Assembly: GCA_002706405.1 (NCBI GenBank)
Contig: PALN01000072.1
Span: forward strand, 1-64,000
Direction: 5' to 3'
Length of the DNA stretch: 64,000 bases
From: Rhodospirillaceae bacterium
GTDB lineage: Bacteria; Pseudomonadota; Alphaproteobacteria; Rhodospirillales; Casp-alpha2
A program made the translations under genes and the position numbers. Shown here in pieces: positions 1 through 64,000 of this stretch (position 1 is its first letter; each line of letters begins with the position of its first letter). The notes beneath the pieces were generated by a model, which saw only the letters and a list, made by a program, of their open reading frames with translations, made no database searches and was not told where the DNA came from.

Positions 1-408
1 ATCGTGTTCCTGGCCGCGCGCTACGCCATCGGCGACTTTCTATATAAGAAGGCCGGTCCCTTCGTGCGGCGCATGGAGGAAGGGTTCCGCAAGAACGCCT
101 TTTCCTACCTGATGTTTCTGCGCCTGGTGCCGGTGTTCCCGTTCTGGCTGGTCAACCTGGTGCCGGCCTTCCTCAATGTCGGGGCCGGGGCTTTCGTGAT
201 CGCCACGATCCTGGGCATCGCGCCGGCGACCTTCGTGTTCGCCAGCGTCGGCAGCGGCCTGGGCGCCGTGCTGGACAGCGGCGGCACGCCGGACCTGACC
301 ATCGTGTTCGAGCCGCACATCATGGGCCCGCTTCTCGGCCTGGCCGTGTTGGCCCTGATCCCGGTGTTCCTGCGCCGGATCAAGGAACGCCGCGGAGGTG
401 CATCATGA
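1..408 (+). CDS. TVP38/TMEM64 (VTT-domain) membrane protein, C-terminal part
   Basis: The frame is open from the first base, so this is the 3' part of a gene that starts outside the window. The visible 135 residues carry the VTT/SNARE-associated-domain core: an F-x-x-L-R-L-x-P-x-x-P-F segment followed by N-L-x-P and a G-x-x-P-A-T-F stretch, then a hydrophobic helix and a basic tail. The family consists of inner-membrane proteins of the DedA/TVP38 type, thought to act in lipid or ion handling; the substrate is unknown here. Its stop overlaps the start of the flavoprotein gene by 4 bases (ATGA), so the two are probably translationally coupled. This pairing is common in proteobacteria. Confidence 0.85.
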   Translation: MVFLAARYAIGDFLYKKAGPFVRRMEEGFRKNAFSYLMFLRLVPVFPFWLVNLVPAFLNVGAGAFVIATILGIAPATFVFASVGSGLGAVLDSGGTPDLTIVFEPHIMGPLLGLAVLALIPVFLRRIKERRGGAS

Positions 409-1841
409 ACAATCCACAGCCAACCCGCATCGACACGGACATCTGCATCATCGGCGCCGGGTCGGGCGGCTTGTCCGTCGCCGCCGGGGCGTCGCAGATG
501 GGGGCCCGCGTGGTGCTGATCGAAAAGGGCGAAATGGGCGGCGACTGCCTGAATTACGGCTGCGTCCCGTCCAAGGCCCTGCTGGCCGCCGGCCATGCGG
601 CTGAAAGCGTCCGCCAGGCGGGGCGGTTCGGCGTCAAGGCGACCCTGGATGGGGTCGACGGCCCGGCCGTCTACGGCCATGTCGAAAGCGTGATCGGCGC
701 CATCCGTCCCCTGGACTCCCAGGAACGGTTCGAAGGTCTGGGCGTGACCGTGATCCGCGACCATGCGCGCTTCACCGGCCCCGACCGGGTGCAGGCGGGG
801 GAAACGGAAATCCGCGCCAAGCGTTTCGTCGTCGCCACCGGGTCCTCGGCCGCCGTGCCGCCCATTCCGGGCCTGGACGGTGTCGACTTCCTGACCAATG
901 AAAGCGTGTTCGGCCGCGACAACCTGCCGGATCATCTGATCGTCATCGGCGGCGGGCCCATCGGCGTCGAAATGGCTCAGGCCCATGCCCAGTTGGGCTG
1001 CAAGGTCACGCTGCTGGAAATGTTCTCCATCATGGCCAACGACGACCCCGAATTGGTCGACGTGGTGCGCCGCGGCCTTGTCGCCGGCGGCATCGACATC
1101 CGCGAAGGGATCAAGATCGCCGGCATTGAAAAGACCAAGACGGGCGTTGCCGTGACCATCGAAGACGGCGGCGAAACCCTGAAACTCGACGGCAGCCACC
1201 TGCTGGTCGCCGCCGGGCGGCGGGCCAATGTCGCGGGCCTGGACCTGGAGAAGGCCGGGATCGACCACACGCCCAAGGGGATCACGGTCGATGCGCGCCT
1301 GCGCAGCAGCAACAAGAAAGTCTTCGCCATCGGTGATGTCGCGGGCGGGCTGCAGTTCACCCATGTCGCCGGTTATCACGCGGGCGTGGTCATCAAGAAC
1401 GCCCTGTTCCGCATTCCGGCCAAGGCCGATCATTCGACCGTGCCTTGGGTGACCTATACCTCGCCGGAACTGGCGCAGGTCGGGTGGACGGAAAAGAAGG
1501 CGCGCGACGCGGGCATCGAATTCAACGTCCTGCGCTGGCCGTTCCATGAAAACGACCGGGCCCAGGCGGAACGCGAGACCGAAGGCCTGGTCAAGGCCAT
1601 CGTCACGCCGAAGGGCAAGATCCTCGGCTGCGGCATCGTCGGGCGGCAGGCGGGCGAGCATATCCAGCTTTGGGTTCTGGCCCTGACCAAGGGCATGAAG
1701 GTGGGCGACCTGGCGACCGTCATCGCCCCCTATCCGACCCTGGGAGAAGTCTCGAAACGGGCCGCCGGCAGCTTCTTCACGCCCAAGCTGTTTTCGGATC
1801 GCACCCGCGCCGTTGTCCGCTTCCTCTTGAAGCTGTGGTGA
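405..1841 (+). CDS. MerA/Lpd-like FAD-dependent pyridine nucleotide-disulfide oxidoreductase
   Basis: A 478-residue flavoprotein. It has an N-terminal FAD-binding GAGSGG near residue 17, a redox-active pair in GGDCLNYGC near residues 46-53, a second Rossmann motif GGGPIG near residue 185, an AIGDVAGG FAD motif near residue 310 and a dimerisation domain. The dihydrolipoamide dehydrogenase active-site His (H-x-x-P-T) is replaced by Tyr (YPTLGE), as in mercuric-reductase-type enzymes, but the C-terminal Cys pair of MerA is absent. A true lipoamide dehydrogenase is therefore unlikely. The substrate is unknown. The gene is coupled to the upstream VTT membrane protein by an ATGA overlap, which suggests a shared envelope or redox role. 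Confidence 0.9.
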   Translation: MNNPQPTRIDTDICIIGAGSGGLSVAAGASQMGARVVLIEKGEMGGDCLNYGCVPSKALLAAGHAAESVRQAGRFGVKATLDGVDGPAVYGHVESVIGAIRPLDSQERFEGLGVTVIRDHARFTGPDRVQAGETEIRAKRFVVATGSSAAVPPIPGLDGVDFLTNESVFGRDNLPDHLIVIGGGPIGVEMAQAHAQLGCKVTLLEMFSIMANDDPELVDVVRRGLVAGGIDIREGIKIAGIEKTKTGVAVTIEDGGETLKLDGSHLLVAAGRRANVAGLDLEKAGIDHTPKGITVDARLRSSNKKVFAIGDVAGGLQFTHVAGYHAGVVIKNALFRIPAKADHSTVPWVTYTSPELAQVGWTEKKARDAGIEFNVLRWPFHENDRAQAERETEGLVKAIVTPKGKILGCGIVGRQAGEHIQLWVLALTKGMKVGDLATVIAPYPTLGEVSKRAAGSFFTPKLFSDRTRAVVRFLLKLW

Positions 1842-1861
1842 TTGGCCGCTTAACCTCACCT

Positions 1862-3265
1862 ATGTCCGATTCGAACCCGCACCTGCCGAAGGCCCACCAG
1901 AGCCTGTCCGCACGCCTTCTCGTCCTGACGGTGGCGTTCGTCATGCTGGCCGAGTTGTTCATCTACACGCCGTCGGTGGCGCGCTTCCGAAAATCCTATC
2001 TCGAGGAGCGCATCGTGCGCGCCCATTTGGCGACGCTGGCCATCGAAAACATGCCGGAACAGGCCACCGACGACAAACTGGGCAAGACGCTGCTCATGAC
2101 CACGGACACCTATGCCATCGCGCTGCGCCAGAACGACCGCCGTATCCTGATCGCCGGCGGCGAGATGCCGCCCCGCGTCGATGCGGTCTACGACCTGCGC
2201 ATGAACAGCTTCTGGGGGTGGATCGAAGACGCGTTCATGACCTTGACGCAGCAGGAAAACCGCATCCTGCGCATCGTCGGCGAAACGCCCAAACGACCCG
2301 GCGTGCAGGTCGAGATCTACATGGACGAAGCGCCCATGCGCGACGAGATGCTGGCCTTCTCGCACCGCATTTTCCAGTTGTCGCTGGCGATCTCGCTGTT
2401 CACGGCGGGGCTGCTCTACATCAGCCTGATGCTGATGTTCGTGCGCCCCATGCGCCGCATCACGGCGGGGATGGAAAGGTTCCGCCGCGCACCCGAGGAC
2501 GAAACCCGCATCTTCAAGCCGTCCGACCGGCCCGACGAAATCGGCATCGCCCAGCGCGAACTGGCGGTCATGCAGCACGAACTGCGCCTGGCCCTGCGGC
2601 AAAAGGACCGCCTGGCCATGTTGGGCGCGGCGGTGACCAAGGTGAACCACGACCTGCGCAATTCGCTGGCCACGGCGATGCTGATCGGCGACCGCCTGGC
2701 GGCCAGCGACGATCCGGACGTGCAGCGCCTGGTGCCGCGCATGTTCCGCGCCATGGACCGGGCCGTGAACCTGTGCGGCCAGACTTTGGATTATGCCTCG
2801 GCGACCATGCCGACCCTGAACGCCAAGCGGAACCGCCTGACCGAGATCGTCCACATGGCGGGTGAAACCCTGACCCAGGAACATCCGGACGGCGGCGGCA
2901 AACCCTTCCAGTGGCGCAACGAGGTGCCGGACGAGATCTGCCTGATGGCCGATGCGGCGCAGATGCTGCGGGTGTTCGAAAATCTGGGGCGCAACGCCCG
3001 CGAGGCCGGGGCGTCGAGTGTGCGCGTCACCGCCACCGAGGACGCGGACGCGTTGATCGTCGAGGTTATCGACGACGGCCCCGGGATGCCCGAGCAGGCG
3101 ACCGAACATCTGTTCCAACCCTTTGCCGGATCGGCGCGGGAAGGCGGCACGGGTCTGGGTCTGGTCATCGCGCGGGAAGTCATTCATGCCCATGGCGGCG
3201 AGATCGCCCTGGCCGCCACGGGGGCGGAGGGCACGACATTCCGCCTGCGCCTGACACCGGCATGA
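1862..3265 (+). CDS. Membrane sensor histidine kinase (orphan)
   Basis: A 467-residue kinase. A transmembrane helix lies near residues 17-38, followed by a periplasmic sensor region of about 125 residues and a second helix near 165-187, then a HAMP-like linker. The H box reads NHDLRNS with the phospho-accepting His near residue 263. The ATPase domain has an N box (NLGRNAREAG, near 372), G1 (DDGPGMP, near 404) and G2 (GGTGLGLV, near 427). No response regulator is adjacent, so the partner is unknown. The ATG at 1862 is chosen because upstream sequence in this frame lies inside the preceding gene. The gene follows the flavoprotein by 20 bases and may be in its operon. Confidence 0.9.
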   Translation: MSDSNPHLPKAHQSLSARLLVLTVAFVMLAELFIYTPSVARFRKSYLEERIVRAHLATLAIENMPEQATDDKLGKTLLMTTDTYAIALRQNDRRILIAGGEMPPRVDAVYDLRMNSFWGWIEDAFMTLTQQENRILRIVGETPKRPGVQVEIYMDEAPMRDEMLAFSHRIFQLSLAISLFTAGLLYISLMLMFVRPMRRITAGMERFRRAPEDETRIFKPSDRPDEIGIAQRELAVMQHELRLALRQKDRLAMLGAAVTKVNHDLRNSLATAMLIGDRLAASDDPDVQRLVPRMFRAMDRAVNLCGQTLDYASATMPTLNAKRNRLTEIVHMAGETLTQEHPDGGGKPFQWRNEVPDEICLMADAAQMLRVFENLGRNAREAGASSVRVTATEDADALIVEVIDDGPGMPEQATEHLFQPFAGSAREGGTGLGLVIAREVIHAHGGEIALAATGAEGTTFRLRLTPA

Positions 3266-3353
3266 TCGCCGTTGCGCCGCGGGCCGGCGGCTTTTAAAGT
3301 CCTGCCGGGGGCTGACATCGCAATCTGGTTATTCGATCAAAGGATTTGCCGTC

Positions 3354-4142
3354 ATGTCCGCGCCCAACAAACAGCCCACCTGGAATCCCGGTCAGTATCT
3401 GAAATTCGCGGGCCATCGCATGCGCCCGGCCCTGGACCTTCTCAACCGCATCGCGCTCGACGATCCGGCCGTGGTCCATGACCTGGGCTGCGGGCCCGGC
3501 AACGTGACGCCGTTTCTCAAGGGCCGCTGGCCGAACGCCCGCCATGTCGGTATCGATTCATCGGCGGAAATGCTGGCCAAGGCGCGGGCCGAACATCCGG
3601 ACGGCGACTGGCTGCAGGCCGATGCCGCGACCTGGGCGCCGGACGCCCCGGCGGAATTGATCTATTCCAACGCCGCCCTGCAATGGGTCGACGACCACGC
3701 GGCCCTGTTCCCGCGCCTGATGGGCCTGTTGGCGCCGGGCGGGGTGCTGGCCGTGCAGATGCCCCACAACCACGCGGCCCCGTCCCATATGGGCATGCGC
3801 GACGTGGTCGAGGCCGGCCCCTGGCGGGCCAAGCTGGAACCGGTGCTACGCGAATTCCCGGTCCATGATCCGGATGTCTACTACGATTACCTGGCCCCTC
3901 ATACCGGCAGCCTGGATATCTGGGAAACGGTCTATGCCCAGGTCATGGAAGGCGACAATCCGGTCGCCGAATGGACCAAGGGCTCGGCCCTCAAGCCGCT
4001 GCTGGACGCGCTGACCGACCCGGATGAGAACGCCGAATTTTTCGCGACCTATTCGAAGGCCATGCAGGCGGCCTATCCCAAACGCGCCGACGGCAAGACC
4101 CTGTTCCACTTCCGCCGCCTGTTCATCGTGGCGACCCGGTAA
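3354..4142 (+). CDS. tam: Trans-aconitate 2-methyltransferase-like SAM enzyme
   Basis: A 262-residue class I SAM-dependent methyltransferase. Motif I is DLGCGPGN near residue 42, followed by the acidic post-I motif GIDSS and the ALQWVDDHAALFPRLMGLLAPGG region typical of Tam. Length and order match Tam (about 250 residues), which methylates trans-aconitate to relieve aconitase inhibition in the cytoplasm. The gene is monocistronic in appearance, with 88 bases between it and the kinase, and it converges on ggt with only 3 bases between the ends. Substrate assignment rests on family resemblance. Confidence 0.82.
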   Translation: MSAPNKQPTWNPGQYLKFAGHRMRPALDLLNRIALDDPAVVHDLGCGPGNVTPFLKGRWPNARHVGIDSSAEMLAKARAEHPDGDWLQADAATWAPDAPAELIYSNAALQWVDDHAALFPRLMGLLAPGGVLAVQMPHNHAAPSHMGMRDVVEAGPWRAKLEPVLREFPVHDPDVYYDYLAPHTGSLDIWETVYAQVMEGDNPVAEWTKGSALKPLLDALTDPDENAEFFATYSKAMQAAYPKRADGKTLFHFRRLFIVATR

Positions 4143-4145
4143 CGC

Positions 4146-6131
4146 TTACGGTCCCGCCTTGCGGCAGGGGCGAGGCGCGGTGCCGGGGATTGTCACGCGC
4201 ACCGTGCCCTGGTGTTCCCAGACCTCCGCCGCGCCGTCCGCATAGCGGGCCCCTGAGCCGGACACCACGCGGGCCAAGACGCGGGCCGGTTGGCCCGTCT
4301 CCGTGATCTGCACGAAGTCATCCGCCCAAGCCAAAGCCGGGCGCGATCCATCGGCGCAGGCATAGGTCCGCGGGGCGGGGAAAGTGACTTGGCCCTCATC
4401 CCCAGCGTCGCCCAGGACGATGCCCTCGCGCCGCCGGTCGGCGCCGCCGGTCAGGCCCGCGGGCGTTCTGAGGATCCCCTGCAGGCCGCTGACCATGCGC
4501 CCGACTTGGACTTGGTGGCCCCTGTCCTTCAACGCGGCGATGGCCGGAATCAGCGGTTCCTCGATCTCGGTCGCTCCGCCCCGGTTCATGACATGGGGCA
4601 GGTCGACCGCTCCCTGCATGTCGAGCCCCCAGGCCAGAACGCCCAGCACGGCCCGCGCCGTATAGCCGATGATGCGCGATCCGCCGGGCGAGCCGACGGC
4701 CATGAGAAAGCGGCCGTCCTTATCCAGCACGATGGTCGGCGACATCGACGATCGCGGCCGCTTGCCCGGCGCCACCCGGTTGGGGGCGGGCTTGCCCCGC
4801 CACTCGGGGCGGAAGGAAAAATCCGTCAGTTGGTTGTTGAGCAGAAACCCCCGGACCATCAGGCGCGATCCGAAGGCGCTTTCCACCGTGGTGGTGAAGG
4901 AAATCGCGTTGCCGAAGCGGTCGACGATGCTCATATGCGCCGTCGACAGCCCTTTGAGCGGATCCTGCGGCCCCGGGTAGGCGGCCTGGGCCCCCGGCGG
5001 GCGGCCCGGGTCGATCAGGCCGTCCTTGGCTTTCATGGGGTCGATCAGGCGCGCGCGGCGGGCCAGATAGCCTGGATCGACCATGCCCTCGACGGGCACC
5101 GGCACGAAATCGCGGTCACCGACATAGCCGGCGCGGTCGGCGAAGGCCAGGCGTTCGGCCTCGGCGATCAGGTGCAGGGCCTGGGCGCTGTCCGGCGTCG
5201 TGCCGGCAAGCGGCAGATGGTCGAGCAGACCCAGGGTCTGCCCCACCGCCAGCCCACCCGAAGACGGCGGCCCCATGCCGCAGACCTTGTAGCCGCGAAA
5301 ATCGGCGCAGACGGCGGGGCGCTTCTTGGCTTGGTAGGAGGAGATGTCCGCCACGGTCATCACGGCAGGATGAACGGGCGCGTTGGTCACGGCGTCGGCC
5401 ATGGCGCGGGCGAGGTCGCCGGAATAGAAGGCATCCGCGCCCTTTTCCGCGATCCGGTCCAGGGTGTCGGCCAGGTCCGGGTTCTTCAGGATCGTGCCGG
5501 CGGGCTTGGGCGCCTCACCGTCGAAGAAATAGGCCTTGGTCGCCGGCACCTTTGCCAGATGGCGGTCGCCCGCGATCTGCCGGGCCAGGCGGTCGGAGAT
5601 CGGGAAGCCGCCCAGGGACAGTTGGATCGCGGCCCGGAACAGGCGCGGCCAGGGCAGGCGGCCGTGCTCCCGATGGGCCAGCTCCAGCATGCGGATGACC
5701 CCGGGCACACCCACGGCGCGGCCGCCCAGGATGGCGTCCCGGTAGGGAAGGGGGCCGCCCCGGGCGTCCAGGAACATGTCTTCCTGGGCGGACGCCGGCG
5801 CGGTTTCCCGCCCGTCATAGGTTTCAATGGACTGTGTTTTGCCGTCGAAGCGGATCAGAAACCCGCCGCCGCCGATGCCCGACGATTGCGGCTCGACCAG
5901 GGTCATGACCATCTGGGCGGCGATGGCGGCGTCTACCGCGCCGCCGCCTTCGTTGAGAATCTCCAGCGCGGCGCGGGCCGCGAGCGGATGGCTGACGGAA
6001 ACGGCATGGTTGCGGTAGGCCTGTCCGATCCACGGCCGGTCCGGGTCGGGCGCGGTCCGGGGCGGCGCGGCGACACAGCCGGCCAGCAGAAGAATCAGGG
6101 AAAATGCGGAAAAGCGGGGAAATCGGCGCAT
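4146..6131 (-). CDS. ggt: Gamma-glutamyltransferase lipoprotein
   Basis: A 661-residue precursor. A lipoprotein signal peptide ends in LLLAGC, with the lipidated Cys at residue 19, so it is probably membrane-anchored on the periplasmic side. The enzyme transfers or hydrolyses gamma-glutamyl groups, for example from glutathione. The large subunit has the GIGGGGF motif near residue 88. The self-cleavage site and catalytic Thr lie in LSTAHMS near residue 396, followed by the small subunit with GSPGGSRI. Length is slightly above the usual 580 residues, with an extra C-terminal stretch of about 80 residues ending near the stop. Start: the ATG that begins the signal peptide. Confidence 0.93.
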   Translation of the reverse strand: MRRFPRFSAFSLILLLAGCVAAPPRTAPDPDRPWIGQAYRNHAVSVSHPLAARAALEILNEGGGAVDAAIAAQMVMTLVEPQSSGIGGGGFLIRFDGKTQSIETYDGRETAPASAQEDMFLDARGGPLPYRDAILGGRAVGVPGVIRMLELAHREHGRLPWPRLFRAAIQLSLGGFPISDRLARQIAGDRHLAKVPATKAYFFDGEAPKPAGTILKNPDLADTLDRIAEKGADAFYSGDLARAMADAVTNAPVHPAVMTVADISSYQAKKRPAVCADFRGYKVCGMGPPSSGGLAVGQTLGLLDHLPLAGTTPDSAQALHLIAEAERLAFADRAGYVGDRDFVPVPVEGMVDPGYLARRARLIDPMKAKDGLIDPGRPPGAQAAYPGPQDPLKGLSTAHMSIVDRFGNAISFTTTVESAFGSRLMVRGFLLNNQLTDFSFRPEWRGKPAPNRVAPGKRPRSSMSPTIVLDKDGRFLMAVGSPGGSRIIGYTARAVLGVLAWGLDMQGAVDLPHVMNRGGATEIEEPLIPAIAALKDRGHQVQVGRMVSGLQGILRTPAGLTGGADRRREGIVLGDAGDEGQVTFPAPRTYACADGSRPALAWADDFVQITETGQPARVLARVVSGSGARYADGAAEVWEHQGTVRVTIPGTAPRPCRKAGP

Positions 6132-6256
6132 GATGTCCTACATGTAGCCCAAGGGTGCGGCCCGGTCCATCGCCGCTATTTGACCGGCTGGCCGGGTCTG
6201 GTAAAGTCCCGCGCCCACACGAAAACAACCCGGCCATTACCGGGAGGGAAACCAAC

Positions 6257-7072
6257 ATGGCGCGTATCACTGTCGATGAAATCAAAGCCCGCAAGGTGGC
6301 CAAGGGCGCGACGCCCATCGTGTCGCTGACCGCCTATACCCAACCCATGGCCAAGTTCCTGGACCCCCATTGCGATTTCCTGCTGGTGGGGGATTCCCTC
6401 GCCATGGTCGTCTACGGCCTGGAAACCACGCGCGGGGTGACCATTGAAATCATGTGTGCCCATGGCCGGGCCGTGACCCGGGGCGCGAAACAGGCCCTGG
6501 TCGTGGTCGATCTGCCCCAGGGAACCTACGAGGATTCCACGACGCAGGCCGTTGCCTCGGCCCGGCGCGTCATCGAAGAAACCGACGCCCAGGCGGTGAA
6601 ACTGGAAGGCGGCGTGGAAATGGCCGCGACCGTCGCCGCCATCGTCTCCGCCGGGGTCCCCGTGTTGGGCCATATCGGCCTGTTGCCGCAAAAGGCCGAG
6701 CACCGGGGAGCGTTCAAGATTCAGGGCAAGGGCGACGAGGGCGCCCGCCAGGTCATGGCCGACGCCCACGCCATCGCCGACGCCGGCGCCTTCGCCATGG
6801 TGATCGAAGGCACGGTCGAGCCCGTGGCCCGCGAAATCACGGAACAGGTCGCCGTGCCGACCATCGGTATCGGCGCGTCGCCCGCCTGCGACGGGCAGAT
6901 CCTGGTGAGCGAGGACATGCTGGGTCTGTTCGCCGACTTCACGCCCAAGTTCGTCAAGAAATACGCCGAACTGGGCGGCGCCATCGAACAGGCGGTCAAG
7001 GAATACGCCCAGGATGTTCGCAAGGGCGCCTTCCCGGGCCTGGAACACTGCTTCGGGGTCGAAAAGAAGTAA
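6257..7072 (+). CDS. panB: 3-methyl-2-oxobutanoate hydroxymethyltransferase
   Basis: A 271-residue protein with the full PanB pattern: [11 protein letters not shown] near the N-terminus, [15 protein letters not shown] with a metal-binding Asp, [13 protein letters not shown] with the second Asp, [14 protein letters not shown] and [11 protein letters not shown]. It adds a hydroxymethyl group from methylene-tetrahydrofolate to ketoisovalerate, the first committed step to pantothenate and CoA, in the cytoplasm. The ATG at 6257 sits behind a GGGAGG ribosome site. panC follows after 3 bases, so the two form an operon. Confidence 0.97.
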
Positions 7073-7075
7073 GCC

Positions 7076-7930
7076 ATGGGCGCGGCATCTTCGCTCGACA
7101 CCGTCCGCACCATATCCTCTCTGCGCGCCCGCATTCAGGGCTGGCGCAGGGCCGGGCAGCGCATCGGCCTGGTGCCGACCATGGGGGCCTTGCACGCGGG
7201 CCATGTCGCCCTGGTCAAGAAGTCCGTCGCCACCTGCGACAGGACGGTGGTGACCCTGTTCGTCAATCCGACCCAGTTCGGGCCCAAGGAAGATTTCTCC
7301 GTCTATCCCCGCGATGAGGCCCGCGACGCGGCCCTGGTCGCCGCCGAGGGGGCCGATCTTCTGTTCGCGCCGGGTGTGGACGAGGTCTATCCCAGCGGCC
7401 ATGCGACCAAGGTCCATGTCGGCGGCTTGGGCGATATTCTCGAGGGCGAGGCCCGCCCCGGGTTTTTCACCGGCGTCGCCACGGTGGTCACCAAGCTTTT
7501 GCTGCAGGCGCTGCCCGACGAAGCCTTCTTCGGGGAAAAGGACTATCAGCAGCTTCAGGTCATCAAGAAATTGATCCGCGATTTGGACATCCCCGTCACG
7601 GCCACGGGGGTTCAGACCGTGCGCGAGGCCGACGGCCTCGCCCTGTCGTCGCGCAATGCCTATCTGACCCCGGCCGAACGCGCCACCGCCCCGGTCCTGC
7701 ACGGCACCCTCGCCCAGGTCGCGGAACAGGTCGGCCGCGGTGAAGACCCGCGCGCCCAGGAGACATGGGCGAAGGCGCAGTTGGAACGGGCCGGCTTCTG
7801 GCAGGTCGATTACGTCACCGTGCGGGATGCCGTGACCCTGGAGGAAGTGTCGGATGCGTCACAGCCTGCCCGGGTGCTGGCCGCCGCCTGGCTGGGCAAG
7901 GCACGGCTGATCGACAACGTGGCGGTATAG
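7076..7930 (+). CDS. panC: Pantothenate synthetase
   Basis: A 284-residue protein that joins pantoate and beta-alanine with ATP. It shows the nucleotidyl-transferase HIGH-type motif LHAGH near residues 39-43, FVNPTQFGPKEDF near 63-75, the FGEKDYQQL segment near 145 and a KMSKS-like LSSRNAYL near 183. It is in an operon with panB, 3 bases downstream. Length matches the family. The next gene on the right is convergent and ends 8 bases beyond this stop. Confidence 0.97.
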   Translation: MGAASSLDTVRTISSLRARIQGWRRAGQRIGLVPTMGALHAGHVALVKKSVATCDRTVVTLFVNPTQFGPKEDFSVYPRDEARDAALVAAEGADLLFAPGVDEVYPSGHATKVHVGGLGDILEGEARPGFFTGVATVVTKLLLQALPDEAFFGEKDYQQLQVIKKLIRDLDIPVTATGVQTVREADGLALSSRNAYLTPAERATAPVLHGTLAQVAEQVGRGEDPRAQETWAKAQLERAGFWQVDYVTVRDAVTLEEVSDASQPARVLAAAWLGKARLIDNVAV

Positions 7931-7938
7931 CGCCGGGC

Positions 7939-8469
7939 CTAGACCTCATCCACCTCGGCGACAAAGCCGAAGTGATAGCCGGAGATGATCTGCCGCACGC
8001 TGCCTTCTTCGCCCCACAGGGGCAGATGGACGGCTTCGTAGGGGACATGTTCGTGGCCCGGGATGGTGGAGATGTGGCCACGCACCATTTCCGGTTCACC
8101 CGTTCGGGTGACGCGGACATAACGCTGACGGACGGCGTCACGCATGCCCACGGGCTCATAGCTGCTGACCCGCTTGTTGGTTGCTTCGAAACCGAGCGCG
8201 TCGGTCAGCCCGGTGCCCCAAAACCGATTATGGAAATCCGCGCCGTTGCCGATCACGTCCTTGACGGCCAGAAAGCTGGCGATCTTGTAAAGGTCCATCA
8301 GGCGGACCTGGCGCCACTCGGGATGCCCGTTGTTTCGCATCGCCAAACCCTGCCAATAGTCGATCAGGCGCAGGCATATGGGCGAGCGGCACTGGGCGAT
8401 ATCGCCTTCCTGTCGGGCAACGAGAAACCCGGCCGTCTCCGAAGGCTGATCGGTGAAGCTCTCTTCCAT
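7939..8469 (-). CDS. PAS_5-family (single PAS domain) protein
   Basis: A 176-residue protein with one PAS-like fold. Recognisable stretches are W-R-Q-V-R-L-M-D-L-Y-K-I, a DFHNRFWGTGLTDALG core, and a C-terminal strand set ending in GYHFGFVAEVDEV. This matches the PAS_5 family (PF07310), which is expanded in Rhodospirillales and usually lacks an output domain. No kinase, cyclase or DNA-binding module is attached. Its ligand and partner are unknown. It is transcribed towards panC and ends 8 bases from it. The start ATG at 8469 is the first in frame. Confidence 0.8.
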   Translation of the reverse strand: MEESFTDQPSETAGFLVARQEGDIAQCRSPICLRLIDYWQGLAMRNNGHPEWRQVRLMDLYKIASFLAVKDVIGNGADFHNRFWGTGLTDALGFEATNKRVSSYEPVGMRDAVRQRYVRVTRTGEPEMVRGHISTIPGHEHVPYEAVHLPLWGEEGSVRQIISGYHFGFVAEVDEV

Positions 8470-8536
8470 TCAATTACTATAGTGTTTTCCCCGTCCGGCC
8501 GATAGCTGGACCAATGGACAGGTTGTCCCGGGCGGC

Positions 8537-9550
8537 CTATTCGGGTGTGCAGGCGTAGGGCCAGGTAATGCGGGCGCCGGCCGGCACGGTCGCGCCGTCC
8601 GCGGTGACCACGGCGATCGGCACGATCTTGGCGTCCTCGGGAAGTGTGCGCAGGGCGGCGCTGTCGAACGGCGGTTCGCCGCGCCACAGGGCAAGCGGGT
8701 CCATCCATTGGCCGTTCAGGGGGATGACCTTGTCGCGGGTTTCGGCGAACTTCGGGCTGTCGGAGAACCAGGCGGCGAAATGAATCGCCGGCCGGCGATA
8801 CCCGTCTCCCCGCCCCGACTTGCCGGGTGAAATGCCCGAATTGCCCGTCGGGCCCAGGTTCTGTCCCCGCACCACCCGGTCGCCGAGTTTCAGATCAGGC
8901 AGTTTGTCGAGATGGGCGTATTGGGTCCAGACCCACATCGGCAGGCCGGTATCGTCCGGGCTGTGGCGCAGATTGATCTCGATCCCGCGGTAGCTTTTTT
9001 CGCCCTTGTAGACGCTGACGACCACGCCGTCGGCCACCGCCAGCATGGGCGTGCCGAAGGGGGCGGGCATGTCGATGCCGCCGTGGTAGTTCTGTCGGGT
9101 GCGTTTCCTGGAATAGTCGATGGCCCAGGCTTCGTCGATGCCGCGGCAGTCGAGGCCGTCGGGAAAGCGCGGGATCTGTCCGGTTTCGAACAGGCCGCGC
9201 TTGACCGCGATACGGATGTCGCAGCGTCGCGGGCGGCCGATGGCGCAGAGCGTTTCCGGCCCGATCTCTTCGGGGCTTATCCGCCCGTCGACCGCGCCAA
9301 CCGCCGGAGCGGCATCCCCGCCGCCGAACCGGGCGCGCAATTCCGCCATGGTCAGAAAACCGTCGCCGTCGGTGTCCAGGCGTTTGAAGCGCTTGGGCTT
9401 GCGCTGCCATTCCTCGGCGCTGATGCGGCCGTCGCCGTCGGCGTCCATGTCGCCCATGATCTTGGCGGCCTTGTCCTGGCCCTGGGCCGGTGGCGTGAAT
9501 ACCGCCAGCAGGCAGCCCAGCAGGACGAAACCTTGAAACACCCTGCGCAT
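8537..9550 (-). CDS. Secreted EF-hand / M23 metallopeptidase
   Basis: A 337-residue exported protein. A signal peptide occupies about residues 1-25. Two EF-hand loops follow, DMDADGDGRISAEEW and DTDGDGFLTMAEL, near residues 33-67. The LytM/M23 domain then has HGGIDMP (zinc His and Asp) near residue 155, AVADGVV and QYAHLDKL with the second-half His, and GNSG. M23 enzymes cut peptidoglycan cross-links in the periplasm. The upstream His of the usual HxH is replaced (QYAH), a variant seen in many M23 proteins but one that leaves activity uncertain. The EF-hands suggest calcium dependence. Neighbouring genes give no further clue. Confidence 0.85.
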   Translation of the reverse strand: MRRVFQGFVLLGCLLAVFTPPAQGQDKAAKIMGDMDADGDGRISAEEWQRKPKRFKRLDTDGDGFLTMAELRARFGGGDAAPAVGAVDGRISPEEIGPETLCAIGRPRRCDIRIAVKRGLFETGQIPRFPDGLDCRGIDEAWAIDYSRKRTRQNYHGGIDMPAPFGTPMLAVADGVVVSVYKGEKSYRGIEINLRHSPDDTGLPMWVWTQYAHLDKLPDLKLGDRVVRGQNLGPTGNSGISPGKSGRGDGYRRPAIHFAAWFSDSPKFAETRDKVIPLNGQWMDPLALWRGEPPFDSAALRTLPEDAKIVPIAVVTADGATVPAGARITWPYACTPE

Positions 9551-9581
9551 GGCCGGATTCTCCTTGATGTATCCCAGGCGG

Positions 9582-10838
9582 TTACTGCCCGTAGCGGGCG
9601 ACGGTCAGCCCGTCGATGGATATTTCCGGCGGACGGTTCAGCACCAGATCGGCCACCAGGCGGCCCGATCCGCAGGCCATGGTCCAGCCCAGGGTGCCGT
9701 GGCCCGAGTTGATGAACAGGTTGTCATAGACCGTCGGCCCCAGCACGGGCGTGCCGTCCGGCGTCATGGGGCGCAGGCCGGTCCAGCCTTCGGCCTTTGT
9801 GACGTCGCCACCTTTGGGGAACAGGTCCGTGACGACGTGGCGCACGGTATCCGTGGCGTGGGACCCGAGGTGTTTGTTGTAGCCGATGATTTCCGCCTGT
9901 CCGGCGACCCGGATGCGGTCGCCCAGGCGGGTGATCGCGACCTTATGGGTTTCGTCCATGATGGTCGAGCGGGGGGCAGCGTCCCCATCGGTGACGGGCA
10001 GGGTGATGGAATAGCCCTTGATCGGATAGATCGGGACCTTGATGCCGACCGACTTGAGAACGACGGGCGCGTATGGGCCGAGGGCGCAGACGTAGCGGTC
10101 GGCCGTTTCCCGTCCGTCGGTGGTATCGACGCCGACGATCCGCATGCGGTCCATGGCCAGGCCGTCGATGGTTACGCCATAGCGGAAGGTCACGCCCAGT
10201 TTCTCGGCTTCTTTCGCCAGCGCCAGGGTAAACATGCGGCAATCGCCGGTGCGGTCGGTGATCATGCGCAGGCCGCCGACGAATTTATCCGCGACATGGG
10301 CCAGGCCCGGCTCGGCGGCGATGCAGCCGTCGCGATCAAGCACTTCGAACGGAGAATCGAATTCGACCAGGACCTCCTGATCGGCGGCGGAAGCGGCGAC
10401 CTGCTTGTCCGTGCGGAACAGCTGCAGGGTGCCCATTTCGCGCTGATCGAACTCGAGGTCCAGGTCCGCCATCAGCTCGGTCAGCGCGTCGCGGCTGTAG
10501 TTGGAGATGCGCACCATGCGGCTTTTGTTGATTTTGTAGTCGCGCGCATTGCAGTTCATGATCAGCCGCGTGCACCAACCCCACATGGTCGGGCTGATCA
10601 GGGGATGCAGGATCAGGGGGCGGTACTTCATCAACAGCCACTTGATGGCCTTCATCGGTACGCCCGGCGCCGCCCAGGGCGAGGTCATGCCGTAGGACAG
10701 TTCGCCCGCATTGGCGAAACTGGTTTCCATCCCGGGACCGGGCTGGCGGTCGAGCACCAGCACTTCGGCCCCTTGCTTGGCCAGGTAATAGGCGGTGGTG
10801 ACGCCGATGACGCCGGCGCCCAGGACGATGACCTTCAT
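9582..10838 (-). CDS. dadA: D-amino acid dehydrogenase small subunit
   Basis: A 418-residue FAD protein of the DAO family. The N-terminal Rossmann motif is GAGVIGVTTAYYLA with an acidic cap LDRQ near residue 32, then the DadA signature TSFANAGELSYG and SPWAAPGVP. The C-terminus has LRPMTPDGTPVLGPT and NSGHGTLGWTMACGSG, matching DadA closely in length (about 416). It oxidises D-amino acids, typically D-alanine, passing electrons to the respiratory chain. No alanine racemase (dadX) is adjacent. The upstream gene on the same strand is an MFS carrier 115 bases away. Confidence 0.93.
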   Translation of the reverse strand: MKVIVLGAGVIGVTTAYYLAKQGAEVLVLDRQPGPGMETSFANAGELSYGMTSPWAAPGVPMKAIKWLLMKYRPLILHPLISPTMWGWCTRLIMNCNARDYKINKSRMVRISNYSRDALTELMADLDLEFDQREMGTLQLFRTDKQVAASAADQEVLVEFDSPFEVLDRDGCIAAEPGLAHVADKFVGGLRMITDRTGDCRMFTLALAKEAEKLGVTFRYGVTIDGLAMDRMRIVGVDTTDGRETADRYVCALGPYAPVVLKSVGIKVPIYPIKGYSITLPVTDGDAAPRSTIMDETHKVAITRLGDRIRVAGQAEIIGYNKHLGSHATDTVRHVVTDLFPKGGDVTKAEGWTGLRPMTPDGTPVLGPTVYDNLFINSGHGTLGWTMACGSGRLVADLVLNRPPEISIDGLTVARYGQ

Positions 10839-10953
10839 GGTGGTGACCCTTGCCTTTGCCGTTTACACGCGATCATTAACCGCCGTCGTTCGGACATCAT
10901 ACGGCCAACGCTATTGTTTTTCCGGCACCAGGTCCACCGGCGGGGCCGGAGGA

Positions 10954-12153
10954 TCAGGCGTAATGAGCGGCAATGGCGCGGCGCATGACCAGGCACAAGG
11001 GCAGCGGCAGCAGAATGGTCGCGGCCATGGCGAGCATGGCCGTGGTCAGGCCGTAGGTGTCGCCGACGAAGCCGAAGGTCATGGGCCCCAGGATCATCGA
11101 GGCCGTGGCGATGGAATAGATCACCGCGAACCCGCGCGCCTGGCGTTGCGGTTCGATCAAATCGCCCACGGCGCCATATGTGACGGACGAGCTGCCCTGC
11201 AGCACCATGCCCAGCACCGGCAGCAGGAAATAGGCCGGCAGCGTCGGCAGCAGCAGGACGGCGACGATGCCCACAGCGGTGAATATCTCGACCAGCACCA
11301 GGGAGCGGACGGCGCCCAGTTTTTCCGCCAGGAAGCCGCAGCCGAACTTGCCGAAGGCGCCGCCGGCAAGGGTCAGCACCACGGCGAAGGCGCCGAGTGC
11401 TGTCGGGACTTCCTTTTCGATCATCAGGAAGGCGACGAAGGTCAGGAACCCGCCCTGCACCACCGTATCCAGCAGGACGATGGCGCACAGTGCGGCGAAC
11501 GCCCCCTTGTCGCGGATGCCCCAGCCGCCCAACAGGCCCTGGCTGCCGGTGGTTTCGGCGGGATTCGGGGCCATGCCCGTGCCGGCGCGGCCGAGCACGA
11601 CGAAGATCACAAGCCCCGCCGCCATGGTGACGGCGCCGAAGGCCAGGGTCGTGTCCTGCCAGGCGACGCCCGCGCCGATCGACAGGGTGAACAGCCCGGC
11701 GAAGGTCAGCTTGCCCACGTCGCCGAAGGAATTGTAGGTGCCCAGCGCCGCGCGCCGGCCCTGGTTGCCGAACACGGTGCTGACCAGGGTCGAGCATAAG
11801 GTGTGCTGGAACCCGCCGCCGATCCCGGCGAACAGCAGCACGACAACCACGGCCGTGAAGCCGTCGGCCCAGGCCAGGGCGACATAACCCGCCCCCGCGG
11901 CCAGCAGGCCGAAGGCGATGGGGATGCGTTCGCCGATGCGTTCCGACAGCATGCCCGACGGCAGTTCGAAGGCCGTCATGGCGGCGCGGTTGGCGGCGCG
12001 GATGATGCCGACCTGGGCATAGGTCAGGCCGAACGACTGCGCCAGGACGGGCAGCAGAACATAAAGCAGGTCGGTCAGGCCGTCTTGCAGGCTGTGGGCT
12101 GCGCAGCAGGATGCCAGGGTCGCGCGGCGACCGGTTTTTTCCTTAGTTTCCAT
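10954..12153 (-). CDS. MFS transporter
   Basis: About 400 residues with 12 predicted membrane helices and the MFS loop motif in the form G-M-L-S-E-R-I-G-E-R after helix 2. The family exports or imports small molecules by proton coupling. The ATG at 12153 (METKEK) is preferred over one 18 bases upstream because it leaves only an 11-base overlap with the metallo-beta-lactamase gene. Translational coupling to the two lactonase-like genes upstream suggests they handle related molecules, but nothing identifies the substrate. Confidence 0.85.
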   Translation of the reverse strand: METKEKTGRRATLASCCAAHSLQDGLTDLLYVLLPVLAQSFGLTYAQVGIIRAANRAAMTAFELPSGMLSERIGERIPIAFGLLAAGAGYVALAWADGFTAVVVVLLFAGIGGGFQHTLCSTLVSTVFGNQGRRAALGTYNSFGDVGKLTFAGLFTLSIGAGVAWQDTTLAFGAVTMAAGLVIFVVLGRAGTGMAPNPAETTGSQGLLGGWGIRDKGAFAALCAIVLLDTVVQGGFLTFVAFLMIEKEVPTALGAFAVVLTLAGGAFGKFGCGFLAEKLGAVRSLVLVEIFTAVGIVAVLLLPTLPAYFLLPVLGMVLQGSSSVTYGAVGDLIEPQRQARGFAVIYSIATASMILGPMTFGFVGDTYGLTTAMLAMAATILLPLPLCLVMRRAIAAHYA

Positions 12154-12943
12154 GGGGCGGAAGGTCCACACGCACGACGATGCCCTTGAGGTCTTCCGAC
12201 GGCGCCGGATAGCGGTCCATGACGCGGGGGTCGTGGCCGGGAATCACATGGTCCGGGCCGTCGGCCAGACGCGCGACCTTGCGGTGGCCTTCCAGCATGT
12301 CGCCGATATGGACCACCGTGGGATAAGGATTGCGGTCCAGCCAGTTGGCGTAAAGATGCATGGCGTCCGATGCCAGCACAACCCAGCCCCGTTCGGTCCA
12401 GGCGCGGACGAACATCATGCCCTGGGTATGGCCGCCGACGTGGTGCAGGGTCAGGCCGGGGAACAGGTCCTCATCGCCGTCGTGGAATTCGACCCGGTCC
12501 TTGTACAGCTCGCGCACGATGCCGCAGACGTCCTCGATATCGTAGCTATGGCGCAGCACGGGGTAGCGCATATGGCGTCCCGTCATATGGGCCATTTCCT
12601 GATCCTGGATATGGAAGGTCGCCTTGGGAAAGCGGTCCAGATTGCCGCCGTGGTCGTAATGCATATGGGTGATGACGACGTCCGTGACCTCGGCCGCATC
12701 GATGCCGACCAGCTTCAGACTGTCGACCGGGCAGCGGTGCCAGTCGCGGCCGCGGCTCTCGGCGGCTTCCTTGGTAAAGCCCGTGTCGACGACGACCGTG
12801 CGGGTCTGCGACACGCAGGCCCAGACGTAATAGTCGATGGGATACGGCGCGTCATGGGGGTCGGGCGGCTGCATGAAGTTGCGCGCCGCCGTCCGTGCGT
12901 GGGTGCCGTACTTGATGGCGTACAGCTTGTAGGTCTCGGTCAT
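12143..12943 (-). CDS. Metallo-beta-lactamase-fold hydrolase, lactonase-like (copy A)
   Basis: A 266-residue protein of the N-acyl homoserine lactonase-type MBL subfamily. The metal site is intact: HMHYDHGG near residue 98, HVGGHTQG near 174, LASDAMHLY with the bridging Asp near 199 and PGHDP near 244. There is no signal peptide, so it is cytoplasmic. It is about three-quarters identical to the gene immediately upstream, showing a tandem duplication. The MFS gene overlaps its end. Substrate unknown: homoserine lactones or another cyclic ester are possible. Confidence 0.87.
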   Translation of the reverse strand: MTETYKLYAIKYGTHARTAARNFMQPPDPHDAPYPIDYYVWACVSQTRTVVVDTGFTKEAAESRGRDWHRCPVDSLKLVGIDAAEVTDVVITHMHYDHGGNLDRFPKATFHIQDQEMAHMTGRHMRYPVLRHSYDIEDVCGIVRELYKDRVEFHDGDEDLFPGLTLHHVGGHTQGMMFVRAWTERGWVVLASDAMHLYANWLDRNPYPTVVHIGDMLEGHRKVARLADGPDHVIPGHDPRVMDRYPAPSEDLKGIVVRVDLPPHGN

Positions 12944-12953
12944 GGCCGTTTTC

Positions 12954-13766
12954 TCACGCCGGTGTCGGCTTCGACGGCGCGACGTCGACCCGCGCCACGA
13001 TGCCGGCCAGGTCGTCGTTGGGGGCCGGATACATTTCCATCACCAGAGGATCATGCCCCGGCACCACGTGGTCCGGGCTGTCGGCCAGGCGGGCGACCTT
13101 TCGGTGGCCTTCCAGCATGTCGCCGATGTGCAGGACCGTGGGGAACGGGTTCTTGTGCCGCCAGTTGGCGAACAGGTGCATGGCGTCCGACGCCAGCACG
13201 ACCCAGCCCCGTTCGGTCCAGGCGCGGACGAACTGCATGCCCTGGGTATGACCGCCGACATGATGCAGGGTCAGGCCGGGGAACAGCTCCGTGTCGCCGT
13301 CGTGGAATTCGACCCGGTCCTTGTAGAGTTCGCGCAGCAAAAGGCAGACATCGTCCACGTCGAAGGAACTGCGCAGCACCGGATAACGCATGTAGCGCCC
13401 GGTGATATAGGCCATTTCCCGATCCTGAATGTGAAAGGTCGCCTTTGGGAATTTGTCGAAATTGCCGCCGTGGTCATAGTGCATATGGGTGATGACGACG
13501 TCCGTGACCTCGGCCGGATCGACACCGACCAGCTTCAGGCTGCCCACCGGGCAGCGGAACATGGTGCGGCCGCGCCCACAGCCCGATTTTTCGTTGAAGC
13601 CGGTATCGATGACCACCGTGCGGTTTTCCGATACGCAGGCCCAGACGAAATAATCGATGGGATAGGGCGCATCGTGGGGGTCGGGCGGCTGCATGAAGTT
13701 CTGGGATTGCGGGCGGGGATCGTGGGTGCCGTATTTGATGGCGTATAGCTTGTAGGTTTCGGTCAT
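12954..13766 (-). CDS. Metallo-beta-lactamase-fold hydrolase, lactonase-like (copy B)
   Basis: A 270-residue paralogue of the downstream gene, 10 bases away. The same HMHYDHGG, HVGGHTQG, LASDAMHLF and PGHDP metal-ligand motifs are present, and long identical blocks lie around them. Divergence is concentrated near residues 15-22, 57-72 and 129-145, around the presumed pocket and lid, so the two copies may differ in substrate. It is the first gene of a probable three-gene unit with copy A and the MFS carrier. The intergenic region upstream holds an FNR/FixK-like box shared with a divergent small gene. Confidence 0.87.
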   Translation of the reverse strand: MTETYKLYAIKYGTHDPRPQSQNFMQPPDPHDAPYPIDYFVWACVSENRTVVIDTGFNEKSGCGRGRTMFRCPVGSLKLVGVDPAEVTDVVITHMHYDHGGNFDKFPKATFHIQDREMAYITGRYMRYPVLRSSFDVDDVCLLLRELYKDRVEFHDGDTELFPGLTLHHVGGHTQGMQFVRAWTERGWVVLASDAMHLFANWRHKNPFPTVLHIGDMLEGHRKVARLADSPDHVVPGHDPLVMEMYPAPNDDLAGIVARVDVAPSKPTPA

Positions 13767-13835
13767 TTATTGATGTCTCCTCTTGGCGAGAAGCCTAGAG
13801 CGGGTCCCGCACCCTCGCAAGTCCGCCGCTTCTGC

Positions 13836-13849
13836 TTGATCAAGGTCAA
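13836..13849. promoter_or_regulatory. FNR/FixK-like box
   Basis: TTGATCAAGGTCAA matches the TTGAT-N4-RTCAA consensus of CRP/FNR-superfamily regulators (FnrL, FixK) in alphaproteobacteria. It lies 35 bases before the small gene at 13885 and 70 bases before the divergent lactonase-like gene. Oxygen- or nitric-oxide-linked control is inferred. Confidence 0.55.
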
Positions 13850-13884
13850 TAGGCGGCGGGCGGCAGGGGTGTTAGACTGTGGTC

Positions 13885-14088
13885 ATGGAAAGCCAAGAAC
13901 TTATCGCCGCCATCAACATGGCGCTCACGGAAATGGAAGAACAGCCGGAGGACCTGCACGAGGTTCACCTGCGGCTTCTGGAGCTTCTCAATCAGTTGCG
14001 GGCCACGGGGGCGAATCTGCCGTCGGATCTGGTCGAACTGGAAAAGCAACTGGCGGAGCACGTCGAGGGCGTCAAGCCCAAGGCCTAG
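13885..14088 (+). CDS. Small acidic helical protein, function unknown
   Basis: A 67-residue protein, rich in Glu and Leu, predicted entirely helical with heptad-like Leu spacing (EVHLRLLELLNQLRA, LVELEKQLAEHV). There is no signal peptide or membrane segment. It is not recognised from a named family. Codon use matches the chromosome. It sits just behind an FNR-like box, so it may be an oxygen-regulated small partner protein. It converges on the phosphoribosyltransferase gene with 7 bases between ends. ATG 13885 is preferred over GTG 13879. Confidence 0.7.
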   Translation: MESQELIAAINMALTEMEEQPEDLHEVHLRLLELLNQLRATGANLPSDLVELEKQLAEHVEGVKPKA

Positions 14089-14095
14089 GGCCGCC

Positions 14096-14623
14096 TTATG
14101 GCGTTCCCCGGCCGGCCAGCGGCGGGGCATAGGCGAGGGCGCCGTCCCGGTCTTCCGTATCCCAGGGAAAATGGACCCAGGTGTCCTGCGCGACCTCGTG
14201 GATGAAGATATCCGGCAGGTCGCGGGCGGCCGGCTTGGCGTAAAGCGTGACGAACAGGGCGTCGGGCAACAGATTTCGGGCGACCCGCGCCGTGGTGCCC
14301 GTATCCACCAGATCATCAACCAACAGCCAGCCGGCCCCCTTGTCGGCGGCGGCGGCTTCCGGCGTCTTGAGCACCTGGACGCGGCCCTGGCTTTTCTCGT
14401 CATAACTGGCGATGGCCAGCGTATCGATCACCCGAATGCCCATTTCACGGGCCAGCACGGCGGCCGGCACCATGCCGCCCCGGGTGATGGCGACGATGCC
14501 TTTCCATGGCGCGGCCCAAGGGCCCGGCGGCGGGCTGGTCAGCAGGCGGCCGGCAAGCGCCCGCGAATCCGCATGGACGGCGGCCCAGGTCACGATGTGT
14601 TCCGGCGGCAACTGATCGGTCAT
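14096..14623 (-). CDS. gpt: Xanthine (guanine) phosphoribosyltransferase
   Basis: A 175-residue type I phosphoribosyltransferase. It has the early loop AITRGGMVPAAVLAREMGIRVIDT and the PRPP-binding motif LLVDDLVDTGTTARVARN near residues 92-110, then W-V-x-F-P-W near the end, characteristic of Gpt. It salvages xanthine and guanine to their nucleotides. The ATG at 14623 (MTDQLPP) is chosen over an in-frame start 36 bases upstream because alignment with the family begins there. Confidence 0.88.
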   Translation of the reverse strand: MTDQLPPEHIVTWAAVHADSRALAGRLLTSPPPGPWAAPWKGIVAITRGGMVPAAVLAREMGIRVIDTLAIASYDEKSQGRVQVLKTPEAAAADKGAGWLLVDDLVDTGTTARVARNLLPDALFVTLYAKPAARDLPDIFIHEVAQDTWVHFPWDTEDRDGALAYAPPLAGRGTP

Positions 14624-14752
14624 GAGAAGGATATTATCGGGGCGCCGCCTGATCCCCAAGAGCGGAAGCGTCTGAACAACAGAGCCCCAGAAACGGAAAA
14701 ACCGGCGCCCACGCTGACGCCGGTTATCCGGATTTGCAGTGAATGTCGTCGG

Positions 14753-15931
14753 TTAACGAACGTAGAGATGGACCTCGTTCGTCTTGGCGGCGGCCAGCGT
14801 CTTGGCGGACACGGCCACGCGCGTCGGCGGCAGGCCCATTTCCACCAGCGAGCGCTTAACGTCTTCGGCGTGGCGCTTGGCCTTGTTCGTGTTGATGGCG
14901 ACCCGTGCGGACCCGCCGGCCGAGGGGGCGACCGCAACCAGGTCGAACACGGCGGTCGGATGGCTTTCAAGGGCGCGGCTGACGGCCGTGTAAAGGGCCT
15001 GCTGATAAGGCACGTTCGGCCGATCGAAGCGGATCACCACCAAGGGGCGGCGACCGGCCGTATCGGCGGGGGCGGCAACCTGGCTGGCGCCCGGGCCGCG
15101 GCCGGTGACGGCGGCATCAAGCAGCGACGAGCCGAGGGATTCGCCCTGGCGGATACCGGCCGAGATCTGCACCAAGTTGCGCTGTTCGGCGCCGATCCAG
15201 CTCGACTGGCGGCGCACGTCCTCGGTCACTTCGCGGTGCAAGCGGTCGATCAGAACGACGGTCTGGTCGACCTCGTCCTCGAGAATGGCAAGCTGGCGGT
15301 GGTCCTCGTCGACGGCGCCGGACACCTTGAAGGCGGCGCGCACGCTTTCCGTCAGGAACGAAGCCAGGGTGGAATCGCTGGCCACGCCCGTGGACAGCTT
15401 GTTCATTTCGCCGATGTCCTGGCTGAGACGGTTCAAATCCTGCTGCGCGGTGTTGAACTGCTGCACGAGAACCGGGTTGCCGCGGGTCGTGCCGACCTGC
15501 AGGCGGGATTTAACGGCGGCGATGGTGCCGTGGTACTGCTGCGAACTTTCGACGATGCGCGAACGCACCGACTGAAGCTGTTCATTATGCTGCAGGATCG
15601 AGCTTTGCAGTTTCTGCAGCTCGTCGCGCAGTTCCTGGACCTTTTTGCCGACGAAGGTGCCGGTCGTGTCGCCGGGCGTGACGCCGGTCGGCACGAACTT
15701 GGTCGAACCCAGGGCAGGCTGATTGGCCGCCAAAGCGGTCGCCTGCTGCGTCGCGGCGTCTTGCGCACTCGCCGTCTGCGACGAAACCGTTTCCGGCTGT
15801 TCGTCGGCGGTCGCCGATTTGGCTGCAGGTTCCGATGCGCTTAACGAGGGCCAAAGGTCCTCGTCAAATGAACATGCCCCCGTGAATAACACGGCCCCCG
15901 CCAAAAGAACTCTCAGTTTCGGAAAATCCAT
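14753..15931 (-). CDS. Lipoprotein with coiled coil and OmpA-like C-terminal region
   Basis: A 392-residue precursor. The signal peptide ends in LFTGAC, a lipobox with Cys near residue 19. A low-complexity Ala/Gln/Ser linker runs to about 75, then a long helical region (KVQELRDELQKLQSSILQHNEQLQS onwards) likely forms coiled coil to about residue 270. A C-terminal domain of about 110 residues (LVVIRFDRPNVPYQQALYTAVSRALE, then AINTNKAKRHAEDVKRSLVEMGLPPTRV) resembles OmpA-like peptidoglycan-associated folds in spacing. It is probably an envelope scaffold. A 22-base hairpin sits 62 bases upstream of the start. Confidence 0.78.
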   Translation of the reverse strand: MDFPKLRVLLAGAVLFTGACSFDEDLWPSLSASEPAAKSATADEQPETVSSQTASAQDAATQQATALAANQPALGSTKFVPTGVTPGDTTGTFVGKKVQELRDELQKLQSSILQHNEQLQSVRSRIVESSQQYHGTIAAVKSRLQVGTTRGNPVLVQQFNTAQQDLNRLSQDIGEMNKLSTGVASDSTLASFLTESVRAAFKVSGAVDEDHRQLAILEDEVDQTVVLIDRLHREVTEDVRRQSSWIGAEQRNLVQISAGIRQGESLGSSLLDAAVTGRGPGASQVAAPADTAGRRPLVVIRFDRPNVPYQQALYTAVSRALESHPTAVFDLVAVAPSAGGSARVAINTNKAKRHAEDVKRSLVEMGLPPTRVAVSAKTLAAAKTNEVHLYVR

Positions 15932-15992
15932 CTCGTCCGCGAGCCCTTGGTTCTTCTCCGATATAAACCGGAGTTGTTTATAAATCCCCAGC

Positions 15993-16014
15993 GGGTATGT
16001 CGATAAACATACCC
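15993..16014. promoter_or_regulatory. 8-bp inverted repeat upstream of lipoprotein gene
   Basis: GGGTATGT-CGATAA-ACATACCC is a perfect 8-bp stem with a 6-base loop. It may be an operator or a hairpin in the 5' leader of the lipoprotein gene that starts at 15931 on the minus strand. Confidence 0.4.
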
Positions 16015-16126
16015 CACCCCTCAGTTTCCGGGCGAGTGTACTCAAAGCCCCGGAGCACCACAAGTTCCTATTTTAATACGAAGATTCGCCGTTTGACGAC
16101 CCTTTATCCAAGATCGCTCCTAGCGC

Positions 16127-16155
16127 TTGCAAACGAGGAAGTGCTGGAGTAGTGT
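16127..16155 (+). promoter_or_regulatory. Sigma-70-type promoter of tRNA-Arg
   Basis: A -35 TTGCAA (16127-16132), a 17-base spacer and a -10 TAGTGT (16150-16155) lie 42 bases before the mature tRNA-Arg 5' end. Confidence 0.5.
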
Positions 16156-16197
16156 CCGGCTCCTTCCTGACGGGGGCCCTCAGCGGCCCAGTCACAA

Positions 16198-16274
16198 GCG
16201 CCCGTAGCTCAACTGGATAGAGCGTCTGACTACGGATCAGGAGGTTGGGAGTTCGAATCTTCCCGGGCGCGCCA
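16198..16274 (+). tRNA. tRNA-Arg (ACG)
   Basis: A 77-base cloverleaf. The acceptor GCGCCCG pairs with CGGGCGC; the D arm is GCTC/GAGC; the anticodon stem TCTGA/TCAGG encloses loop CTACGGA with anticodon ACG at 16232-16234; the T loop is TTCGAAT; CCA is encoded at 16272-16274. A T-rich stretch follows (TTTCCTTTGTTTTT), suitable for termination. Confidence 0.97.
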
Positions 16275-16345
16275 TTTCCTTTGTTTTTCCCGAAGAATAC
16301 CGACAAGTTCCCTGAAATAGGTCCGCCTCGGGCGGCCGCACGGGG

Positions 16346-17404
16346 CTATTGAACCGGTACGTTCAGGAACGTCAGCAGCACGAAGCGGTGGCCCTTGGTC
16401 ACGGGCAGAACTTCGTGCAGCAGGGAACAGGAAAACACGACCGCCGCCCCTTTTTCCGGGCGATATAATTCCGGTCCGTATTCGGGAAAGCGCAAATCGC
16501 CGCCTTCGTACTCGTCCGTATTCAGGTTGAGCGTCACCGCGAACTTACGGTGCTTGGTCGCCGGGCTGGTGTCGTCGCGGTGAACGGTGAAGAAGCCCGC
16601 CTTCTCGGCCTTGTAGCATCCGATCTTGAAGGTCTCGACCGAATAGCCCTCGAAATGGAAGGCTTTCGAGACTTCGGGCACTAGGCGCGGCATCAGCCGG
16701 TTCAGCAGTTTCTGCTCCAGCGCCTTGTCGCGCATGTAATAGTCCTCGCGCCGCTTGGTCGTCGGCACCACCTGGACGCCGCCGCCGGCGGATGACCCAA
16801 CGGCGACCGTGCCGTCGTCGCGCGGCCCGTTGTGCCACAGGCCGATCAGCCAGGCGCAGTCCTCGGGGTCCAGCGCGCGGGGAACGAGCAGCGCTGGCGC
16901 GGCCCGCTGCACCACGGCTTGTTCCCGGTCGTGGCGGGCCTGGGGCAGCATGTCGGCAAGCCAGCCTTCAAGGCCGGCGGCACCGTCGCCGAGTCCGCGC
17001 ACGCCGACCAGGCGTTGATTGGGGTCGAGCACATAGACTGCCGGCGCCGCGACGCCGGACAGGCCCGCGAACCCGTTGGTGATTTCGGACCCCGGATCGG
17101 CCATCACCCGATGCGGCCAGGCCGCGGCTTCTTTCTGGGTCGCCGCCACCGTCGTATCGCCGGGCACCAGGGTCACGATTTGGGCGCCGCCGGCCGCGAG
17201 TGCCGCCGGATCGAGCCCCCCCTTGGTCAGTTCCGCAAGGTTCCGGCCGCCGGTGAACAAGAGGATCGTCGGCGCGCCGGTGACGGCGGAATAGAATTCG
17301 AAGGTGCGGCCCTCTGAATCGCGGCAGGCGAACAGGGGCGTGTGGTCGCCCCGGGCATACTGCGGGCGGGCGGGCGGCTCGAACAGGGTCGGTGCGGTTT
17401 TGAT
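16346..17404 (-). CDS. Redoxin-like / prolyl-4-hydroxylase-type 2OG-Fe(II) oxygenase
   Basis: About 352 residues. The N-terminal half resembles a thioredoxin/peroxiredoxin fold (ARGDHTPLFACRDSEGR; ILLFTGG; VMADPGSEITNGF; VYVLDPNQR), but the usual peroxidatic Cys position is a Gly-rich stretch. The C-terminal half is a P4Hc dioxygenase domain: iron ligands in FFTVHRDD and SLLHEVLPV, and the 2OG-binding Arg in GHRFVLLTF. No ATG, GTG or TTG follows the strong AAGGAGG (17413-17419) at normal spacing; the codon 8 bases from it is ATC at 17404. The only other in-frame start nearby is TTG at 17458 without a spaced ribosome site. Substrate unknown. Confidence 0.8.
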   Translation of the reverse strand: MKTAPTLFEPPARPQYARGDHTPLFACRDSEGRTFEFYSAVTGAPTILLFTGGRNLAELTKGGLDPAALAAGGAQIVTLVPGDTTVAATQKEAAAWPHRVMADPGSEITNGFAGLSGVAAPAVYVLDPNQRLVGVRGLGDGAAGLEGWLADMLPQARHDREQAVVQRAAPALLVPRALDPEDCAWLIGLWHNGPRDDGTVAVGSSAGGGVQVVPTTKRREDYYMRDKALEQKLLNRLMPRLVPEVSKAFHFEGYSVETFKIGCYKAEKAGFFTVHRDDTSPATKHRKFAVTLNLNTDEYEGGDLRFPEYGPELYRPEKGAAVVFSCSLLHEVLPVTKGHRFVLLTFLNVPVQ

Positions 17405-17471
17405 GTGGAGGTCCTCCTTTGAGCTGGCTTGATGCCGGCACCGCTGATGATACCGCAACCCTTTCGAGGGA

Positions 17472-17489
17472 CAAGGTCAAGTCACCTTG
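17472..17489. promoter_or_regulatory. 6-6-6 inverted repeat upstream of oxygenase
   Basis: CAAGGT-CAAGTC-ACCTTG is a perfect inverted repeat in the divergent region between the oxygenase gene and the flippase-like gene. An operator is plausible; the regulator is unknown. Confidence 0.35.
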
Positions 17490-17604
17490 ACGGACGCGGG
17501 CGTCGGTGGCGGGGCGTGCCCGTTCCGTGGCTTCCCGTCGACTTATTGCTGTTCGCGCCGGGTTTGGTCTTTCCCCATCAGGTATGGCCTCGCATAATCC
17601 GCCG

Positions 17605-18657
17605 ATGATCAAAAAAATCTCCGTCGCCTTGGTTCTCGTGTTGCTGGTCGCGCTTGCCCTGCTGGCCGTTCAGCAGGCGCTCGACCTGGAGGACGGCGCC
17701 GTCGCGCCGGTCCCCCGGCTTCTCGGAATGGCGGTGATGACCTATTTCGTGACCCTGTCCTTCATGGCGTTGCGCCTGTGGCTTGCGATGGGCGGGCGCG
17801 GCAAGGTCCGTTTTGCGCCGCTGCTCGACATGACATTACTGCATAATTTCCTGATGGTCTTTCTGCCGGCCCGGATGGGCGATGGCTACTATCCGTTTCT
17901 GATCGCCGCCCGCACGGGCCGCAAGCTGGGCGCCGGCGTCGGGAACCTGGTTCTGCTCCGTCTGTTGGACGTTACCTGTATCGCCATCAATCTTTGCATT
18001 GTCCTGCCCTGGGTGATCGCCGGCGGGGTGGATGCGGGCATGTTGCCGGCGATGCTGGCCGGGCTCATGTTGCTTGTGCTCGGGGTCATCGCCAATCTGA
18101 CCCGCGTCCTTGAATGGGCAGCGTCGGGCCTGCTGCGCATCCGGACTGTCCGCGGCTTGCCGTGCCGCGGATTGTTGGGTAAGGCGTTCCGCCTCTTCGC
18201 CCAGGCCCGAAACTGGAATCGCGGGGTCAGTTTGCGGGCTCGGCTTGCGCTTTTTTCCGTCAGCCTGTTCGCCTGGTTCGCGAACGTGGCGACCTATTAT
18301 CTTATTCTCACGGGCCTTGGTCTCGACCTGACTCTGCCGCGCGCGGTCTTCGCCGGGCAGTTGGCCGAAATCGGCGGTGTGCTGCCGCTGCAGACCGTGG
18401 CCGGGTTCGGCGCCAGCGAAGGCATTCTGGCCGGGGTTCTGGCGGTCTACGGGATGCCGTTGGCGGCGGCGGCGGTCCTGGCGGTCTGGGTGCGATTGTC
18501 CATCCTGGGGGGAGCTGCCGCGATATTTGCCGTTCGGGGGGCGATCTTGGCGGTGTGGCGGCTGCGCCGCCGCGCACAGGCCGATGCACCGCCATCCCTG
18601 GCCGATGCCGTATTCGGGGCCAAGGGAGTCTTCACAGGAGCGGTTCCTGGACGCTGA
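17605..18657 (+). CDS. Lysylphosphatidylglycerol synthetase-type membrane protein (UPF0104, flippase-like)
   Basis: About 350 residues with at least seven hydrophobic helices and no soluble catalytic domain. Family marks include MALRLWLAMGG, LLHNFLMVFLPARMGDGYYPFL and GEIGGVLPLQTVAGFGASEG (the last as AEIGGVLPLQTVAG). This matches the PF03706 membrane region of MprF-like proteins, which moves or modifies lipids across the inner membrane. An alternative ATG lies at 17584. It heads a run of genes for surface polymer or lipid decoration, so a lipid-linked substrate is likely. Confidence 0.82.
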   Translation: MIKKISVALVLVLLVALALLAVQQALDLEDGAVAPVPRLLGMAVMTYFVTLSFMALRLWLAMGGRGKVRFAPLLDMTLLHNFLMVFLPARMGDGYYPFLIAARTGRKLGAGVGNLVLLRLLDVTCIAINLCIVLPWVIAGGVDAGMLPAMLAGLMLLVLGVIANLTRVLEWAASGLLRIRTVRGLPCRGLLGKAFRLFAQARNWNRGVSLRARLALFSVSLFAWFANVATYYLILTGLGLDLTLPRAVFAGQLAEIGGVLPLQTVAGFGASEGILAGVLAVYGMPLAAAAVLAVWVRLSILGGAAAIFAVRGAILAVWRLRRRAQADAPPSLADAVFGAKGVFTGAVPGR

Positions 18658-18713
18658 ACCTTGCGCCACGGGCTGACGCGAAAAAGAGGCGCCAGCGGCA
18701 GGCCAAGAGGAAT

Positions 18714-18729
18714 ATTGAATCGCTTCAAT
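18714..18729. promoter_or_regulatory. Inverted repeat ATTGAA-TCGC-TTCAAT
   Basis: A perfect 6-bp inverted repeat about 80 bases before the methyltransferase start. With flanks it reads TTGAA-N4-TTCAA, similar to CRP/FNR-superfamily sites. The same ATTGAATCNNNTCAATG pattern occurs at 28628-28644 before the porin gene. Confidence 0.35.
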
Positions 18730-18807
18730 GTCCGGCGGAGACGTCAAGGCGGCCTGGAAAAACCGCAGGCATCAGAGTACATCTTCATCGCAAATGTTTA
18801 AATTGGA

Positions 18808-19587
18808 GTGGTCGATGCGGTCAGAACTCCCAGCACCGGGATTGGAAAATTGATACAGGCTGACAGGGGAACAAACCGTATCTACGATCATTTAAGGGCC
18901 CAGTTCGCGCCGACGGACCCCAGGGCGAACGGCTATCTTTCGCCCAGGTTTTTCTACCGGGAGCGCACTTTGGTCCATGACCTGCTTGCCGGTATCGAGG
19001 ATCCGGAAGGGCCGTTGATCGACATCGCCTGCGGATCGGGATTGATGTTCAGAAAAGACGATGCCGTTGTGGGCGGTCGTTTCGTGTTCGGCCTTGACTA
19101 CAACGAGGACGCTTGCCAGTCGGCGTACGAAAACGGTCTTCCGGTGATACGCGGCGATGCGTTCCACCTCCCGGTCACGGGGGCGTCAGTCGGCCGGGCG
19201 GTATGCGGTCAGTTCCTGCAAACTCAATCGGATGAGGGCGCCGATCAGTTCCTTTTCGAGGCCGCCCGAATTCTCAAGCCCGGCGGCCATTTGATCATGC
19301 TCTGGCGGAGCCGTTCGTGGCTTCATGATTTCGCCCATTGGATCCATTTGGTGATCGACAAACTGCGTCGTCGGCAGATGGTTGATCATCGTGACCACAC
19401 CATAGACATGATCAAGAAGCGGGCGGCGGCGTTTGGGCTTACCACCGTCACCGCAGGGCGCACTCTGCCGTTCGGAAAACCGGCCTTGCATGACGCCGGT
19501 TCCCTACTGGCCCGCGCCGTCGGGGCATCCAACTGCGTGGTCCTGCGTCGGGAGATCGATGCGGCGGATCAGGGCACGGTCGGATGA
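18808..19587 (+). CDS. SAM-dependent methyltransferase
   Basis: A 259-residue class I methyltransferase. Motif I is LIDIACGSGLMF near residue 70, with GLDYN as the acidic loop, GDAFHLPV as motif II and ILKPGGHLIMLW as motif III. It lacks membrane segments. The GTG at 18808 is used because no ATG precedes the conserved region; a TTG at 18850 is also possible. It overlaps the FemAB-like gene by 4 bases (ATGA), so the two are coupled. A role in modifying a surface sugar or lipid is inferred from neighbours. Confidence 0.82.
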   Translation: MVDAVRTPSTGIGKLIQADRGTNRIYDHLRAQFAPTDPRANGYLSPRFFYRERTLVHDLLAGIEDPEGPLIDIACGSGLMFRKDDAVVGGRFVFGLDYNEDACQSAYENGLPVIRGDAFHLPVTGASVGRAVCGQFLQTQSDEGADQFLFEAARILKPGGHLIMLWRSRSWLHDFAHWIHLVIDKLRRRQMVDHRDHTIDMIKKRAAAFGLTTVTAGRTLPFGKPALHDAGSLLARAVGASNCVVLRREIDAADQGTVG

Positions 19588-20621
19588 CGGTTGCCGTCGA
19601 TTTCGCGGGGCCGGGGGACAAGGAGGACTGGTCCGGCTTCGTCGACGCGGCGCCGGATGCCCAGTTCTTCCACCGCGGCGATTGGCGGGATCTGCTCGCA
19701 GGATGCTTTCCCTACCGCGACGCCTCGCTGATCGCCCGCACGGGCGGGCATGTCGTCGGCGTGCTGCCGCTGATGTCGATGCGCAGCCCGCTCACCGGCT
19801 CGGCGCTGATCTCCATGCCGCTCGGCATTTCCGCCGGGCCTTTGGCGGAAACGGCAGCGGTACGGGACGCGCTAATCGCCCGCGCGGTCACGCTGGTGGG
19901 CGAGATCGGGGGCAAATACCTGGAACTGCGCGACGTCGCGGACGATGCCGTGCCGGCGGACGGCGGCTGGCACAGCCCATCGGATTTCGCGATCTTTGAA
20001 AAGGACATCTCGGATACGCCGGAAGCGGCGCTTCTGGCGATTCCGCGCAAGCAACGGGCCGAGGTCCGCCGCGGCATGAAAGCGGGTCTTGTCGCGGTCG
20101 ACGGCACGCTGGATGAATTCTATCCGCTGTACTGCCGCACCATGCGCGGCCATGGCACCCCGCCCATGCCAATGTCGTACTTCCGGGGGCTCGTTGATAC
20201 CTTCGCGGGGGACGTCGATATCCTTGCCATACGTCGAGACGGCCGGACTGTCTGCGCCGTACTCAGCTTCTACCACCGCAATTGCGTGCTGCCCTATTAC
20301 GCTGGGGCGCTGGACGAAGCCCGCACCGTCGGCGGCTTCGCCTTCATGTATTACGCGCTGATGAAACGCGCCCTTGCACGGGGCGTCACGCGGTTCAATT
20401 TCGGGCGCAGTTTCGTCGACAGCGGGGCCTATGCGTTCAAGGTCAATTTCGGCTTTTCCCCGCGCCCGGCGCGCTACCGGTTCTACGCGGCGCGTCCGCA
20501 GGACCTGCCCGGACTGCATCCGGACAATCCGAAACTGAAGCCTCTGCTCGCGGTGTGGCGGAAACTTCCCTTGCCGGTGACCGTGCTACTCGGCAGCCGC
20601 CTGTCGTGGATGGCGCCCTAG
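19584..20621 (+). CDS. FemAB-like GNAT-fold acyl/aminoacyltransferase
   Basis: A 345-residue protein with the double GNAT fold of FemAB-related enzymes: FFHRGDWRDLL near residue 30, GVLPLMSMRS, PRKQRAEVRRGMKAGL near 153, MRGHGTPPMP near 187, and FNFGRSFVDSGAYAFKVNFGF near 272. Such proteins often accompany exopolysaccharide or PEP-CTERM (XrtA) loci, next to a polysaccharide deacetylase as here. The substrate is unknown. Its 3' end overlaps the convergent deacetylase gene by 36 bases. Confidence 0.83.
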   Translation: MTVAVDFAGPGDKEDWSGFVDAAPDAQFFHRGDWRDLLAGCFPYRDASLIARTGGHVVGVLPLMSMRSPLTGSALISMPLGISAGPLAETAAVRDALIARAVTLVGEIGGKYLELRDVADDAVPADGGWHSPSDFAIFEKDISDTPEAALLAIPRKQRAEVRRGMKAGLVAVDGTLDEFYPLYCRTMRGHGTPPMPMSYFRGLVDTFAGDVDILAIRRDGRTVCAVLSFYHRNCVLPYYAGALDEARTVGGFAFMYYALMKRALARGVTRFNFGRSFVDSGAYAFKVNFGFSPRPARYRFYAARPQDLPGLHPDNPKLKPLLAVWRKLPLPVTVLLGSRLSWMAP

Positions 20622-21473
20622 ATCCCTGTCGGGATCGAAGAAGGGCAGGGCGTCCGTATCCAGTTCGTTTTCGATGCGCTCGATCAGCGGCCCCCCCAAG
20701 GGCAGGGCGCCGCCCGCGCCGAACAGGCGTTCGATCTTGGCGTAGGTGCCGCTCCGGTTCATCCATAACAACAGGCTGGTCATCAGACTGGCGTGACGGA
20801 CGCGGCCAAATGGCTCCTCCGCGTCGATGTCATGGGCGTGCAGATAGCACCAAGGCAGCACGTTGTCCTTGGGCTGACAGGAATGGGCCATGCGGATCAG
20901 TGCTGCAGGGACATAGCGAAGGTACACGCCGCCGATGTAGGGCACGCCCCAGAAGCGGGTCGGAAAGATCGGCGTCGGCAGTTCGATCAGGCCGGACCGC
21001 CATTTGAACGGCGCCAGGGGCGCGCCGGGAAAGCCGTAAATGGGCGAATGGGCGGGCAGCACGCTGGACGAATAGCGGAACCCCAGGTCGGCCAGGATGT
21101 CGGTTGTCCAGACGGCGGTCCGGGTCAGCGACAGCGACGGCGCGCGGTAGCCGACCACCGGCTTGCCGGTCAGGTCTTCCATGAAGGCGCGGTCGTCGGC
21201 CGTTTCCTGGCGGAATCGTTCGGGTGTTTCGATTTCAAGCGGGCGATGGCAATGGGAATGATAGCCGATCTCATGGCCGGCGTCGGCGATCTCGCGAATC
21301 AGGTTCGGCGATCGCCGGGCGACCTCGCCGACGATGAACACAGTGCCGCGCACGCCACGGTCGGCCCACAGGTCCATGAACTGCCGGGTCGGTCTTTCAT
21401 AACGGGCCTGATCTTCGGACTCCAGATGGTTTTCAAGATCATAGGTGAAACTAACGGGCAGGAGATCGCTCAC
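20586..21473 (-). CDS. Polysaccharide deacetylase (XrtA/PEP-CTERM-associated type)
   Basis: A 295-residue NodB-like deacetylase. The start SFTYDLENHLE carries the catalytic-Asp region in the SxDxE-like form; the metal His pair is in EIGYHSHCHRPL near residue 92; GYRAPSLSLT is near 129; and a C-terminal YLHAHDID provides the last His. There is no signal peptide, as in the XrtA-associated family. It removes N-acetyl groups from a polymer. It overlaps the FemAB-like gene tail to tail by 36 bases and follows the FAD monooxygenase start-to-end by 12 bases on the same strand. Confidence 0.87.
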   Translation of the reverse strand: MSDLLPVSFTYDLENHLESEDQARYERPTRQFMDLWADRGVRGTVFIVGEVARRSPNLIREIADAGHEIGYHSHCHRPLEIETPERFRQETADDRAFMEDLTGKPVVGYRAPSLSLTRTAVWTTDILADLGFRYSSSVLPAHSPIYGFPGAPLAPFKWRSGLIELPTPIFPTRFWGVPYIGGVYLRYVPAALIRMAHSCQPKDNVLPWCYLHAHDIDAEEPFGRVRHASLMTSLLLWMNRSGTYAKIERLFGAGGALPLGGPLIERIENELDTDALPFFDPDRDLGRHPRQAAAE

Positions 21474-21485
21474 GTCGTGGGCCTG

Positions 21486-22631
21486 TCAGACAGTTGAATA
21501 TTTGCGCTGGAAGTACGCTTCGAAAAACCTGTTCGGTAATACTGCCATGGCCGAATCACGAATGAAATGGCGCACCGGGGTTCGTGGAACGTACCATTTC
21601 ACCGCCCCCTTGGTCGCCACCTGAATCGAATGCAGGTGGGAAAGGCGTTCAGCCTCGAACATGTCGAAGGCCCGGTCGGTCGGGTGATCGATCAACGCCC
21701 GTGCCAAATATCCGGCATCGGCGAACGCCGCCGCCGCGCCGCGCCCGGAAAACAACGTCAAGGTATGGGCGGCGTCGCCAATCAGCCCGATTCTCCCCCG
21801 TTTCCATTTGTTCATGGTGATCATCATCGCCGGGTCCATGTAAAAATTTCCGTCTTCCGGGCAATGGTCCAGGGCCTTGGCTGCGGCGACGGACGAATTC
21901 CGGAAGGCGTCGCGCAGAACCGTGGCCCGCTTCGACGGGGGCGGCACATCAGGGTTATCCCGTTGCCATATGAAGATCACGCCCATGTCGTCCTGACGCA
22001 TTGAATGGGCCACCATGTAGCGTTGCCGTTCCAAATGTTTCTCAAACATGTTCTCGAGGCGTAGGACGTTGGGAGATCTAAAGGCTGCGCACATCAGCCC
22101 CAAATGCAGGCGATCGACGTCATCGCTGGAAAACGCAAGGTCCCGAGTATGCGAATTTTGCCCGTCGGCACCGATCACCACATCGTATCGTCCGTGGTCG
22201 CCGCTGGCGAAGGTGACGTCGACGCCGCTCGTATCCTGGTTCAGGCTTTCAATGGTTTCCTCGAACCGGATGTCGGCGACGTGTTGGGCCGACTCGTAAA
22301 GAGCTTCCACCAAGTCGTCCCTGGTGATCTGGATGATGTCGATGCCTTTGAACAGCCGCTCGTACTCAAGCTTCAACAGCACCCGGCCCGAGGCATTGAG
22401 ATAGCGCGACCGGGTGATCCCGGCGCCCCTCGCCCGGACGGCCGGCATGATGCCGAGGGATTCCGCATCCCGGTGTGCCTGATGCGCCAGGGCGACGACA
22501 TAGCCGCCGAGGCGGCGATCACGCGCCTTTTCGACCACCGTGACCTGGACGCCGCCACGGCCCAGCCATAACGCAGCCGTCAGCCCGGCAACGCCGGCCC
22601 CGGAAATCAGGACGCATCGCGGCTTATCCAT
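21486..22631 (-). CDS. FAD-dependent monooxygenase (PHBH/UbiH type)
   Basis: A 381-residue class A flavoprotein monooxygenase. FAD motif SGAGVAGLTAALWLGRGG is near residue 10, the DG fingerprint VVIGADGQNSHTRD near 150 and GLIGDAAHTLTLFSGRGAAAAFADA near 285. It hydroxylates or epoxidises a small, probably aromatic or polyketide-like substrate with NAD(P)H. It precedes the deacetylase in the same orientation and diverges from the glycosyltransferase at 22747. Substrate not predictable. Confidence 0.87.
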   Translation of the reverse strand: MDKPRCVLISGAGVAGLTAALWLGRGGVQVTVVEKARDRRLGGYVVALAHQAHRDAESLGIMPAVRARGAGITRSRYLNASGRVLLKLEYERLFKGIDIIQITRDDLVEALYESAQHVADIRFEETIESLNQDTSGVDVTFASGDHGRYDVVIGADGQNSHTRDLAFSSDDVDRLHLGLMCAAFRSPNVLRLENMFEKHLERQRYMVAHSMRQDDMGVIFIWQRDNPDVPPPSKRATVLRDAFRNSSVAAAKALDHCPEDGNFYMDPAMMITMNKWKRGRIGLIGDAAHTLTLFSGRGAAAAFADAGYLARALIDHPTDRAFDMFEAERLSHLHSIQVATKGAVKWYVPRTPVRHFIRDSAMAVLPNRFFEAYFQRKYSTV

Positions 22632-22746
22632 CTGCAGGCGTCCTTGATTTCAAATCCAATTTATCGCTTTCCCCTTGACCAATGGTTGGATACACCATGC
22701 CGTTGCGGTAATGCAACGTGGGCGCTTGCACGGCAGGAGGGTGACG

Positions 22747-24198
22747 ATGAATGCGACGGGCGGAGCGAATGCCGTGGACCAGGCGCCGCTGAGGCCCGGA
22801 ATTTTAAGCCCGGCGCGGCTGGCTGTATTGTTCGCGCTGCTGACGCTCTTTGGGGCCTTTTATAAAGGACATCTGGACCGCGTCCCCTACGCCGATGAGC
22901 GTTTCTACGTGCAGGAAGGCATCGACGCCGTGGACGGCGGGTTCCTGCGGCTTATTGATCGCCGCGGAAGCCGGAATTCTGATGTCACGGTCATGCCGCT
23001 TTATCCGGCGTTTCTGGGCGTGGTGTTTTCGATCAGTGACCGGGCGCTGGACTCGGCGCGCTGCACGATGGCTCAGGCTGATAAAGGGCGCGGTCCCTGT
23101 GATCTGGATTTCTCCGCCGTGTTCTGGCCGCAGTATCTTCTGGCGGCCTTTACGGTTGCGCTTTCCGTCTGGTTCGTTGCGCGGGAGTTCCGAAGTTCCG
23201 TCGCCGGGGCGTTGGCCGGTGCGTTCCTGCTGGCGGCCGGGCTGCCGCTGCTCTACGCGAACCGCTATCTCACGGAAGCGGTATATTTCCCCTTGGTCGC
23301 GGTGTTCCTGGTCACCCTGTATTACGCGGTGCGTGACCGGGGTGTCGGCTGGACCGTCCTATGTGGCGTATCGCTGGGGCTGCTGGCCTTGAGCCGCGCG
23401 TCGTATATTTATGCGGTGCTGCCGGCCGTCGCCGTTCTCATCTTCGCCAGATTGCCCGGCGCGCGGCGACCGTTTCTCGGAAGACTGGTGCAGTCGATCG
23501 GGTTTTCCGCCGTGTTCTTCGCGATCCTGGGGCCCTGGTTCTGGGCGAACTACACGTTCTTCGGCTCCTTGATGCCGACCTCGACCGGGATCGTCCTGGT
23601 TTCGCGGGTAACTCACAACAAGATGACGCCGCAGGAATACGCCGCCGGATGGGTTTTTTGGCTCCCCGATTTCGGTGATTCGCTTTCCGAAAAACTGTTC
23701 GGCCGCGATGCCGTGGAGCGCCTGAAGTTCGAAGGCCGGGGATCGTTTTACCGGGTCGTGCGAGGCGACGTCATGGGCGAGGCGGAAGCTTACTTGAAAA
23801 CGGCGCGGCCGGGCCCACTCAGCAAAGAGGAGCGCGCGAACGCGCTTCGCAGCTGGCTGATCTCGGAAAAGATTTTCGGTGATCTGCCGAAGCATGTGGC
23901 GGTATCGCTGCTGCTCAGTTGGCGCGGCGTGTTTGTCGGCAAATATGCGGGCATGATCGGCCTGGCGGCCCTGGTCGCCCTGTTTTGCGGTGCCTGGGGA
24001 CGGCCTTATCGCTGGCCCGTGGCGACCCTTGCCGCCGTTCCCGTCTTCGTTCTGGGCCTGCAGGCGTTCACATCCCTCAATATTCCTCGCTACAATGTGG
24101 CCATGCTGTTTCCGATGGCCGTAGCCACGGGTTTGATGTTGTCCGCTTTAATCAGGTGGGGCGCGACGCGGCTGCACAGGGGCAGGTCCGACGCCTGA
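22747..24198 (+). CDS. ArnT-like GT-C glycosyltransferase membrane protein
   Basis: A 483-residue protein with about ten membrane helices. A periplasmic loop after helix 1 carries an acidic DE motif (YADERFY near residue 50), the usual catalytic Asp region in GT-C (family 39/83-like) enzymes, and LLYANRYLTEAVYFPL lies further on. Such enzymes use polyprenyl-phosphate sugars to decorate lipids or proteins outside the inner membrane. The ATG at 22747 has a good AGGAGGG site. It may work with the flippase-like, methyltransferase, FemAB-like and deacetylase genes on a surface glycan, but its acceptor is unknown. Confidence 0.8.
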   Translation: MNATGGANAVDQAPLRPGILSPARLAVLFALLTLFGAFYKGHLDRVPYADERFYVQEGIDAVDGGFLRLIDRRGSRNSDVTVMPLYPAFLGVVFSISDRALDSARCTMAQADKGRGPCDLDFSAVFWPQYLLAAFTVALSVWFVAREFRSSVAGALAGAFLLAAGLPLLYANRYLTEAVYFPLVAVFLVTLYYAVRDRGVGWTVLCGVSLGLLALSRASYIYAVLPAVAVLIFARLPGARRPFLGRLVQSIGFSAVFFAILGPWFWANYTFFGSLMPTSTGIVLVSRVTHNKMTPQEYAAGWVFWLPDFGDSLSEKLFGRDAVERLKFEGRGSFYRVVRGDVMGEAEAYLKTARPGPLSKEERANALRSWLISEKIFGDLPKHVAVSLLLSWRGVFVGKYAGMIGLAALVALFCGAWGRPYRWPVATLAAVPVFVLGLQAFTSLNIPRYNVAMLFPMAVATGLMLSALIRWGATRLHRGRSDA

Positions 24199-24268
24199 AT
24201 TCGCCGAACCGGGATCGCCCGGGTATGTTTCCGCCACGTAATCGACATTGGGACGCCGACCCCGAGCC

Positions 24269-25540
24269 ATGGTTGCCATTCTTATCCCCGTCGCCGCCCT
24301 GTTCCTCAGCTTCGGCATCCTGCTCGCCGGTAATGGACTTCAGGGCACCCTGTTGCCCGTGCGCGCGGGGATCGAAGGATTTTCGCCCTTCGCCATCGGC
24401 GTCATGGGGGCGGCTTTCTATCTGGGCTACATCCTGTCCTGTTTCTTCGCGCCGCGCATCGTCGCGCGGGTCGGGCATATCCGCTCGTTCACCGTGTTCG
24501 GCACGGTCGCCTCGGCGGCGCAGCTTCTGCACGTGGTCTGGGTCGATCCGGTTTCCTGGTGGGGACTGCGCTTCATCACCGGGGCCTGCCTGTGCGGGCT
24601 CTACATGGTCATGGAAAGCTGGATCAACGAGCGCGCGGGCAGGGAACACCGCGGGCGCATCCTGTCCATCTATCAGATCGTCAACCTGGGCGCCGTGACC
24701 GTCGGCCAGCTTCTGTTGAACCTGTACGAGCCTGCCGGGTTTGAGCTGTTCGTGGTCGCCTCCGTGCTGGTTTCCGTCGCCCTGGTGCCCGTGGCGCTGA
24801 CGCGGGCGACAGCGCCCCATCCGCTGCAGCAGGTTCGCATCCGCATTCCCCGCGTCTACGCCATCTCGCCCGTCGGCGTGGTTGCCTGCCTGACCGTCGG
24901 GCTGATCAACGGCGCCGTCTGGACCCTGGTCCCCCTGTTCGCGCAAAGCGCCCTCACGTCGATCGCCGAGCTGTCCCTGTTCATGAGCCTGCTCATCCTG
25001 GGGGGTGCCGTCTTCCAATGGCCGCTGGGGCGATGGTCGGATCTGATCGATCGGCGCTGGGTGATCATCATGATCTGCGTCGGCGGCGGGCTCAGCGCCG
25101 TGGCGCTTATGATGTTCGGCGAAATCTCGCGCATCGCCATGTATGGCCTCGCCTTTGTCTATGGGGGCTTCACCTTTGCGCTTTATGCCATCGCCATCGC
25201 CCATGCCAACGACCAGGCCGAGCCCGAGGACTTCGTCGAAATCGCCTCGACCTTGATTCTGGTGTTCGCCATCGGCGCCGTTGTCGGGCCGATGCTGGCG
25301 TCCTTGGTGGTCGAGCTGGCGGGCCCCAATGCGTTCTTCGCCTATTCGGCCGTCATTCATGTCCTGACCGCTGTTTTCGCCTTCTACCGCATGCAGCGCC
25401 GCGCCGGGGTCCAGCCCGAGGATAAGGAAGATTTCGTCGCCGTCCCCCGTGCGTCGCCGGAAGTCATCAGCATCGATCCGCGCGGCCTTGATGAGGAGCC
25501 GGGCGATGACGGCGACGGGGAAGCTTACAAGGGCGGCTGA
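24269..25540 (+). CDS. MFS transporter (YcaD-like)
   Basis: About 423 residues with twelve hydrophobic helices. The N-terminal half has GNGLQGTLLPVRAGIEGF and GYILSCFFAPRIVARVGHIRSF; the centre has GACLCGLYMVMESWINERAGREHRGRILSIYQ, typical of the YcaD subfamily. The tail of about 45 residues is cytoplasmic and acidic. The substrate is unknown. Start: ATG 24269. A CoA-transferase gene follows after 124 bases on the same strand. Confidence 0.85.
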   Translation: MVAILIPVAALFLSFGILLAGNGLQGTLLPVRAGIEGFSPFAIGVMGAAFYLGYILSCFFAPRIVARVGHIRSFTVFGTVASAAQLLHVVWVDPVSWWGLRFITGACLCGLYMVMESWINERAGREHRGRILSIYQIVNLGAVTVGQLLLNLYEPAGFELFVVASVLVSVALVPVALTRATAPHPLQQVRIRIPRVYAISPVGVVACLTVGLINGAVWTLVPLFAQSALTSIAELSLFMSLLILGGAVFQWPLGRWSDLIDRRWVIIMICVGGGLSAVALMMFGEISRIAMYGLAFVYGGFTFALYAIAIAHANDQAEPEDFVEIASTLILVFAIGAVVGPMLASLVVELAGPNAFFAYSAVIHVLTAVFAFYRMQRRAGVQPEDKEDFVAVPRASPEVISIDPRGLDEEPGDDGDGEAYKGG

Positions 25541-25664
25541 CGCGGCGGCCGTGCCGCGCGGCGATTGACCTGGGCTCCGGAAATTCCGATAACGGCACAT
25601 CGGAATTGTATACAAGGCCCCGACAATCAAAAACCGGGCCAAGCCGCTTTCGGAGAGGAAACAC

Positions 25665-26858
25665 ATGGTACATACCGCCGCGTCGACCGCGCTCGACCAC
25701 ATCAAGGTTCTGGATCTCACCCGGGTGCGCTCAGGACCCACCTGCGTTCGCCAACTCGCGGACTGGGGGGCCGACGTGATCAAGGTCGAACTGCCCGAAA
25801 GCATCGAACCGGACGGCACCTTGGGCGCCAAGCGCCACACGGCCGATTTTCAGAACCTGCAGCGCAACAAGCGCTCCCTGACCCTGAACCTGAAGGAAGA
25901 GGAAGGCCGCAAGCTGTTCATGCGCCTGGTCGAGGGGGCCGACGTGGTGATCGAGAACTTCCGCCCCGACGTGAAGGACAAGCTGGGCATCGGTTACGAA
26001 GCCCTCAAGGCCGTCAATCCGCGCATCATCCTGGGCTCTATTTCCGGCTTCGGCCAGGACGGCCCCTATGCCAAGCGCCCCGGCTTCGATCAGATCGCCC
26101 AGGGCATGGGCGGGCTGATGTCGATCACCGGCGAGCCGGGCCGCGGCCCCATGCGGGTCGGCATTCCCATCGCTGACCTGACCGGCGGACTGTTCTGCGC
26201 CATGGGTGTATTCATCGCCCTGATCGAGCGTGAGAAATCCGGCCAGGGACAGTGGGTCACGTCGTCGCTGCTGCAGGCCATGGCCTTCATGCTCGACTTC
26301 CAGGGCGCGCGCTATTTGATGGAGAACGAGGTTCCCGGCCAGGCCGGCAATGATCACCCGACCTCCATTCCCACCGGCGTGTTCCCGACCAAGGACGGGC
26401 ATATCAACATCGCCGCCGCCGGCGAGCGCATCTGGGCGCGGTTGTGCGACGTGCTGGGGACGCCCGAATGGACCGAGGACGACCGCTTCAACGGGCCCGA
26501 AAAGCGGTCCAAGAACCGCCACGACCTGAACGCCCTGATCGCCGAGAAGACCAAGGACCGGACCAGCGCCGACTGGGTCGAAGCCCTCAATAAGGCGGGC
26601 GTGCCCTCGGGCCCGATCTACGACATGGCCGGCATGTTCGCCGACGAACAGGTCAAGCACCTGGGCATCGCCGAGGAATGCGAGACCACCTGCTTCGGCA
26701 AGGCCAAGATGATGTCGCAGCCGATCCGCATGAGCCGCACCGAGTCCAAGCTGGTCGTCCACCCGCCGGAAAAAGGCGAGCACACGGAGGCCATTCTGGG
26801 TGATTTGGGGCTCAGCGCGGACGAGATCGCGGACCTGCGGGCACGCGAGATCATTTAA
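25665..26858 (+). CDS. CaiB/BaiF class III CoA-transferase
   Basis: A 397-residue CoA-transferase family III protein: LDHIKVLDLTRVRSGPTCVRQLADWGADVIKVELP at the N-terminus, the LQRNKRSLTLNL and ENFRPDV stretches, and the catalytic Asp in GIPIADLTGGLF near residue 169. These enzymes move CoA between carboxylic acids. Length and order fit formyl-CoA or succinyl-CoA transferases, but the acid substrate cannot be told from sequence alone. Two hairpins follow the stop. Confidence 0.9.
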   Translation: MVHTAASTALDHIKVLDLTRVRSGPTCVRQLADWGADVIKVELPESIEPDGTLGAKRHTADFQNLQRNKRSLTLNLKEEEGRKLFMRLVEGADVVIENFRPDVKDKLGIGYEALKAVNPRIILGSISGFGQDGPYAKRPGFDQIAQGMGGLMSITGEPGRGPMRVGIPIADLTGGLFCAMGVFIALIEREKSGQGQWVTSSLLQAMAFMLDFQGARYLMENEVPGQAGNDHPTSIPTGVFPTKDGHINIAAAGERIWARLCDVLGTPEWTEDDRFNGPEKRSKNRHDLNALIAEKTKDRTSADWVEALNKAGVPSGPIYDMAGMFADEQVKHLGIAEECETTCFGKAKMMSQPIRMSRTESKLVVHPPEKGEHTEAILGDLGLSADEIADLRAREII

Positions 26859-26894
26859 GGACGTTTCACCACAGAGACAGTGAGGCAATGAGAA

Positions 26895-26952
26895 GGAGGG
26901 GCGAACCGGTCAGCCCCTCCGCCGTCATGGCCGGGCAGGCACGGCCATGACG
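26895..26952. terminator. Tandem hairpins between convergent genes
   Basis: GGAGGGG (26895-26901) pairs with CCCCTCC (26914-26920). A perfect 11-bp stem, 26923-26933 with 26942-26952 (CGTCATGGCCG and its complement), follows. They lie between the convergent CoA-transferase and glutathione reductase genes and probably stop transcription, though the T-run is poor. Confidence 0.5.
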
Positions 26953-27000
26953 AAATAAAGAAATCTCATCGCCTCGCCGTCTCAGTGGTTGGTTTCCTTG

Positions 27001-28383
27001 TTATTCCGCCGCTTCCGCCTCGCGCAGGGGCGTGCGCATGGTGACCCATTCCTCTGCCGCCGTCGGATGGATCCCGATGGTGGCGTCGAAATCCGCCTTG
27101 GTGGCGCCAGCCTTGAGCGCGATGCCCAGCGCCTGGGTCATCTCGGCGGCGTCCAGGCCGACCATGTGACAGCCCAGAACGCGGTCCGTCTTCTTGTCGA
27201 CGATCATTTTCATCATGGTGTGCTCGTCGCGGCCCGACAGGGTGTATTTCATGGGCCGGAAGTGGGACTGATAGATCACGACGTCGTGGTTCTTGCGGGC
27301 CTCGTCCTCGGTCAATCCGACGGTGCCCACGGGCGGGGTCGAGAACACGGCCGTGGGAATATCGGCGTAGTCGACCGTGGTCGGCTTGCCGCCGAACAGG
27401 GTATGGGCCACGGCCATGCCTTCGGCCAAGGCCACGGGTGTGAGCTGCACCCGGTCGATGACGTCGCCCAAGGCATAGATGCTGTCGATGCTGGTCTTGA
27501 AATGGTCGTCGACGACGACGGCCCCCTTGGCGGTCAGCTGGACGCCCGCTTCTTCCAGTCCGACGCCCTTGGTGTTGGGGGCGCGGCCGGTGGCGTACAT
27601 GACCGCGTCGACTTCCAGGATGTCATCGTCGTTGAGGCGCAGGGAAAAGCCCGCCGCCGTCTTTTCGATGGATTGGACGGTGGTTTCCTGGTGAATGGAG
27701 ACGCCCTTCTTGGTCATTTCGTCGTGCAGGGTATCGCGTACCGCCGGATCGAACCCGCGCAGAATGTTCTCCGCGCGGATGATGATATGGGTGTCGGCGC
27801 CCAAGCCGTTGAAGATGCCGGCGAATTCCACGGCGATATAGCCGCCGCCGACGATCGCGATCCGGGCCGGCATCTGCGCCAAGTCGAGCGCCTCGTTCGA
27901 CGTGATGGCGTGCTCGATCCCGGGAATGTCCGGCAGGGACGGCCAGCCGCCGGTGGCGATCAGGATGTATTTCGCGGTGCAGGTCCGGGTGCCGTCCGGG
28001 CCGGAAACCTCGACCGTATGGGCGTCGACGACGCGGCCGGTGCCCGTCAGCTCATCCACGCCGGCGTCGCGCAGCAGGCGGTGATAGACGCCTTCCAGGC
28101 GGTCCAGCTCCTTATTCTTGTTGGCGATCAGCCGCGGCCAGTCGAATGTCGGCCGACCCGTGTCCCAGCCGTAGCCCGCCGCGTCTTCGAAATCCTCGGC
28201 GAAATGGGCGCCGTAGACGAGAAGCTTCTTCGGCACGCAGCCGCGCATGACGCAGGTGCCGCCGATGCGCATGTTTTCAACCACGGCCGTCTTCACGCCG
28301 TACTGGCCGGCGGCGAAGCGCGATGCGCGGACCCCGCCGGAGCCCCCGCCGATGGTGATCATGTCATAGTCATACTGCGGCAT
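27001..28383 (-). CDS. gor: Glutathione-disulfide reductase
   Basis: A 460-residue FAD/NADPH flavoenzyme. [14 protein letters not shown] near residue 12; the redox pair [14 protein letters not shown] near residue 42; NADPH-binding [17 protein letters not shown] followed by a basic segment (IIRAENILR) near 175; [20 protein letters not shown] near 305; and the active-site [14 protein letters not shown] at the C-terminus with catalytic His. It reduces glutathione disulfide in the cytoplasm. Length matches bacterial Gor. The gene converges on the CoA-transferase. Confidence 0.95.
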
Positions 28384-28553
28384 TGCGGGGTTCCTTTGGA
28401 TTGTGGGCGTGGCGTGGCGTTATAGAGACCGCCGTCGGGAGCGTCCCCCATCTAATCAAGTTCATCGCCGGGTTCAACCGGGTTCGCCGGCGCAGGGAGG
28501 TCGGCACGCGCTGGGGGGCGTTTGGGGAGATTCGCCCGAGCTGTGTCAAATCC

Positions 28554-28661
28554 GTGACATTTGCGCAACGGTGGTCGTCCGGCGGGATGTGATCGGCGGA
28601 CGACTGTCGCCGAAGCGTCTGAAATTCATTGAATCTTCTCAATGTGTGACATTCGCGCAAC
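28554..28661. repeat. Direct repeats GTGACATTYGCGCAAC upstream of porin
   Basis: Copies at 28554-28569 and 28646-28661 differ at one of 16 bases and are 92 bp apart on the same strand. They lie 253 and 161 bases before the porin start. They may bind a regulator. The second copy abuts the inverted repeat at 28627-28644. The gap 28384-28821 otherwise holds no gene. Confidence 0.5.
28627..28644. promoter_or_regulatory. Inverted repeat CATTGA-N6-TCAATG
   Basis: CATTGA at 28627-28632 is inverted as TCAATG at 28639-28644. The site shares the pattern ATTGAATCNNNTCAATG with 18714-18730. It is likely a regulator-binding site for the porin promoter region. Confidence 0.4.
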
Positions 28662-28821
28662 ACTGTTCCAGAAAATCTACAGTCAGGATGGATTTTGCTT
28701 TTGAAACAGAGGCAAGTCGCTAAACTGCCCTCGTCCGGAACAGGATCACCAACGCGTGATCCTTTGGTGTTCCAGGGCAAAGTGGATTTGTAAGAGTGAA
28801 TCTCATCTTAGGAGCAAACGA

Positions 28822-29940
28822 ATGAACCTCAAAAAGACCCTTATGGCTGGTGCCGCCGGTGCAGCGCTTTTCGCGTTCGCCGCCCCGGTTGCCACCACCG
28901 CCGAAGCCGGTTCCATCAAGAACGGCAATGCGACCGACCTGAAAGTTTACGGCCAGGTCAACCGCAACATGATGTTCTACAACGACGGTGAAGAATCCGG
29001 CTATCGCCACCAGGACGGTGATAACGGCTCCACCCGTTTCGGCCTCGCCGCGACCGGCAAAGTCAACGAGTCCGTCTCCGTTGGCGCCAAGATCGAAGTC
29101 GAAATGCAGTCGAACGATTCCCCGAACATCAGCCAGTCCTCGGAAACGGATTCCAACAGCACCGGCTTCAAGCAGCGCAAAGCTGAACTTTACTTCAGCC
29201 ACAAGCAGTTCGGTAAGCTGACCCTGGGTCAGCAGTCGCAGATCTCCGACGGCATGTCCGATGGCCTGGACCTCGGCTACGCCGCGGGTGCCTTTGCCGG
29301 TATGGATTCCTCCCTGCTGGTTTCCGGCATGCTGTTCCGCAACGACAACACGGCCGGTGCTCTGTCCTCCACGAACATCCGCAGCGTGTTCAAGACCCTT
29401 GATGGTGGCCGTCAGGACGCCATTCAGTACCAGACCCCGTCCATGAACGGTTTCCGCGCTCAGCTGGGCCTGGAAGATTCCGGCGTGTGGGGCCTCGGTG
29501 CTCTGTATGACGGCAAGATGGGCGGCCTGCAGATTCGTGGCCGTGCGTTCTACGAAAACCGCTCGGGCAACAGCACGACTGCTGACCAGTGGCAGATTGG
29601 TGCTTCTGTGAAGCATGACAGCGGCATCTCCCTGACCGGTCTGTACGGCTCGTCCGATCAGGATTCCGGCGATGACCACAAGGTCTATGCCGCAACTGTC
29701 GGCTACACGGCCAACATGAACTCGCTGGGTGCCACCGGTATCGGTGTGACCTTCCAGGGCACGTCCGACCTCGCCGGCGACGGCATCGACGGCGAAGCCT
29801 TCGGCTTCGGCGTCAACCAGCAGATCAAAGCTGCCGGCACGAACATCTACGGCAACGTGATGTTCTGGGACGTCGACGGCACCACGGTTCCGCTCGACAG
29901 CCTGATGACCTTCCTGGTCGGTGCTCAGGTTAAGTTCTAA
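28822..29940 (+). CDS. Outer-membrane porin
   Basis: A 372-residue precursor. A signal peptide (MNLKKTLMAGAAGAALFAFA ...) is cleaved near residue 32. The mature part starts with an LKVYGQVNRNMMFYNDGE strand, has alternating short beta strands with GKLTLGQQSQISDGMSDG (porin loop-3 region), and ends in VGAQVKF with the C-terminal Phe needed for assembly. It fits the Gram-negative porin family (general diffusion, about 16 strands). Codon use is strongly biased to few codons, and the leader of about 440 bp is rich in repeats, both consistent with high, regulated expression. ATG 28822 has a GGAGCAAACG site. Confidence 0.92.
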   Translation: MNLKKTLMAGAAGAALFAFAAPVATTAEAGSIKNGNATDLKVYGQVNRNMMFYNDGEESGYRHQDGDNGSTRFGLAATGKVNESVSVGAKIEVEMQSNDSPNISQSSETDSNSTGFKQRKAELYFSHKQFGKLTLGQQSQISDGMSDGLDLGYAAGAFAGMDSSLLVSGMLFRNDNTAGALSSTNIRSVFKTLDGGRQDAIQYQTPSMNGFRAQLGLEDSGVWGLGALYDGKMGGLQIRGRAFYENRSGNSTTADQWQIGASVKHDSGISLTGLYGSSDQDSGDDHKVYAATVGYTANMNSLGATGIGVTFQGTSDLAGDGIDGEAFGFGVNQQIKAAGTNIYGNVMFWDVDGTTVPLDSLMTFLVGAQVKF

Positions 29941-29997
29941 TCGGGCTTAAGGTGGGGCGCTTCGGCGCTCCGCCGCTCGGTTGAGCTTTCAGTAAGG

Positions 29998-30029
29998 AAA
30001 CGGCCGTCCTTCGGGACGGCCGTTTTTCT
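29998..30029. terminator. Strong bidirectional terminator
   Basis: A 12-bp stem (29998-30009 with 30014-30025) closed by a TTCG tetraloop, with A-rich and T-rich sides. It sits between the convergent porin and glmS genes and can serve both. Confidence 0.9.
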
Positions 30030-30083
30030 TTGTCTGGATGGTCGTGGCGTTGGGGGGCGCGTGGCCGCGCGGACGCCGCGGGA

Positions 30084-31907
<1,824 letters not shown>

Positions 31908-31913
31908 CGCCCG

Positions 31914-33287
31914 CTAGCCCTCTTTCTTTCGGTCTTGCTTTTCCTTGCGCCGCTTGGCGTTGAAGCGGTCGGCCCAGCCGGTTACTTCCTTCTGATCAGC
32001 CCGGGTCACGGCGAGCGCCCCCGCCGCGACATCTTTGGAAATGGCGCTGCCTGCACCGACAATGGCGCCGGCGCCCACGCTCACCGGAGCGACCAGCGCC
32101 GTGTTAGAGCCGATGAAGGCCCCGTCACCGATCACTGTTCGGGACTTCACGTGCCCGTCGTAATTGCAGGTGATGGTGCCGGCGCCGATGTTCACACCCG
32201 CGCCGACAACGCTGTCGCCGACATACGACAGGTGATTGGCCTTGCTGCCCGCACCCAGGGTCGCGGCCTTGATCTCGACGAAGTTGCCGATATGCACGCC
32301 CTCGGCCAGGTCGGCGCCGGGGCGCAGGCGGGCGAACGGCCCGATCACCGTGCCGGATGCAACCGTGGCGCCCTCGATATGGCAGAACGCCCGGATCTCC
32401 ACGTTGTCGGCGATGCGCACTTCCGGCCCGAAGAAGACGTTGGGTCCGATCACCACGTCGCGGCCAAGCTGTGTGTCCCACGACAGATAGACCGTATCCG
32501 GGTCGATCAGGGTGGCGCCGCCTTCCAGGGCGCGGGCGCGCAGGCGCCGCTGCGCGACGGCCTCGGCCTCGGACAGGTCGGCGCGCGAATTGACGCCCAG
32601 AACCTCGTCCGCGTCGCCGGTTACCACGGCGGCGGCGGCGCCGTCCCGGCGGGCGAGGGCGACGATGTCGGTCAGATAGTATTCGCCCTTGGCGTTGTCG
32701 TTGGTGATCTGGTCGAGCCAGTCCAGGGCGCGCGCGCCGTCGATGACCATCACGCCTGAATTGCAGAGCGTCACCGCAAGCTGCGCCGGCGTCGCGTCGC
32801 GGGCTTCGACGATGGATGTCAGGGCGCCGTCGCCGTCCAGGATCAGGCGGCCGTAAGGGCCGGGGTCGGCGGGCTCGAAGCCCAGAACGACCACGCCCGG
32901 ACGGGCCGAAGACCGTCGCGCCGCCAGCATGGCACCCAGCGTTTCGGCGGTGATCAGGGGGGTGTCGCCGAATACGATCAGCAGGTCGTCGGCCGGATGG
33001 GCCTGAATGAAATCGCGGGCCGCCAGCACCGCATGGGCCGTGCCCAGGCGGTCGACCTGCACCGCCGTCGGATGCGGTTGCACGGCGGCGGCCAAGGCAT
33101 CCATGCCGTCACCGACGACGACAACGGTCCGGTCGATGCCCGCCGTCTCAAGATTGGCCAGAACGTGGCCGATCATGGGGCGGCCGGCCACGCGGTGCAT
33201 CACTTTCGGCAGGTCCGACTTCATGCGCGTGCCCAGCCCGGCGGCCAGAACCACGGCGGTCGTCGTCGATTTTCCGTCTGCTTGCAT
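31914..33287 (-). CDS. glmU: Bifunctional GlmU (N-acetyltransferase/uridylyltransferase)
   Basis: A 457-residue protein. The uridylyltransferase half begins VVLAAGLGTRMKSDLPKVMH; DTPLI and GEYYLTDIVALA follow. The C-terminal left-handed beta-helix has hexapeptide repeats (GPFARLRPGADLAEGVHIGNFVEIKAATLGAGSKANHLSYVGDSVVG) with the acetyltransferase active-site region. It makes UDP-GlcNAc. A basic tail (RRKEKQDRKKEG) ends the protein. It is followed by glmS after 6 bases, so the two steps of the pathway are co-transcribed. Confidence 0.98.
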   Translation of the reverse strand: MQADGKSTTTAVVLAAGLGTRMKSDLPKVMHRVAGRPMIGHVLANLETAGIDRTVVVVGDGMDALAAAVQPHPTAVQVDRLGTAHAVLAARDFIQAHPADDLLIVFGDTPLITAETLGAMLAARRSSARPGVVVLGFEPADPGPYGRLILDGDGALTSIVEARDATPAQLAVTLCNSGVMVIDGARALDWLDQITNDNAKGEYYLTDIVALARRDGAAAAVVTGDADEVLGVNSRADLSEAEAVAQRRLRARALEGGATLIDPDTVYLSWDTQLGRDVVIGPNVFFGPEVRIADNVEIRAFCHIEGATVASGTVIGPFARLRPGADLAEGVHIGNFVEIKAATLGAGSKANHLSYVGDSVVGAGVNIGAGTITCNYDGHVKSRTVIGDGAFIGSNTALVAPVSVGAGAIVGAGSAISKDVAAGALAVTRADQKEVTGWADRFNAKRRKEKQDRKKEG

Positions 33288-33442
33288 GAAAACGCGGGGG
33301 CCTTTAAAGGATTCGGTCAGTGGTCATCGGGGTCGATCGATGGTTCCGGTGAAACATCTGGAGGGTCGGGCCGCAAGGTGCCACAGTATCTTGTGTCATC
33401 CAAGTCACAGTTTGTTACGGAATCTTGCAATGGAATTATGCA

Positions 33443-34159
33443 ATGCCCGGGGTTAAGGAGCACTTACCCGCCTCGTCCCGGCCCAAAGTCCCCTTTCCTA
33501 AGGTGGTCGTGTTCGATCTCGACGGCACCCTGGTCGACAGCGTGCCGGACCTTCATGCCGCGTTGAACTGGCTGCTCGCCCGCCTGGGCCGGCGCGCGGT
33601 CACTCTCGAGGAAGTCGTCGGCATGGTCGGCGATGGGGTGCCCAAGCTGGTCGAACGGGGATTGCTGGCCACGGGCGGCCTGCCGGCGGAGGGGGCCGAC
33701 GGCCCGATCGCCGACTTCACCCGCCATTATGAAGCCAACGCGGCGACCCTGACGCGGCCCTTTCCGGGCGCCGTTGCAGCGCTCGCGGCCCTGCGCGATG
33801 CGGGCTGCACGCTGGCCGTCTGCACCAACAAACCGGCGGGGGCGACGGGGGAAATTCTTGATGCCCTCGATCTGGCACCGTTCTTTGCCGCCGTCGCCGG
33901 CGGCGACACGGTGCCGGGCGCGCGCAAGCCCGACCCCCGTCATCTGATGCATGTGCTCGATCAATTGGGGGCGGCGCCGGGCGACGCGGTCATGGTCGGC
34001 GACAGTCACAACGACGTCAACGTAGCCAAAGCCGCGGGCGTGCCGACCGTGGCCGTCACCTTCGGCTATGCCCATGGGCCCGTCGAAGAGCTCGGCGCCG
34101 ATGTGCTGATTGATCATTTCGATGATCTGGTGCCGGCGCTGATGCGGCTGGCCGACTAG
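33443..34159 (+). CDS. gph: Phosphoglycolate phosphatase
   Basis: A 238-residue HAD phosphatase. The nucleophile motif VVFDLDGTLVDS is near residue 23, followed by an alpha-helical cap; motif II is AVCTNKP near 130 and motif IV VMVGDSHNDV near 185. Length and cap (C1 type) fit Gph, which removes 2-phosphoglycolate. Start: ATG 33443 after a run of weakly coding bases; an in-frame ATG also lies at 33425. It diverges from glmU and converges on the TPR/2OG gene, 8 bases away. Confidence 0.88.
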   Translation: MPGVKEHLPASSRPKVPFPKVVVFDLDGTLVDSVPDLHAALNWLLARLGRRAVTLEEVVGMVGDGVPKLVERGLLATGGLPAEGADGPIADFTRHYEANAATLTRPFPGAVAALAALRDAGCTLAVCTNKPAGATGEILDALDLAPFFAAVAGGDTVPGARKPDPRHLMHVLDQLGAAPGDAVMVGDSHNDVNVAKAAGVPTVAVTFGYAHGPVEELGADVLIDHFDDLVPALMRLAD

Positions 34160-34167
34160 CCTGCCGC

Positions 34168-35811
34168 TCATCCGGCGGTGGGGCAGAGGTCGAAGGCGAT
34201 GGACACGCGCTTTTCGTCGCTCGAGGTCACCGGGATGGTCTGATGCCCGAAGTAGGAGGGGAACATGACCATCATCCCTTCCTCGGGCCGGACCAGATGC
34301 ACCGCCGGCTCGCGCCGGTCGCCGATCAGGTGGAAGGCGCGGCCGAATTCGATCCAGCCCTCGATGTTGTTGGTGCGGCCTTGGGCCGCCTCCTTCATGG
34401 AAGACGGCAGCGCGGGGTAGTACACGCCCGACAGCCAGGCCGGGGGGTGGAAATGAACCAGCTGGCGGCCTTCGCGGTCGTAGACCGTGCCCCAGCAGGT
34501 GACGTCGAACCCCTTGGGCGGGTCGGCCAGGAAGGGATGGTCCGGGTCTTGCGGATGGGCGGTCATGAAGTCCCGGGCCATGGCCAAGATCATCTTTTTC
34601 AGCTCCAGCGCCGGGCCGTGCTCCGTCCCGTCGAACAATTCCAGCGTGCCGCGCCCGTTCTCCACCGATCGGTTGACCTTGGAATAGGTCAGGCTGGGAT
34701 GGTTCAACAGGTAACTCACCAGATCCTTGTTGAAGGACGCCAGGGAATGATAGCCGGCGGGCGGGCTCTGAACCCGCGTCATGACCAAATCGAAGTCGAG
34801 CAGTTTGGCGGCTTCGTCCGCTCGGCCCAGGTCGTTCAGCGCCGCCGATTTCATGGCCAGGGACGGCGTGGGGAAGGAGCCCGCCGCGAGCGCCCGGTCG
34901 GCGGCGGCGATGGCGCGCTCCGGCTCGCCCGCGCGCATCCAGGCAAAGGCCATCTGGCCGTGCAGGTCGACGGCTTCGGGATGGGCCTTGAGGAATGTCT
35001 CCGTAAGGGCCGCCGCTTCCGCCGCCCGGCCTTCGGCGCCATAGGCATAGATCAGTTCGTTGACCGCCCCGCCGTCGTCGGGATTCAACGCCACCGCGCG
35101 CTCCAGCGGCGGGATGGCCTTGGCATAGTCCGTCGACCGCCCATGCAGCAGGCCGATATTGGCGAAGGCGCGCTGGTGGTTCGGGTTCATCTCGGCCGCG
35201 CGCGTGAACAGGGCGATGGCGTCATCGAATTTTCGCGCGTTCATATGCACGGTGCCCAGGTTGAAATAATCTTCCGGGTCCTGGCTGCCGAGCTCGAGCG
35301 CCGTTTCATAGGCCGCCCGGGCGCTTTCATCGTCGCCCATCAGCTGATAAGCGATGCCGAGGGCGCCATAGACCGGCGGTGCCTCGGGCGCCAGTTCGGC
35401 GGCGCGGCCCAGGTCCTCCGCTCCGCCGGTGGGGTCGCCCAGCATGATCCGCGTGCGGCCCAGCTCGAAGGACAGATTGGGATCGTCGGGCAGCCGCGCC
35501 CGGGCATCGCTCAGAACTCGGATGGCGCCTTCGTTGTCACCGCTGTCCAGCAGCATTTTCGACAAGGTCACGGCGCAGGGGGAAAATTCAGGATGGGCGG
35601 CCAGGGCCCGGCGCAAAAGGGCGATGGCCTGAACCGTCTTGCCCTGATTGTGGCGCACGAGGCCCAGGCAATAGAGCGCTTCCGGGTGGTCGGGAACGGC
35701 CTTCAGCACGTCTTCGGCGTCTTTTCTTGCGCGCGACAGGTTTCCGGCGCGGAACGCCTGGCCGGCGCGTTCCATCAGGCGGGCGACGTCGTCTGCGGTC
35801 TTCGGTTTCAA
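34168..35811 (-). CDS. TPR protein with C-terminal 2OG-Fe(II) oxygenase domain
   Basis: A 547-residue protein. About ten tetratricopeptide repeats fill residues 1-330 (for example PEALYCLGLVRHNQGKTVQAIALLRRALAAHPE, cut here to its start by family rule: W/L-G-A pattern with A8 and P32). The C-terminal 200 residues form a putative 2OG-Fe(II) oxygenase (PF13759-like): HFHPPAWLSGVYYPALP near residue 445 with iron-binding His, GWIEFGRA near 485, and FGHQT with the last His followed by RVSIAFDL. It probably hydroxylates a protein partner held by the TPRs. No signal peptide. Confidence 0.83.
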   Translation of the reverse strand: MKPKTADDVARLMERAGQAFRAGNLSRARKDAEDVLKAVPDHPEALYCLGLVRHNQGKTVQAIALLRRALAAHPEFSPCAVTLSKMLLDSGDNEGAIRVLSDARARLPDDPNLSFELGRTRIMLGDPTGGAEDLGRAAELAPEAPPVYGALGIAYQLMGDDESARAAYETALELGSQDPEDYFNLGTVHMNARKFDDAIALFTRAAEMNPNHQRAFANIGLLHGRSTDYAKAIPPLERAVALNPDDGGAVNELIYAYGAEGRAAEAAALTETFLKAHPEAVDLHGQMAFAWMRAGEPERAIAAADRALAAGSFPTPSLAMKSAALNDLGRADEAAKLLDFDLVMTRVQSPPAGYHSLASFNKDLVSYLLNHPSLTYSKVNRSVENGRGTLELFDGTEHGPALELKKMILAMARDFMTAHPQDPDHPFLADPPKGFDVTCWGTVYDREGRQLVHFHPPAWLSGVYYPALPSSMKEAAQGRTNNIEGWIEFGRAFHLIGDRREPAVHLVRPEEGMMVMFPSYFGHQTIPVTSSDEKRVSIAFDLCPTAG

Positions 35812-35955
35812 GCGGCCTCTCCTGGATCGGCGGTCGGAAATCGGGGTGCGTGCGGCGGGGCAGAGACTGCCACAGCGGCTGTTCTGCGTCCATGTTGGCC
35901 GCGTGGGCCGCGCCGCGCTTTGATCTGGCGCATTCCGGAAGGTGGCAGGCCCGGC

Positions 35956-35985
35956 TTGACAGGCTTGGGGGGCGCCCCTTATATG
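35956..35985 (+). promoter_or_regulatory. Sigma-70 promoter of tRNA-Val
   Basis: TTGACA (35956-35961) and TATATG (35980-35985) with an 18-base spacer (TTATAT at 35979 gives 17). It lies 41 bases before the tRNA 5' end and belongs to the host side of the island junction. Confidence 0.7.
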
Positions 35986-36026
35986 ATCCCGCCTTGCCGC
36001 CGGGGAATGTCCCGGCGATGCAGCAA

Positions 36027-36101
36027 GGGCGCGTAGCTCAGCGGGAGAGCACTGCCTTCACACGGCAGGGGTCACAGGTTCAATCCCTGTCGCGCCCACC
36101 A
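36027..36101 (+). tRNA. tRNA-Val (CAC), island integration site
   Basis: A 75-base cloverleaf. The acceptor GGGCGCG pairs with CGCGCCC; anticodon stem CTGCC/GGCAG with loop TTCACAC and anticodon CAC at 36059-36061; T arm ACAGG-TTCAATC-CCTGT; CCA encoded. From the anticodon loop onwards the sequence repeats at 52857-52903, so the 3' half of the present gene is probably brought by the island while the promoter and 5' half are from the host. Confidence 0.97.
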
Positions 36102-36103
36102 TT
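36057..36103 (+). repeat. attL: left attachment repeat of the island
   Basis: 47 bases starting in the tRNA-Val anticodon loop and ending just past CCA. They match 52857-52903 at 45 of 47 positions. The two differences (A36076/T52876 and T36088/A52888) are the two partners of the third T-stem base pair. Confidence 0.93.
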
Positions 36104-36106
36104 CTA

Positions 36107-36136
36107 AACCCCCGGCCGCCGGGGGTTTTGGCTTTT
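36107..36136 (+). terminator. Terminator after tRNA-Val
   Basis: A 9-bp stem AACCCCCGG (36107-36115) with CCGGGGGTT (36119-36127), followed by TTGGCTTTTT. It is inside the island, so it came with the inserted tRNA 3' half. Confidence 0.75.
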
Positions 36137-36168
36137 TGGGCCATTGGTGCCCGCCCCCCCCAAATCAG

Positions 36169-36199
36169 GCTGAAGTGCGCCGGAAGTGCGGCGAAACAC
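36169..36199 (+). repeat. Left arm-type repeat (GAAGTGCG tandem)
   Basis: Two copies of GAAGTGCG in tandem at an 11-base step, followed by GAAACAC. A 31-base near copy lies at 52703-52733 in the same orientation, just inside the other end. These look like integrase arm-binding sites. The rest of 36200-36461 has no gene; a hairpin GCGGTT-N7-AACCGC lies at 36323-36341. Confidence 0.6.
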
Positions 36200-36461
36200 G
36201 ATGTTGTGTTTTTAATCACCCTCCAGCTACCAACTCTGGTGTGCCTTCTTGATTTCATAAAGGGCTGAGCGTAACTTCGTCTCTGTCGGTGCTTTGGCAG
36301 TGTCGCATAGAGAGGATCCGACGCGGTTTACTCAGAACCGCAGCGCGGCATGTGAGTCCGGGATTAGCAGCAAAGAGAGCAATGGTCCTACCGGCTCCTG
36401 TAAACACGGGAGTCGTGCGCCTGCTTGGTTCGACTCCGTAGACACATGAGGAGTTGGACCC

Positions 36462-36719
36462 ATGTTGAATCCCGAAACTAAAAGTGAAGGCGAAGTCGAA
36501 CAGCGATTCCTGACGACTGAGCAAGCCGCTCGATACCTTGGCATCGCGCCAAGCACTCTCAAAACCTCTCGATGCCGACCGGAATTGAACGGCCCCCCGT
36601 ACAAGAAATTCGGTAGGGCCGTTCGCTACGATATCCGTGATCTCGATGAGCATATGGAGGAGCGCAGCTATCGCGGCACCTATGAGTATCCCGGCAATAC
36701 CCAGAGCGAGGAGGCATGA
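36462..36719 (+). CDS. AlpA/excisionase-like HTH protein
   Basis: An 85-residue protein with a MerR-like winged helix of the HTH_17 kind: FLTTEQAARYLGIAPSTLKTSRCRP near residues 16-40, then GPPYKKFGRAVRYDIRDLDEHM. Such proteins act as recombination directionality factors or activators of the integrase in islands of this type. Its place beside the left attachment site supports this. The next gene starts 1 base after its stop. Regulation is suggested by the hairpin at 36323-36341. Confidence 0.85.
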   Translation: MLNPETKSEGEVEQRFLTTEQAARYLGIAPSTLKTSRCRPELNGPPYKKFGRAVRYDIRDLDEHMEERSYRGTYEYPGNTQSEEA

Positions 36720-36720
36720 G

Positions 36721-39102
36721 ATGACGAAGCGCCCTCATGATGAATCTGGGTTGGGTAGGTCCTCTTCCGCCAAGGGCAAGCCTTTCGGAGACACGGCCCG
36801 AGAGTTCCAAGAAAATGGATATGCCCCAATTCCCTTGAACGGTAAACAGCCTCTCGTAACCCAATGGCAAAGCTATTCCGCAAGCAACAGTCGGCCTTCT
36901 GATTCGACACTTCGATCTTGGATCCGAAATTTCAGCGGCGCGAACATAGGATTGGTGCTCGGAGGTCTGATAGATGACGCACACCGCTTGGCGGTTATCG
37001 ACATCGACGACGAGAGATTTGTCGGAATGTTAACCGCGATCCTCGGCGATGACCTAGTCGTCAAGAAAGGGAAAAAGGGTGCAAGTGCATTTGTGCGTGC
37101 ACATGCGGAGCTCAAGACGTCAAGGCTTACATCGCCCACCTTAGGCCACGTTGTTGACTTCCTTTCGAACAAAAGTCAGACGGTCGTGCCACCTTCGATC
37201 CACCCTGAAACGAAGCAGCCTTATACCTGGGTCGGTCGATCTCTTCTCGATGTGGACCGAGATGACCTTCCAGAGTTCAGCCTTCGAAACTTCAACTTGA
37301 TGAAAACAATCATCGAGTCTGAGCACACGGCAGCGATTCTTGAAGGTGACACGACCCATTGGCCAGTTCTACAGCTGAGCGGTCAATGCGTTCGCCATGG
37401 TGACGATGAGGAAATTGTCGCCGCGATCTCATCGCTGTTCCCGGCTGGATATGACGGCGACTCCCTTAAAGAGCTGCCTGGCATGGTCGCAGATGCTCGG
37501 GAAAAGGGATGGGATAATCCATCCGATAGCAGCGACTATGACCCCGGTGATGCCGGGCCTCGGCCCCTTGGTTACACCGAGCAACATACTTACATCTTCT
37601 ATCTGCCGACGCGGAGGCAAGTGATTCAACTATCTCCTCAACAACTAACAACACCGGCGGGCCTTTTGGGCTTGGAGGAACAGGAGTTCTGGGCGGAGCG
37701 ATATCCGAAGTTTGACAAGAATGGAAATCCGACCGGCGGCTTCACCTCCTTAATTGCGGGTAACAGTCTCATGAAGGCCTGCCGCAGAGCAGGGCCGTTC
37801 AACATGGCCCGCGTTCGGGGCAGGGGCGTGTGGCGTGAAGGCGATCGGATTATTGTCAATTTGACGGGAGATGTGCCCGAGGACGCCAAAAATGTTTATG
37901 TGTCGTTTGATCCGGTTGAGCTTGATGGCACTGTATCCGGCATAAATACCAGCGGCATCTTAGACGCCCTGTCCTTGCCTAACTGGCGGAATCCAGGCGA
38001 CCCGCTCCTCCTATTGGGGTGGATGTTCCTTGCGCCTATTTGCGGGGTGCTCGATTGGCGGCCACACATATTCATCGTCGGCGCGCGCAATACCGGTAAG
38101 ACGACGCTTGTAAACGGTATTACGAAACTCTTGTCTCCGCTGGCGGTGAGTCTAGATGGCCAGAGCACTGAGGCGGGGATCCGCCAAACCGTCGGCCCTG
38201 ACAGCCTTCCGATAATTCTCGATGAATTTGAAAGCGACGGGAAAACGTCGCGGTTGCTCAGCGTTCTCAAACTTGCGCGGAGTGCGTCGTCAGCTGAAGG
38301 GTACGTGGCACGGGGCACGCCGGAAGGCAGGGCTCTCCAGTTTAGCATTCGGTCGGCTTTCCTGTTCGCTGCGATCAACCCTACGATCGTCGGGGCGGCC
38401 GACGCGACACGAATAATCCAACTTCATTTGGACCGACACGACGACAACCCCGAGGTCGCTCGAGCTTTTAACCAGGCGATGCAGGAATTCGAGCAATATG
38501 CTCCAGGTTGGATTAAGGGGGCGATTTCATTTGCGCCTCAGGTTCCCAAGGCCGTTTCCACCTTCATTGGCGAAATGCCGCCGGGGGACAGTCGGCACAA
38601 CAAAAATATTGCAACGCTCCTGGCGGGGGCATTTTTGGCGCTTGAAGGTCGGACGCCGAACCCACTTGATGCTGCCGCCTGGTGCGAAAAGTATTTCGAT
38701 CTTATCGAGTCTCACGCTGAACCCCATAAAGACGATGACGCGGAAGACTGCCTTAATCTCCTGCTTGCGGCGATGAACGAGGGGGACAGTTTTGGAACCA
38801 TCTTGGCCACGGCGGCTCAGCAGGGGTCAGGGCATAACGCCTTGCCTGCAGTTGATGCTCTCCGTAACCACGGTATCAAATGGGTTGGCGACGGTTTCGT
38901 GGTGGCAAACAAGCACCCCGGCCTAGAGGCAATATTCGCTAAAACGCGGTGGGAAGGAAACGGTTGGAGCGCATCATTGCTCCGGATCGAAGGTGCTGTA
39001 CGCCGAGAGCCTGAGCGGTTCAATGGACCGCGACATCGAGGAGTATTCATCCCGGCGTCAGTCTTGGACGGTATCGAGCCAATGCCCCGTGGGCAATATT
39101 GA
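36721..39102 (+). CDS. Primase-polymerase/ATPase replication protein
   Basis: A 793-residue protein. Residues 20-220 resemble a prim-pol domain: GYAPIPLNGKQPLVTQWQSY, NIGLVLGG, the metal motif VIDIDDERF and HVVDFLSNKSQTVVPPSIHP. Residues about 415-620 are a DUF927/SF3-like ATPase: IFIVGARNTGKTTLVNGITKLL (Walker A near 455), LPIILDEFESDG (Walker B near 495), then FLFAAINPTIVGAADATRIIQLHLDR. The order is that of replication proteins of satellite phages and integrative plasmids. It is coupled to the HTH gene. It suggests the excised circle can replicate. Confidence 0.85.
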   Translation: MTKRPHDESGLGRSSSAKGKPFGDTAREFQENGYAPIPLNGKQPLVTQWQSYSASNSRPSDSTLRSWIRNFSGANIGLVLGGLIDDAHRLAVIDIDDERFVGMLTAILGDDLVVKKGKKGASAFVRAHAELKTSRLTSPTLGHVVDFLSNKSQTVVPPSIHPETKQPYTWVGRSLLDVDRDDLPEFSLRNFNLMKTIIESEHTAAILEGDTTHWPVLQLSGQCVRHGDDEEIVAAISSLFPAGYDGDSLKELPGMVADAREKGWDNPSDSSDYDPGDAGPRPLGYTEQHTYIFYLPTRRQVIQLSPQQLTTPAGLLGLEEQEFWAERYPKFDKNGNPTGGFTSLIAGNSLMKACRRAGPFNMARVRGRGVWREGDRIIVNLTGDVPEDAKNVYVSFDPVELDGTVSGINTSGILDALSLPNWRNPGDPLLLLGWMFLAPICGVLDWRPHIFIVGARNTGKTTLVNGITKLLSPLAVSLDGQSTEAGIRQTVGPDSLPIILDEFESDGKTSRLLSVLKLARSASSAEGYVARGTPEGRALQFSIRSAFLFAAINPTIVGAADATRIIQLHLDRHDDNPEVARAFNQAMQEFEQYAPGWIKGAISFAPQVPKAVSTFIGEMPPGDSRHNKNIATLLAGAFLALEGRTPNPLDAAAWCEKYFDLIESHAEPHKDDDAEDCLNLLLAAMNEGDSFGTILATAAQQGSGHNALPAVDALRNHGIKWVGDGFVVANKHPGLEAIFAKTRWEGNGWSASLLRIEGAVRREPERFNGPRHRGVFIPASVLDGIEPMPRGQY

Positions 39103-39126
39103 CCTTGCCCATTTGGCCCCGTCACG

Positions 39127-39720
39127 TCACATATCTAAGTAGATATGGTTCGGTATAGGGGGAGGGGTGCTATCGCCCCTCCCTCGATCATGTGGTCGCC
39201 GTCCTCCCAGTCGTGACGTGACCGCCCGCCGGGCATGATCTTGACGGGCTGCGTAGGGGTGCAGGCGGCGGACATGAGCTCCGGTACCGGGCGATCTCGT
39301 CATGCCCCTCGCTGGGCGCCACCTGGCGCGGAGTGGCGGCATCGGCACCCCATCTACCCGCCGCAGCTCGGACCAGGGCCAGCAAGCCGCCTCACCATTG
39401 GTTTGAGTCTTGTATGGCCGCACATGCGCGGAAATTCGGCTGGGCCCAGGGCGCCGGGAAATCCGTACCGTGCCTCTACGGCCATCTTCGGGCCCCCTGT
39501 GGGCTATTCTGGGCGGCGAGCTCGATCGCGTGTCGGGCCCTGGGGCGGGGCACGGAGCGTGTCGAATATAGGGCTCACCGCCGGGTCGGACGGTTATCCC
39601 GTGCTTCCTGCGCACTTCGAATACTGGATAATGGGTCAGAGCCCGTGGAAACCGGGGCCTTTGAAATTCCAGCCCCTACGTCAGGTGGGTACCCTGGTAT
39701 TGATAGGGGGGTGAGTGCTT
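39127..39720. other. GC-rich block with inverted repeats, no convincing gene
   Basis: About 600 bases of distinctly higher GC than the island genes on both sides. Long open frames on both strands overlap each other, are rich in Arg/Pro/Gly and show no domain, so they look like GC artefacts. Structure is visible: stem GGGCATGA (39231-39238) with TCATGCCC (39300-39307); palindrome CCGGTACCGG (39281-39290); GCGCCA-CC-TGGCGC (39316-39329); palindrome CTGGGCCCAG (39440-39449). A structured RNA or a replication origin is possible. Bases 39721-39902 hold AT-rich sequence, probably the promoter of the next operon. Confidence 0.5.
39131..39146. promoter_or_regulatory. Palindrome ATATCTA-AG-TAGATAT
   Basis: A perfect 7-bp inverted repeat with 2-base centre just after the primase stop. 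It is followed by a GC-rich hairpin (GGGAGGGG 39160-39167 with CCCCTCCC 39176-39183) that may end transcription. Confidence 0.4.
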
Positions 39721-39902
39721 GTTCGCGCCAGTTAATCTGCGCCTTTCGGGGGACCCAAGCTGCGCGATCGGGAAGTGACTTTTGAAATAGGACTTTCCCC
39801 CTATGTACGCTTTTACTTAAGTGTATATTACTCCAGGTGGTGGGGTGACAGACTGGTTATTCTACTTAAAATGTTCTCCAATTAGTCGCTCGGAGGGGGC
39901 TG

Positions 39903-40811
39903 GTGGTACCGAATTTTCAAGAATTGATGCGCCCTGTCTTGGAATGCGCGAGCAGTGGCGAAGTCAAGATCGGCGATGTGGTCGAGCAGGTCGCCGATAA
40001 GCTTGCTCTCTCCCAAGAGGATCGGGATCTCCTTCTTCCTAGTGGGAGGCAAACTCGTTTCGCCAACCGAGTTCATTGGGCAAAAAGTTACCTGAAACAG
40101 GCTGGTCTAGTTAAGGCGACCAAGCGAGGGCACTTCATCATAACAGACCGTGGCCGTCAGGCCCTGGATGATCAAGCCGTCGCCATTGATAAGTCTTATC
40201 TGGAACAGTTCGAAGAGTATCAAGATTTCCAGGCGCGGACGCGCGATACTGCCGATGGTGGGGCCGGGAATCAATCGGACTTAGATGACAGTGCTACGCC
40301 TGACGAAGTTCTTCGTGCGGCACACAAGAAGATCAACGCGGCACTTTCTGCGGAGCTTCTTGACCGTCTCCGTGACGCATCGCCAGCATTCTTTGAGAAC
40401 CTCATTGTCGAGTTGCTGCTCGCAATGGGGTACGGAGGTTCCTCCGAAGACGCCGGCCGGGCACTTGGACAGAGTGGCGACAATGGTGTTGACGGGGTGA
40501 TCGACCAAGACCCTCTTGGCGTGGATCAAATCTATGTTCAAGCAAAGCGGTACGCAGAGGGGAATAATATTGGGCCTGGGGCGATCCGCGATTTCTTCGG
40601 CGCTCTAAATTTGAAGCGGGCGCAAAAGGGAATTTTTGTCACGACCTCGTCATTCAGTCCCGAAGCCCAAAAAACGGCCGGGGACCTCGGAATGCGGATT
40701 GTGCTGATTGACGGCGCGGAACTCGCTCGGCTTATGATTCGTTACAATATTGGATGCAGGGATGAGGATGTGTTGCATCTGAAAAAGATCGACGAGGAAT
40801 TTTTTGAATAG
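39903..40811 (+). CDS. mrr: Mrr-like restriction endonuclease
   Basis: A 302-residue protein. The N-terminal winged helix (Mrr_N) covers residues 1-85 (LMRPVLECASSGEVKIGDVVEQVA; RVHWAKSYLKQAGLV). The C-terminal PD-(D/E)xK domain has FENLIVELLLAMGYGG, the catalytic Asp in SGDNGVDGVI near 197, and QIYVQAKRY near 213 as the QxK motif. It cleaves modified DNA in the family. GTG start at 39903 with GGAGGGGG ahead. It leads the hsd operon, 54 bases before hsdR. Confidence 0.92.
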   Translation: MVPNFQELMRPVLECASSGEVKIGDVVEQVADKLALSQEDRDLLLPSGRQTRFANRVHWAKSYLKQAGLVKATKRGHFIITDRGRQALDDQAVAIDKSYLEQFEEYQDFQARTRDTADGGAGNQSDLDDSATPDEVLRAAHKKINAALSAELLDRLRDASPAFFENLIVELLLAMGYGGSSEDAGRALGQSGDNGVDGVIDQDPLGVDQIYVQAKRYAEGNNIGPGAIRDFFGALNLKRAQKGIFVTTSSFSPEAQKTAGDLGMRIVLIDGAELARLMIRYNIGCRDEDVLHLKKIDEEFFE

Positions 40812-40865
40812 TCTGCAAGCCAATAATTATCGAGGCCTAAGGTACCGCGACGGGAGGCGCGAGGG

Positions 40866-43667
40866 GTGTCCAAAACTGAAGCTCAAACGCGTGCCGAACT
40901 AATTGATTCTCTGCTTGCTAAAGCGGGGTGGGATGTCGATGACCCCACTCAAGTTGTTCAAGAGTTCGATATCTTGACCTCTCTGCCTGAGGGAGTTGAA
41001 GAGCCGCGCACGCCATACGAGGGGCACCAATTCAGCGATTATGTCCTACTTGGAAAAGATGGACGTCCGCTTGCTGTCGTCGAAGCGAAAAGAACCAGTA
41101 AGGACGCCGCCCTAGGGAGGGAGCAGGCAAAGCAATACTGCTACAACATCCAAAATGATAAGGGGGGCGAGCTTCCTTTCTGTTTCTATACCAATGGGTA
41201 TGAGACGTTTTATTGGGATTTAGAAAATCATCCTCCTCGCAGGGTAGTTGGCTTTCCGACGCGGGACGATCTTGAGCGATTTCTTTACATTCGAAAAAAT
41301 CGAAAACCACTAACGGATGAGCTTATCAACCCGGACATTGCCGGAAGGGACTACCAAATCAGGGCGATCCGTTCCGTACTTGAAGGCTTGGAACAGAAAA
41401 AGCGGAACTTCCTTCTCGTGATGGCTACAGGAACGGGGAAGACGCGCACCTGTATCGCTTTGGTAGACGTATTAATGCGGGCGAGCCATGCGGAGAGAGT
41501 TTTGTTTTTGGTGGACCGGATTGCGCTACGCGAGCAGGCGCTTAATGCGTTTAAAGAATTTTTGCCTAACGAACCGAGATGGCCCAATGTTGGTGAAAAG
41601 CTAATTGCAAAAGACCGGCGGGTTTATGTTTCAACCTACCCGTCTATGCTCAACATAATACGGGATGAAAACCAAAACCTTTCGCCACATTTTTTTGACT
41701 TCGTCGTAGTCGATGAAAGTCATAGGTCGATCTACAACACTTACGGGGAAATTCTCGATTATTTCAAGGCCACAACCCTCGGTCTGACGGCGACGCCTAC
41801 AGACATAATCGATCACAACACCTTCCAACTTTTTCATTGCGGCGACGGTATCCCGACCTTCGCCTTCACATATGAAGAGGCGGTGAACAACGTTCCGCCT
41901 TACCTCTGTAATTTTCAAGTTATGAAAATTCAGACCCGCTTTCAGATGGAGGGCATTAGCAAGCGTACGATCTCGCTTGAGGACCAAAAGAGGTTGATGC
42001 TCGAAGGGAAAGAGATCGAGGAAATCAATTTCGAGGGAATGGAACTAGAAAAGCGAGTAATCAATCGCGGTACAAACGCGTTGATCGTCCGGGAGTTCAT
42101 GGAGGAGTGTATCAAGGATCCGAACGGCGTTCTTCCGGGGAAGACGATCTTCTTCTGCTCCTCCATCCAACATGCGAGGCGGATCGAAGAAATTTTTGAC
42201 AGCCTCTTTCCTGAACACAGTGGTGAATTGGCGAAAGTGCTCGTCTCAGATGATCCTCGCGTCTACGGAAAAGGTGGGCTGTTAGACCAGTTTACCAACA
42301 ACGACATGCCTCGAATTGCAATCAGTGTCGGCATGCTTGATACCGGTGTTGACGTGCGCGAAGTAGTCAATCTGGTATTCGCCAAGCCGATCTATTCGTA
42401 TACGCGTTTCTGGCAGATGATTGGTCGTGGGACCCGGTTACTCGAGGAAAAAAAGTTAAAACCCTGGTGCACCGAAAAAGACGTATTCCTAATCCTGGAT
42501 TGCTGGGACAACTTCGAATACTTCAAGCTCGAGCCAAAAGGGAAGGAGCAGAAACCTCAGATCCCTCTTCCGGTTCGGCTAACCGGTCTTCGTCTGGACA
42601 AAATTGAAAAAGCGCTCGACAAAGGTCGCGCTGAAATTGTTGGGCGAGAAGTTTCCAAGCTTCGCAAGCAGATTTCCGAACTTCCAAAAGAGTCAGTCTT
42701 TGTCAAAGAAGCTTCATCGTCGTTGAGCGCACTTGATGAAGAAAATTTTTGGGCGGCCCTCAACCATCAAAAAATTGAGTTCTTGCGCCAAGAGATAAAG
42801 CCGTTGTTCCGCACAGTCTCCGAAGTGGATTTTAAGGCGATGCGCTTTGAAAAGGATGTCCTTGAGTTCTCTCTTTCGAAATTGACTCAGGATGACGCCC
42901 TTGCAGAAACCGTTAAGGCGGCAATAGTTGAGCAGATTGGCATGCTCCCGCTCAGCATACATTTTGTCAAAGCTGAAGAAGCCTTAATTCGGCAATCCCA
43001 AACGGACAGTTTCTGGTCAGTCGCTGACGAAGAAGCGTATGACACACTGACCGCAAAGCTCGGCCCACTCATGAAATTTCGTGAAAAGCCCGGCGCAGAA
43101 TTGGGGCCTGTACACCTCGACCTCAAAGACGAAATTCACCGAAAAGAGTTTGTCGAGTTTGGGCCGGAAAACGAAGCAGTCAGCACTTCCCGTTATCGGG
43201 AGATGGCAGAGGCCCTGATTTCTAATCTGGTGGAGGAAAATCACATCCTCCAGAAAATTCGGGACGGCCATGAAGTGACGCCAGAAGAGGCTAAAGCGCT
43301 CGCCGATCTCTTACATGCTGAGCACCCGCACGTTACAGAAGACCTTCTCCGCCAAGCCTACAAAAACCGGAAGGCTCATTTTATCCAATTCATCCGCCAT
43401 ATCCTAGGGATCGAAACTTTAAAAAGCTTTCCTGAAACAGTCAGTGAAGCTTTTGACCGGTTCATCAAAGATCATTCGAACCTAACGACACGACAACTGG
43501 ATTTCCTAGGGTTGCTCAAAAACTTCATCATCGATCGGGAAACGGTCGAAAGAAAAGACCTTATCAAGTCTCCATTCACAGTTATCCATCCGCAGGGGAT
43601 ACGAGGGGTTTTCAGCCCAGCTGAAGTAGAAGACATATTACAACTGACTGAGGAATTGGCCGCTTGA
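40866..43667 (+). CDS. hsdR: Type I restriction enzyme, R subunit
   Basis: A 933-residue motor/nuclease. The N-terminal nuclease domain shows the PD-(D/E)xK pattern YVLLGKDGRPLAVVEAKRTSKD near residue 60-80. The SF2 translocase has Walker A VMATGTGKTRTC near 186, VDESHRS near 281, GLTATPTD and a late motif QMIGRGTRL near 517. The C-terminal region matches the EcoEI-type R family and binds the methylase core. It translocates and cuts unmethylated DNA. GTG start at 40866 behind a GGGAGG site. It precedes hsdM by 37 bases. Confidence 0.95.
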   Translation: MSKTEAQTRAELIDSLLAKAGWDVDDPTQVVQEFDILTSLPEGVEEPRTPYEGHQFSDYVLLGKDGRPLAVVEAKRTSKDAALGREQAKQYCYNIQNDKGGELPFCFYTNGYETFYWDLENHPPRRVVGFPTRDDLERFLYIRKNRKPLTDELINPDIAGRDYQIRAIRSVLEGLEQKKRNFLLVMATGTGKTRTCIALVDVLMRASHAERVLFLVDRIALREQALNAFKEFLPNEPRWPNVGEKLIAKDRRVYVSTYPSMLNIIRDENQNLSPHFFDFVVVDESHRSIYNTYGEILDYFKATTLGLTATPTDIIDHNTFQLFHCGDGIPTFAFTYEEAVNNVPPYLCNFQVMKIQTRFQMEGISKRTISLEDQKRLMLEGKEIEEINFEGMELEKRVINRGTNALIVREFMEECIKDPNGVLPGKTIFFCSSIQHARRIEEIFDSLFPEHSGELAKVLVSDDPRVYGKGGLLDQFTNNDMPRIAISVGMLDTGVDVREVVNLVFAKPIYSYTRFWQMIGRGTRLLEEKKLKPWCTEKDVFLILDCWDNFEYFKLEPKGKEQKPQIPLPVRLTGLRLDKIEKALDKGRAEIVGREVSKLRKQISELPKESVFVKEASSSLSALDEENFWAALNHQKIEFLRQEIKPLFRTVSEVDFKAMRFEKDVLEFSLSKLTQDDALAETVKAAIVEQIGMLPLSIHFVKAEEALIRQSQTDSFWSVADEEAYDTLTAKLGPLMKFREKPGAELGPVHLDLKDEIHRKEFVEFGPENEAVSTSRYREMAEALISNLVEENHILQKIRDGHEVTPEEAKALADLLHAEHPHVTEDLLRQAYKNRKAHFIQFIRHILGIETLKSFPETVSEAFDRFIKDHSNLTTRQLDFLGLLKNFIIDRETVERKDLIKSPFTVIHPQGIRGVFSPAEVEDILQLTEELAA

Positions 43668-43704
43668 TCGGCGGATCAGCTGCGAAACATAAGGTGCTGG
43701 CACA

Positions 43705-45363
43705 ATGCTGCAGAACAATCCCGAGCTTAGAAATTTAATCGACCAACTCTGGAACAAATTCTGGAGTGGCGGCATTTCAAATCCACTGACGGCGATCGAG
43801 CAAATCACATACCTGCTGTTCATGAAACGGCTCGACGACTTGGATCAGAAACGGAAGGCCGACGCAGAATTTACGGGCGAAGCTTACGTTTCGAAATTTT
43901 CTGGCACTTGGATTCCGCCCGAACACCAAGGCAAAAACGATGCTGGATCCTATGCGATCGACAAAGACACATTACGCTGGAGCTATTTTAAACGCATGCC
44001 CGCTGGCGAAATGCTCACCCACGTACAGACAAAGGTATTTCCGTTTCTAAAAGATATGAACGGCGCCGAATCCAATTTCACTCATCATATGCAGAACGCT
44101 GTTTTCATCATCCCAAAGTCCAGCCTGATGGTGGAGGCGGTCAAAACCATCGACGAGATTTTTGAGTTGATGGAGAACGAATCCGCGGAGAAAGGGCAGG
44201 CCTTCCAAGATATCCAAGGCGATGTGTACGAATACTTGCTGTCCGAAATCGCGACCGCCGGTAAGAACGGCCAATTTCGAACGCCCCGACACATCATCAA
44301 ATTGATGGTCGAATTGGTCCAGCCGCAACTAGGTCACAAAATCGCCGACCCTGCTTGCGGTACGGGCGGTTTTTTGTTGGGCGCCTATCAATACATTGTC
44401 ACCCAGCTCGCCATGAAAGCGGGCGCAAAGAATGTAAAGCCAGATGAAGATGGCTTCGTCCGGTCTTCTGTGGCGGCAAGCCTAACTGAGAAAGTTCAGG
44501 CTACTTTGGATAGCTCTTTAATTGGCTATGACATTGACAGCACGATGGTGCGCCTCGGTCTGATGAATTTGATGATGCACGGTATCGATGAACCGCAGAT
44601 CGACTACAAGGACACTCTCAGCAAGGGATACGATGAAGAGGCTAAATACGACATCATCATGGCCAATCCGCCTTTCACTGGTAGCATCGATAGAGGTGAC
44701 ATCAGCGAACGTCTTCAAATATCAACAACCAAAACTGAGCTGTTGTTTGTAGAAAATATTTATCGGATTCTTAGAAAAGGCGGAACTGCGGCGGTGATCA
44801 TACCTCAAGGTGTGTTGTTCGGTACTGGCCGGGCATTTGTGAGCCTCAGGCGGCTATTGGTTGAAAGTTGTGATTTGAAGGCTGTAATTACCATGCCGAG
44901 CGGCGTCTTTAAGCCATATGCTGGTGTGAGTACTGCCATCCTGATTTTCACAAAGATTTGGGGGGTGGATGACAAAGTGAGTAAACCGGGGACGGACCAC
45001 GTGTGGTTCTTCGGCATGAAAGATGATGGATACTCGCTTGATGATAAGCGCATAAAGAAAGAAGGAAGCGGAGACCTGCAGCATATCGTGGCTAGTTTTC
45101 ACTCACGGGAACCAAAGACTGATTCTGATCGTAAACTTCAATATTTCTTCGTCCCTCGCGAAGAAATTGAGGATAAAGACTTTGATCTCAGCTTTGGCAG
45201 CTACAACGAAGATATATATGAGGAAATTGAATACGAGGACCCGAAAGAGATCATCGAAAATCTTTTAGAAACTGAAATAGGTGTGATGAAAGAAGCAGAA
45301 TTAGAAAAAATTCAGTCTGGGATCGTTCGCGAACTTCTGGACTTGAGGGGGATGATCAAATGA
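43705..45363 (+). CDS. hsdM: Type I restriction enzyme, M subunit
   Basis: A 552-residue adenine-N6 methyltransferase. The N-terminal HsdM_N helical region is followed by TAGKNGQFRTPRHIIKLMVEL, SAM motif DPACGTGGFLLGAY near residue 214 and catalytic NPPF near 320. The acidic C-terminal tail ends with a helix that would contact HsdS. Methylates the target and protects it. Its stop overlaps the hsdS start by 4 bases (ATGA), coupling M and S synthesis. Confidence 0.96.
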   Translation: MLQNNPELRNLIDQLWNKFWSGGISNPLTAIEQITYLLFMKRLDDLDQKRKADAEFTGEAYVSKFSGTWIPPEHQGKNDAGSYAIDKDTLRWSYFKRMPAGEMLTHVQTKVFPFLKDMNGAESNFTHHMQNAVFIIPKSSLMVEAVKTIDEIFELMENESAEKGQAFQDIQGDVYEYLLSEIATAGKNGQFRTPRHIIKLMVELVQPQLGHKIADPACGTGGFLLGAYQYIVTQLAMKAGAKNVKPDEDGFVRSSVAASLTEKVQATLDSSLIGYDIDSTMVRLGLMNLMMHGIDEPQIDYKDTLSKGYDEEAKYDIIMANPPFTGSIDRGDISERLQISTTKTELLFVENIYRILRKGGTAAVIIPQGVLFGTGRAFVSLRRLLVESCDLKAVITMPSGVFKPYAGVSTAILIFTKIWGVDDKVSKPGTDHVWFFGMKDDGYSLDDKRIKKEGSGDLQHIVASFHSREPKTDSDRKLQYFFVPREEIEDKDFDLSFGSYNEDIYEEIEYEDPKEIIENLLETEIGVMKEAELEKIQSGIVRELLDLRGMIK

Positions 45364-46898
45364 TCGATCTCGTCTCAATCGAAGAATGTTGTTTTGTATT
45401 CAATGGTAAGACCCCATCAAGGTCCGAGCAGAGAAGATCGGGACGCCCAATACTCAAAATCAAAGATATTGATGAGGCTGGGAAATTTAGAGGTAAATTT
45501 GAGTCATTTGTTGATGAAAGTTTTTACGAAAAACATTCAAAAAAAGTTTTGAAACGAGGTGACACCGTAATACTCAATGCCGCCCATAACAGGGATTATG
45601 TTGGAAATAAGATTGCGCGAATTGGTCCTGAATTGGATGGTGTAATAGCAACAGGCGAATGGTTGATCATTCGACCTAAGAATATTGATCAAAACTTTAT
45701 TTACCACTTCATTAAATCCCCAAAGGGGCGTGAAGGATTAAAAAGGATCGTAAGGGGGATACACCTATATCCGAGAGATGTTGGCCGATTAACAATTCCT
45801 TTTCCAGAAAATATAGATCAAGAACGAATATCTTATATTCTTAACAACGTTGACAGCCTAATACTAATTAGGAAGAAAGCGATTGGAGAACTAGACAGAT
45901 TTATCACAAGTTTTTTTGTGAAAATGTTTGGTGATCCTGTTCGAAATGAGAAAGCGTGGGAAGTAAAACCACTAGGCCAATTAGGAACCTTGGACCGTGG
46001 AGTTTCTAAGCATCGCCCTAGAAATGCCCCGGAGTTGCTGGGCGGAGATTACCCACTGATACAAACAGGCGATGTTGCAAATTCCGGTATATACATTGAA
46101 GAATATACTCAGTCTTATTCCGATCAAGGGCTCGCCCAGAGCAAATTGTGGCCCAAGGGTACACTCTGCATAACTATTGCAGCGAACATTGCTAAGACAG
46201 CTATTCTAAATTTCGAAGCGTGCTTTCCCGATAGTGTTGTCGGTTTTTTAGCGTCGAAAAATGAGTCGAATAACCTTTACGTTTATGCGTTATTTCAATT
46301 CCTCCATAAAATACTTGAAAAAAAAGCCCCAGAAGCTGCGCAAAAAAATATAAACCTAAAAATCCTAAGGCAATTGTCGGTGCCCTGCCCGCCAATCGAG
46401 CACCAAAACAAATTTTCTGCAGTCATCGAAAAAGTGTACCTGCTTCAGAGAGGGTATAGCGAAAACCTTACAAATTTAGAGGAACTTTACGGCGCGATAA
46501 GTCAAAAAGCATTTACGGGAAGACTTGATTTATCTGGGATTCCGGCTGTTGGCGAAGCCGATTTCGTTGGGCGGTCTGAGCTGTCGGCGACAGCGGACGT
46601 CGAGTCGCCTCTTGACGAGTACCCTATGGATAAGGCGGAAGGTCGAGAAAGACTTCTACGTCAGTGGTTTGATGAACTTATTGGCGGTTCAGAGCACGAG
46701 ACTGACTTAACGTTTGATCAGTTCTGGCAAGCCGTCCAGGTTCGGGCGGTCGAGTATATGGGGGACGACGACAAGCCTTTTTCGACAACGGAATACGATC
46801 TATATCGCGAATGGGTCCTGGACGGTCTGCGCGAAGGGAAAATCAAACAAGAATTCGACGAGGGAAAAAATCTCGTTACGCTCCGGGTGGCCGGATAA
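45360..46898 (+). CDS. hsdS: Type I restriction enzyme, S subunit, with C-terminal extension
   Basis: A 512-residue specificity subunit. Two target-recognition domains are separated by conserved helices (ISYILNNVDSLILIRKKAIGELDRFITSFFVKMFGDP near 155-195; a second helix set ending GAISQKAFTGRLDL near 390). The first 390 codons are strikingly AT-rich; from about 46,525 the composition returns to that of neighbouring genes. The extra C-terminal 115 residues are acidic (ERLLRQWFDELIGG, FDQFWQAVQVRAVEYM) and are not part of a usual S subunit of about 400 residues. Exchange of the recognition part by recombination is inferred. Confidence 0.92.
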   Translation: MIDLVSIEECCFVFNGKTPSRSEQRRSGRPILKIKDIDEAGKFRGKFESFVDESFYEKHSKKVLKRGDTVILNAAHNRDYVGNKIARIGPELDGVIATGEWLIIRPKNIDQNFIYHFIKSPKGREGLKRIVRGIHLYPRDVGRLTIPFPENIDQERISYILNNVDSLILIRKKAIGELDRFITSFFVKMFGDPVRNEKAWEVKPLGQLGTLDRGVSKHRPRNAPELLGGDYPLIQTGDVANSGIYIEEYTQSYSDQGLAQSKLWPKGTLCITIAANIAKTAILNFEACFPDSVVGFLASKNESNNLYVYALFQFLHKILEKKAPEAAQKNINLKILRQLSVPCPPIEHQNKFSAVIEKVYLLQRGYSENLTNLEELYGAISQKAFTGRLDLSGIPAVGEADFVGRSELSATADVESPLDEYPMDKAEGRERLLRQWFDELIGGSEHETDLTFDQFWQAVQVRAVEYMGDDDKPFSTTEYDLYREWVLDGLREGKIKQEFDEGKNLVTLRVAG

Positions 46899-46902
46899 TC
46901 TG

Positions 46903-48711
46903 ATGCAGCTGCTGCGATTGAAGATCACAGACCCTAAAGGTTTTAGGAGCCTACAATCAGGTTTCGAATACGTCTTTCGGCGCGAATGGGACTTAGAGGA
47001 CGACAAACAACAGTCCTACGAATTTGAACCGTTTGTCTGTGCTGGCCCGAATGGTAGCGGTAAATCCAATCTCCTTGAGGTCTTGGCTGCAATTTTCTAC
47101 CAACTCGAGCTATTGCGAGTTCAGCGAAGCTTCCTTCCCTCGGCGCTTATGCCCGGATCAGATGGGGATGGCTTGCCTCCGCCAGATGTGCTGCCAGATG
47201 GTTTTGAACTCGAATACCTAATTCGAGTGCCGTCAGGAGCTAGGAAAAGTGTAGACAAAACCCATGCTCACATAACGGTCGCGAAGCTTGCAGGCCAGTC
47301 CCCTGAGATTTTTTGGAACAATTCGGCAGATTTTAATACAGACAACGCGCGTTCAATCGATGGCGTGGCCTCTTTTGATGATCTGCCGAGTGTGGGCGCC
47401 GTGGGTGGGGTTAGCGCGCGTGAGCGTGATTTTCTGTTGCCTCAATATGTTCTTGGTTATTCATCCGGCGAAAATGAAATTCTAAGTCTTCCTTTTTTCA
47501 AGATGCGGTTTGTCCAATATGACGAATATTGGAACAGCTTGAAAAATCAACTGCCGTATCCTGGGCGGCCAGAGACTCGACTGGCCTATATGGACGGCTC
47601 TTTCAGCCAGGCAATCTTACTGTGCAATCTTCTTTTCCATGACGAAGGAACATTGTTTCCTCTGATTGAGGAAACAGGCCTGCAAGCCCTAAACAGCTTC
47701 CAGATCATTATAAAACGGAGCATAGAGGTCCCCCGTGACGTCGCGGCGGATTTCGGTGACGGACATCCAGCTGTCTCCATCGACGAGGACAGCGGTCGGG
47801 CAGCAGTCAATTTAGTAAGCCTTTTAGACGGGCGGATTGACGAAGAGAGTAGCGAAGAGTTCGGACCGATTTTGGCGCGACTGAAGCGGTGCGCTACCTG
47901 CCGTTTTGAAGACGAGGAGACCGACACTCTTTATCTCGATTACTTCGTAAACCAAGCGACGAAGGATGCCTTCCAAGCAAATTTCCAAGATGCGGTTGAG
48001 CTTTTCCAAGCATTGCAAGTTCTTCTGGCGCTTAATCTCTATTCCGTCAGCGAAAATCTCAAAACGGACCTTTATCGCTCAAGCAGCCACTATGTGACTG
48101 AGACTGTACCCACCTTGGCTTCTGATGAGCGGGTAATGCGGATGAAGCATTTTTGGGTTTCGAAGCGAGGGGTCAAAGATCAAGTCCTATTGAAAAGCCT
48201 TTCCGACGGCGAGCACCAGATGCTGCACAGTCTTGGCTTGTGCTTGTTGTTCAAGGAGGCCTCGGCACTCTTTTTGTTAGATGAACCAGAAACCCATTTT
48301 AATCCCGATTGGCGATCCAGTTTCGTGACCCGCCTAAAGCAATGCTTTAACGGCGCTTCTAACGATTGCGAACGCGAGATGTTTGTGACTACCCATACGC
48401 CCTTCTTGATTTCAGACAGCCGCCCGGAGCGGGTTTTGGTTTTCAAGAATGAAGATAGGGCGGTTTCGGTCAGCCGTCCCGATTATCAAACGCTCGGTGC
48501 GTCAATCAACAAGATCACGATGAAGACCTTCGGAAAGAAAGAGACGATTGGAGGAGTGGCGCAGGCAAAACTGGATGCATTGAGGCGTCGCTTCGAAAGC
48601 GATGAGGACAAAGAACAAATCCTGCAGGAGCTAAATGCCGAACTTGGTGACTCAGTAGAAAAAATCACGCTAATCAACTCGATCCTCGAAAGTATGGAGG
48701 ATGCGCCCTGA
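46903..48711 (+). CDS. R-M-associated AAA/ABC-type ATPase (Septu PtuA-like)
   Basis: A 602-residue SMC/ABC-like ATPase. Walker A GPNGSGKSNLLEVLAAIFYQ is near residue 47; an insert of about 350 residues follows; the signature LSDGEHQMLHSLG is near 431, Walker B LFLLDEPETHFNPDW near 455 and the switch His TTHTPFLISD near 497. A C-terminal helical tail of 80 residues follows. Family knowledge: such ATPases sit beside type I R-M genes or pair with an HNH protein in Septu. It starts 4 bases after hsdS and its stop shares a base with the HNH start (TGATG). It probably senses phage and drives the nuclease. Confidence 0.88.
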   Translation: MQLLRLKITDPKGFRSLQSGFEYVFRREWDLEDDKQQSYEFEPFVCAGPNGSGKSNLLEVLAAIFYQLELLRVQRSFLPSALMPGSDGDGLPPPDVLPDGFELEYLIRVPSGARKSVDKTHAHITVAKLAGQSPEIFWNNSADFNTDNARSIDGVASFDDLPSVGAVGGVSARERDFLLPQYVLGYSSGENEILSLPFFKMRFVQYDEYWNSLKNQLPYPGRPETRLAYMDGSFSQAILLCNLLFHDEGTLFPLIEETGLQALNSFQIIIKRSIEVPRDVAADFGDGHPAVSIDEDSGRAAVNLVSLLDGRIDEESSEEFGPILARLKRCATCRFEDEETDTLYLDYFVNQATKDAFQANFQDAVELFQALQVLLALNLYSVSENLKTDLYRSSSHYVTETVPTLASDERVMRMKHFWVSKRGVKDQVLLKSLSDGEHQMLHSLGLCLLFKEASALFLLDEPETHFNPDWRSSFVTRLKQCFNGASNDCEREMFVTTHTPFLISDSRPERVLVFKNEDRAVSVSRPDYQTLGASINKITMKTFGKKETIGGVAQAKLDALRRRFESDEDKEQILQELNAELGDSVEKITLINSILESMEDAP

Positions 48712-49757
48712 TGCTGGTTCCATACGAATATGTTCCCCATCAAATGGAGAGAATGCAGGAGTTCATAAACTTCATATTTGATGTGTGGTGTTCGGCTCCC
48801 AGCGGCGCCCCGTATAGTCTGAATCTCTACAACGGGAACCCTGATCTCAAAGAAATTATGACGGCGTTCCATTATGCCGACACTCAGATTGCCGACTTTT
48901 ACAGCAGCAATATTGAAGCCATTTATCGGCATTTTTCGCAATTGGATCAGGGGCAGATTGACCAACTGAGACTATGGTTCGATGCCAATAATCAGATTGA
49001 GGCGGCGTGTTCCGACAAGGACCTGCAGATTGCCAGGTACGCAGAAGTTGAGGCTCTGGACGCGAATTTAGCCGCCGCATTGCGGAAGTTCTTTACTGGA
49101 ATTTATGACAAAGTTGGGGCGGCGGATCTTGTCCAGAAAATCGGTACGATTTCAGCACACCATGACGCGTTCGTGCTGGTGAACAATTTTGGAAAATGTC
49201 CGTTCTGCGGACTGTCCGATTTGAAAGGCGAGTATCACGAGAAACGGGAGGCTTATGACCATTATCTCCCCAAGGCCTTATATCCGTTCAACTCGATCAA
49301 CTTTCGTAACCTCGTGCCGACATGTCACGAATGCAATAGCGTCTATAAACTTCAAAAAGATCCCGCTTTTGGAGAAGGTGCACGACGAAAGTCATTTTTT
49401 GCTTATTCAGCGGTCCCCTCAGATATCAGGATCAAAGTGAAATTAGCATCACCAAACTATGAGAGCATTTCTCCGGATGACATTGTATTCGAGTACGGGC
49501 CGCCCGAGAAAACCGAGGAAATTGCGACTTGGTGTGATTTATATGGAATTGATGAGCGGTACAAAGCGAAATGCTGCGGGGAAAATGATGGCAAATACTG
49601 GGTGGCTCAGGTTCTTGATGAATGTGCAAATGAGGGAGTTACGCCGGATCAGTTAATGGCGCGGATTAGAAGGCAGGCGGAAAAATCGCCCTTGGCCGAA
49701 AGTAATTTTCTCAAGAAAGCTTTCCTCGAGGGCTGCAAGGAGGCAGGGTTTTTTTAG
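48711..49757 (+). CDS. HNH endonuclease, partner of the ATPase (Septu PtuB-like)
   Basis: A 348-residue protein. The nuclease core has zinc Cys pairs CPFCG (near residue 163) and CHECN (near 204) around the ββα-metal motif EAYDHYLPKALYPFNSINFRNLVPTC. The N-terminal 150 residues are helical and not recognised; the C-terminal 80 are mixed. It is longer than typical PtuB (about 200-250). Start overlaps the ATPase stop (TGATG), so equimolar synthesis is likely. The small membrane gene converges on it with a 4-base overlap. Confidence 0.88.
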   Translation: MLVPYEYVPHQMERMQEFINFIFDVWCSAPSGAPYSLNLYNGNPDLKEIMTAFHYADTQIADFYSSNIEAIYRHFSQLDQGQIDQLRLWFDANNQIEAACSDKDLQIARYAEVEALDANLAAALRKFFTGIYDKVGAADLVQKIGTISAHHDAFVLVNNFGKCPFCGLSDLKGEYHEKREAYDHYLPKALYPFNSINFRNLVPTCHECNSVYKLQKDPAFGEGARRKSFFAYSAVPSDIRIKVKLASPNYESISPDDIVFEYGPPEKTEEIATWCDLYGIDERYKAKCCGENDGKYWVAQVLDECANEGVTPDQLMARIRRQAEKSPLAESNFLKKAFLEGCKEAGFF

Positions 49758-50035
49758 CCCACGTTCTTGTAACTCCGCCGCCTTACAACAAATCTGTGGG
49801 CTGATATGAGAATAATCGCTGGTAAGGCGCCCCAGATAATTCCGAGGATCGCGATCGCAGGTATCAGGACGATTTTTACTGGTAAATATGGGATCGTCGG
49901 TAACGCTGAGATTTGGTCTAGGTAATCGAAAGTTATTCCTATCCACTCAACATTTTCAGCGAGCCAAATTAGACAGACCCAAGCGAAGTAAAAAAACCAA
50001 CTGCAAAACAATACGGTGCCGATCAAAGCGGCCAC
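49754..50035 (-). CDS. Small membrane protein, function unknown
   Basis: 93 residues with hydrophobic helices near 3-25 and 52-82 and a basic C-terminus (RFVVRRRSYKNVG), so it would span the membrane with its tail inside. Start is GTG with a weak ribosome site, so the gene is less sure than its neighbours. It lies between the ATPase-HNH pair and the XRE gene, and may be an accessory or immunity-like protein. Bases 50036-50213 hold no other gene. Confidence 0.45.
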   Translation of the reverse strand: MAALIGTVLFCSWFFYFAWVCLIWLAENVEWIGITFDYLDQISALPTIPYLPVKIVLIPAIAILGIIWGALPAIILISAHRFVVRRRSYKNVG

Positions 50036-50213
50036 TTTTTCCCCAAAAATTTCTCGAAAAGGGCGAGGGTCGTCGCTTAATTCGGTATTTGGTTTATTAG
50101 GCAGTGAGACGATCCAATCTTCCGGTAATTTTGATAGGAAGATTACAATAATAACATGAGTCGAAATATTACATCAATGGTCAGGCCCGGAGGATCGCTC
50201 CAATATTTGGGGC

Positions 50214-50558
50214 ATGGCGTCCAATGTTGGCGAAAAGCTAGGCGAGCGCATTAAGCGCTTGAGAGAAGCGAAAGGGATGACGCAGGCGCAACTGGCGTCT
50301 GCGATCGGCAAATCTGTCGAAACGGTGTCAAACTTCGAGAGAGGAAAGACGATTCCGGGAGTTCTCACGCTTGACCAAGTCGCGGAAAAGCTCGGTTGTC
50401 CTATAGGTGCTTTGTTCGAAGATGTTGAAGGCAGGCGCGAACCTCCTAAGCTTTCCAAACATGCGGCGCGGGTGGCGAATGCGGTCGATGTCTTGCCCGA
50501 AGAGGATCTGGAAGTCCTGGCGAGTATTGTCCGCGTGTTTGAGGGCCGGCGGCGCTAG
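50214..50558 (+). CDS. XRE-family transcriptional regulator
   Basis: A 114-residue protein with an N-terminal Cro/CI helix-turn-helix: LGERIKRLREAKGMTQAQLASAIGKSVETVSNFERGKTIPGVLTLDQVAEKL, residues 9-60, and a helical tail. It likely controls the defence cassette or its own promoter. It converges on the LRAT-fold gene with 4 bases between stops. Confidence 0.88.
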   Translation: MASNVGEKLGERIKRLREAKGMTQAQLASAIGKSVETVSNFERGKTIPGVLTLDQVAEKLGCPIGALFEDVEGRREPPKLSKHAARVANAVDVLPEEDLEVLASIVRVFEGRRR

Positions 50559-50562
50559 GCTT

Positions 50563-51012
50563 TTATCGTTCAAACGAATTGACCAGCATGAGGCTGCCGA
50601 GGCCCATAGCTCCGGCTAACAGCAAGGATTGGCGGACGCTAAGTTTCTTGGCGGTGGCAATCAAGACTCCCAAACTTATGCCCCCTAATGCAGCGGTGAT
50701 TTGTTTGCTCGACGATTTTCCCTCAACAAGAAGATTGGCGAAGTGCTCGCAATTGAAGTCGAACAATGAATAAGGTTTTCCGACGAAAGACCTGGCCATG
50801 GCGAAGAGACGTGCCGGGTCGATAGGGTTGGCTGGCGGCATCCAATGAATCGCCTTTCCGCCTGAAAACGCCTCAAATGTCTCGATACAGACCATCCCGT
50901 TCTTCTTCGAGTTATGGACTACCTGCCCGTTTCCAAGATACCGGCCGTGATGTCGGATGGGGGGGAGATCGATCAAAAGGCGCGATCCAACTGGAATTTG
51001 GCATGCGTTCAT
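50563..51012 (-). CDS. LRAT/NlpC-P60-fold protein with membrane tail
   Basis: 149 residues. Fits the lecithin retinol acyltransferase-like family (PF04970): a His in PPIRHHGRYLG near residue 21-22 and the hallmark NCEHFAN with catalytic Cys88. Two hydrophobic segments follow, about 105-121 and 129-145, so it is probably membrane-bound at its C-terminus. Such proteins are thiol acyltransferases or hydrolases on lipids. It is divergent from the membrane-anchored XRE gene at 51081, with a shared palindromic operator between. Confidence 0.8.
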   Translation of the reverse strand: MNACQIPVGSRLLIDLPPIRHHGRYLGNGQVVHNSKKNGMVCIETFEAFSGGKAIHWMPPANPIDPARLFAMARSFVGKPYSLFDFNCEHFANLLVEGKSSSKQITAALGGISLGVLIATAKKLSVRQSLLLAGAMGLGSLMLVNSFER

Positions 51013-51045
51013 GGTAATTTATCCTTTAAAATATTTTGCGCTCTT

Positions 51046-51061
51046 AACGCATATATGCGTT
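51046..51061. promoter_or_regulatory. 16-bp palindromic operator AACGCATATATGCGTT
   Basis: A perfect palindrome in the 68-bp gap between the divergent LRAT-fold and XRE genes. A further half-like copy (AAGGCATATATT) follows at 51063-51074. It is the natural binding site for the XRE protein encoded at 51081. Confidence 0.65.
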
Positions 51062-51080
51062 TAAGGCATATATTGATTGA

Positions 51081-51455
51081 ATGTCAATGGATAACCTGAA
51101 ACCCGGAACAACCTACGCAGCGGTTCTTGGCCGCGTACTAGCTCACCGTCGGGAACAATCCGGACTGGAGCAAAGGGATTTGGCAGCTGCCCTGGGATTG
51201 GGGCAATCGGCCTGGTCGCGGATCGAGCGCGGTGATTCTGTTATCAATGTGGAGCAACTACGAACGGCCGCCAAAACTCTTGGCCTGCCGTCGAGCAGTT
51301 TGCTGCAGGAGGCTGACGAGGCCGCAGACGCCCTGGCGGCCCGCGATGTTCAGGTCCAAACATCGAAATCCGTAAAGTCAGACAGCAACGCTATAGCGCT
51401 GATCAGCTTGGCGGCGCTGACGGTTCTGGTCGTTGCAGCCCTCACCAAGAAATAG
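51081..51455 (+). CDS. XRE regulator with C-terminal membrane anchor
   Basis: 124 residues. The helix-turn-helix is near 19-70 (LAHRREQSGLEQRDLAAALGLGQSAWSRIERGDSVINVEQL), then a Glu/Ala-rich linker and a final hydrophobic helix NAIALISLAALTVLVVAALTKK (104-124), so it is tail-anchored in the inner membrane. A DNA-binding protein held at the membrane next to a membrane LRAT-fold enzyme suggests a sensing pair. It ends directly at the integrase stop (adjacent bases, opposite strands). Start: ATG 51081 or 51087. Confidence 0.85.
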   Translation: MSMDNLKPGTTYAAVLGRVLAHRREQSGLEQRDLAAALGLGQSAWSRIERGDSVINVEQLRTAAKTLGLPSSSLLQEADEAADALAARDVQVQTSKSVKSDSNAIALISLAALTVLVVAALTKK

Positions 51456-52682
51456 TCACACCGTCACCGCTGCAGCCGCGACCGCTTGGCGAAGGTTGTC
51501 GTTACTGACAGCCGCATAGAACTTCATCGTAATAACCGGGCTCGAATGTCCGAGAAGCCTTTGCGCGACCGGGAGTGATACGCCTGAGTTCACGAGCCGG
51601 CTGGCGAAATCAGCGCGTAGGTCGTGGAAACGGAAGTCCATCAGGCCTGCCCGTTTGCGGAGGGAGGTCCAACTGTTCCGGAGCTTGTCCATCCGCCCGC
51701 CGTCGGGGGCGGGGAAGACATGGCCCGTGCACTCTTCTGATTGTTCCCGCCAGTTTTTCAGGATCTCGGCCAGCTGATCATTAAGCGGAATGACGCGACT
51801 TTGCGCGGTCTTCGAGGTCTCTCCCCGTACGAGGAGTTGGGCGCGGCCGAAGTCGATGTCCTCCCACTTGAGGGACAAGATTTCGCCCCGGCGCATGCCA
51901 GTGTGATAGGCGGTCATCACGATGGGCGTGAGGTGGTCGCCGAAGAAGGTTAGCTCCGGATAGAGGTTGTATCGGCGCTGGCGGCGCCAGTCGTTGCAGG
52001 ACCGGCGCTTGGCCTTGAGTTCCTCGTCCCGGGCCGCGAGCGTATCGAACAGGCGTTGCCGTTCATCGTCGCTCAGCGTTCGGATTGGTTTGTTCTTATC
52101 CACTCGGAGGGGCTTGAGCCCGGCAAGGGGATGAAACTTGATCTGATCCCACTCAACCGCTTTGCTCAAGATCGCCTTGATGACGGAGATGTTGCGGTTG
52201 ATGGTGCTGGCGGACGCCCCAGATTGCCGACGCTTAGCCCGCCAGTTGTCGATTAGCTCCCGACTGATCTCATCGAGGTGAAAGTTCCGCCATTGATCGA
52301 AGTTGCGCCGGACATGGTCTTCTTGGGCTTTCGGATCTTTCAGGTTCTCCCTCATCCACGGTAGATACTTTTCATCCAGAAACTGCCCAAACGGCATTGT
52401 GGGATCATTGTCCGCCAGTTGCCCAAGCCGGGCTTCTGCTAGTTTCTTCTCGGCATTACGCCGGGCCTCACTTGGCCCGGTGATCGGATGCTCCCCGACC
52501 TTGATCCTTCTTTGTCGTCTGACTGCCGAGCCGCGATGGATCGAGACAAAGTAGGCAATGCTTCCCGATTTCTGTTGGCGGATTAGGAAGCCCTTGAGAT
52601 TCGAGTCCCTGGCCTCGCGGACTTTTCCCGGTTTCTCGCGCGCCCATCTGCGGACGAAATTGTTATCTATCTTCACGGTCAT
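51456..52682 (-). CDS. int: Tyrosine-recombinase integrase of the island
   Basis: About 408 residues. An N-terminal arm-binding domain (GKVREARDSNLKGFLIRQQKSGSIAYFVSIHRG) is followed by a core-binding SAM-like region and the catalytic domain: first Arg in YHTGMRRGEILSLKWEDID, then HDLRADFASRLVNSG, LLGHSSPVITMKFYAAVS giving the R-H-R-H-Y set. It integrates into tRNA-Val 3' half. The ATG at 52682 is preferred to an in-frame start at 52778 because the protein alignment begins there and the region upstream carries repeats. Confidence 0.95.
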   Translation of the reverse strand: MTVKIDNNFVRRWAREKPGKVREARDSNLKGFLIRQQKSGSIAYFVSIHRGSAVRRQRRIKVGEHPITGPSEARRNAEKKLAEARLGQLADNDPTMPFGQFLDEKYLPWMRENLKDPKAQEDHVRRNFDQWRNFHLDEISRELIDNWRAKRRQSGASASTINRNISVIKAILSKAVEWDQIKFHPLAGLKPLRVDKNKPIRTLSDDERQRLFDTLAARDEELKAKRRSCNDWRRQRRYNLYPELTFFGDHLTPIVMTAYHTGMRRGEILSLKWEDIDFGRAQLLVRGETSKTAQSRVIPLNDQLAEILKNWREQSEECTGHVFPAPDGGRMDKLRNSWTSLRKRAGLMDFRFHDLRADFASRLVNSGVSLPVAQRLLGHSSPVITMKFYAAVSNDNLRQAVAAAAVTV

Positions 52683-52702
52683 CTTGTCACTCCGAGTTCG
52701 GT

Positions 52703-52733
52703 GCTGAAGTGCGTCGGAAGTGCAGGAAAACAC
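52703..52733 (+). repeat. Right arm-type repeat (GAAGTGCG tandem)
   Basis: Near copy of 36169-36199 in the same orientation, just upstream of the integrase start. See that entry. Confidence 0.6.
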
Positions 52734-52743
52734 ACCGAATATC

Positions 52744-52772
52744 ACCTTGGGAATATTCCCCGGCACCTTGGG
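52744..52772. promoter_or_regulatory. Palindrome GGGAATATTCCC with flanking CACCTTGGG repeats
   Basis: The 12-bp palindrome at 52749-52760 lies inside two direct copies of CACCTTGGG (52744-52752 and 52764-52772, 20 bp apart). It is just upstream of the integrase and probably controls it. Confidence 0.45.
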
Positions 52773-52807
52773 TGACAATCTAAATTATTGGAAGGAAACG
52801 GCTTTTC

Positions 52808-52837
52808 GGTGCCTCTGGGTGCTCGAGGGTGCTGGAG
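52808..52837 (+). repeat. Three 10-bp tandem GGTGC repeats beside attR
   Basis: GGTGCCTCTG, GGTGCTCGAG and GGTGCTGGAG follow each other at exactly 10-bp steps, about 20 bases inside the right attachment repeat. Helical phasing suggests a recombination-factor binding array. Confidence 0.5.
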
Positions 52838-52856
52838 CGTGATATTTTCTGAGACG

Positions 52857-52903
52857 TTCACACGGCAGGGGTCACTGGTTCAATCCCAGTCGCGCCCACC
52901 ATT
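52857..52903 (+). repeat. attR: right attachment repeat (tRNA-Val 3' half)
   Basis: Matches attL at 45 of 47 bases; probably the displaced 3' half of the host tRNA. The two differences restore the T-stem pair (T52876-A52888). Confidence 0.93.
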
Positions 52904-53057
52904 TCCAACAATGACTTAGCAGAAATTTCCTTGGGGCCCGTTTCGGGCTCTGTGCCCGGATTGTGCCCAAATCCCACCAGCCTTATTCGATTTCATCCTG
53001 TCGAAAACCTTTCTTTGATGGCTGACGTGCGCAGGTGCGCGTAAAGATAGGAATATA

Positions 53058-53086
53058 TTGACAATTCTTTTTTCAAGTTGTACACA
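53058..53086 (+). promoter_or_regulatory. Possible promoter of hairpin-rich leader
   Basis: A perfect -35 TTGACA, 17-base spacer and a weak -10 TACACA. A transcript from here would carry the hairpins at 53101-53292 before the GTG at 53381. Confidence 0.4.
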
Positions 53087-53100
53087 CGCATGACGATGGC

Positions 53101-53292
53101 CCGCGCTATGCGCGGACAACCGAAGTGGCCAAAAGCCACTTAGTGCCAAATCAAATTTTTTATCGCGCCCGATAGGTGTTTTCGCTGGGTCCGGCGTATT
53201 TGCCGGACAACCCACCCTGAAATACCAAGGCATCGGATAACGCATCCACAACACCGTAGATAATCCGGTCGCTCTGCGCGCTTTTCGCGCGG
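53101..53292 (+). other. Cluster of four hairpins in long leader
   Basis: CCGCGC-TAT-GCGCGG (53101-53115), AAGTGGC-N5-GCCACTT (53123-53141), GTCCGGC-N6-GCCGGAC (53189-53208) and GCGCG-CTTTT-CGCGC (53276-53290). The first and third are each followed by GGACAACC. No open frame in 52904-53380 looks like a gene. A small RNA or a regulated 5' leader is possible. Confidence 0.45.
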
Positions 53293-53380
53293 AGGCGGAC
53301 AGTTCGCGCGTGTTCTGAGGAGCGTATTCACCCCACTTTGCGGTCTCCTTGATACGCGCCTCAATTCAAGGAGATGGAAC

Positions 53381-54349
53381 GTGATTTCCCCCTTTAAGCT
53401 CAACGCGACATTGGGCCGTAGCTATAACGCCGATCCTGACGATACCCTTAGGGCAAAGAAGGTCCTGAAAAGCCTCGGGCTGTTTGAAACTCCGTCCTAC
53501 GGCATAACCGAATTTCCGGATGCAGCCTTGTTTAAAGGCATCGAAGGTTTCCAAGAACGCCACGGTTTGCGTCGAGACGGAATCATGAAGCCGGAAGGTG
53601 AAACAGCTACAAAATTGGGCCAAGTCTTGGAAGCAAAGGAAGATCTCAAATCTCGACCGTTGCCCAATGCGCTTGGTCTAACAGCGGAGGTTGGTTCAGG
53701 CCGAGCGAACTTACCTCACGACAAGTTTTCGGCCAGCCAAGCGCTTGCCTGGGCAGGGTTTCCGCACGAACGCACGACGAGTGTTGAGGGGGGTATCCCT
53801 GAAAAGAGTCTCACGAAAGCCGTCAAACAGTTCCAGAAGTCGGCCAACTTAAAAGTCGATGGTTGGCTGCGCCCTTATGGTGAAACTGAAAACGCCTTGA
53901 ACGAAAAGCTCCAATCGAAAATTCAATCACTGAAGGCGCATTCGGGAACTCAAGGGGAATATGGCGAGCAGGAAGGTCGCCCTGCGACCACCGGTGATCA
54001 ACAGGCATTTCTTCAGACTCTTCCGTCGATCGCCTATGCCGTCGCAGAGTTTTTTGGCATTTCGCTCATGACGGCTTGGACGTGGTGGCAGTCAATGAGT
54101 TTGGAGCAGAAGGACAAAATTAAGAAACAGATATCTGGCTTTGGGGCGAACGATGGTGATGGGGATCGTGATGAACAGTGTGACTACCTTCACTACGAAG
54201 TTGATATACCGAAGTGCAATGCTGTCGGCAGAAAGTATGGAAAGGAAGCAGCTCAGCGATGCTACCATACAGCTAACAATCGTTACGCCGCCTGTCGGAA
54301 GGGTGTGCCCCTAAATCAGCTGCCGCCATTGGATGTATGGAACCATTGA
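53381..54349 (+). CDS. Protein with two peptidoglycan-binding-like repeats and Cys-containing tail
   Basis: 322 residues. Two similar segments, about 21-83 and 115-178, both end in FQ-x8-VDG/RDG-x-x-P-E/Y-GETxxxL, the PG_binding_1 pattern. A hydrophobic stretch (PSIAYAVAEFFGISLMTAWTWW, near 212-233) follows. The last 60 residues hold four Cys with CNAVGRKYGKEAAQRCYHTANNRYAACRKG, a layout seen in secreted or toxin-like C-termini. No N-terminal signal peptide. GTG start at 53381 with AAGGAG 7 bases ahead. Could be a cell-wall-targeted effector; not recognised by name. Confidence 0.7.
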   Translation: MISPFKLNATLGRSYNADPDDTLRAKKVLKSLGLFETPSYGITEFPDAALFKGIEGFQERHGLRRDGIMKPEGETATKLGQVLEAKEDLKSRPLPNALGLTAEVGSGRANLPHDKFSASQALAWAGFPHERTTSVEGGIPEKSLTKAVKQFQKSANLKVDGWLRPYGETENALNEKLQSKIQSLKAHSGTQGEYGEQEGRPATTGDQQAFLQTLPSIAYAVAEFFGISLMTAWTWWQSMSLEQKDKIKKQISGFGANDGDGDRDEQCDYLHYEVDIPKCNAVGRKYGKEAAQRCYHTANNRYAACRKGVPLNQLPPLDVWNH

Positions 54350-54642
54350 ACTCCGTCATTCTAGATTTCAAAGCCTTTGTGAAAGAGGGGGAAGAGGAAC
54401 TTGCCCCTTTTTCTCTTTTAGTTATCAAGCCGGGCTACGAAGAAGGCCGTGGTTATTTTTGCAGTGTGATCTGTACCTACCTTCGGGCGAAACCATTCCA
54501 GATATTTGGAGTAGATGAAGCCCAAGCTTGCGAGCTGTCCATCGACTTCATCCGACAGATGCTCGAGGGGCAGGCGGAACTCGTTGACGCGGATGGAAAT
54601 CCCGTCGACTTGCCTGAAATCGTTTGGGACGAGCAAGCGTAG
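54337..54642 (+). CDS. Small acidic protein overlapping the PG-binding gene
   Basis: 101 residues, strongly acidic, ending VDLPEIVWDEQA. The middle part CSVICTYLRAKPFQIFGVDEAQACELSIDFIRQML looks like a compact alpha-beta fold. It overlaps the previous gene by 13 bases, so the two are translationally coupled. Size, charge and position fit an immunity protein for the upstream product, but no family was recognised with confidence. Confidence 0.65.
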   Translation: MEPLNSVILDFKAFVKEGEEELAPFSLLVIKPGYEEGRGYFCSVICTYLRAKPFQIFGVDEAQACELSIDFIRQMLEGQAELVDADGNPVDLPEIVWDEQA

Positions 54643-54731
54643 TTCCGTCGCGACTTGACACGATCCGCGGCCGGTCTCGCGCGGCAGGTGGTGGTCCGCC
54701 TTGATCTCCACTTCCCATGAGTGGCGGTGCT

Positions 54732-55847
54732 TTAGTCCTTGGCGCGCGCCCAGGCCGGGAAAATGCCCAGCAGGTCGGCGACGGAACGCTGGCGGCCCGT
54801 GTCGATGGTGGCCGTGGCGGTCATCCCGGCGCGCAGCGGTGGGGCGTCTGAATGGGGGATCAGGCGCAGCCGCACCGGCAGGCGCTGCACCACCTTGACC
54901 CAATTGCCCGAGGCATTCTGCGGCGGCAGGATGGCGAATTCCGCCCCCGTTGCCGGCGAGATGCTTTCGACCTCCGCCTGCCAGGTCACGTCGGGATAGA
55001 TATCCAGCACGACCGTCGCCTTCTGCCCCGGGCGCACATGGGTCAACTCCGTTTCCTTGAAGTTGGCGTCGACCCAGGGCGGGGTGTCGGTGACGATGGC
55101 GAACAGGGGTTCCGCCGCCGTGATCTGCTCGCCCGCGACCAGCGGCACGGTCACGACGATCCCGCTGGCGGGGGCGGTGACGGTGGTGCGCGCCAGATCC
55201 AGCCTGGCCTCATCGAGGGCCGCCATTCGGGTCCGCACCAGGGGATGGGCGTCCACCGGCTGGTCCGGGTCGCTGCCGAGCGAGGCCTGAATGCGCTGAA
55301 TCTTCTGACGGACCAGGGTCACGCGGTCGTCGGCGGCATTGGCGTCGTTCTCCATCTCGTCGAACCGCGCGTGCGAGGTCACGCCGCGCTTGACCAGTTG
55401 GCGTTCGCGTTCCAGCCGCTTGCGGAAATAGACCGCGCGGTCCATGGCGTCACGTAATTCGACCCGCGCTTCCTTAAGGGTCGCGGCCAGGGTTTCGACC
55501 TCGCGGCGGGCGGCGTCCAGTTCGGCCTGGGCGCGCGCCACGGCCAGCTTGAAAGGCTCCGGGTCGATGCGCACCAGCACGTCGCCTTGGGTGACTTTCA
55601 TATGGGCATTGGCGCGGACCTCGATGACGCGGCCGGAGATTTCGGCTGCCAGCTTGGCGATGTCGGTCTTCACATAGGCGTTTTCGGTCGCGACATAGCG
55701 CGCTCCATGCAGCCAGAAGCCGATGGCGGCGGTTACCGCCAGCAGCGGCACCACGCCCAGCAGCACAAGGCGCCTGCGCTTCGCGGCCTTGGCCCGTTTC
55801 AGCTCTTCGTCCCCGCCCAGGGTGATGGGGCTCTGCTCATTCGGCAT
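54732..55847 (-). CDS. emrA: EmrA/HlyD-type membrane fusion protein
   Basis: A 371-residue protein with one N-terminal membrane helix (RRRLVLLGVVPLLAVTAAIGFWLHG, near 24-48), a lipoyl half-motif (GRVIEVRANAHMKVTQGDVLVRID), a long coiled-coil hairpin (near 95-200) and the second lipoyl half (TVTAPASGIVVTVPLVAGEQI). It links an inner-membrane EmrB pump to an outer channel for drug export. It overlaps marR by 11 bases. The cognate emrB lies divergently at 56419. Confidence 0.92.
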   Translation of the reverse strand: MPNEQSPITLGGDEELKRAKAAKRRRLVLLGVVPLLAVTAAIGFWLHGARYVATENAYVKTDIAKLAAEISGRVIEVRANAHMKVTQGDVLVRIDPEPFKLAVARAQAELDAARREVETLAATLKEARVELRDAMDRAVYFRKRLERERQLVKRGVTSHARFDEMENDANAADDRVTLVRQKIQRIQASLGSDPDQPVDAHPLVRTRMAALDEARLDLARTTVTAPASGIVVTVPLVAGEQITAAEPLFAIVTDTPPWVDANFKETELTHVRPGQKATVVLDIYPDVTWQAEVESISPATGAEFAILPPQNASGNWVKVVQRLPVRLRLIPHSDAPPLRAGMTATATIDTGRQRSVADLLGIFPAWARAKD

Positions 55848-56343
55848 TTATTTTCTCGAGTTCCGTCGATTGAATGGTGTCGTTGTCGCTGGCCATTTCC
55901 TGCAGCCGCTGCTTCACGTTCAACAGCAGGTCGGTCAAGGTTTCACGCTCCTTGCGGCTTAGGCCGGACAGTTCCTCTTCGACCATGGCTTCGGCGATGG
56001 GGCTGACCTCGCGATGGATGCGGCGGCCGAGCGCCGTCATGTAGATGCGCTTGATGCGCCGGTCCGTGTCATCCGGGCGGCGCTCCAGCCAGCCGAATTC
56101 CTCCAGCTTGTCGATCAGCCGGCCGGCCGAGGCCTTTTCCACCTCCAGCAGGTCGGCCAGTTCCGACTGACTGACCCCGGGCTGGTCGCAGACCCGACGC
56201 AGCGCCAGCCATTGGGTGCGGGTGAAGCCCATCTTTCGCACCCGGCGGTCGAACACCGTGCGCTGCAGGCGCGCGGCCTCCACGATCAGGAAGGCAAGGT
56301 AGCGACCCTCGGACAGGGCTCCCTGTGTGTCGATCTTAGTCAT
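55837..56343 (-). CDS. MarR-family regulator of the emr locus
   Basis: 168 residues with a winged helix: TRTQWLALRRVCDQPGVSQSELADLLEVEKASAGRLIDKLEEFGWLERRPDDTDRRIKRIYMTALGRR, residues about 42-110. MarR proteins repress efflux genes and release on ligand binding. It lies first in the emrA operon and divergent to emrB, with a perfect inverted repeat in the 75-base gap, so it likely controls both sides. Confidence 0.92.
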   Translation of the reverse strand: MTKIDTQGALSEGRYLAFLIVEAARLQRTVFDRRVRKMGFTRTQWLALRRVCDQPGVSQSELADLLEVEKASAGRLIDKLEEFGWLERRPDDTDRRIKRIYMTALGRRIHREVSPIAEAMVEEELSGLSRKERETLTDLLLNVKQRLQEMASDNDTIQSTELEKINAE

Positions 56344-56365
56344 GAAGGAATTTCCCTTGCGAAAT

Positions 56366-56383
56366 TAGTAAGTATTCTTACTA
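56366..56383. promoter_or_regulatory. MarR-type operator TAGTAAG-N4-CTTACTA
   Basis: A perfect 7-bp inverted repeat with 4-base spacer, centred 31 bases upstream of the marR start. A further TTACTA half-site is at 56408-56413 near the emrB GTG. Confidence 0.75.
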
Positions 56384-56418
56384 TTGCAATCCATACTGTC
56401 AACAGGATTACTAATTCC

Positions 56419-57960
56419 GTGACCATCGACGACGACGCGGCCGGCGCCATGCTGCCCAGACCGGAGCTCACCGCGGCGCGGCGCTGGGTGATCCTGGGCG
56501 TCATCGTGCTGAGCGTGACGCTCTATTCGACGTCGATCCTCATCGTCGCGGCGGTTCTGCCGCAGCTTCAGGGAACCATGTCGGCGACGCCCGACGAGAT
56601 CTCCTGGGCCATGACCTTCAATATCCTGGCCACGGCCGTGGCGACACCGCTGACCGGCTGGCTGGCCGGGCGGTTCGGGCGGCGCAACCTGTTGGTCGGG
56701 AGCCTGGCCCTGTTTGGCGTCGCGACCTATTTCTGCGGCGCGGCCAGTTCCCTCGAAGCGCTGATTTTCTGGCGCATCGTCCAAGGCGCCGGCGGGGCCC
56801 CGCTGTCGCCCATGGGCCAGACGGTGGTCCTGGACATCTTTCCCAAGCACCAGCACGGCATGGTCATCGGCCTGTACGGTGTCGGCGTCGTCATGGGGGC
56901 GTTCATCGGGCCGATGATCGGCGGCGTGATGGCCGAAATCTATACCTGGCGCTATGCCTTCTACATTCTCGTGCCCGTTGCCATGGGGGCGTCGGTGGCC
57001 GTGTTCTTCGCCCTGCCCCGCATGCGCCGCCAGGTGCAGGTCAAGCTGGAATGGACGGGGTTCATCCTGATTTCCCTCGCCATTGCCTGCATTCAACTGG
57101 CGCTGTCCCGCGGCCAGCGTCTCGATTGGTTCCAGTCGCCGGAAATCGTCATCGAGGTCTTCGTCGCCGTCGTCGCCTTCTACATGTTCGTGACCCATAG
57201 CCTGACCCATGACAAGCCGTTCCTGAACCTGCGCCTGTTGTTGAACCGCAACTACGCCATCGGCCTGGTCCTGGTCACGATCTACGGCATGCTGAATTTC
57301 ACGCCCATGGTCGTTTTACCGGGACTGATGCGCCAGCACATGGGCCTGCCGGACTCGCTGATCGGTTACGTCGTCGGCTCGCGCGGCATCGGCGCCATGG
57401 CCGGCTTTTTCGTGGCCAGTTTCGTCGGCCAGAAATTTCCCCGGCAGACCATCATCGCCGGCTTCCTGGCCCAGGTCGCCGTTGGGGTCTGGCTGATGAA
57501 CACGACCTTGAACACCACGCCCTTCGAGCTTGCGCTCAACGGCGTGTTGCAGGGGTTTGCCGGCGGCGTCATCTGGGTGCCGTTGACGGTGCTGACGTTC
57601 CTGACCGTGGAATCCAAGGACCTCGACGAAACGACTTCGGTCTACCATCTGCTGCGCAACATCGGCTCCAGCTTCTTCATCTCCATGACGGTGACCGAAA
57701 TCGTGCGCTCGACCCAGCGCAATTACGAATATCTGACCGAACACATCACCGACTTCAATCCGGTGCTCAAGATGCCCTGGATCATGGGCGGATGGGAGTT
57801 GGAAACGCTTGAAGGCCTATCACGCCTGTCGCGCGAAATGGGGCATCAGGCGGCCCTGATCAGTTATCTGAATGGCTTCGGGATGTTCGCCGTGGCCTCC
57901 GCCGCCGCGATCCCGTTGATCCTGTTCGTCAGCCGGGCATCCAAGAAGCCAACTCAATAG
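56419..57960 (+). CDS. emrB: EmrB/QacA (DHA2) MFS drug exporter
   Basis: About 513 residues with 14 membrane helices, the DHA2 count. It has the loop-2/3 motif GWLAGRFGRRNLL near 80 and motif C-like GAFIGPMIGGVMAEIYTWRYAFYI near 165. It exports hydrophobic drugs by proton antiport with EmrA. GTG 56419 is the first start after the operator; an ATG 30 bases on is an alternative. Divergent from marR-emrA. Confidence 0.92.
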   Translation: MTIDDDAAGAMLPRPELTAARRWVILGVIVLSVTLYSTSILIVAAVLPQLQGTMSATPDEISWAMTFNILATAVATPLTGWLAGRFGRRNLLVGSLALFGVATYFCGAASSLEALIFWRIVQGAGGAPLSPMGQTVVLDIFPKHQHGMVIGLYGVGVVMGAFIGPMIGGVMAEIYTWRYAFYILVPVAMGASVAVFFALPRMRRQVQVKLEWTGFILISLAIACIQLALSRGQRLDWFQSPEIVIEVFVAVVAFYMFVTHSLTHDKPFLNLRLLLNRNYAIGLVLVTIYGMLNFTPMVVLPGLMRQHMGLPDSLIGYVVGSRGIGAMAGFFVASFVGQKFPRQTIIAGFLAQVAVGVWLMNTTLNTTPFELALNGVLQGFAGGVIWVPLTVLTFLTVESKDLDETTSVYHLLRNIGSSFFISMTVTEIVRSTQRNYEYLTEHITDFNPVLKMPWIMGGWELETLEGLSRLSREMGHQAALISYLNGFGMFAVASAAAIPLILFVSRASKKPTQ

Positions 57961-58007
57961 GCCTGACAGGCATTCGGGCGCATCTCGCAATCGGTTGGCT
58001 CATTAAA

Positions 58008-58024
58008 TACATAATAATTATGTA
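58008..58024. promoter_or_regulatory. Palindrome TACATAAT-A-ATTATGTA
   Basis: A perfect 8-bp inverted repeat in an AT-rich gap 97 bases before the DsrE-like gene. It may be an operator. Confidence 0.4.
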
Positions 58025-58120
58025 AAAAATAATAAACCACATAAATAAATGGTTTTTTGTGTCGAGAGGCCGTGATATCGAGTGTTCAATGTTCCCCCGG
58101 AAACCCAAAGGAAAACGAAC

Positions 58121-58645
58121 ATGAGACACCTTGCATTCGCCGTTTTGGCATCTTTGGCGCTGTTGTCGCTGTCGCCGGCGTCCCATGCGGACGACACGCT
58201 GTCGCCCTATGGTACGTCGAAAACCGACCTTCATGAGTACCCGACCATCAATGCGGTGTTCGACGTGAACTACATGGATCCCAAAAGCCTCAACATTCTT
58301 TATGCCTTCGTGAAGAACACCAAAATCCCCCTGAAAGGGAAAATGGTCGTCGTGACCCATGGGCCCGAGCTGCGGGCCTTCGCGAAAGAGAATTACATCA
58401 AATACCAAGGGATGATGGACAAGATGAAGGAACTGGCCGACGACGGCGTGGAGTTCCGCATGTGCCATAACGCCCTTCGCGCGGCCGGCTTCAAGGCCGA
58501 TGACTTCCACAGCTTCGTGACTGTCGTGCCGGCGGGCTTCCCGGAGATTGCCTATCTGCAATCCCAGGGTTATGCCTACATCAACCCGCTGCCCTATCCG
58601 GTTCGCGACGTCCGCTATCTGGACCAGCCGAAGCCGAGCCAGTAA
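58121..58645 (+). CDS. Secreted DsrE/F-like protein
   Basis: 174 residues with a signal peptide cleaved near residue 24 (PASHA). The mature part has the DsrE-like fold: AVFDVNYMDPKSLNILYAFVKN, MVVVTHGPELRAF, FRMCHNALRAAGFKADDF with one Cys, and FPEIAYLQSQGYAYINP. The Cys sits where sulfur-relay relatives carry theirs. Periplasmic. Function unknown; sulfur or redox handling is possible. Confidence 0.82.
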   Translation: MRHLAFAVLASLALLSLSPASHADDTLSPYGTSKTDLHEYPTINAVFDVNYMDPKSLNILYAFVKNTKIPLKGKMVVVTHGPELRAFAKENYIKYQGMMDKMKELADDGVEFRMCHNALRAAGFKADDFHSFVTVVPAGFPEIAYLQSQGYAYINPLPYPVRDVRYLDQPKPSQ

Positions 58646-58753
58646 CCATCCGTCCGGCCCTGCCCTTCCGCCGGGCCCGGCGTCGATCGCCCGGGCCCGC
58701 GGATGGGTGCGGGCCACGGGCCGTCGCCCGCCGGACGTCGCGCGGTCGCTGTC

Positions 58754-60259
58754 CTAGCGGCTCCGCGGCGTGTCCAGATTGACGGTCACGTTCTTGCGCT
58801 GGGTGAAGCTTTCCAGCATGCCTTCCAGGGAGAACTCCCGGCCCAGGCCGCTTTGCTTGTAGCCGCCGTAGGAATGGCCCGGCACCTGGCCGCCGCCCTG
58901 GTTGACCTGAACCCAGCCGCTTTCAATGGCATGGGCCGTGCGCAGGCCTTCGCCGATGTCGTGGGTCCAGACATAGGCCGCGAGCCCATAATGGCTGTCG
59001 TTGGCCATGCGGATGACGTCGTCGGTGTCGGTCCAGCGGATCGCCACCAGGACCGGGCCGAAGATTTCCTCACGCGCCAGGCGCCAGTCGTTGGAGGCGT
59101 CGGCGAACAGGGTCGGCATGGCGAAATAACCCTCGCTGAGCGGGCCGGTTTCAGGCGGCAGTCCCCCCATGATGAGGCGCGCGTCATCGCGCTTCAGGCC
59201 TTCCTCGACATAACCGCAGACCCGGCGGAATTGCTTTTCGTTGATGATCGTGCCGACGTCGGTCGCTTCGTCCAGCGGATCGCCCATTTTCAGGGTCGCG
59301 GTTTTGGCCGCCAATTTGTCGAGGAAGGAATCGAAGATGTCGGCATGCAGGAACAGGCGCGAGCCGGCGGTGCAGGACTGGCTCTGGCGGGTGAAGCGCA
59401 TGGCGGCGATGATGCCGTCGACCACCCAATCCTCGTCCGCGTCGGGGAACACGATGGACGGGCTCTTGCCGCCCAGTTCCAGGGACACCGGCACGATCCG
59501 TTCCGCCGCCGCGCGCATCATGACCTTGCCGACTTCGGTCGATCCGGTGAACGACAGCTTGGCCACGCCCGGATGATTGGCGAGCGGCCCGCCGCATTCG
59601 GCGCCGTAACCGGTCAGCAGGTTGAGCACGCCGTCGGGCAGGAATTCCTGGCAGATGTCGGCCATCATCAGCACGCCCAAGGGCGCATCCTCGGCGGCTT
59701 TCAGGACCACCGTGTTGCCGGACACCAGCCCGGCCGCGATCTTCAGCGCGCCCAACAGAACCGGCGCGTTCCACGGAATGACGGCGCCGACCACGCCCAG
59801 GGGCTCGCGCCGGGTGTAGCTCAGGATGTTTTCGCCGAGCGGGATGGTCTCACCCTTCAACTCGCTGCCCAGGCCGCCATAATAACGGAAGATGTCGGCG
59901 GAAACCTTGGCTTCGGGCCGGGCCTGGGTGCGCAGCGCGTTGCCCGTTTCCAGGGCGATGGTGCGGGCCATTTCCTCGGCCCGGGCGTCCATGGCGTCGG
60001 CGATGCGCAGCAGGGCGCGGCCCCGTTCGCGCGGATTGGTCCGCGCCCAGTCGGGAAATGCCTTGGTGGCGGCGGCAACGGCCTTGTCCACGTCTTCCGC
60101 GCTGCCCTGCGGAACCTGGGCGACCTTGGCTCGGTTGGCGGGGTTCTCGACCGTGATGGTGGCGCCCGAGGCGGCTTCGACCCAGCGGCCGCCGATCAGC
60201 ATGCCTTTTGGTGCGTAGAAGTCCTGAGCGTTGGAAATGTTCATCAAGGCGGTCGTCAT
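58754..60259 (-). CDS. Aldehyde dehydrogenase (betaine-aldehyde type)
   Basis: A 501-residue NAD(P)-dependent ALDH. It has the cofactor-binding FTGSTEVGKVM, catalytic Glu in SLELGGKSP near 275 and catalytic Cys in QSQSCTAGSRLF near 310, then EIFGPVL near 410. It oxidises an aldehyde to the acid. Resemblance is to betaine-aldehyde/gamma-aminobutyraldehyde enzymes, but the substrate is not certain. It stands alone. Confidence 0.92.
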   Translation of the reverse strand: MTTALMNISNAQDFYAPKGMLIGGRWVEAASGATITVENPANRAKVAQVPQGSAEDVDKAVAAATKAFPDWARTNPRERGRALLRIADAMDARAEEMARTIALETGNALRTQARPEAKVSADIFRYYGGLGSELKGETIPLGENILSYTRREPLGVVGAVIPWNAPVLLGALKIAAGLVSGNTVVLKAAEDAPLGVLMMADICQEFLPDGVLNLLTGYGAECGGPLANHPGVAKLSFTGSTEVGKVMMRAAAERIVPVSLELGGKSPSIVFPDADEDWVVDGIIAAMRFTRQSQSCTAGSRLFLHADIFDSFLDKLAAKTATLKMGDPLDEATDVGTIINEKQFRRVCGYVEEGLKRDDARLIMGGLPPETGPLSEGYFAMPTLFADASNDWRLAREEIFGPVLVAIRWTDTDDVIRMANDSHYGLAAYVWTHDIGEGLRTAHAIESGWVQVNQGGGQVPGHSYGGYKQSGLGREFSLEGMLESFTQRKNVTVNLDTPRSR

Positions 60260-60393
60260 GGTCGTCTCCTGTGTGTGCGATACGGCCGCCTAAGGCGGCT
60301 CGAGTTTTGCGAACGGTATACCATAGGGGCGGGGCGCCGCCACCCACTTGGGGTATAGTCGCCCTCCCGTCACCTGTTCGGAGCCTGCTGTCC

Positions 60394-61830
60394 ATGCCCT
60401 CCATACAGCCCGTCATCGTCTGGTTCCGCCGCGACCTGCGCCTGGCCGACAATCCGGCCCTGGCCCGGGCGGCGGCCATGGGCGTGCCGGTCGTGCCGGT
60501 GTTCATCCTGGACGAAGCGACGCCCGGCCTGCGCCCGCCGGGCGGGGCGTCGCGCTGGTGGCTGCATCATTCCCTGGCTGCCTTGGACCGCGATCTGGCG
60601 GAGTTGGGGGCGCGGCTGATTCTGCGCCGAGGGCCGGCGGGGGCGGAACTCGACACCCTGATCGCGGAAACGGGCGCGGGTACGGTTCTGTGGAACCGCT
60701 GTTACGACAAGGGATCAATCGCCCGTGACGCGGACATAAAGGAAACCCTGCGGGACCGGGGCGTCGGGGCCGAAAGCTTCAACGGCGCGTTGCTGGCCGA
60801 GCCCTGGGAGATCACGACCAAGGCCGGCGGCGGCTACAAGGTCTACACCCGTTTCTGGCAGGCCTGCCGCGCGGCGGGCGACCCGCCGCCGCCTGTTTCC
60901 GCACCGGTGGCTATGGCTGCGCCGGGAACCTGGCCGCGCAGTGATGATTTGGCGGACTGGGCCCTGACGCCCCGGTCGCCCGATTGGGCGGCGGGGTTTT
61001 CCGACCATTGGCTGCCGGGTTCGGCCGGGGCGATGGACCGCCTGGCGCGCTTTCTCGACGGCGCCGTCATGGACTATGCGGATCGGCGGGATTTTCCGGC
61101 CCGGCCGGCGACCTCGGGCCTGTCGGCCCATCTGGCCTGGGGCGATATCGGACCGCGCCAGGTCTGGGCCGCCGCCGTGGGCCAGGCGCCAGCCGGCCAG
61201 GGGCGGGAGACGTTTCTCAAGGAACTGGTGTGGCGGGAATTCGCCCATCACGTGTTGTTTCATTTCCCCGACCTGGCCGAGCAGCCCATGGATGCCAAGT
61301 TCGACGCTTTTCCCTGGGCACCGGACGATGATCTGCTGACCGCCTGGCAGCGCGGCCAGACCGGCTATCCCATCGTCGATGCGGGCATGCGCGAGCTTTG
61401 GGCAACGGGCACCATGCACAACCGAGTGCGCATGGTCGCGGCCTCGTTCCTGGTCAAGCACCTGCTGCAGCCCTGGCAGGTGGGCGAGGCTTGGTTCTGG
61501 GACACCCTGGTCGACGCCGACCCCGCGTCCAATCCCTTCAACTGGCAATGGGTCGCGGGCTGCGGTGCGGATGCCGCGCCCTATTTCCGCATCTTCAATC
61601 CCACATTGCAGGGCCAGAAGTTCGACAAGGGCGGGGACTATGTGCGCCGCTGGGTGCCGGAGATCGCCGGCCTGTCCGACAAACACCTCCACAGCCCCTG
61701 GACCGCGCCGGCGGACGTTCTGGCCGAAGCGGGCGTGGTGCTGGGCCGGGACTATCCCGAACCGGTTATCGATCACAAACGGGCCCGCGAGCGGGCGTTG
61801 GCGGCATTCAAGTCACTGAAACGCGGTTAG
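60394..61830 (+). CDS. phrB: Deoxyribodipyrimidine photolyase
   Basis: A 478-residue class I CPD photolyase. The N-terminal antenna domain begins VIVWFRRDLRLADNPALARAA. The FAD domain has KVYTRFWQACRA, TSGLSAHLAWGDIGPRQVW, ELVWREFAHHVL and the terminal GYPIVDAGMRELWATGTMHNRVRMVAASFLVKHLL and WVAGCGADAAPYFRIFNP. It repairs thymine dimers with blue light. ATG 60394 is the first before the domain. It converges on prmA with a 4-base overlap. Confidence 0.95.
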   Translation: MPSIQPVIVWFRRDLRLADNPALARAAAMGVPVVPVFILDEATPGLRPPGGASRWWLHHSLAALDRDLAELGARLILRRGPAGAELDTLIAETGAGTVLWNRCYDKGSIARDADIKETLRDRGVGAESFNGALLAEPWEITTKAGGGYKVYTRFWQACRAAGDPPPPVSAPVAMAAPGTWPRSDDLADWALTPRSPDWAAGFSDHWLPGSAGAMDRLARFLDGAVMDYADRRDFPARPATSGLSAHLAWGDIGPRQVWAAAVGQAPAGQGRETFLKELVWREFAHHVLFHFPDLAEQPMDAKFDAFPWAPDDDLLTAWQRGQTGYPIVDAGMRELWATGTMHNRVRMVAASFLVKHLLQPWQVGEAWFWDTLVDADPASNPFNWQWVAGCGADAAPYFRIFNPTLQGQKFDKGGDYVRRWVPEIAGLSDKHLHSPWTAPADVLAEAGVVLGRDYPEPVIDHKRARERALAAFKSLKRG

Positions 61831-62711
61831 CGGGGTTTCGCCATCACCAGGGTCCGCCAGCCGTTGATGGTCATATGGCGGACGAGGCGCAGGCCCTGGC
61901 GGCGATGGGCGGTGATGACCAGTTGCGCGTCGCGCACCACCAGGCCCGACAGCACGCAGACCCCGCCGGGCGCCAGATGCTGTGCCAGATCGCAGGACAG
62001 CCGGCGGATTGGTCGGGCCAGGATATTTTCCACGATCAGGTCATAGGGGGCCGCCTGGCGCACGATGGGCGCGCTGTAGCCGGCACCGGCGACGGCGGTG
62101 ACCAGATGACCGACGTCGTTCTGCGCCGCGTTCAGGGCGGTGACCCGCGCGGCTTCGGCATCGATGTCCGTGGCGACCACGGGCACGTTCCACAGCTTGG
62201 CCGCGGCGATGCCGAGGATGCCGGACCCGCAGCCCATGTCGAGGACCCGCGCCGGACGCAGTTTCCTCGCCAGGTCGCCGATGCAGGTGAGGCAGCCGGC
62301 GGTCGAACCGTGTTCGCCCGAGCCGAAGGCCGTGCCGGCATCCAGATACAGGGGGATCTGTCCGCCCGGCGTCGGGCCGTCGAAGTGGGAGCCGCGGATG
62401 AAGAAGCGGCCGACGGTCAGCGGCGGGAATTCGAAGATGTTTTCCTTCACCCAATCGCGGGGCGGGATCAGGTCGATGACCGGCGCCGGCGCATCGCCGT
62501 CCGGGAAGGCGGCGTTGAGGGCGGCCTGCAGGCGGGCCCGGTCGGGCTCGTCCACGGCAATGCCTTCGACCCGCCAGGGGCCGCCGTCCTCGTCTCCGAA
62601 CGAGGAGACGCTTTCGCACATCGGGTCCAGACAGGCCTCGAGGAACGGAACCTCGGCGGCCGTCGTGCGGAAGGAAATGGACCACAGGAATCGTTGGGAT
62701 GAAGGGCTCAT
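61827..62711 (-). CDS. prmA: Ribosomal protein L11 methyltransferase
   Basis: A 294-residue protein. SAM motif LDMGCGSGILGIAAAKLW near 160, the preceding TAFGSGEHGSTAGCL loop, and VENILARPI near 225 are PrmA marks. It trimethylates L11. Start at 62711 overlaps the helicase stop (ATGA), so the two are coupled. Confidence 0.92.
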   Translation of the reverse strand: MSPSSQRFLWSISFRTTAAEVPFLEACLDPMCESVSSFGDEDGGPWRVEGIAVDEPDRARLQAALNAAFPDGDAPAPVIDLIPPRDWVKENIFEFPPLTVGRFFIRGSHFDGPTPGGQIPLYLDAGTAFGSGEHGSTAGCLTCIGDLARKLRPARVLDMGCGSGILGIAAAKLWNVPVVATDIDAEAARVTALNAAQNDVGHLVTAVAGAGYSAPIVRQAAPYDLIVENILARPIRRLSCDLAQHLAPGGVCVLSGLVVRDAQLVITAHRRQGLRLVRHMTINGWRTLVMAKPR

Positions 62712-64000
62712 GACACGCTTTCGACGAAACTGCCCATGACCTTCTTGGTCCCGGCCTTTTCGAAATCGATCTCCAGTTTGTCGCCGTCCTTGGCCTTGAT
62801 GCGGCCGTAGCCGAATTTCTGATGGAACACGCGGGTGCCCACGGTCAGGCCGTCGCCGGTGCTGTCGCGCGCCGCCGCGCGCCAATCCCCGCCGCCCGCG
62901 TTGCCGCCGCCGGCGAAGCGCGACGCCCGCGGGCCGCCGCGGCGCAGCGCACCCGGAAAGGCCGTGCCCCCGTCATAGCCGCCATTGCCCAGGCCGCCGT
63001 AACCGGACCCGGCATATAGGCCCTGTTCCTGCTGGCGGCTGATGTTGTCGCCCGGCAATTCTTCGACGAAGCGCGACGGCAACGCCGTCTGCCACTGGCC
63101 GTAGACCCGGCGGTTGGCGGCAAACGATATGGCGGCGCGTTTGCGTGCCCGCGTCAGCCCGACATAGGCCAGCCGGCGTTCTTCCTCCAGCGCCGCCAGG
63201 CCGCCTTCGTCCAGGGCGCGCTGATGGGGAAACAGGCCTTCCTCCCAGCCGGGCAGGAACACGGTCTCGAACTCCAACCCCTTGGCGCCGTGCAGGGTCA
63301 TCAGCGAGACCTTGTCGTCGGTCGCGTTTTCCTCGTTCTCCATGACCAGGCTGACGTGCTCCAGGAAGCCGGCCAGATTGTCGAAATCCTCCAGCGCCAC
63401 GACCATTTCCTTGAGGTTCTCCAGCCGTCCCTGGGCTTCCGGCGCTTTCGATTCCCGCCACATGTCCGTGTAGCCGCTTTCGTCCAGCACCGTTTTGACC
63501 ACGTCGATATGGTCGGTCACGGAAACCAATCCCCGCCAGCGGTCGAAATCACCGATCAGCTGGGTCAGCGTCTGGCGGGCTTTGGGTTTCAGTTCGTCCG
63601 TGCCGCAAATCTCCCGCGCCGCCGCGACCAGGGGCAGGCCGCGGGCGCGGGCGTGCAGGTGCACCGCCTGCATGGTGGCGTCGCCCAGGCCGCGCTTGGG
63701 CAGGTTGACGATGCGCTCGAACGCAAGGTCATCGGCGGGCTGCGCGATCACCCGCAGATAGGCGATGGCGTCGCGGATTTCCTGACGCTCGTAGAACCGT
63801 TGGCCGCCGACCACGCGGTAGGGCACGCCGAGGGTGATCAGGCGTTCTTCGAATTCGCGGGTCTGGAAGCCGGCGCGCACCAGCACGGCGATTTCGTTCA
63901 GCTTGTGGCCGCCGCGGTGCAGGCTTTCGATCTCGTCGCCGATCACCCGGGCTTCCTCGTCGCCGTCCCACACGCCGCGCACGACGACCGGGTCGCCGTC
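62708..64000 (-). CDS. UvrD/PcrA-type DNA helicase, C-terminal part
   Basis: The frame runs off the right edge of the window, so the N-terminal ATP-binding half is missing. Visible motifs: FQTREFEERLITLGVPYRVVGG, MTLHGAKGLEFETVFLPGWEEGLFPHQRA (motif V), and EEERRLAYVGLTRARKR (motif VI). After a Gly-rich linker, a Tudor-like domain (VGTRVFHQKFGYGRIKAKDGDKLEIDF) near the end contacts RNA polymerase in family members. It unwinds DNA in repair. Coupled to prmA. Confidence 0.93.
   Translation of the reverse strand, partial: DGDPVVVRGVWDGDEEARVIGDEIESLHRGGHKLNEIAVLVRAGFQTREFEERLITLGVPYRVVGGQRFYERQEIRDAIAYLRVIAQPADDLAFERIVNLPKRGLGDATMQAVHLHARARGLPLVAAAREICGTDELKPKARQTLTQLIGDFDRWRGLVSVTDHIDVVKTVLDESGYTDMWRESKAPEAQGRLENLKEMVVALEDFDNLAGFLEHVSLVMENEENATDDKVSLMTLHGAKGLEFETVFLPGWEEGLFPHQRALDEGGLAALEEERRLAYVGLTRARKRAAISFAANRRVYGQWQTALPSRFVEELPGDNISRQQEQGLYAGSGYGGLGNGGYDGGTAFPGALRRGGPRASRFAGGGNAGGGDWRAAARDSTGDGLTVGTRVFHQKFGYGRIKAKDGDKLEIDFEKAGTKKVMGSFVESVS

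Follow-up and report, generated by a model that had tools for sequence, protein, structure and literature searches.

The window, as we term the whole 64,000-nt stretch that was analysed (contig PALN01000072.1 of a Rhodospirillaceae bacterium, positions 1 to 64,000), carries a 16.8-kb island (36057-52903) at a tRNA-Val gene, bounded by 47-nt repeats at 36057-36103 and 52857-52903. The gene order is AlpA-like protein, Prim-Pol replication protein, non-coding block, Mrr, HsdR/M/S and a PtuA-like ATPase with its HNH partner, and between the HNH gene and the integrase two small regulators flank a small minus-strand ORF. The GC content of the island, about 0.40 to 0.60 in 1-kb windows, agrees with the initial annotation, in which the surroundings of the block had been described as AT-leaning. 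The main features of the island are:

36027-36101, plus strand: tRNA-Val (CAC), the integration site (ARAGORN and Rfam)
36057-36103: left attachment repeat, 47 nt, a 96% identical direct repeat of 52857-52903
36462-36719, plus strand: AlpA/excisionase-like helix-turn-helix protein (Pfam HTH_17, 5.7e-8; PHROG excisionase, 5.4e-8)
36721-39102, plus strand: replication protein with a Prim-Pol domain and a P-loop (helicase-like) C-terminal region (Pfam Prim-Pol, 4.3e-15)
39903-40811, plus strand: Mrr-type restriction endonuclease (Pfam Mrr_cat, 3.4e-34; PADLOC, 8e-80)
40866-43667, plus strand: type I restriction enzyme HsdR (Pfam/PADLOC-type domain and defence matches)
43705-45363, plus strand: type I methylase HsdM (same basis as HsdR)
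45360-46898, plus strand: type I specificity subunit HsdS (same basis as HsdR)
46777-48711, plus strand: PtuA-like ATPase, Septu-like (PADLOC PtuA, 3.2e-49; start codon picked in the analysis)
48711-49757, plus strand: HNH protein, PtuB-like (PADLOC PDC-M01B, 9e-15; PtuB, 3.7e-8)
51456-52778, minus strand: integrase (PHROG integrase, 5.5e-67)
52857-52903: right attachment repeat, 47-nt direct repeat, the pair of 36057-36103

The replication protein matched PHROG DNA primase (2.8e-66), with its P-loop region matching PHROG primases, and Prim-Pol was the sole domain matched in Pfam. A structure prediction from five sequences had a pLDDT of 37, i.e., it gave no reliable model of the helicase-like or C-terminal region. 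At 46777-49757, the Septu-like pair, with the PtuA-like ATPase preceding the HNH protein, is located behind the type I restriction-modification genes. The small minus-strand ORF (50563-51012) had neither PADLOC nor PHROG matches and contains an NCEHF motif that we take to be reminiscent of LRAT/NC-domain proteins.

An island with the same gene order, likewise at tRNA-Val (CAC) and flanked by 51-nt repeats, is present in a second genome (G062, locus L028) that belongs to the same family as the window genome and to a different genus. The replication proteins of the two islands are 61% identical. The G062 island measures 16.5 kb between its repeats; as judged by eye, its HsdS looks different, and ORFs resembling the Septu-like pair are kept in the same order.

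The block at 39103-39902 lies, as initially annotated, between the replication protein and the defence operon that starts with Mrr, and it consists of the following parts:

39121-39222: predicted origin, a 102-bp stem-loop with mirrored tandem repeats (arms, fold, conservation in G062)
39121-39130, plus strand: two tandem GTCAC repeats (GTCACGTCAC)
39155-39188: G-rich/C-rich hairpin between the arms (hairpin arms 39155-39167 and 39176-39188; similar hairpin in G062)
39213-39222, minus strand: the two repeats in mirror orientation (plus-strand letters GTGACGTGAC)
39223-39399: variable stretch, 177 nt, which holds the GGGCATGA stem and corresponds to 49 nt in G062 (alignment)
39400-39775: conserved non-coding 3′ module, shared with G062
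39604-39681: best conserved 78 nt of the 3′ module, 73% identical (DNA match, E 1.8e-5), with a GGGGC/GCCCC inverted pair
39776-39902, plus strand: leader of the defence operon, richer in AT, which has a single promoter-like site, 39845-39872 (consensus match alone)

The description of this block as GC-rich and free of a coding frame was confirmed by its GC profile, codon-position GC and Pfam. Per 50 nt, its GC content is 0.62-0.78 between 39153 and 39602 and falls to 0.42-0.46 past 39803. Codon-position GC is flat in the three long ORFs of the block (0.68/0.67/0.64, 0.65/0.64/0.68 and 0.64/0.66/0.60), compared with 0.61/0.46/0.59 in the Prim-Pol gene and 0.66/0.39/0.55 in Mrr, and two of the long ORFs (39127-39615 on the minus strand and 39235-39711 on the plus strand) had zero Pfam matches. 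Codon-type substitution in a homologue, which had been named as an observation that would refute the non-coding reading, is absent: in the best conserved 78 nt, substitutions relative to G062 are spread evenly over the three phases (8/7/6), compared with 37/15/92 over a 150-codon stretch of the replication gene. Peptides translated from the gaps of the two islands did match each other (E 4.6e-7 on the plus strand, 53% over 34 positions; 1.6e-6 on the minus strand, 44% over 50), with E-values that come from a tiny sequence set without composition correction. These matches lie on opposite strands of the same DNA and need gaps that are absent from the 78-nt DNA alignment; matches on both strands together with the flat substitution phase point to conservation of the DNA and not to a gene. 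A coding gene in the block was therefore rejected on the basis of flat codon-position GC, the blank Pfam result for two ORFs and even substitution phases against G062.

The inverted repeats that had been named for the block exist, but they occur at or near chance level. The named stem GGGCATGA (39231-39238)/TCATGCCC (39300-39307) is present in the sequence, as are two 10-bp palindromes at 39281 and 39440, compared with a mean of 0.94 in shuffles (P 0.24). There are six 8-bp inverted repeats with arms at most 150 nt apart, as opposed to 1.9 in shuffles (P 0.01) and 3.5 per 800 nt in the rest of the window. Folded as RNA, the whole 800 nt scored little better than shuffles (z -1.2 on the plus and -1.3 on the minus strand, 20 shuffles each), and the GGGCATGA stem falls in a stretch that is largely missing from G062, the sole homologous island found.

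The non-random feature is instead the element at 39121-39222, just left of the repeat cluster described initially. It begins 18 nt past the stop codon of the replication gene (9 nt past it in G062), and its arms, GTCACGTCAC at 39121-39130 and GTGACGTGAC at 39213-39222, form a perfect 10-bp match 82 nt apart, each arm consisting of two tandem 5-mers, so that an outer stem of 10 bp is followed by internal hairpins. Windowed RNA folding of 39103-39222 gave z -4.7 on the plus and -3.0 on the minus strand, and the G062 counterpart was weaker (-2.4 on the plus strand). Mirrored paired 5-mers at equal spacing occurred in none of 421 other 300-nt tiles of the window and in none of 300 shuffled copies of the focal 300-nt stretch. 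By itself the element is weak, with four GTCAC units in the stem and a low copy number: the top 6-mer count of 3 (P 0.81) and the longest inverted repeat of 10 (P 0.10) are within the range of shuffles, and the DNA between the arms has a GC content of 0.56 and is not AT-rich. The 10-mer GTCACGTCAC is found nine times on either strand of the window genome, two of these in the element, and six times in G062, three of them in the element; extra GTGAC copies are located at 39775 and 39845.

In G062, the gap between the replication gene and the defence operon is 658 nt long and has kept both the 5′ arms with their hairpin and the 3′ module. The arms, CGTCACGTCACGTCAC and GTGACGTGACG, enclose a G-rich hairpin and hold three and two repeat copies, i.e., one extra repeat relative to the window. 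This conservation bears on the reading of the block as the remnant of a gene or as functionless GC-rich filler that arose by chance, which would suit the variable middle of 177 nt, mostly missing from G062, and the named stems at or near chance level. Parts of each flanking module are nevertheless shared across two genera (70% over 107 nt and 73% over 78 nt), close to the level of the replication-gene DNA (67% over 997 bp), and their substitutions have no codon periodicity, which makes this reading very improbable.

Copies beyond these two islands were sought by several routes. A DNA search with the block in 317 genomes of the order gave matches in four, namely the window genome itself, G062, G109 and G144, of which the weak matches in G109 and G144 were rejected as chance, with open frames running across each. 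A sequence model of the 3′ module strongly matched the window and G062 alone among 314 order genomes, and the window alone among 327 class genomes (other order members included). With E up to 1, weak model matches appeared in a further 27 genomes of the order and 23 of the class, the best at E 9e-4 per genome (314 genomes) in G025, of the same family. The matches in G025 and G019 (L071 and L077), two genomes of that family, share GGTTG, TGGCCG and ATGCGCG (TGGCCG-NNN-ATGCGCG) with the start of the module; these were rejected with some doubt, their frames being open for 178-601 codons and probably coding. The other weak matches were rejected as scattered similarity (ten alignments inspected, those of G025 and G019 among them). 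Comparison of the window block with plasmids and phages, and of the G062 block with plasmids, gave no useful match; in two contig scans, a few chosen peptides of the replication protein matched no relative, and viral pattern searches gave nothing useful, the matches of two of them lacking the rest of the element.

The 3′ module is not accounted for by the 102-bp origin. Its fixed pieces common to the window and G062 are CTTGTATGGCCG, CTTCCTGCGCACTTC, GGGGC-loop-GCCCCTACGT and GGGGACCCAAGC. It could belong to the origin as a second component (e.g., for priming), regulate the defence operon, or encode a small RNA. The adjoining leader (39776-39902) has an GTGTATAT-A/T-ACTC stretch in common with G062, and the promoter-like match at 39845-39872 is a possible, putative promoter of the defence operon upstream of Mrr. 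The initial annotation had also offered a large structured RNA, and a structured non-coding RNA regulating island or defence genes, formed by the whole block or by 39400-39775, would be consistent with the conservation of the 3′ module at 73% over 78 nt without codon-type substitution and with its conserved GGGGC/GCCCC inverted pair. At the gathering threshold, Rfam had zero matches in the block, and below it the best matches were weak (E 0.042 for the block, to an implausible IRES family, and 0.74 for G062). The whole-block z of about -1.2 also argues against this reading, as does the restriction of strong module matches to the window and G062 in the order and to the window in the class. A check of conserved structure among homologues, as proposed initially, did find a second copy in G062, but the base pairs common to the two copies numbered at most 9, within the range of shifted controls (mean 2.2, maximum 15; two copies compared). 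Thus, a structured RNA spanning the whole block was rejected on the Rfam results above and below the gathering threshold, the folding of the entire block and of windows within it, and the shared-pair count; we consider the RNA reading overall improbable, while the 3′ module may contain a smaller RNA.

The downstream regions of the genes for distant relatives of the replication protein were compared as well. The first relatives comprised 27 loci, that is, 20 matches in 18 order genomes (the window and G062 included), three from the class and four viral contigs, of which 26 or 25 had enough downstream sequence to be usable: L029 (108 nt downstream) was excluded throughout, and L055 (123 nt) was counted for inverted repeats and left out for 6-mers and geometry. 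From 31 plasmid and phage matches, 17 were chosen for diversity and 16 were used, L107 lacking a usable gene end; L005 was excluded (22 residues matched). The strict geometry rule was set post hoc; it asks for a tandem pair of 5-mers whose mirror image recurs with the same spacing 20-140 nt away, within 300 nt downstream. It held downstream of 11 of 41 loci, compared with 1 of 211 control genes (Fisher 6e-9) and with none of the 41 regions upstream of the same genes (2e-4), P values that are optimistic because the rule was written after the loci had been seen and the loci are partly related. The 11 positives are the window, G062, four other genomes, three Arsenophonus plasmids, Pararheinheimera phage KLER1-1 and Bdellovibrio phage phi1422; among them, the window and G062 are kin, as are the three Arsenophonus plasmids, with the held-out L112 as a fourth. 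The remaining 30 of 41 loci, including the large phages L099 and L100 and the viral contigs L087-L090, do not have the strict geometry.

Simpler measures were enriched as well. Downstream inverted repeats scoring at least 12 were found at 8 of 26 loci versus 4 of 183 controls (6/16 versus 0/28 in the plasmid and phage set), and a 6-mer with at least five copies at 9 of 25 versus 4 of 183 (7/16 versus 1/28). A held-out set of six further matches was hand-picked before their sequences were seen. With the geometry rule unchanged, two of these six, Synechococcus phage MinM1 and the fourth Arsenophonus plasmid (L112), were positive compared with none of 36 controls (P 0.017, in a small set), and the 6-mer rule gave 4/6 versus 2/36 (P 0.002), one of the four being L110, whose top 6-mer is not a GTTAC-type word. 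The held-out large phage L113 had neither mirrored geometry nor repeats.

The census also bears on a reading in which 39121-39222, lying between replication gene and defence operon, acts as a terminator of transcription or as an operator; the location directly after the stop codon and the strong G/C hairpin would suit this reading. Among 22 loci, the downstream regions folded as DNA were more stable than those of 110 control genes (P 6e-5), but controls reached lower values, and very stable downstream folds sometimes occur in control genes (lowest z -7.2), which is compatible with a terminator or operator. A search of 38950-39990 for terminator-like sites carrying a T-run came up empty, intrinsic terminators do not look like tandem repeats mirrored across an 82-nt loop, and the geometry followed a single one of the 211 control genes; we therefore regard a terminator or operator as unlikely.

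Several described origins resemble the element in part. Replication of the Sulfolobus plasmid pRN1 is reported to require a stem-loop of 100 nt downstream of its Prim-Pol gene; the stem measures 21 nt at 75 °C, there is no iteron structure, and the loop starts 54 bp past the gene (PMC4234260). The likeness lies in a stem-loop of about 100 nt directly after a Prim-Pol replication gene (102 nt in the window, z -4.7 for 39103-39222), whereas the outer arms in the window are 10 bp of tandem repeats without a long continuous stem and start 18 nt past the gene. As to the SF3 helicase and winged-helix domains typical of pRN1-type proteins, the P-loop region of the window protein matches PHROG primases and its model has the low pLDDT of 37. 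For SaPI, Rep recognises iterons immediately 3′ of its gene; for SCCmec, Cch2 binds direct repeats of 5-nt units located after the gene that encodes it (PMC7581432). The shared arrangement is an initiator gene followed by a short-repeat origin on an integrative island, with 2+2 GTCAC units in the window; the difference is that these repeats are mirrored as a stem-loop and the DNA between the arms has a GC content of 0.56. The SaPI origin has an AT-rich unwinding region between two iteron sets. Binding of iterons through a C-terminal DNA-binding domain of the initiator is a trait of the SaPI/SCCmec type, for which the same pLDDT of 37 applies to the window protein, and profile searches of solved structures gave P-loop-level matches only, with no SaPI or SCC initiator among them.

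Two further systems are described in PMC4234260. The Bordetella phages BIP-1/BPP-1 have a large stem-loop 3′ of the primase-helicase gene as their proposed origin, and the BIP-1 repeats found elsewhere are not considered the origin; in P4, a single primase-helicase protein, alpha, with a TOPRIM-type primase acts at origin repeats (PMC4234260). The window shares with the former the stem-loop 3′ of the replication gene, and with the latter a single predicted primase-helicase protein and candidate origin repeats, the primase being of the TOPRIM type in P4 and Prim-Pol here. The Bordetella phage covered by the census, PY223 (L096), does not fit the mirrored-repeat rule. The element lies where the pRN1 and SaPI/SCC origins lie; its stem-loop recalls that of pRN1, and its repeats those of SaPI/SCC. 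It fits neither type: its stem is shorter than that of pRN1, the DNA between its arms is not AT-rich, and neither the structure model nor the searches of solved structures gave a link to these initiators. Among the matches listed from literature at the level of titles and abstract openings, with subscription papers mostly outside, mirrored tandem iterons forming a stem-loop 3′ of a gene of the P-loop family are not described. An origin that is ordinary in kind, with an unusual mirrored-repeat layout recurring in part of a larger family, appears plausible.

The arrangement of its repeats, its location, its retention in a second island and the enrichment of this arrangement after related replication genes make 39121-39222 the probable replication origin of a putatively excisable 16.8-kb island with Mrr, type I restriction-modification and a Septu-like pair, predicted from sequence to be worked by the upstream Prim-Pol/P-loop protein. 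The initial guess of an origin would accordingly be placed at 39121-39222, where position, conservation in G062 and recurrence downstream of relatives support it, but the stems listed for it, at or near chance level, do not. We infer that the Prim-Pol/P-loop protein encoded directly upstream would bind the GTCAC repeats, with one assembly per mirrored set, and would open the roughly 80 bp between the arms, which can also fold into hairpins; after excision of the island, the Prim-Pol domain would then prime synthesis at the opened site. If so, an anonymous non-coding block becomes a testable origin, and an island whose defence genes comprise restriction-modification and a Septu-like pair may replicate after excision instead of sitting passively in the genome. 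A rule of mirrored tandem repeats after the replication gene would moreover link the pRN1 stem-loop with the SaPI iteron origins and could serve to find, from sequence, the origins of further islands, phages and plasmids, unclassified ones among them.

The N-terminal parts of the repeat-bearing relatives differ, with Prim-Pol in the window and G062 and TOPRIM or CHC2 in L098, L103, L091 and L097 (some of these assignments lying below the Pfam cut-off), and at E 0.01 Pfam found zero domains in the repeat-bearing L034, L035, L032, L053, L056, L093 and L095; hence, what stays constant beside the repeats appears to be the C-terminal region with the P-loop. Several of the repeat words fit a GT-any-(A/C)-C core (GTTAC, GTGCC, GTCCC, GTACC and GTCAC), as noticed post hoc. 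A tentative generalisation, which we hold to be possible with the balance leaning somewhat against it, is that a broad family of P-loop replication proteins, with Prim-Pol, TOPRIM/CHC2 or no recognisable primase, might use one type of origin directly 3′ of its own gene, in which the stem-loop arms are mirrored tandem repeats of a varying word (GTCAC, GTTAC, GTCCC, GGCAC and others), and that the 3′ module of the window might be a second replication control element.

In the Arsenophonus nasoniae plasmids L093-L095 and L112, rows of repeats of the TTTGTTAGCC, TTTGTAATGC, TTTGTTACCC and TTTACAACCC types lie beside a stem-loop after the replication gene, and the repeat word varies between the plasmids of this one species. 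In the three held-out Roseobacter plasmids L108-L110, from Leisingera and Phaeobacter and about 40 kb in size, mirrored geometry is absent and scattered GTTAC-type repeats occur in a 327-nt gap. These plasmids carry a related P-loop protein, with a separate CHC2 primase gene adjoining in L109 and L110, and the P-loop protein together with the repeat gap is possibly their replicon.
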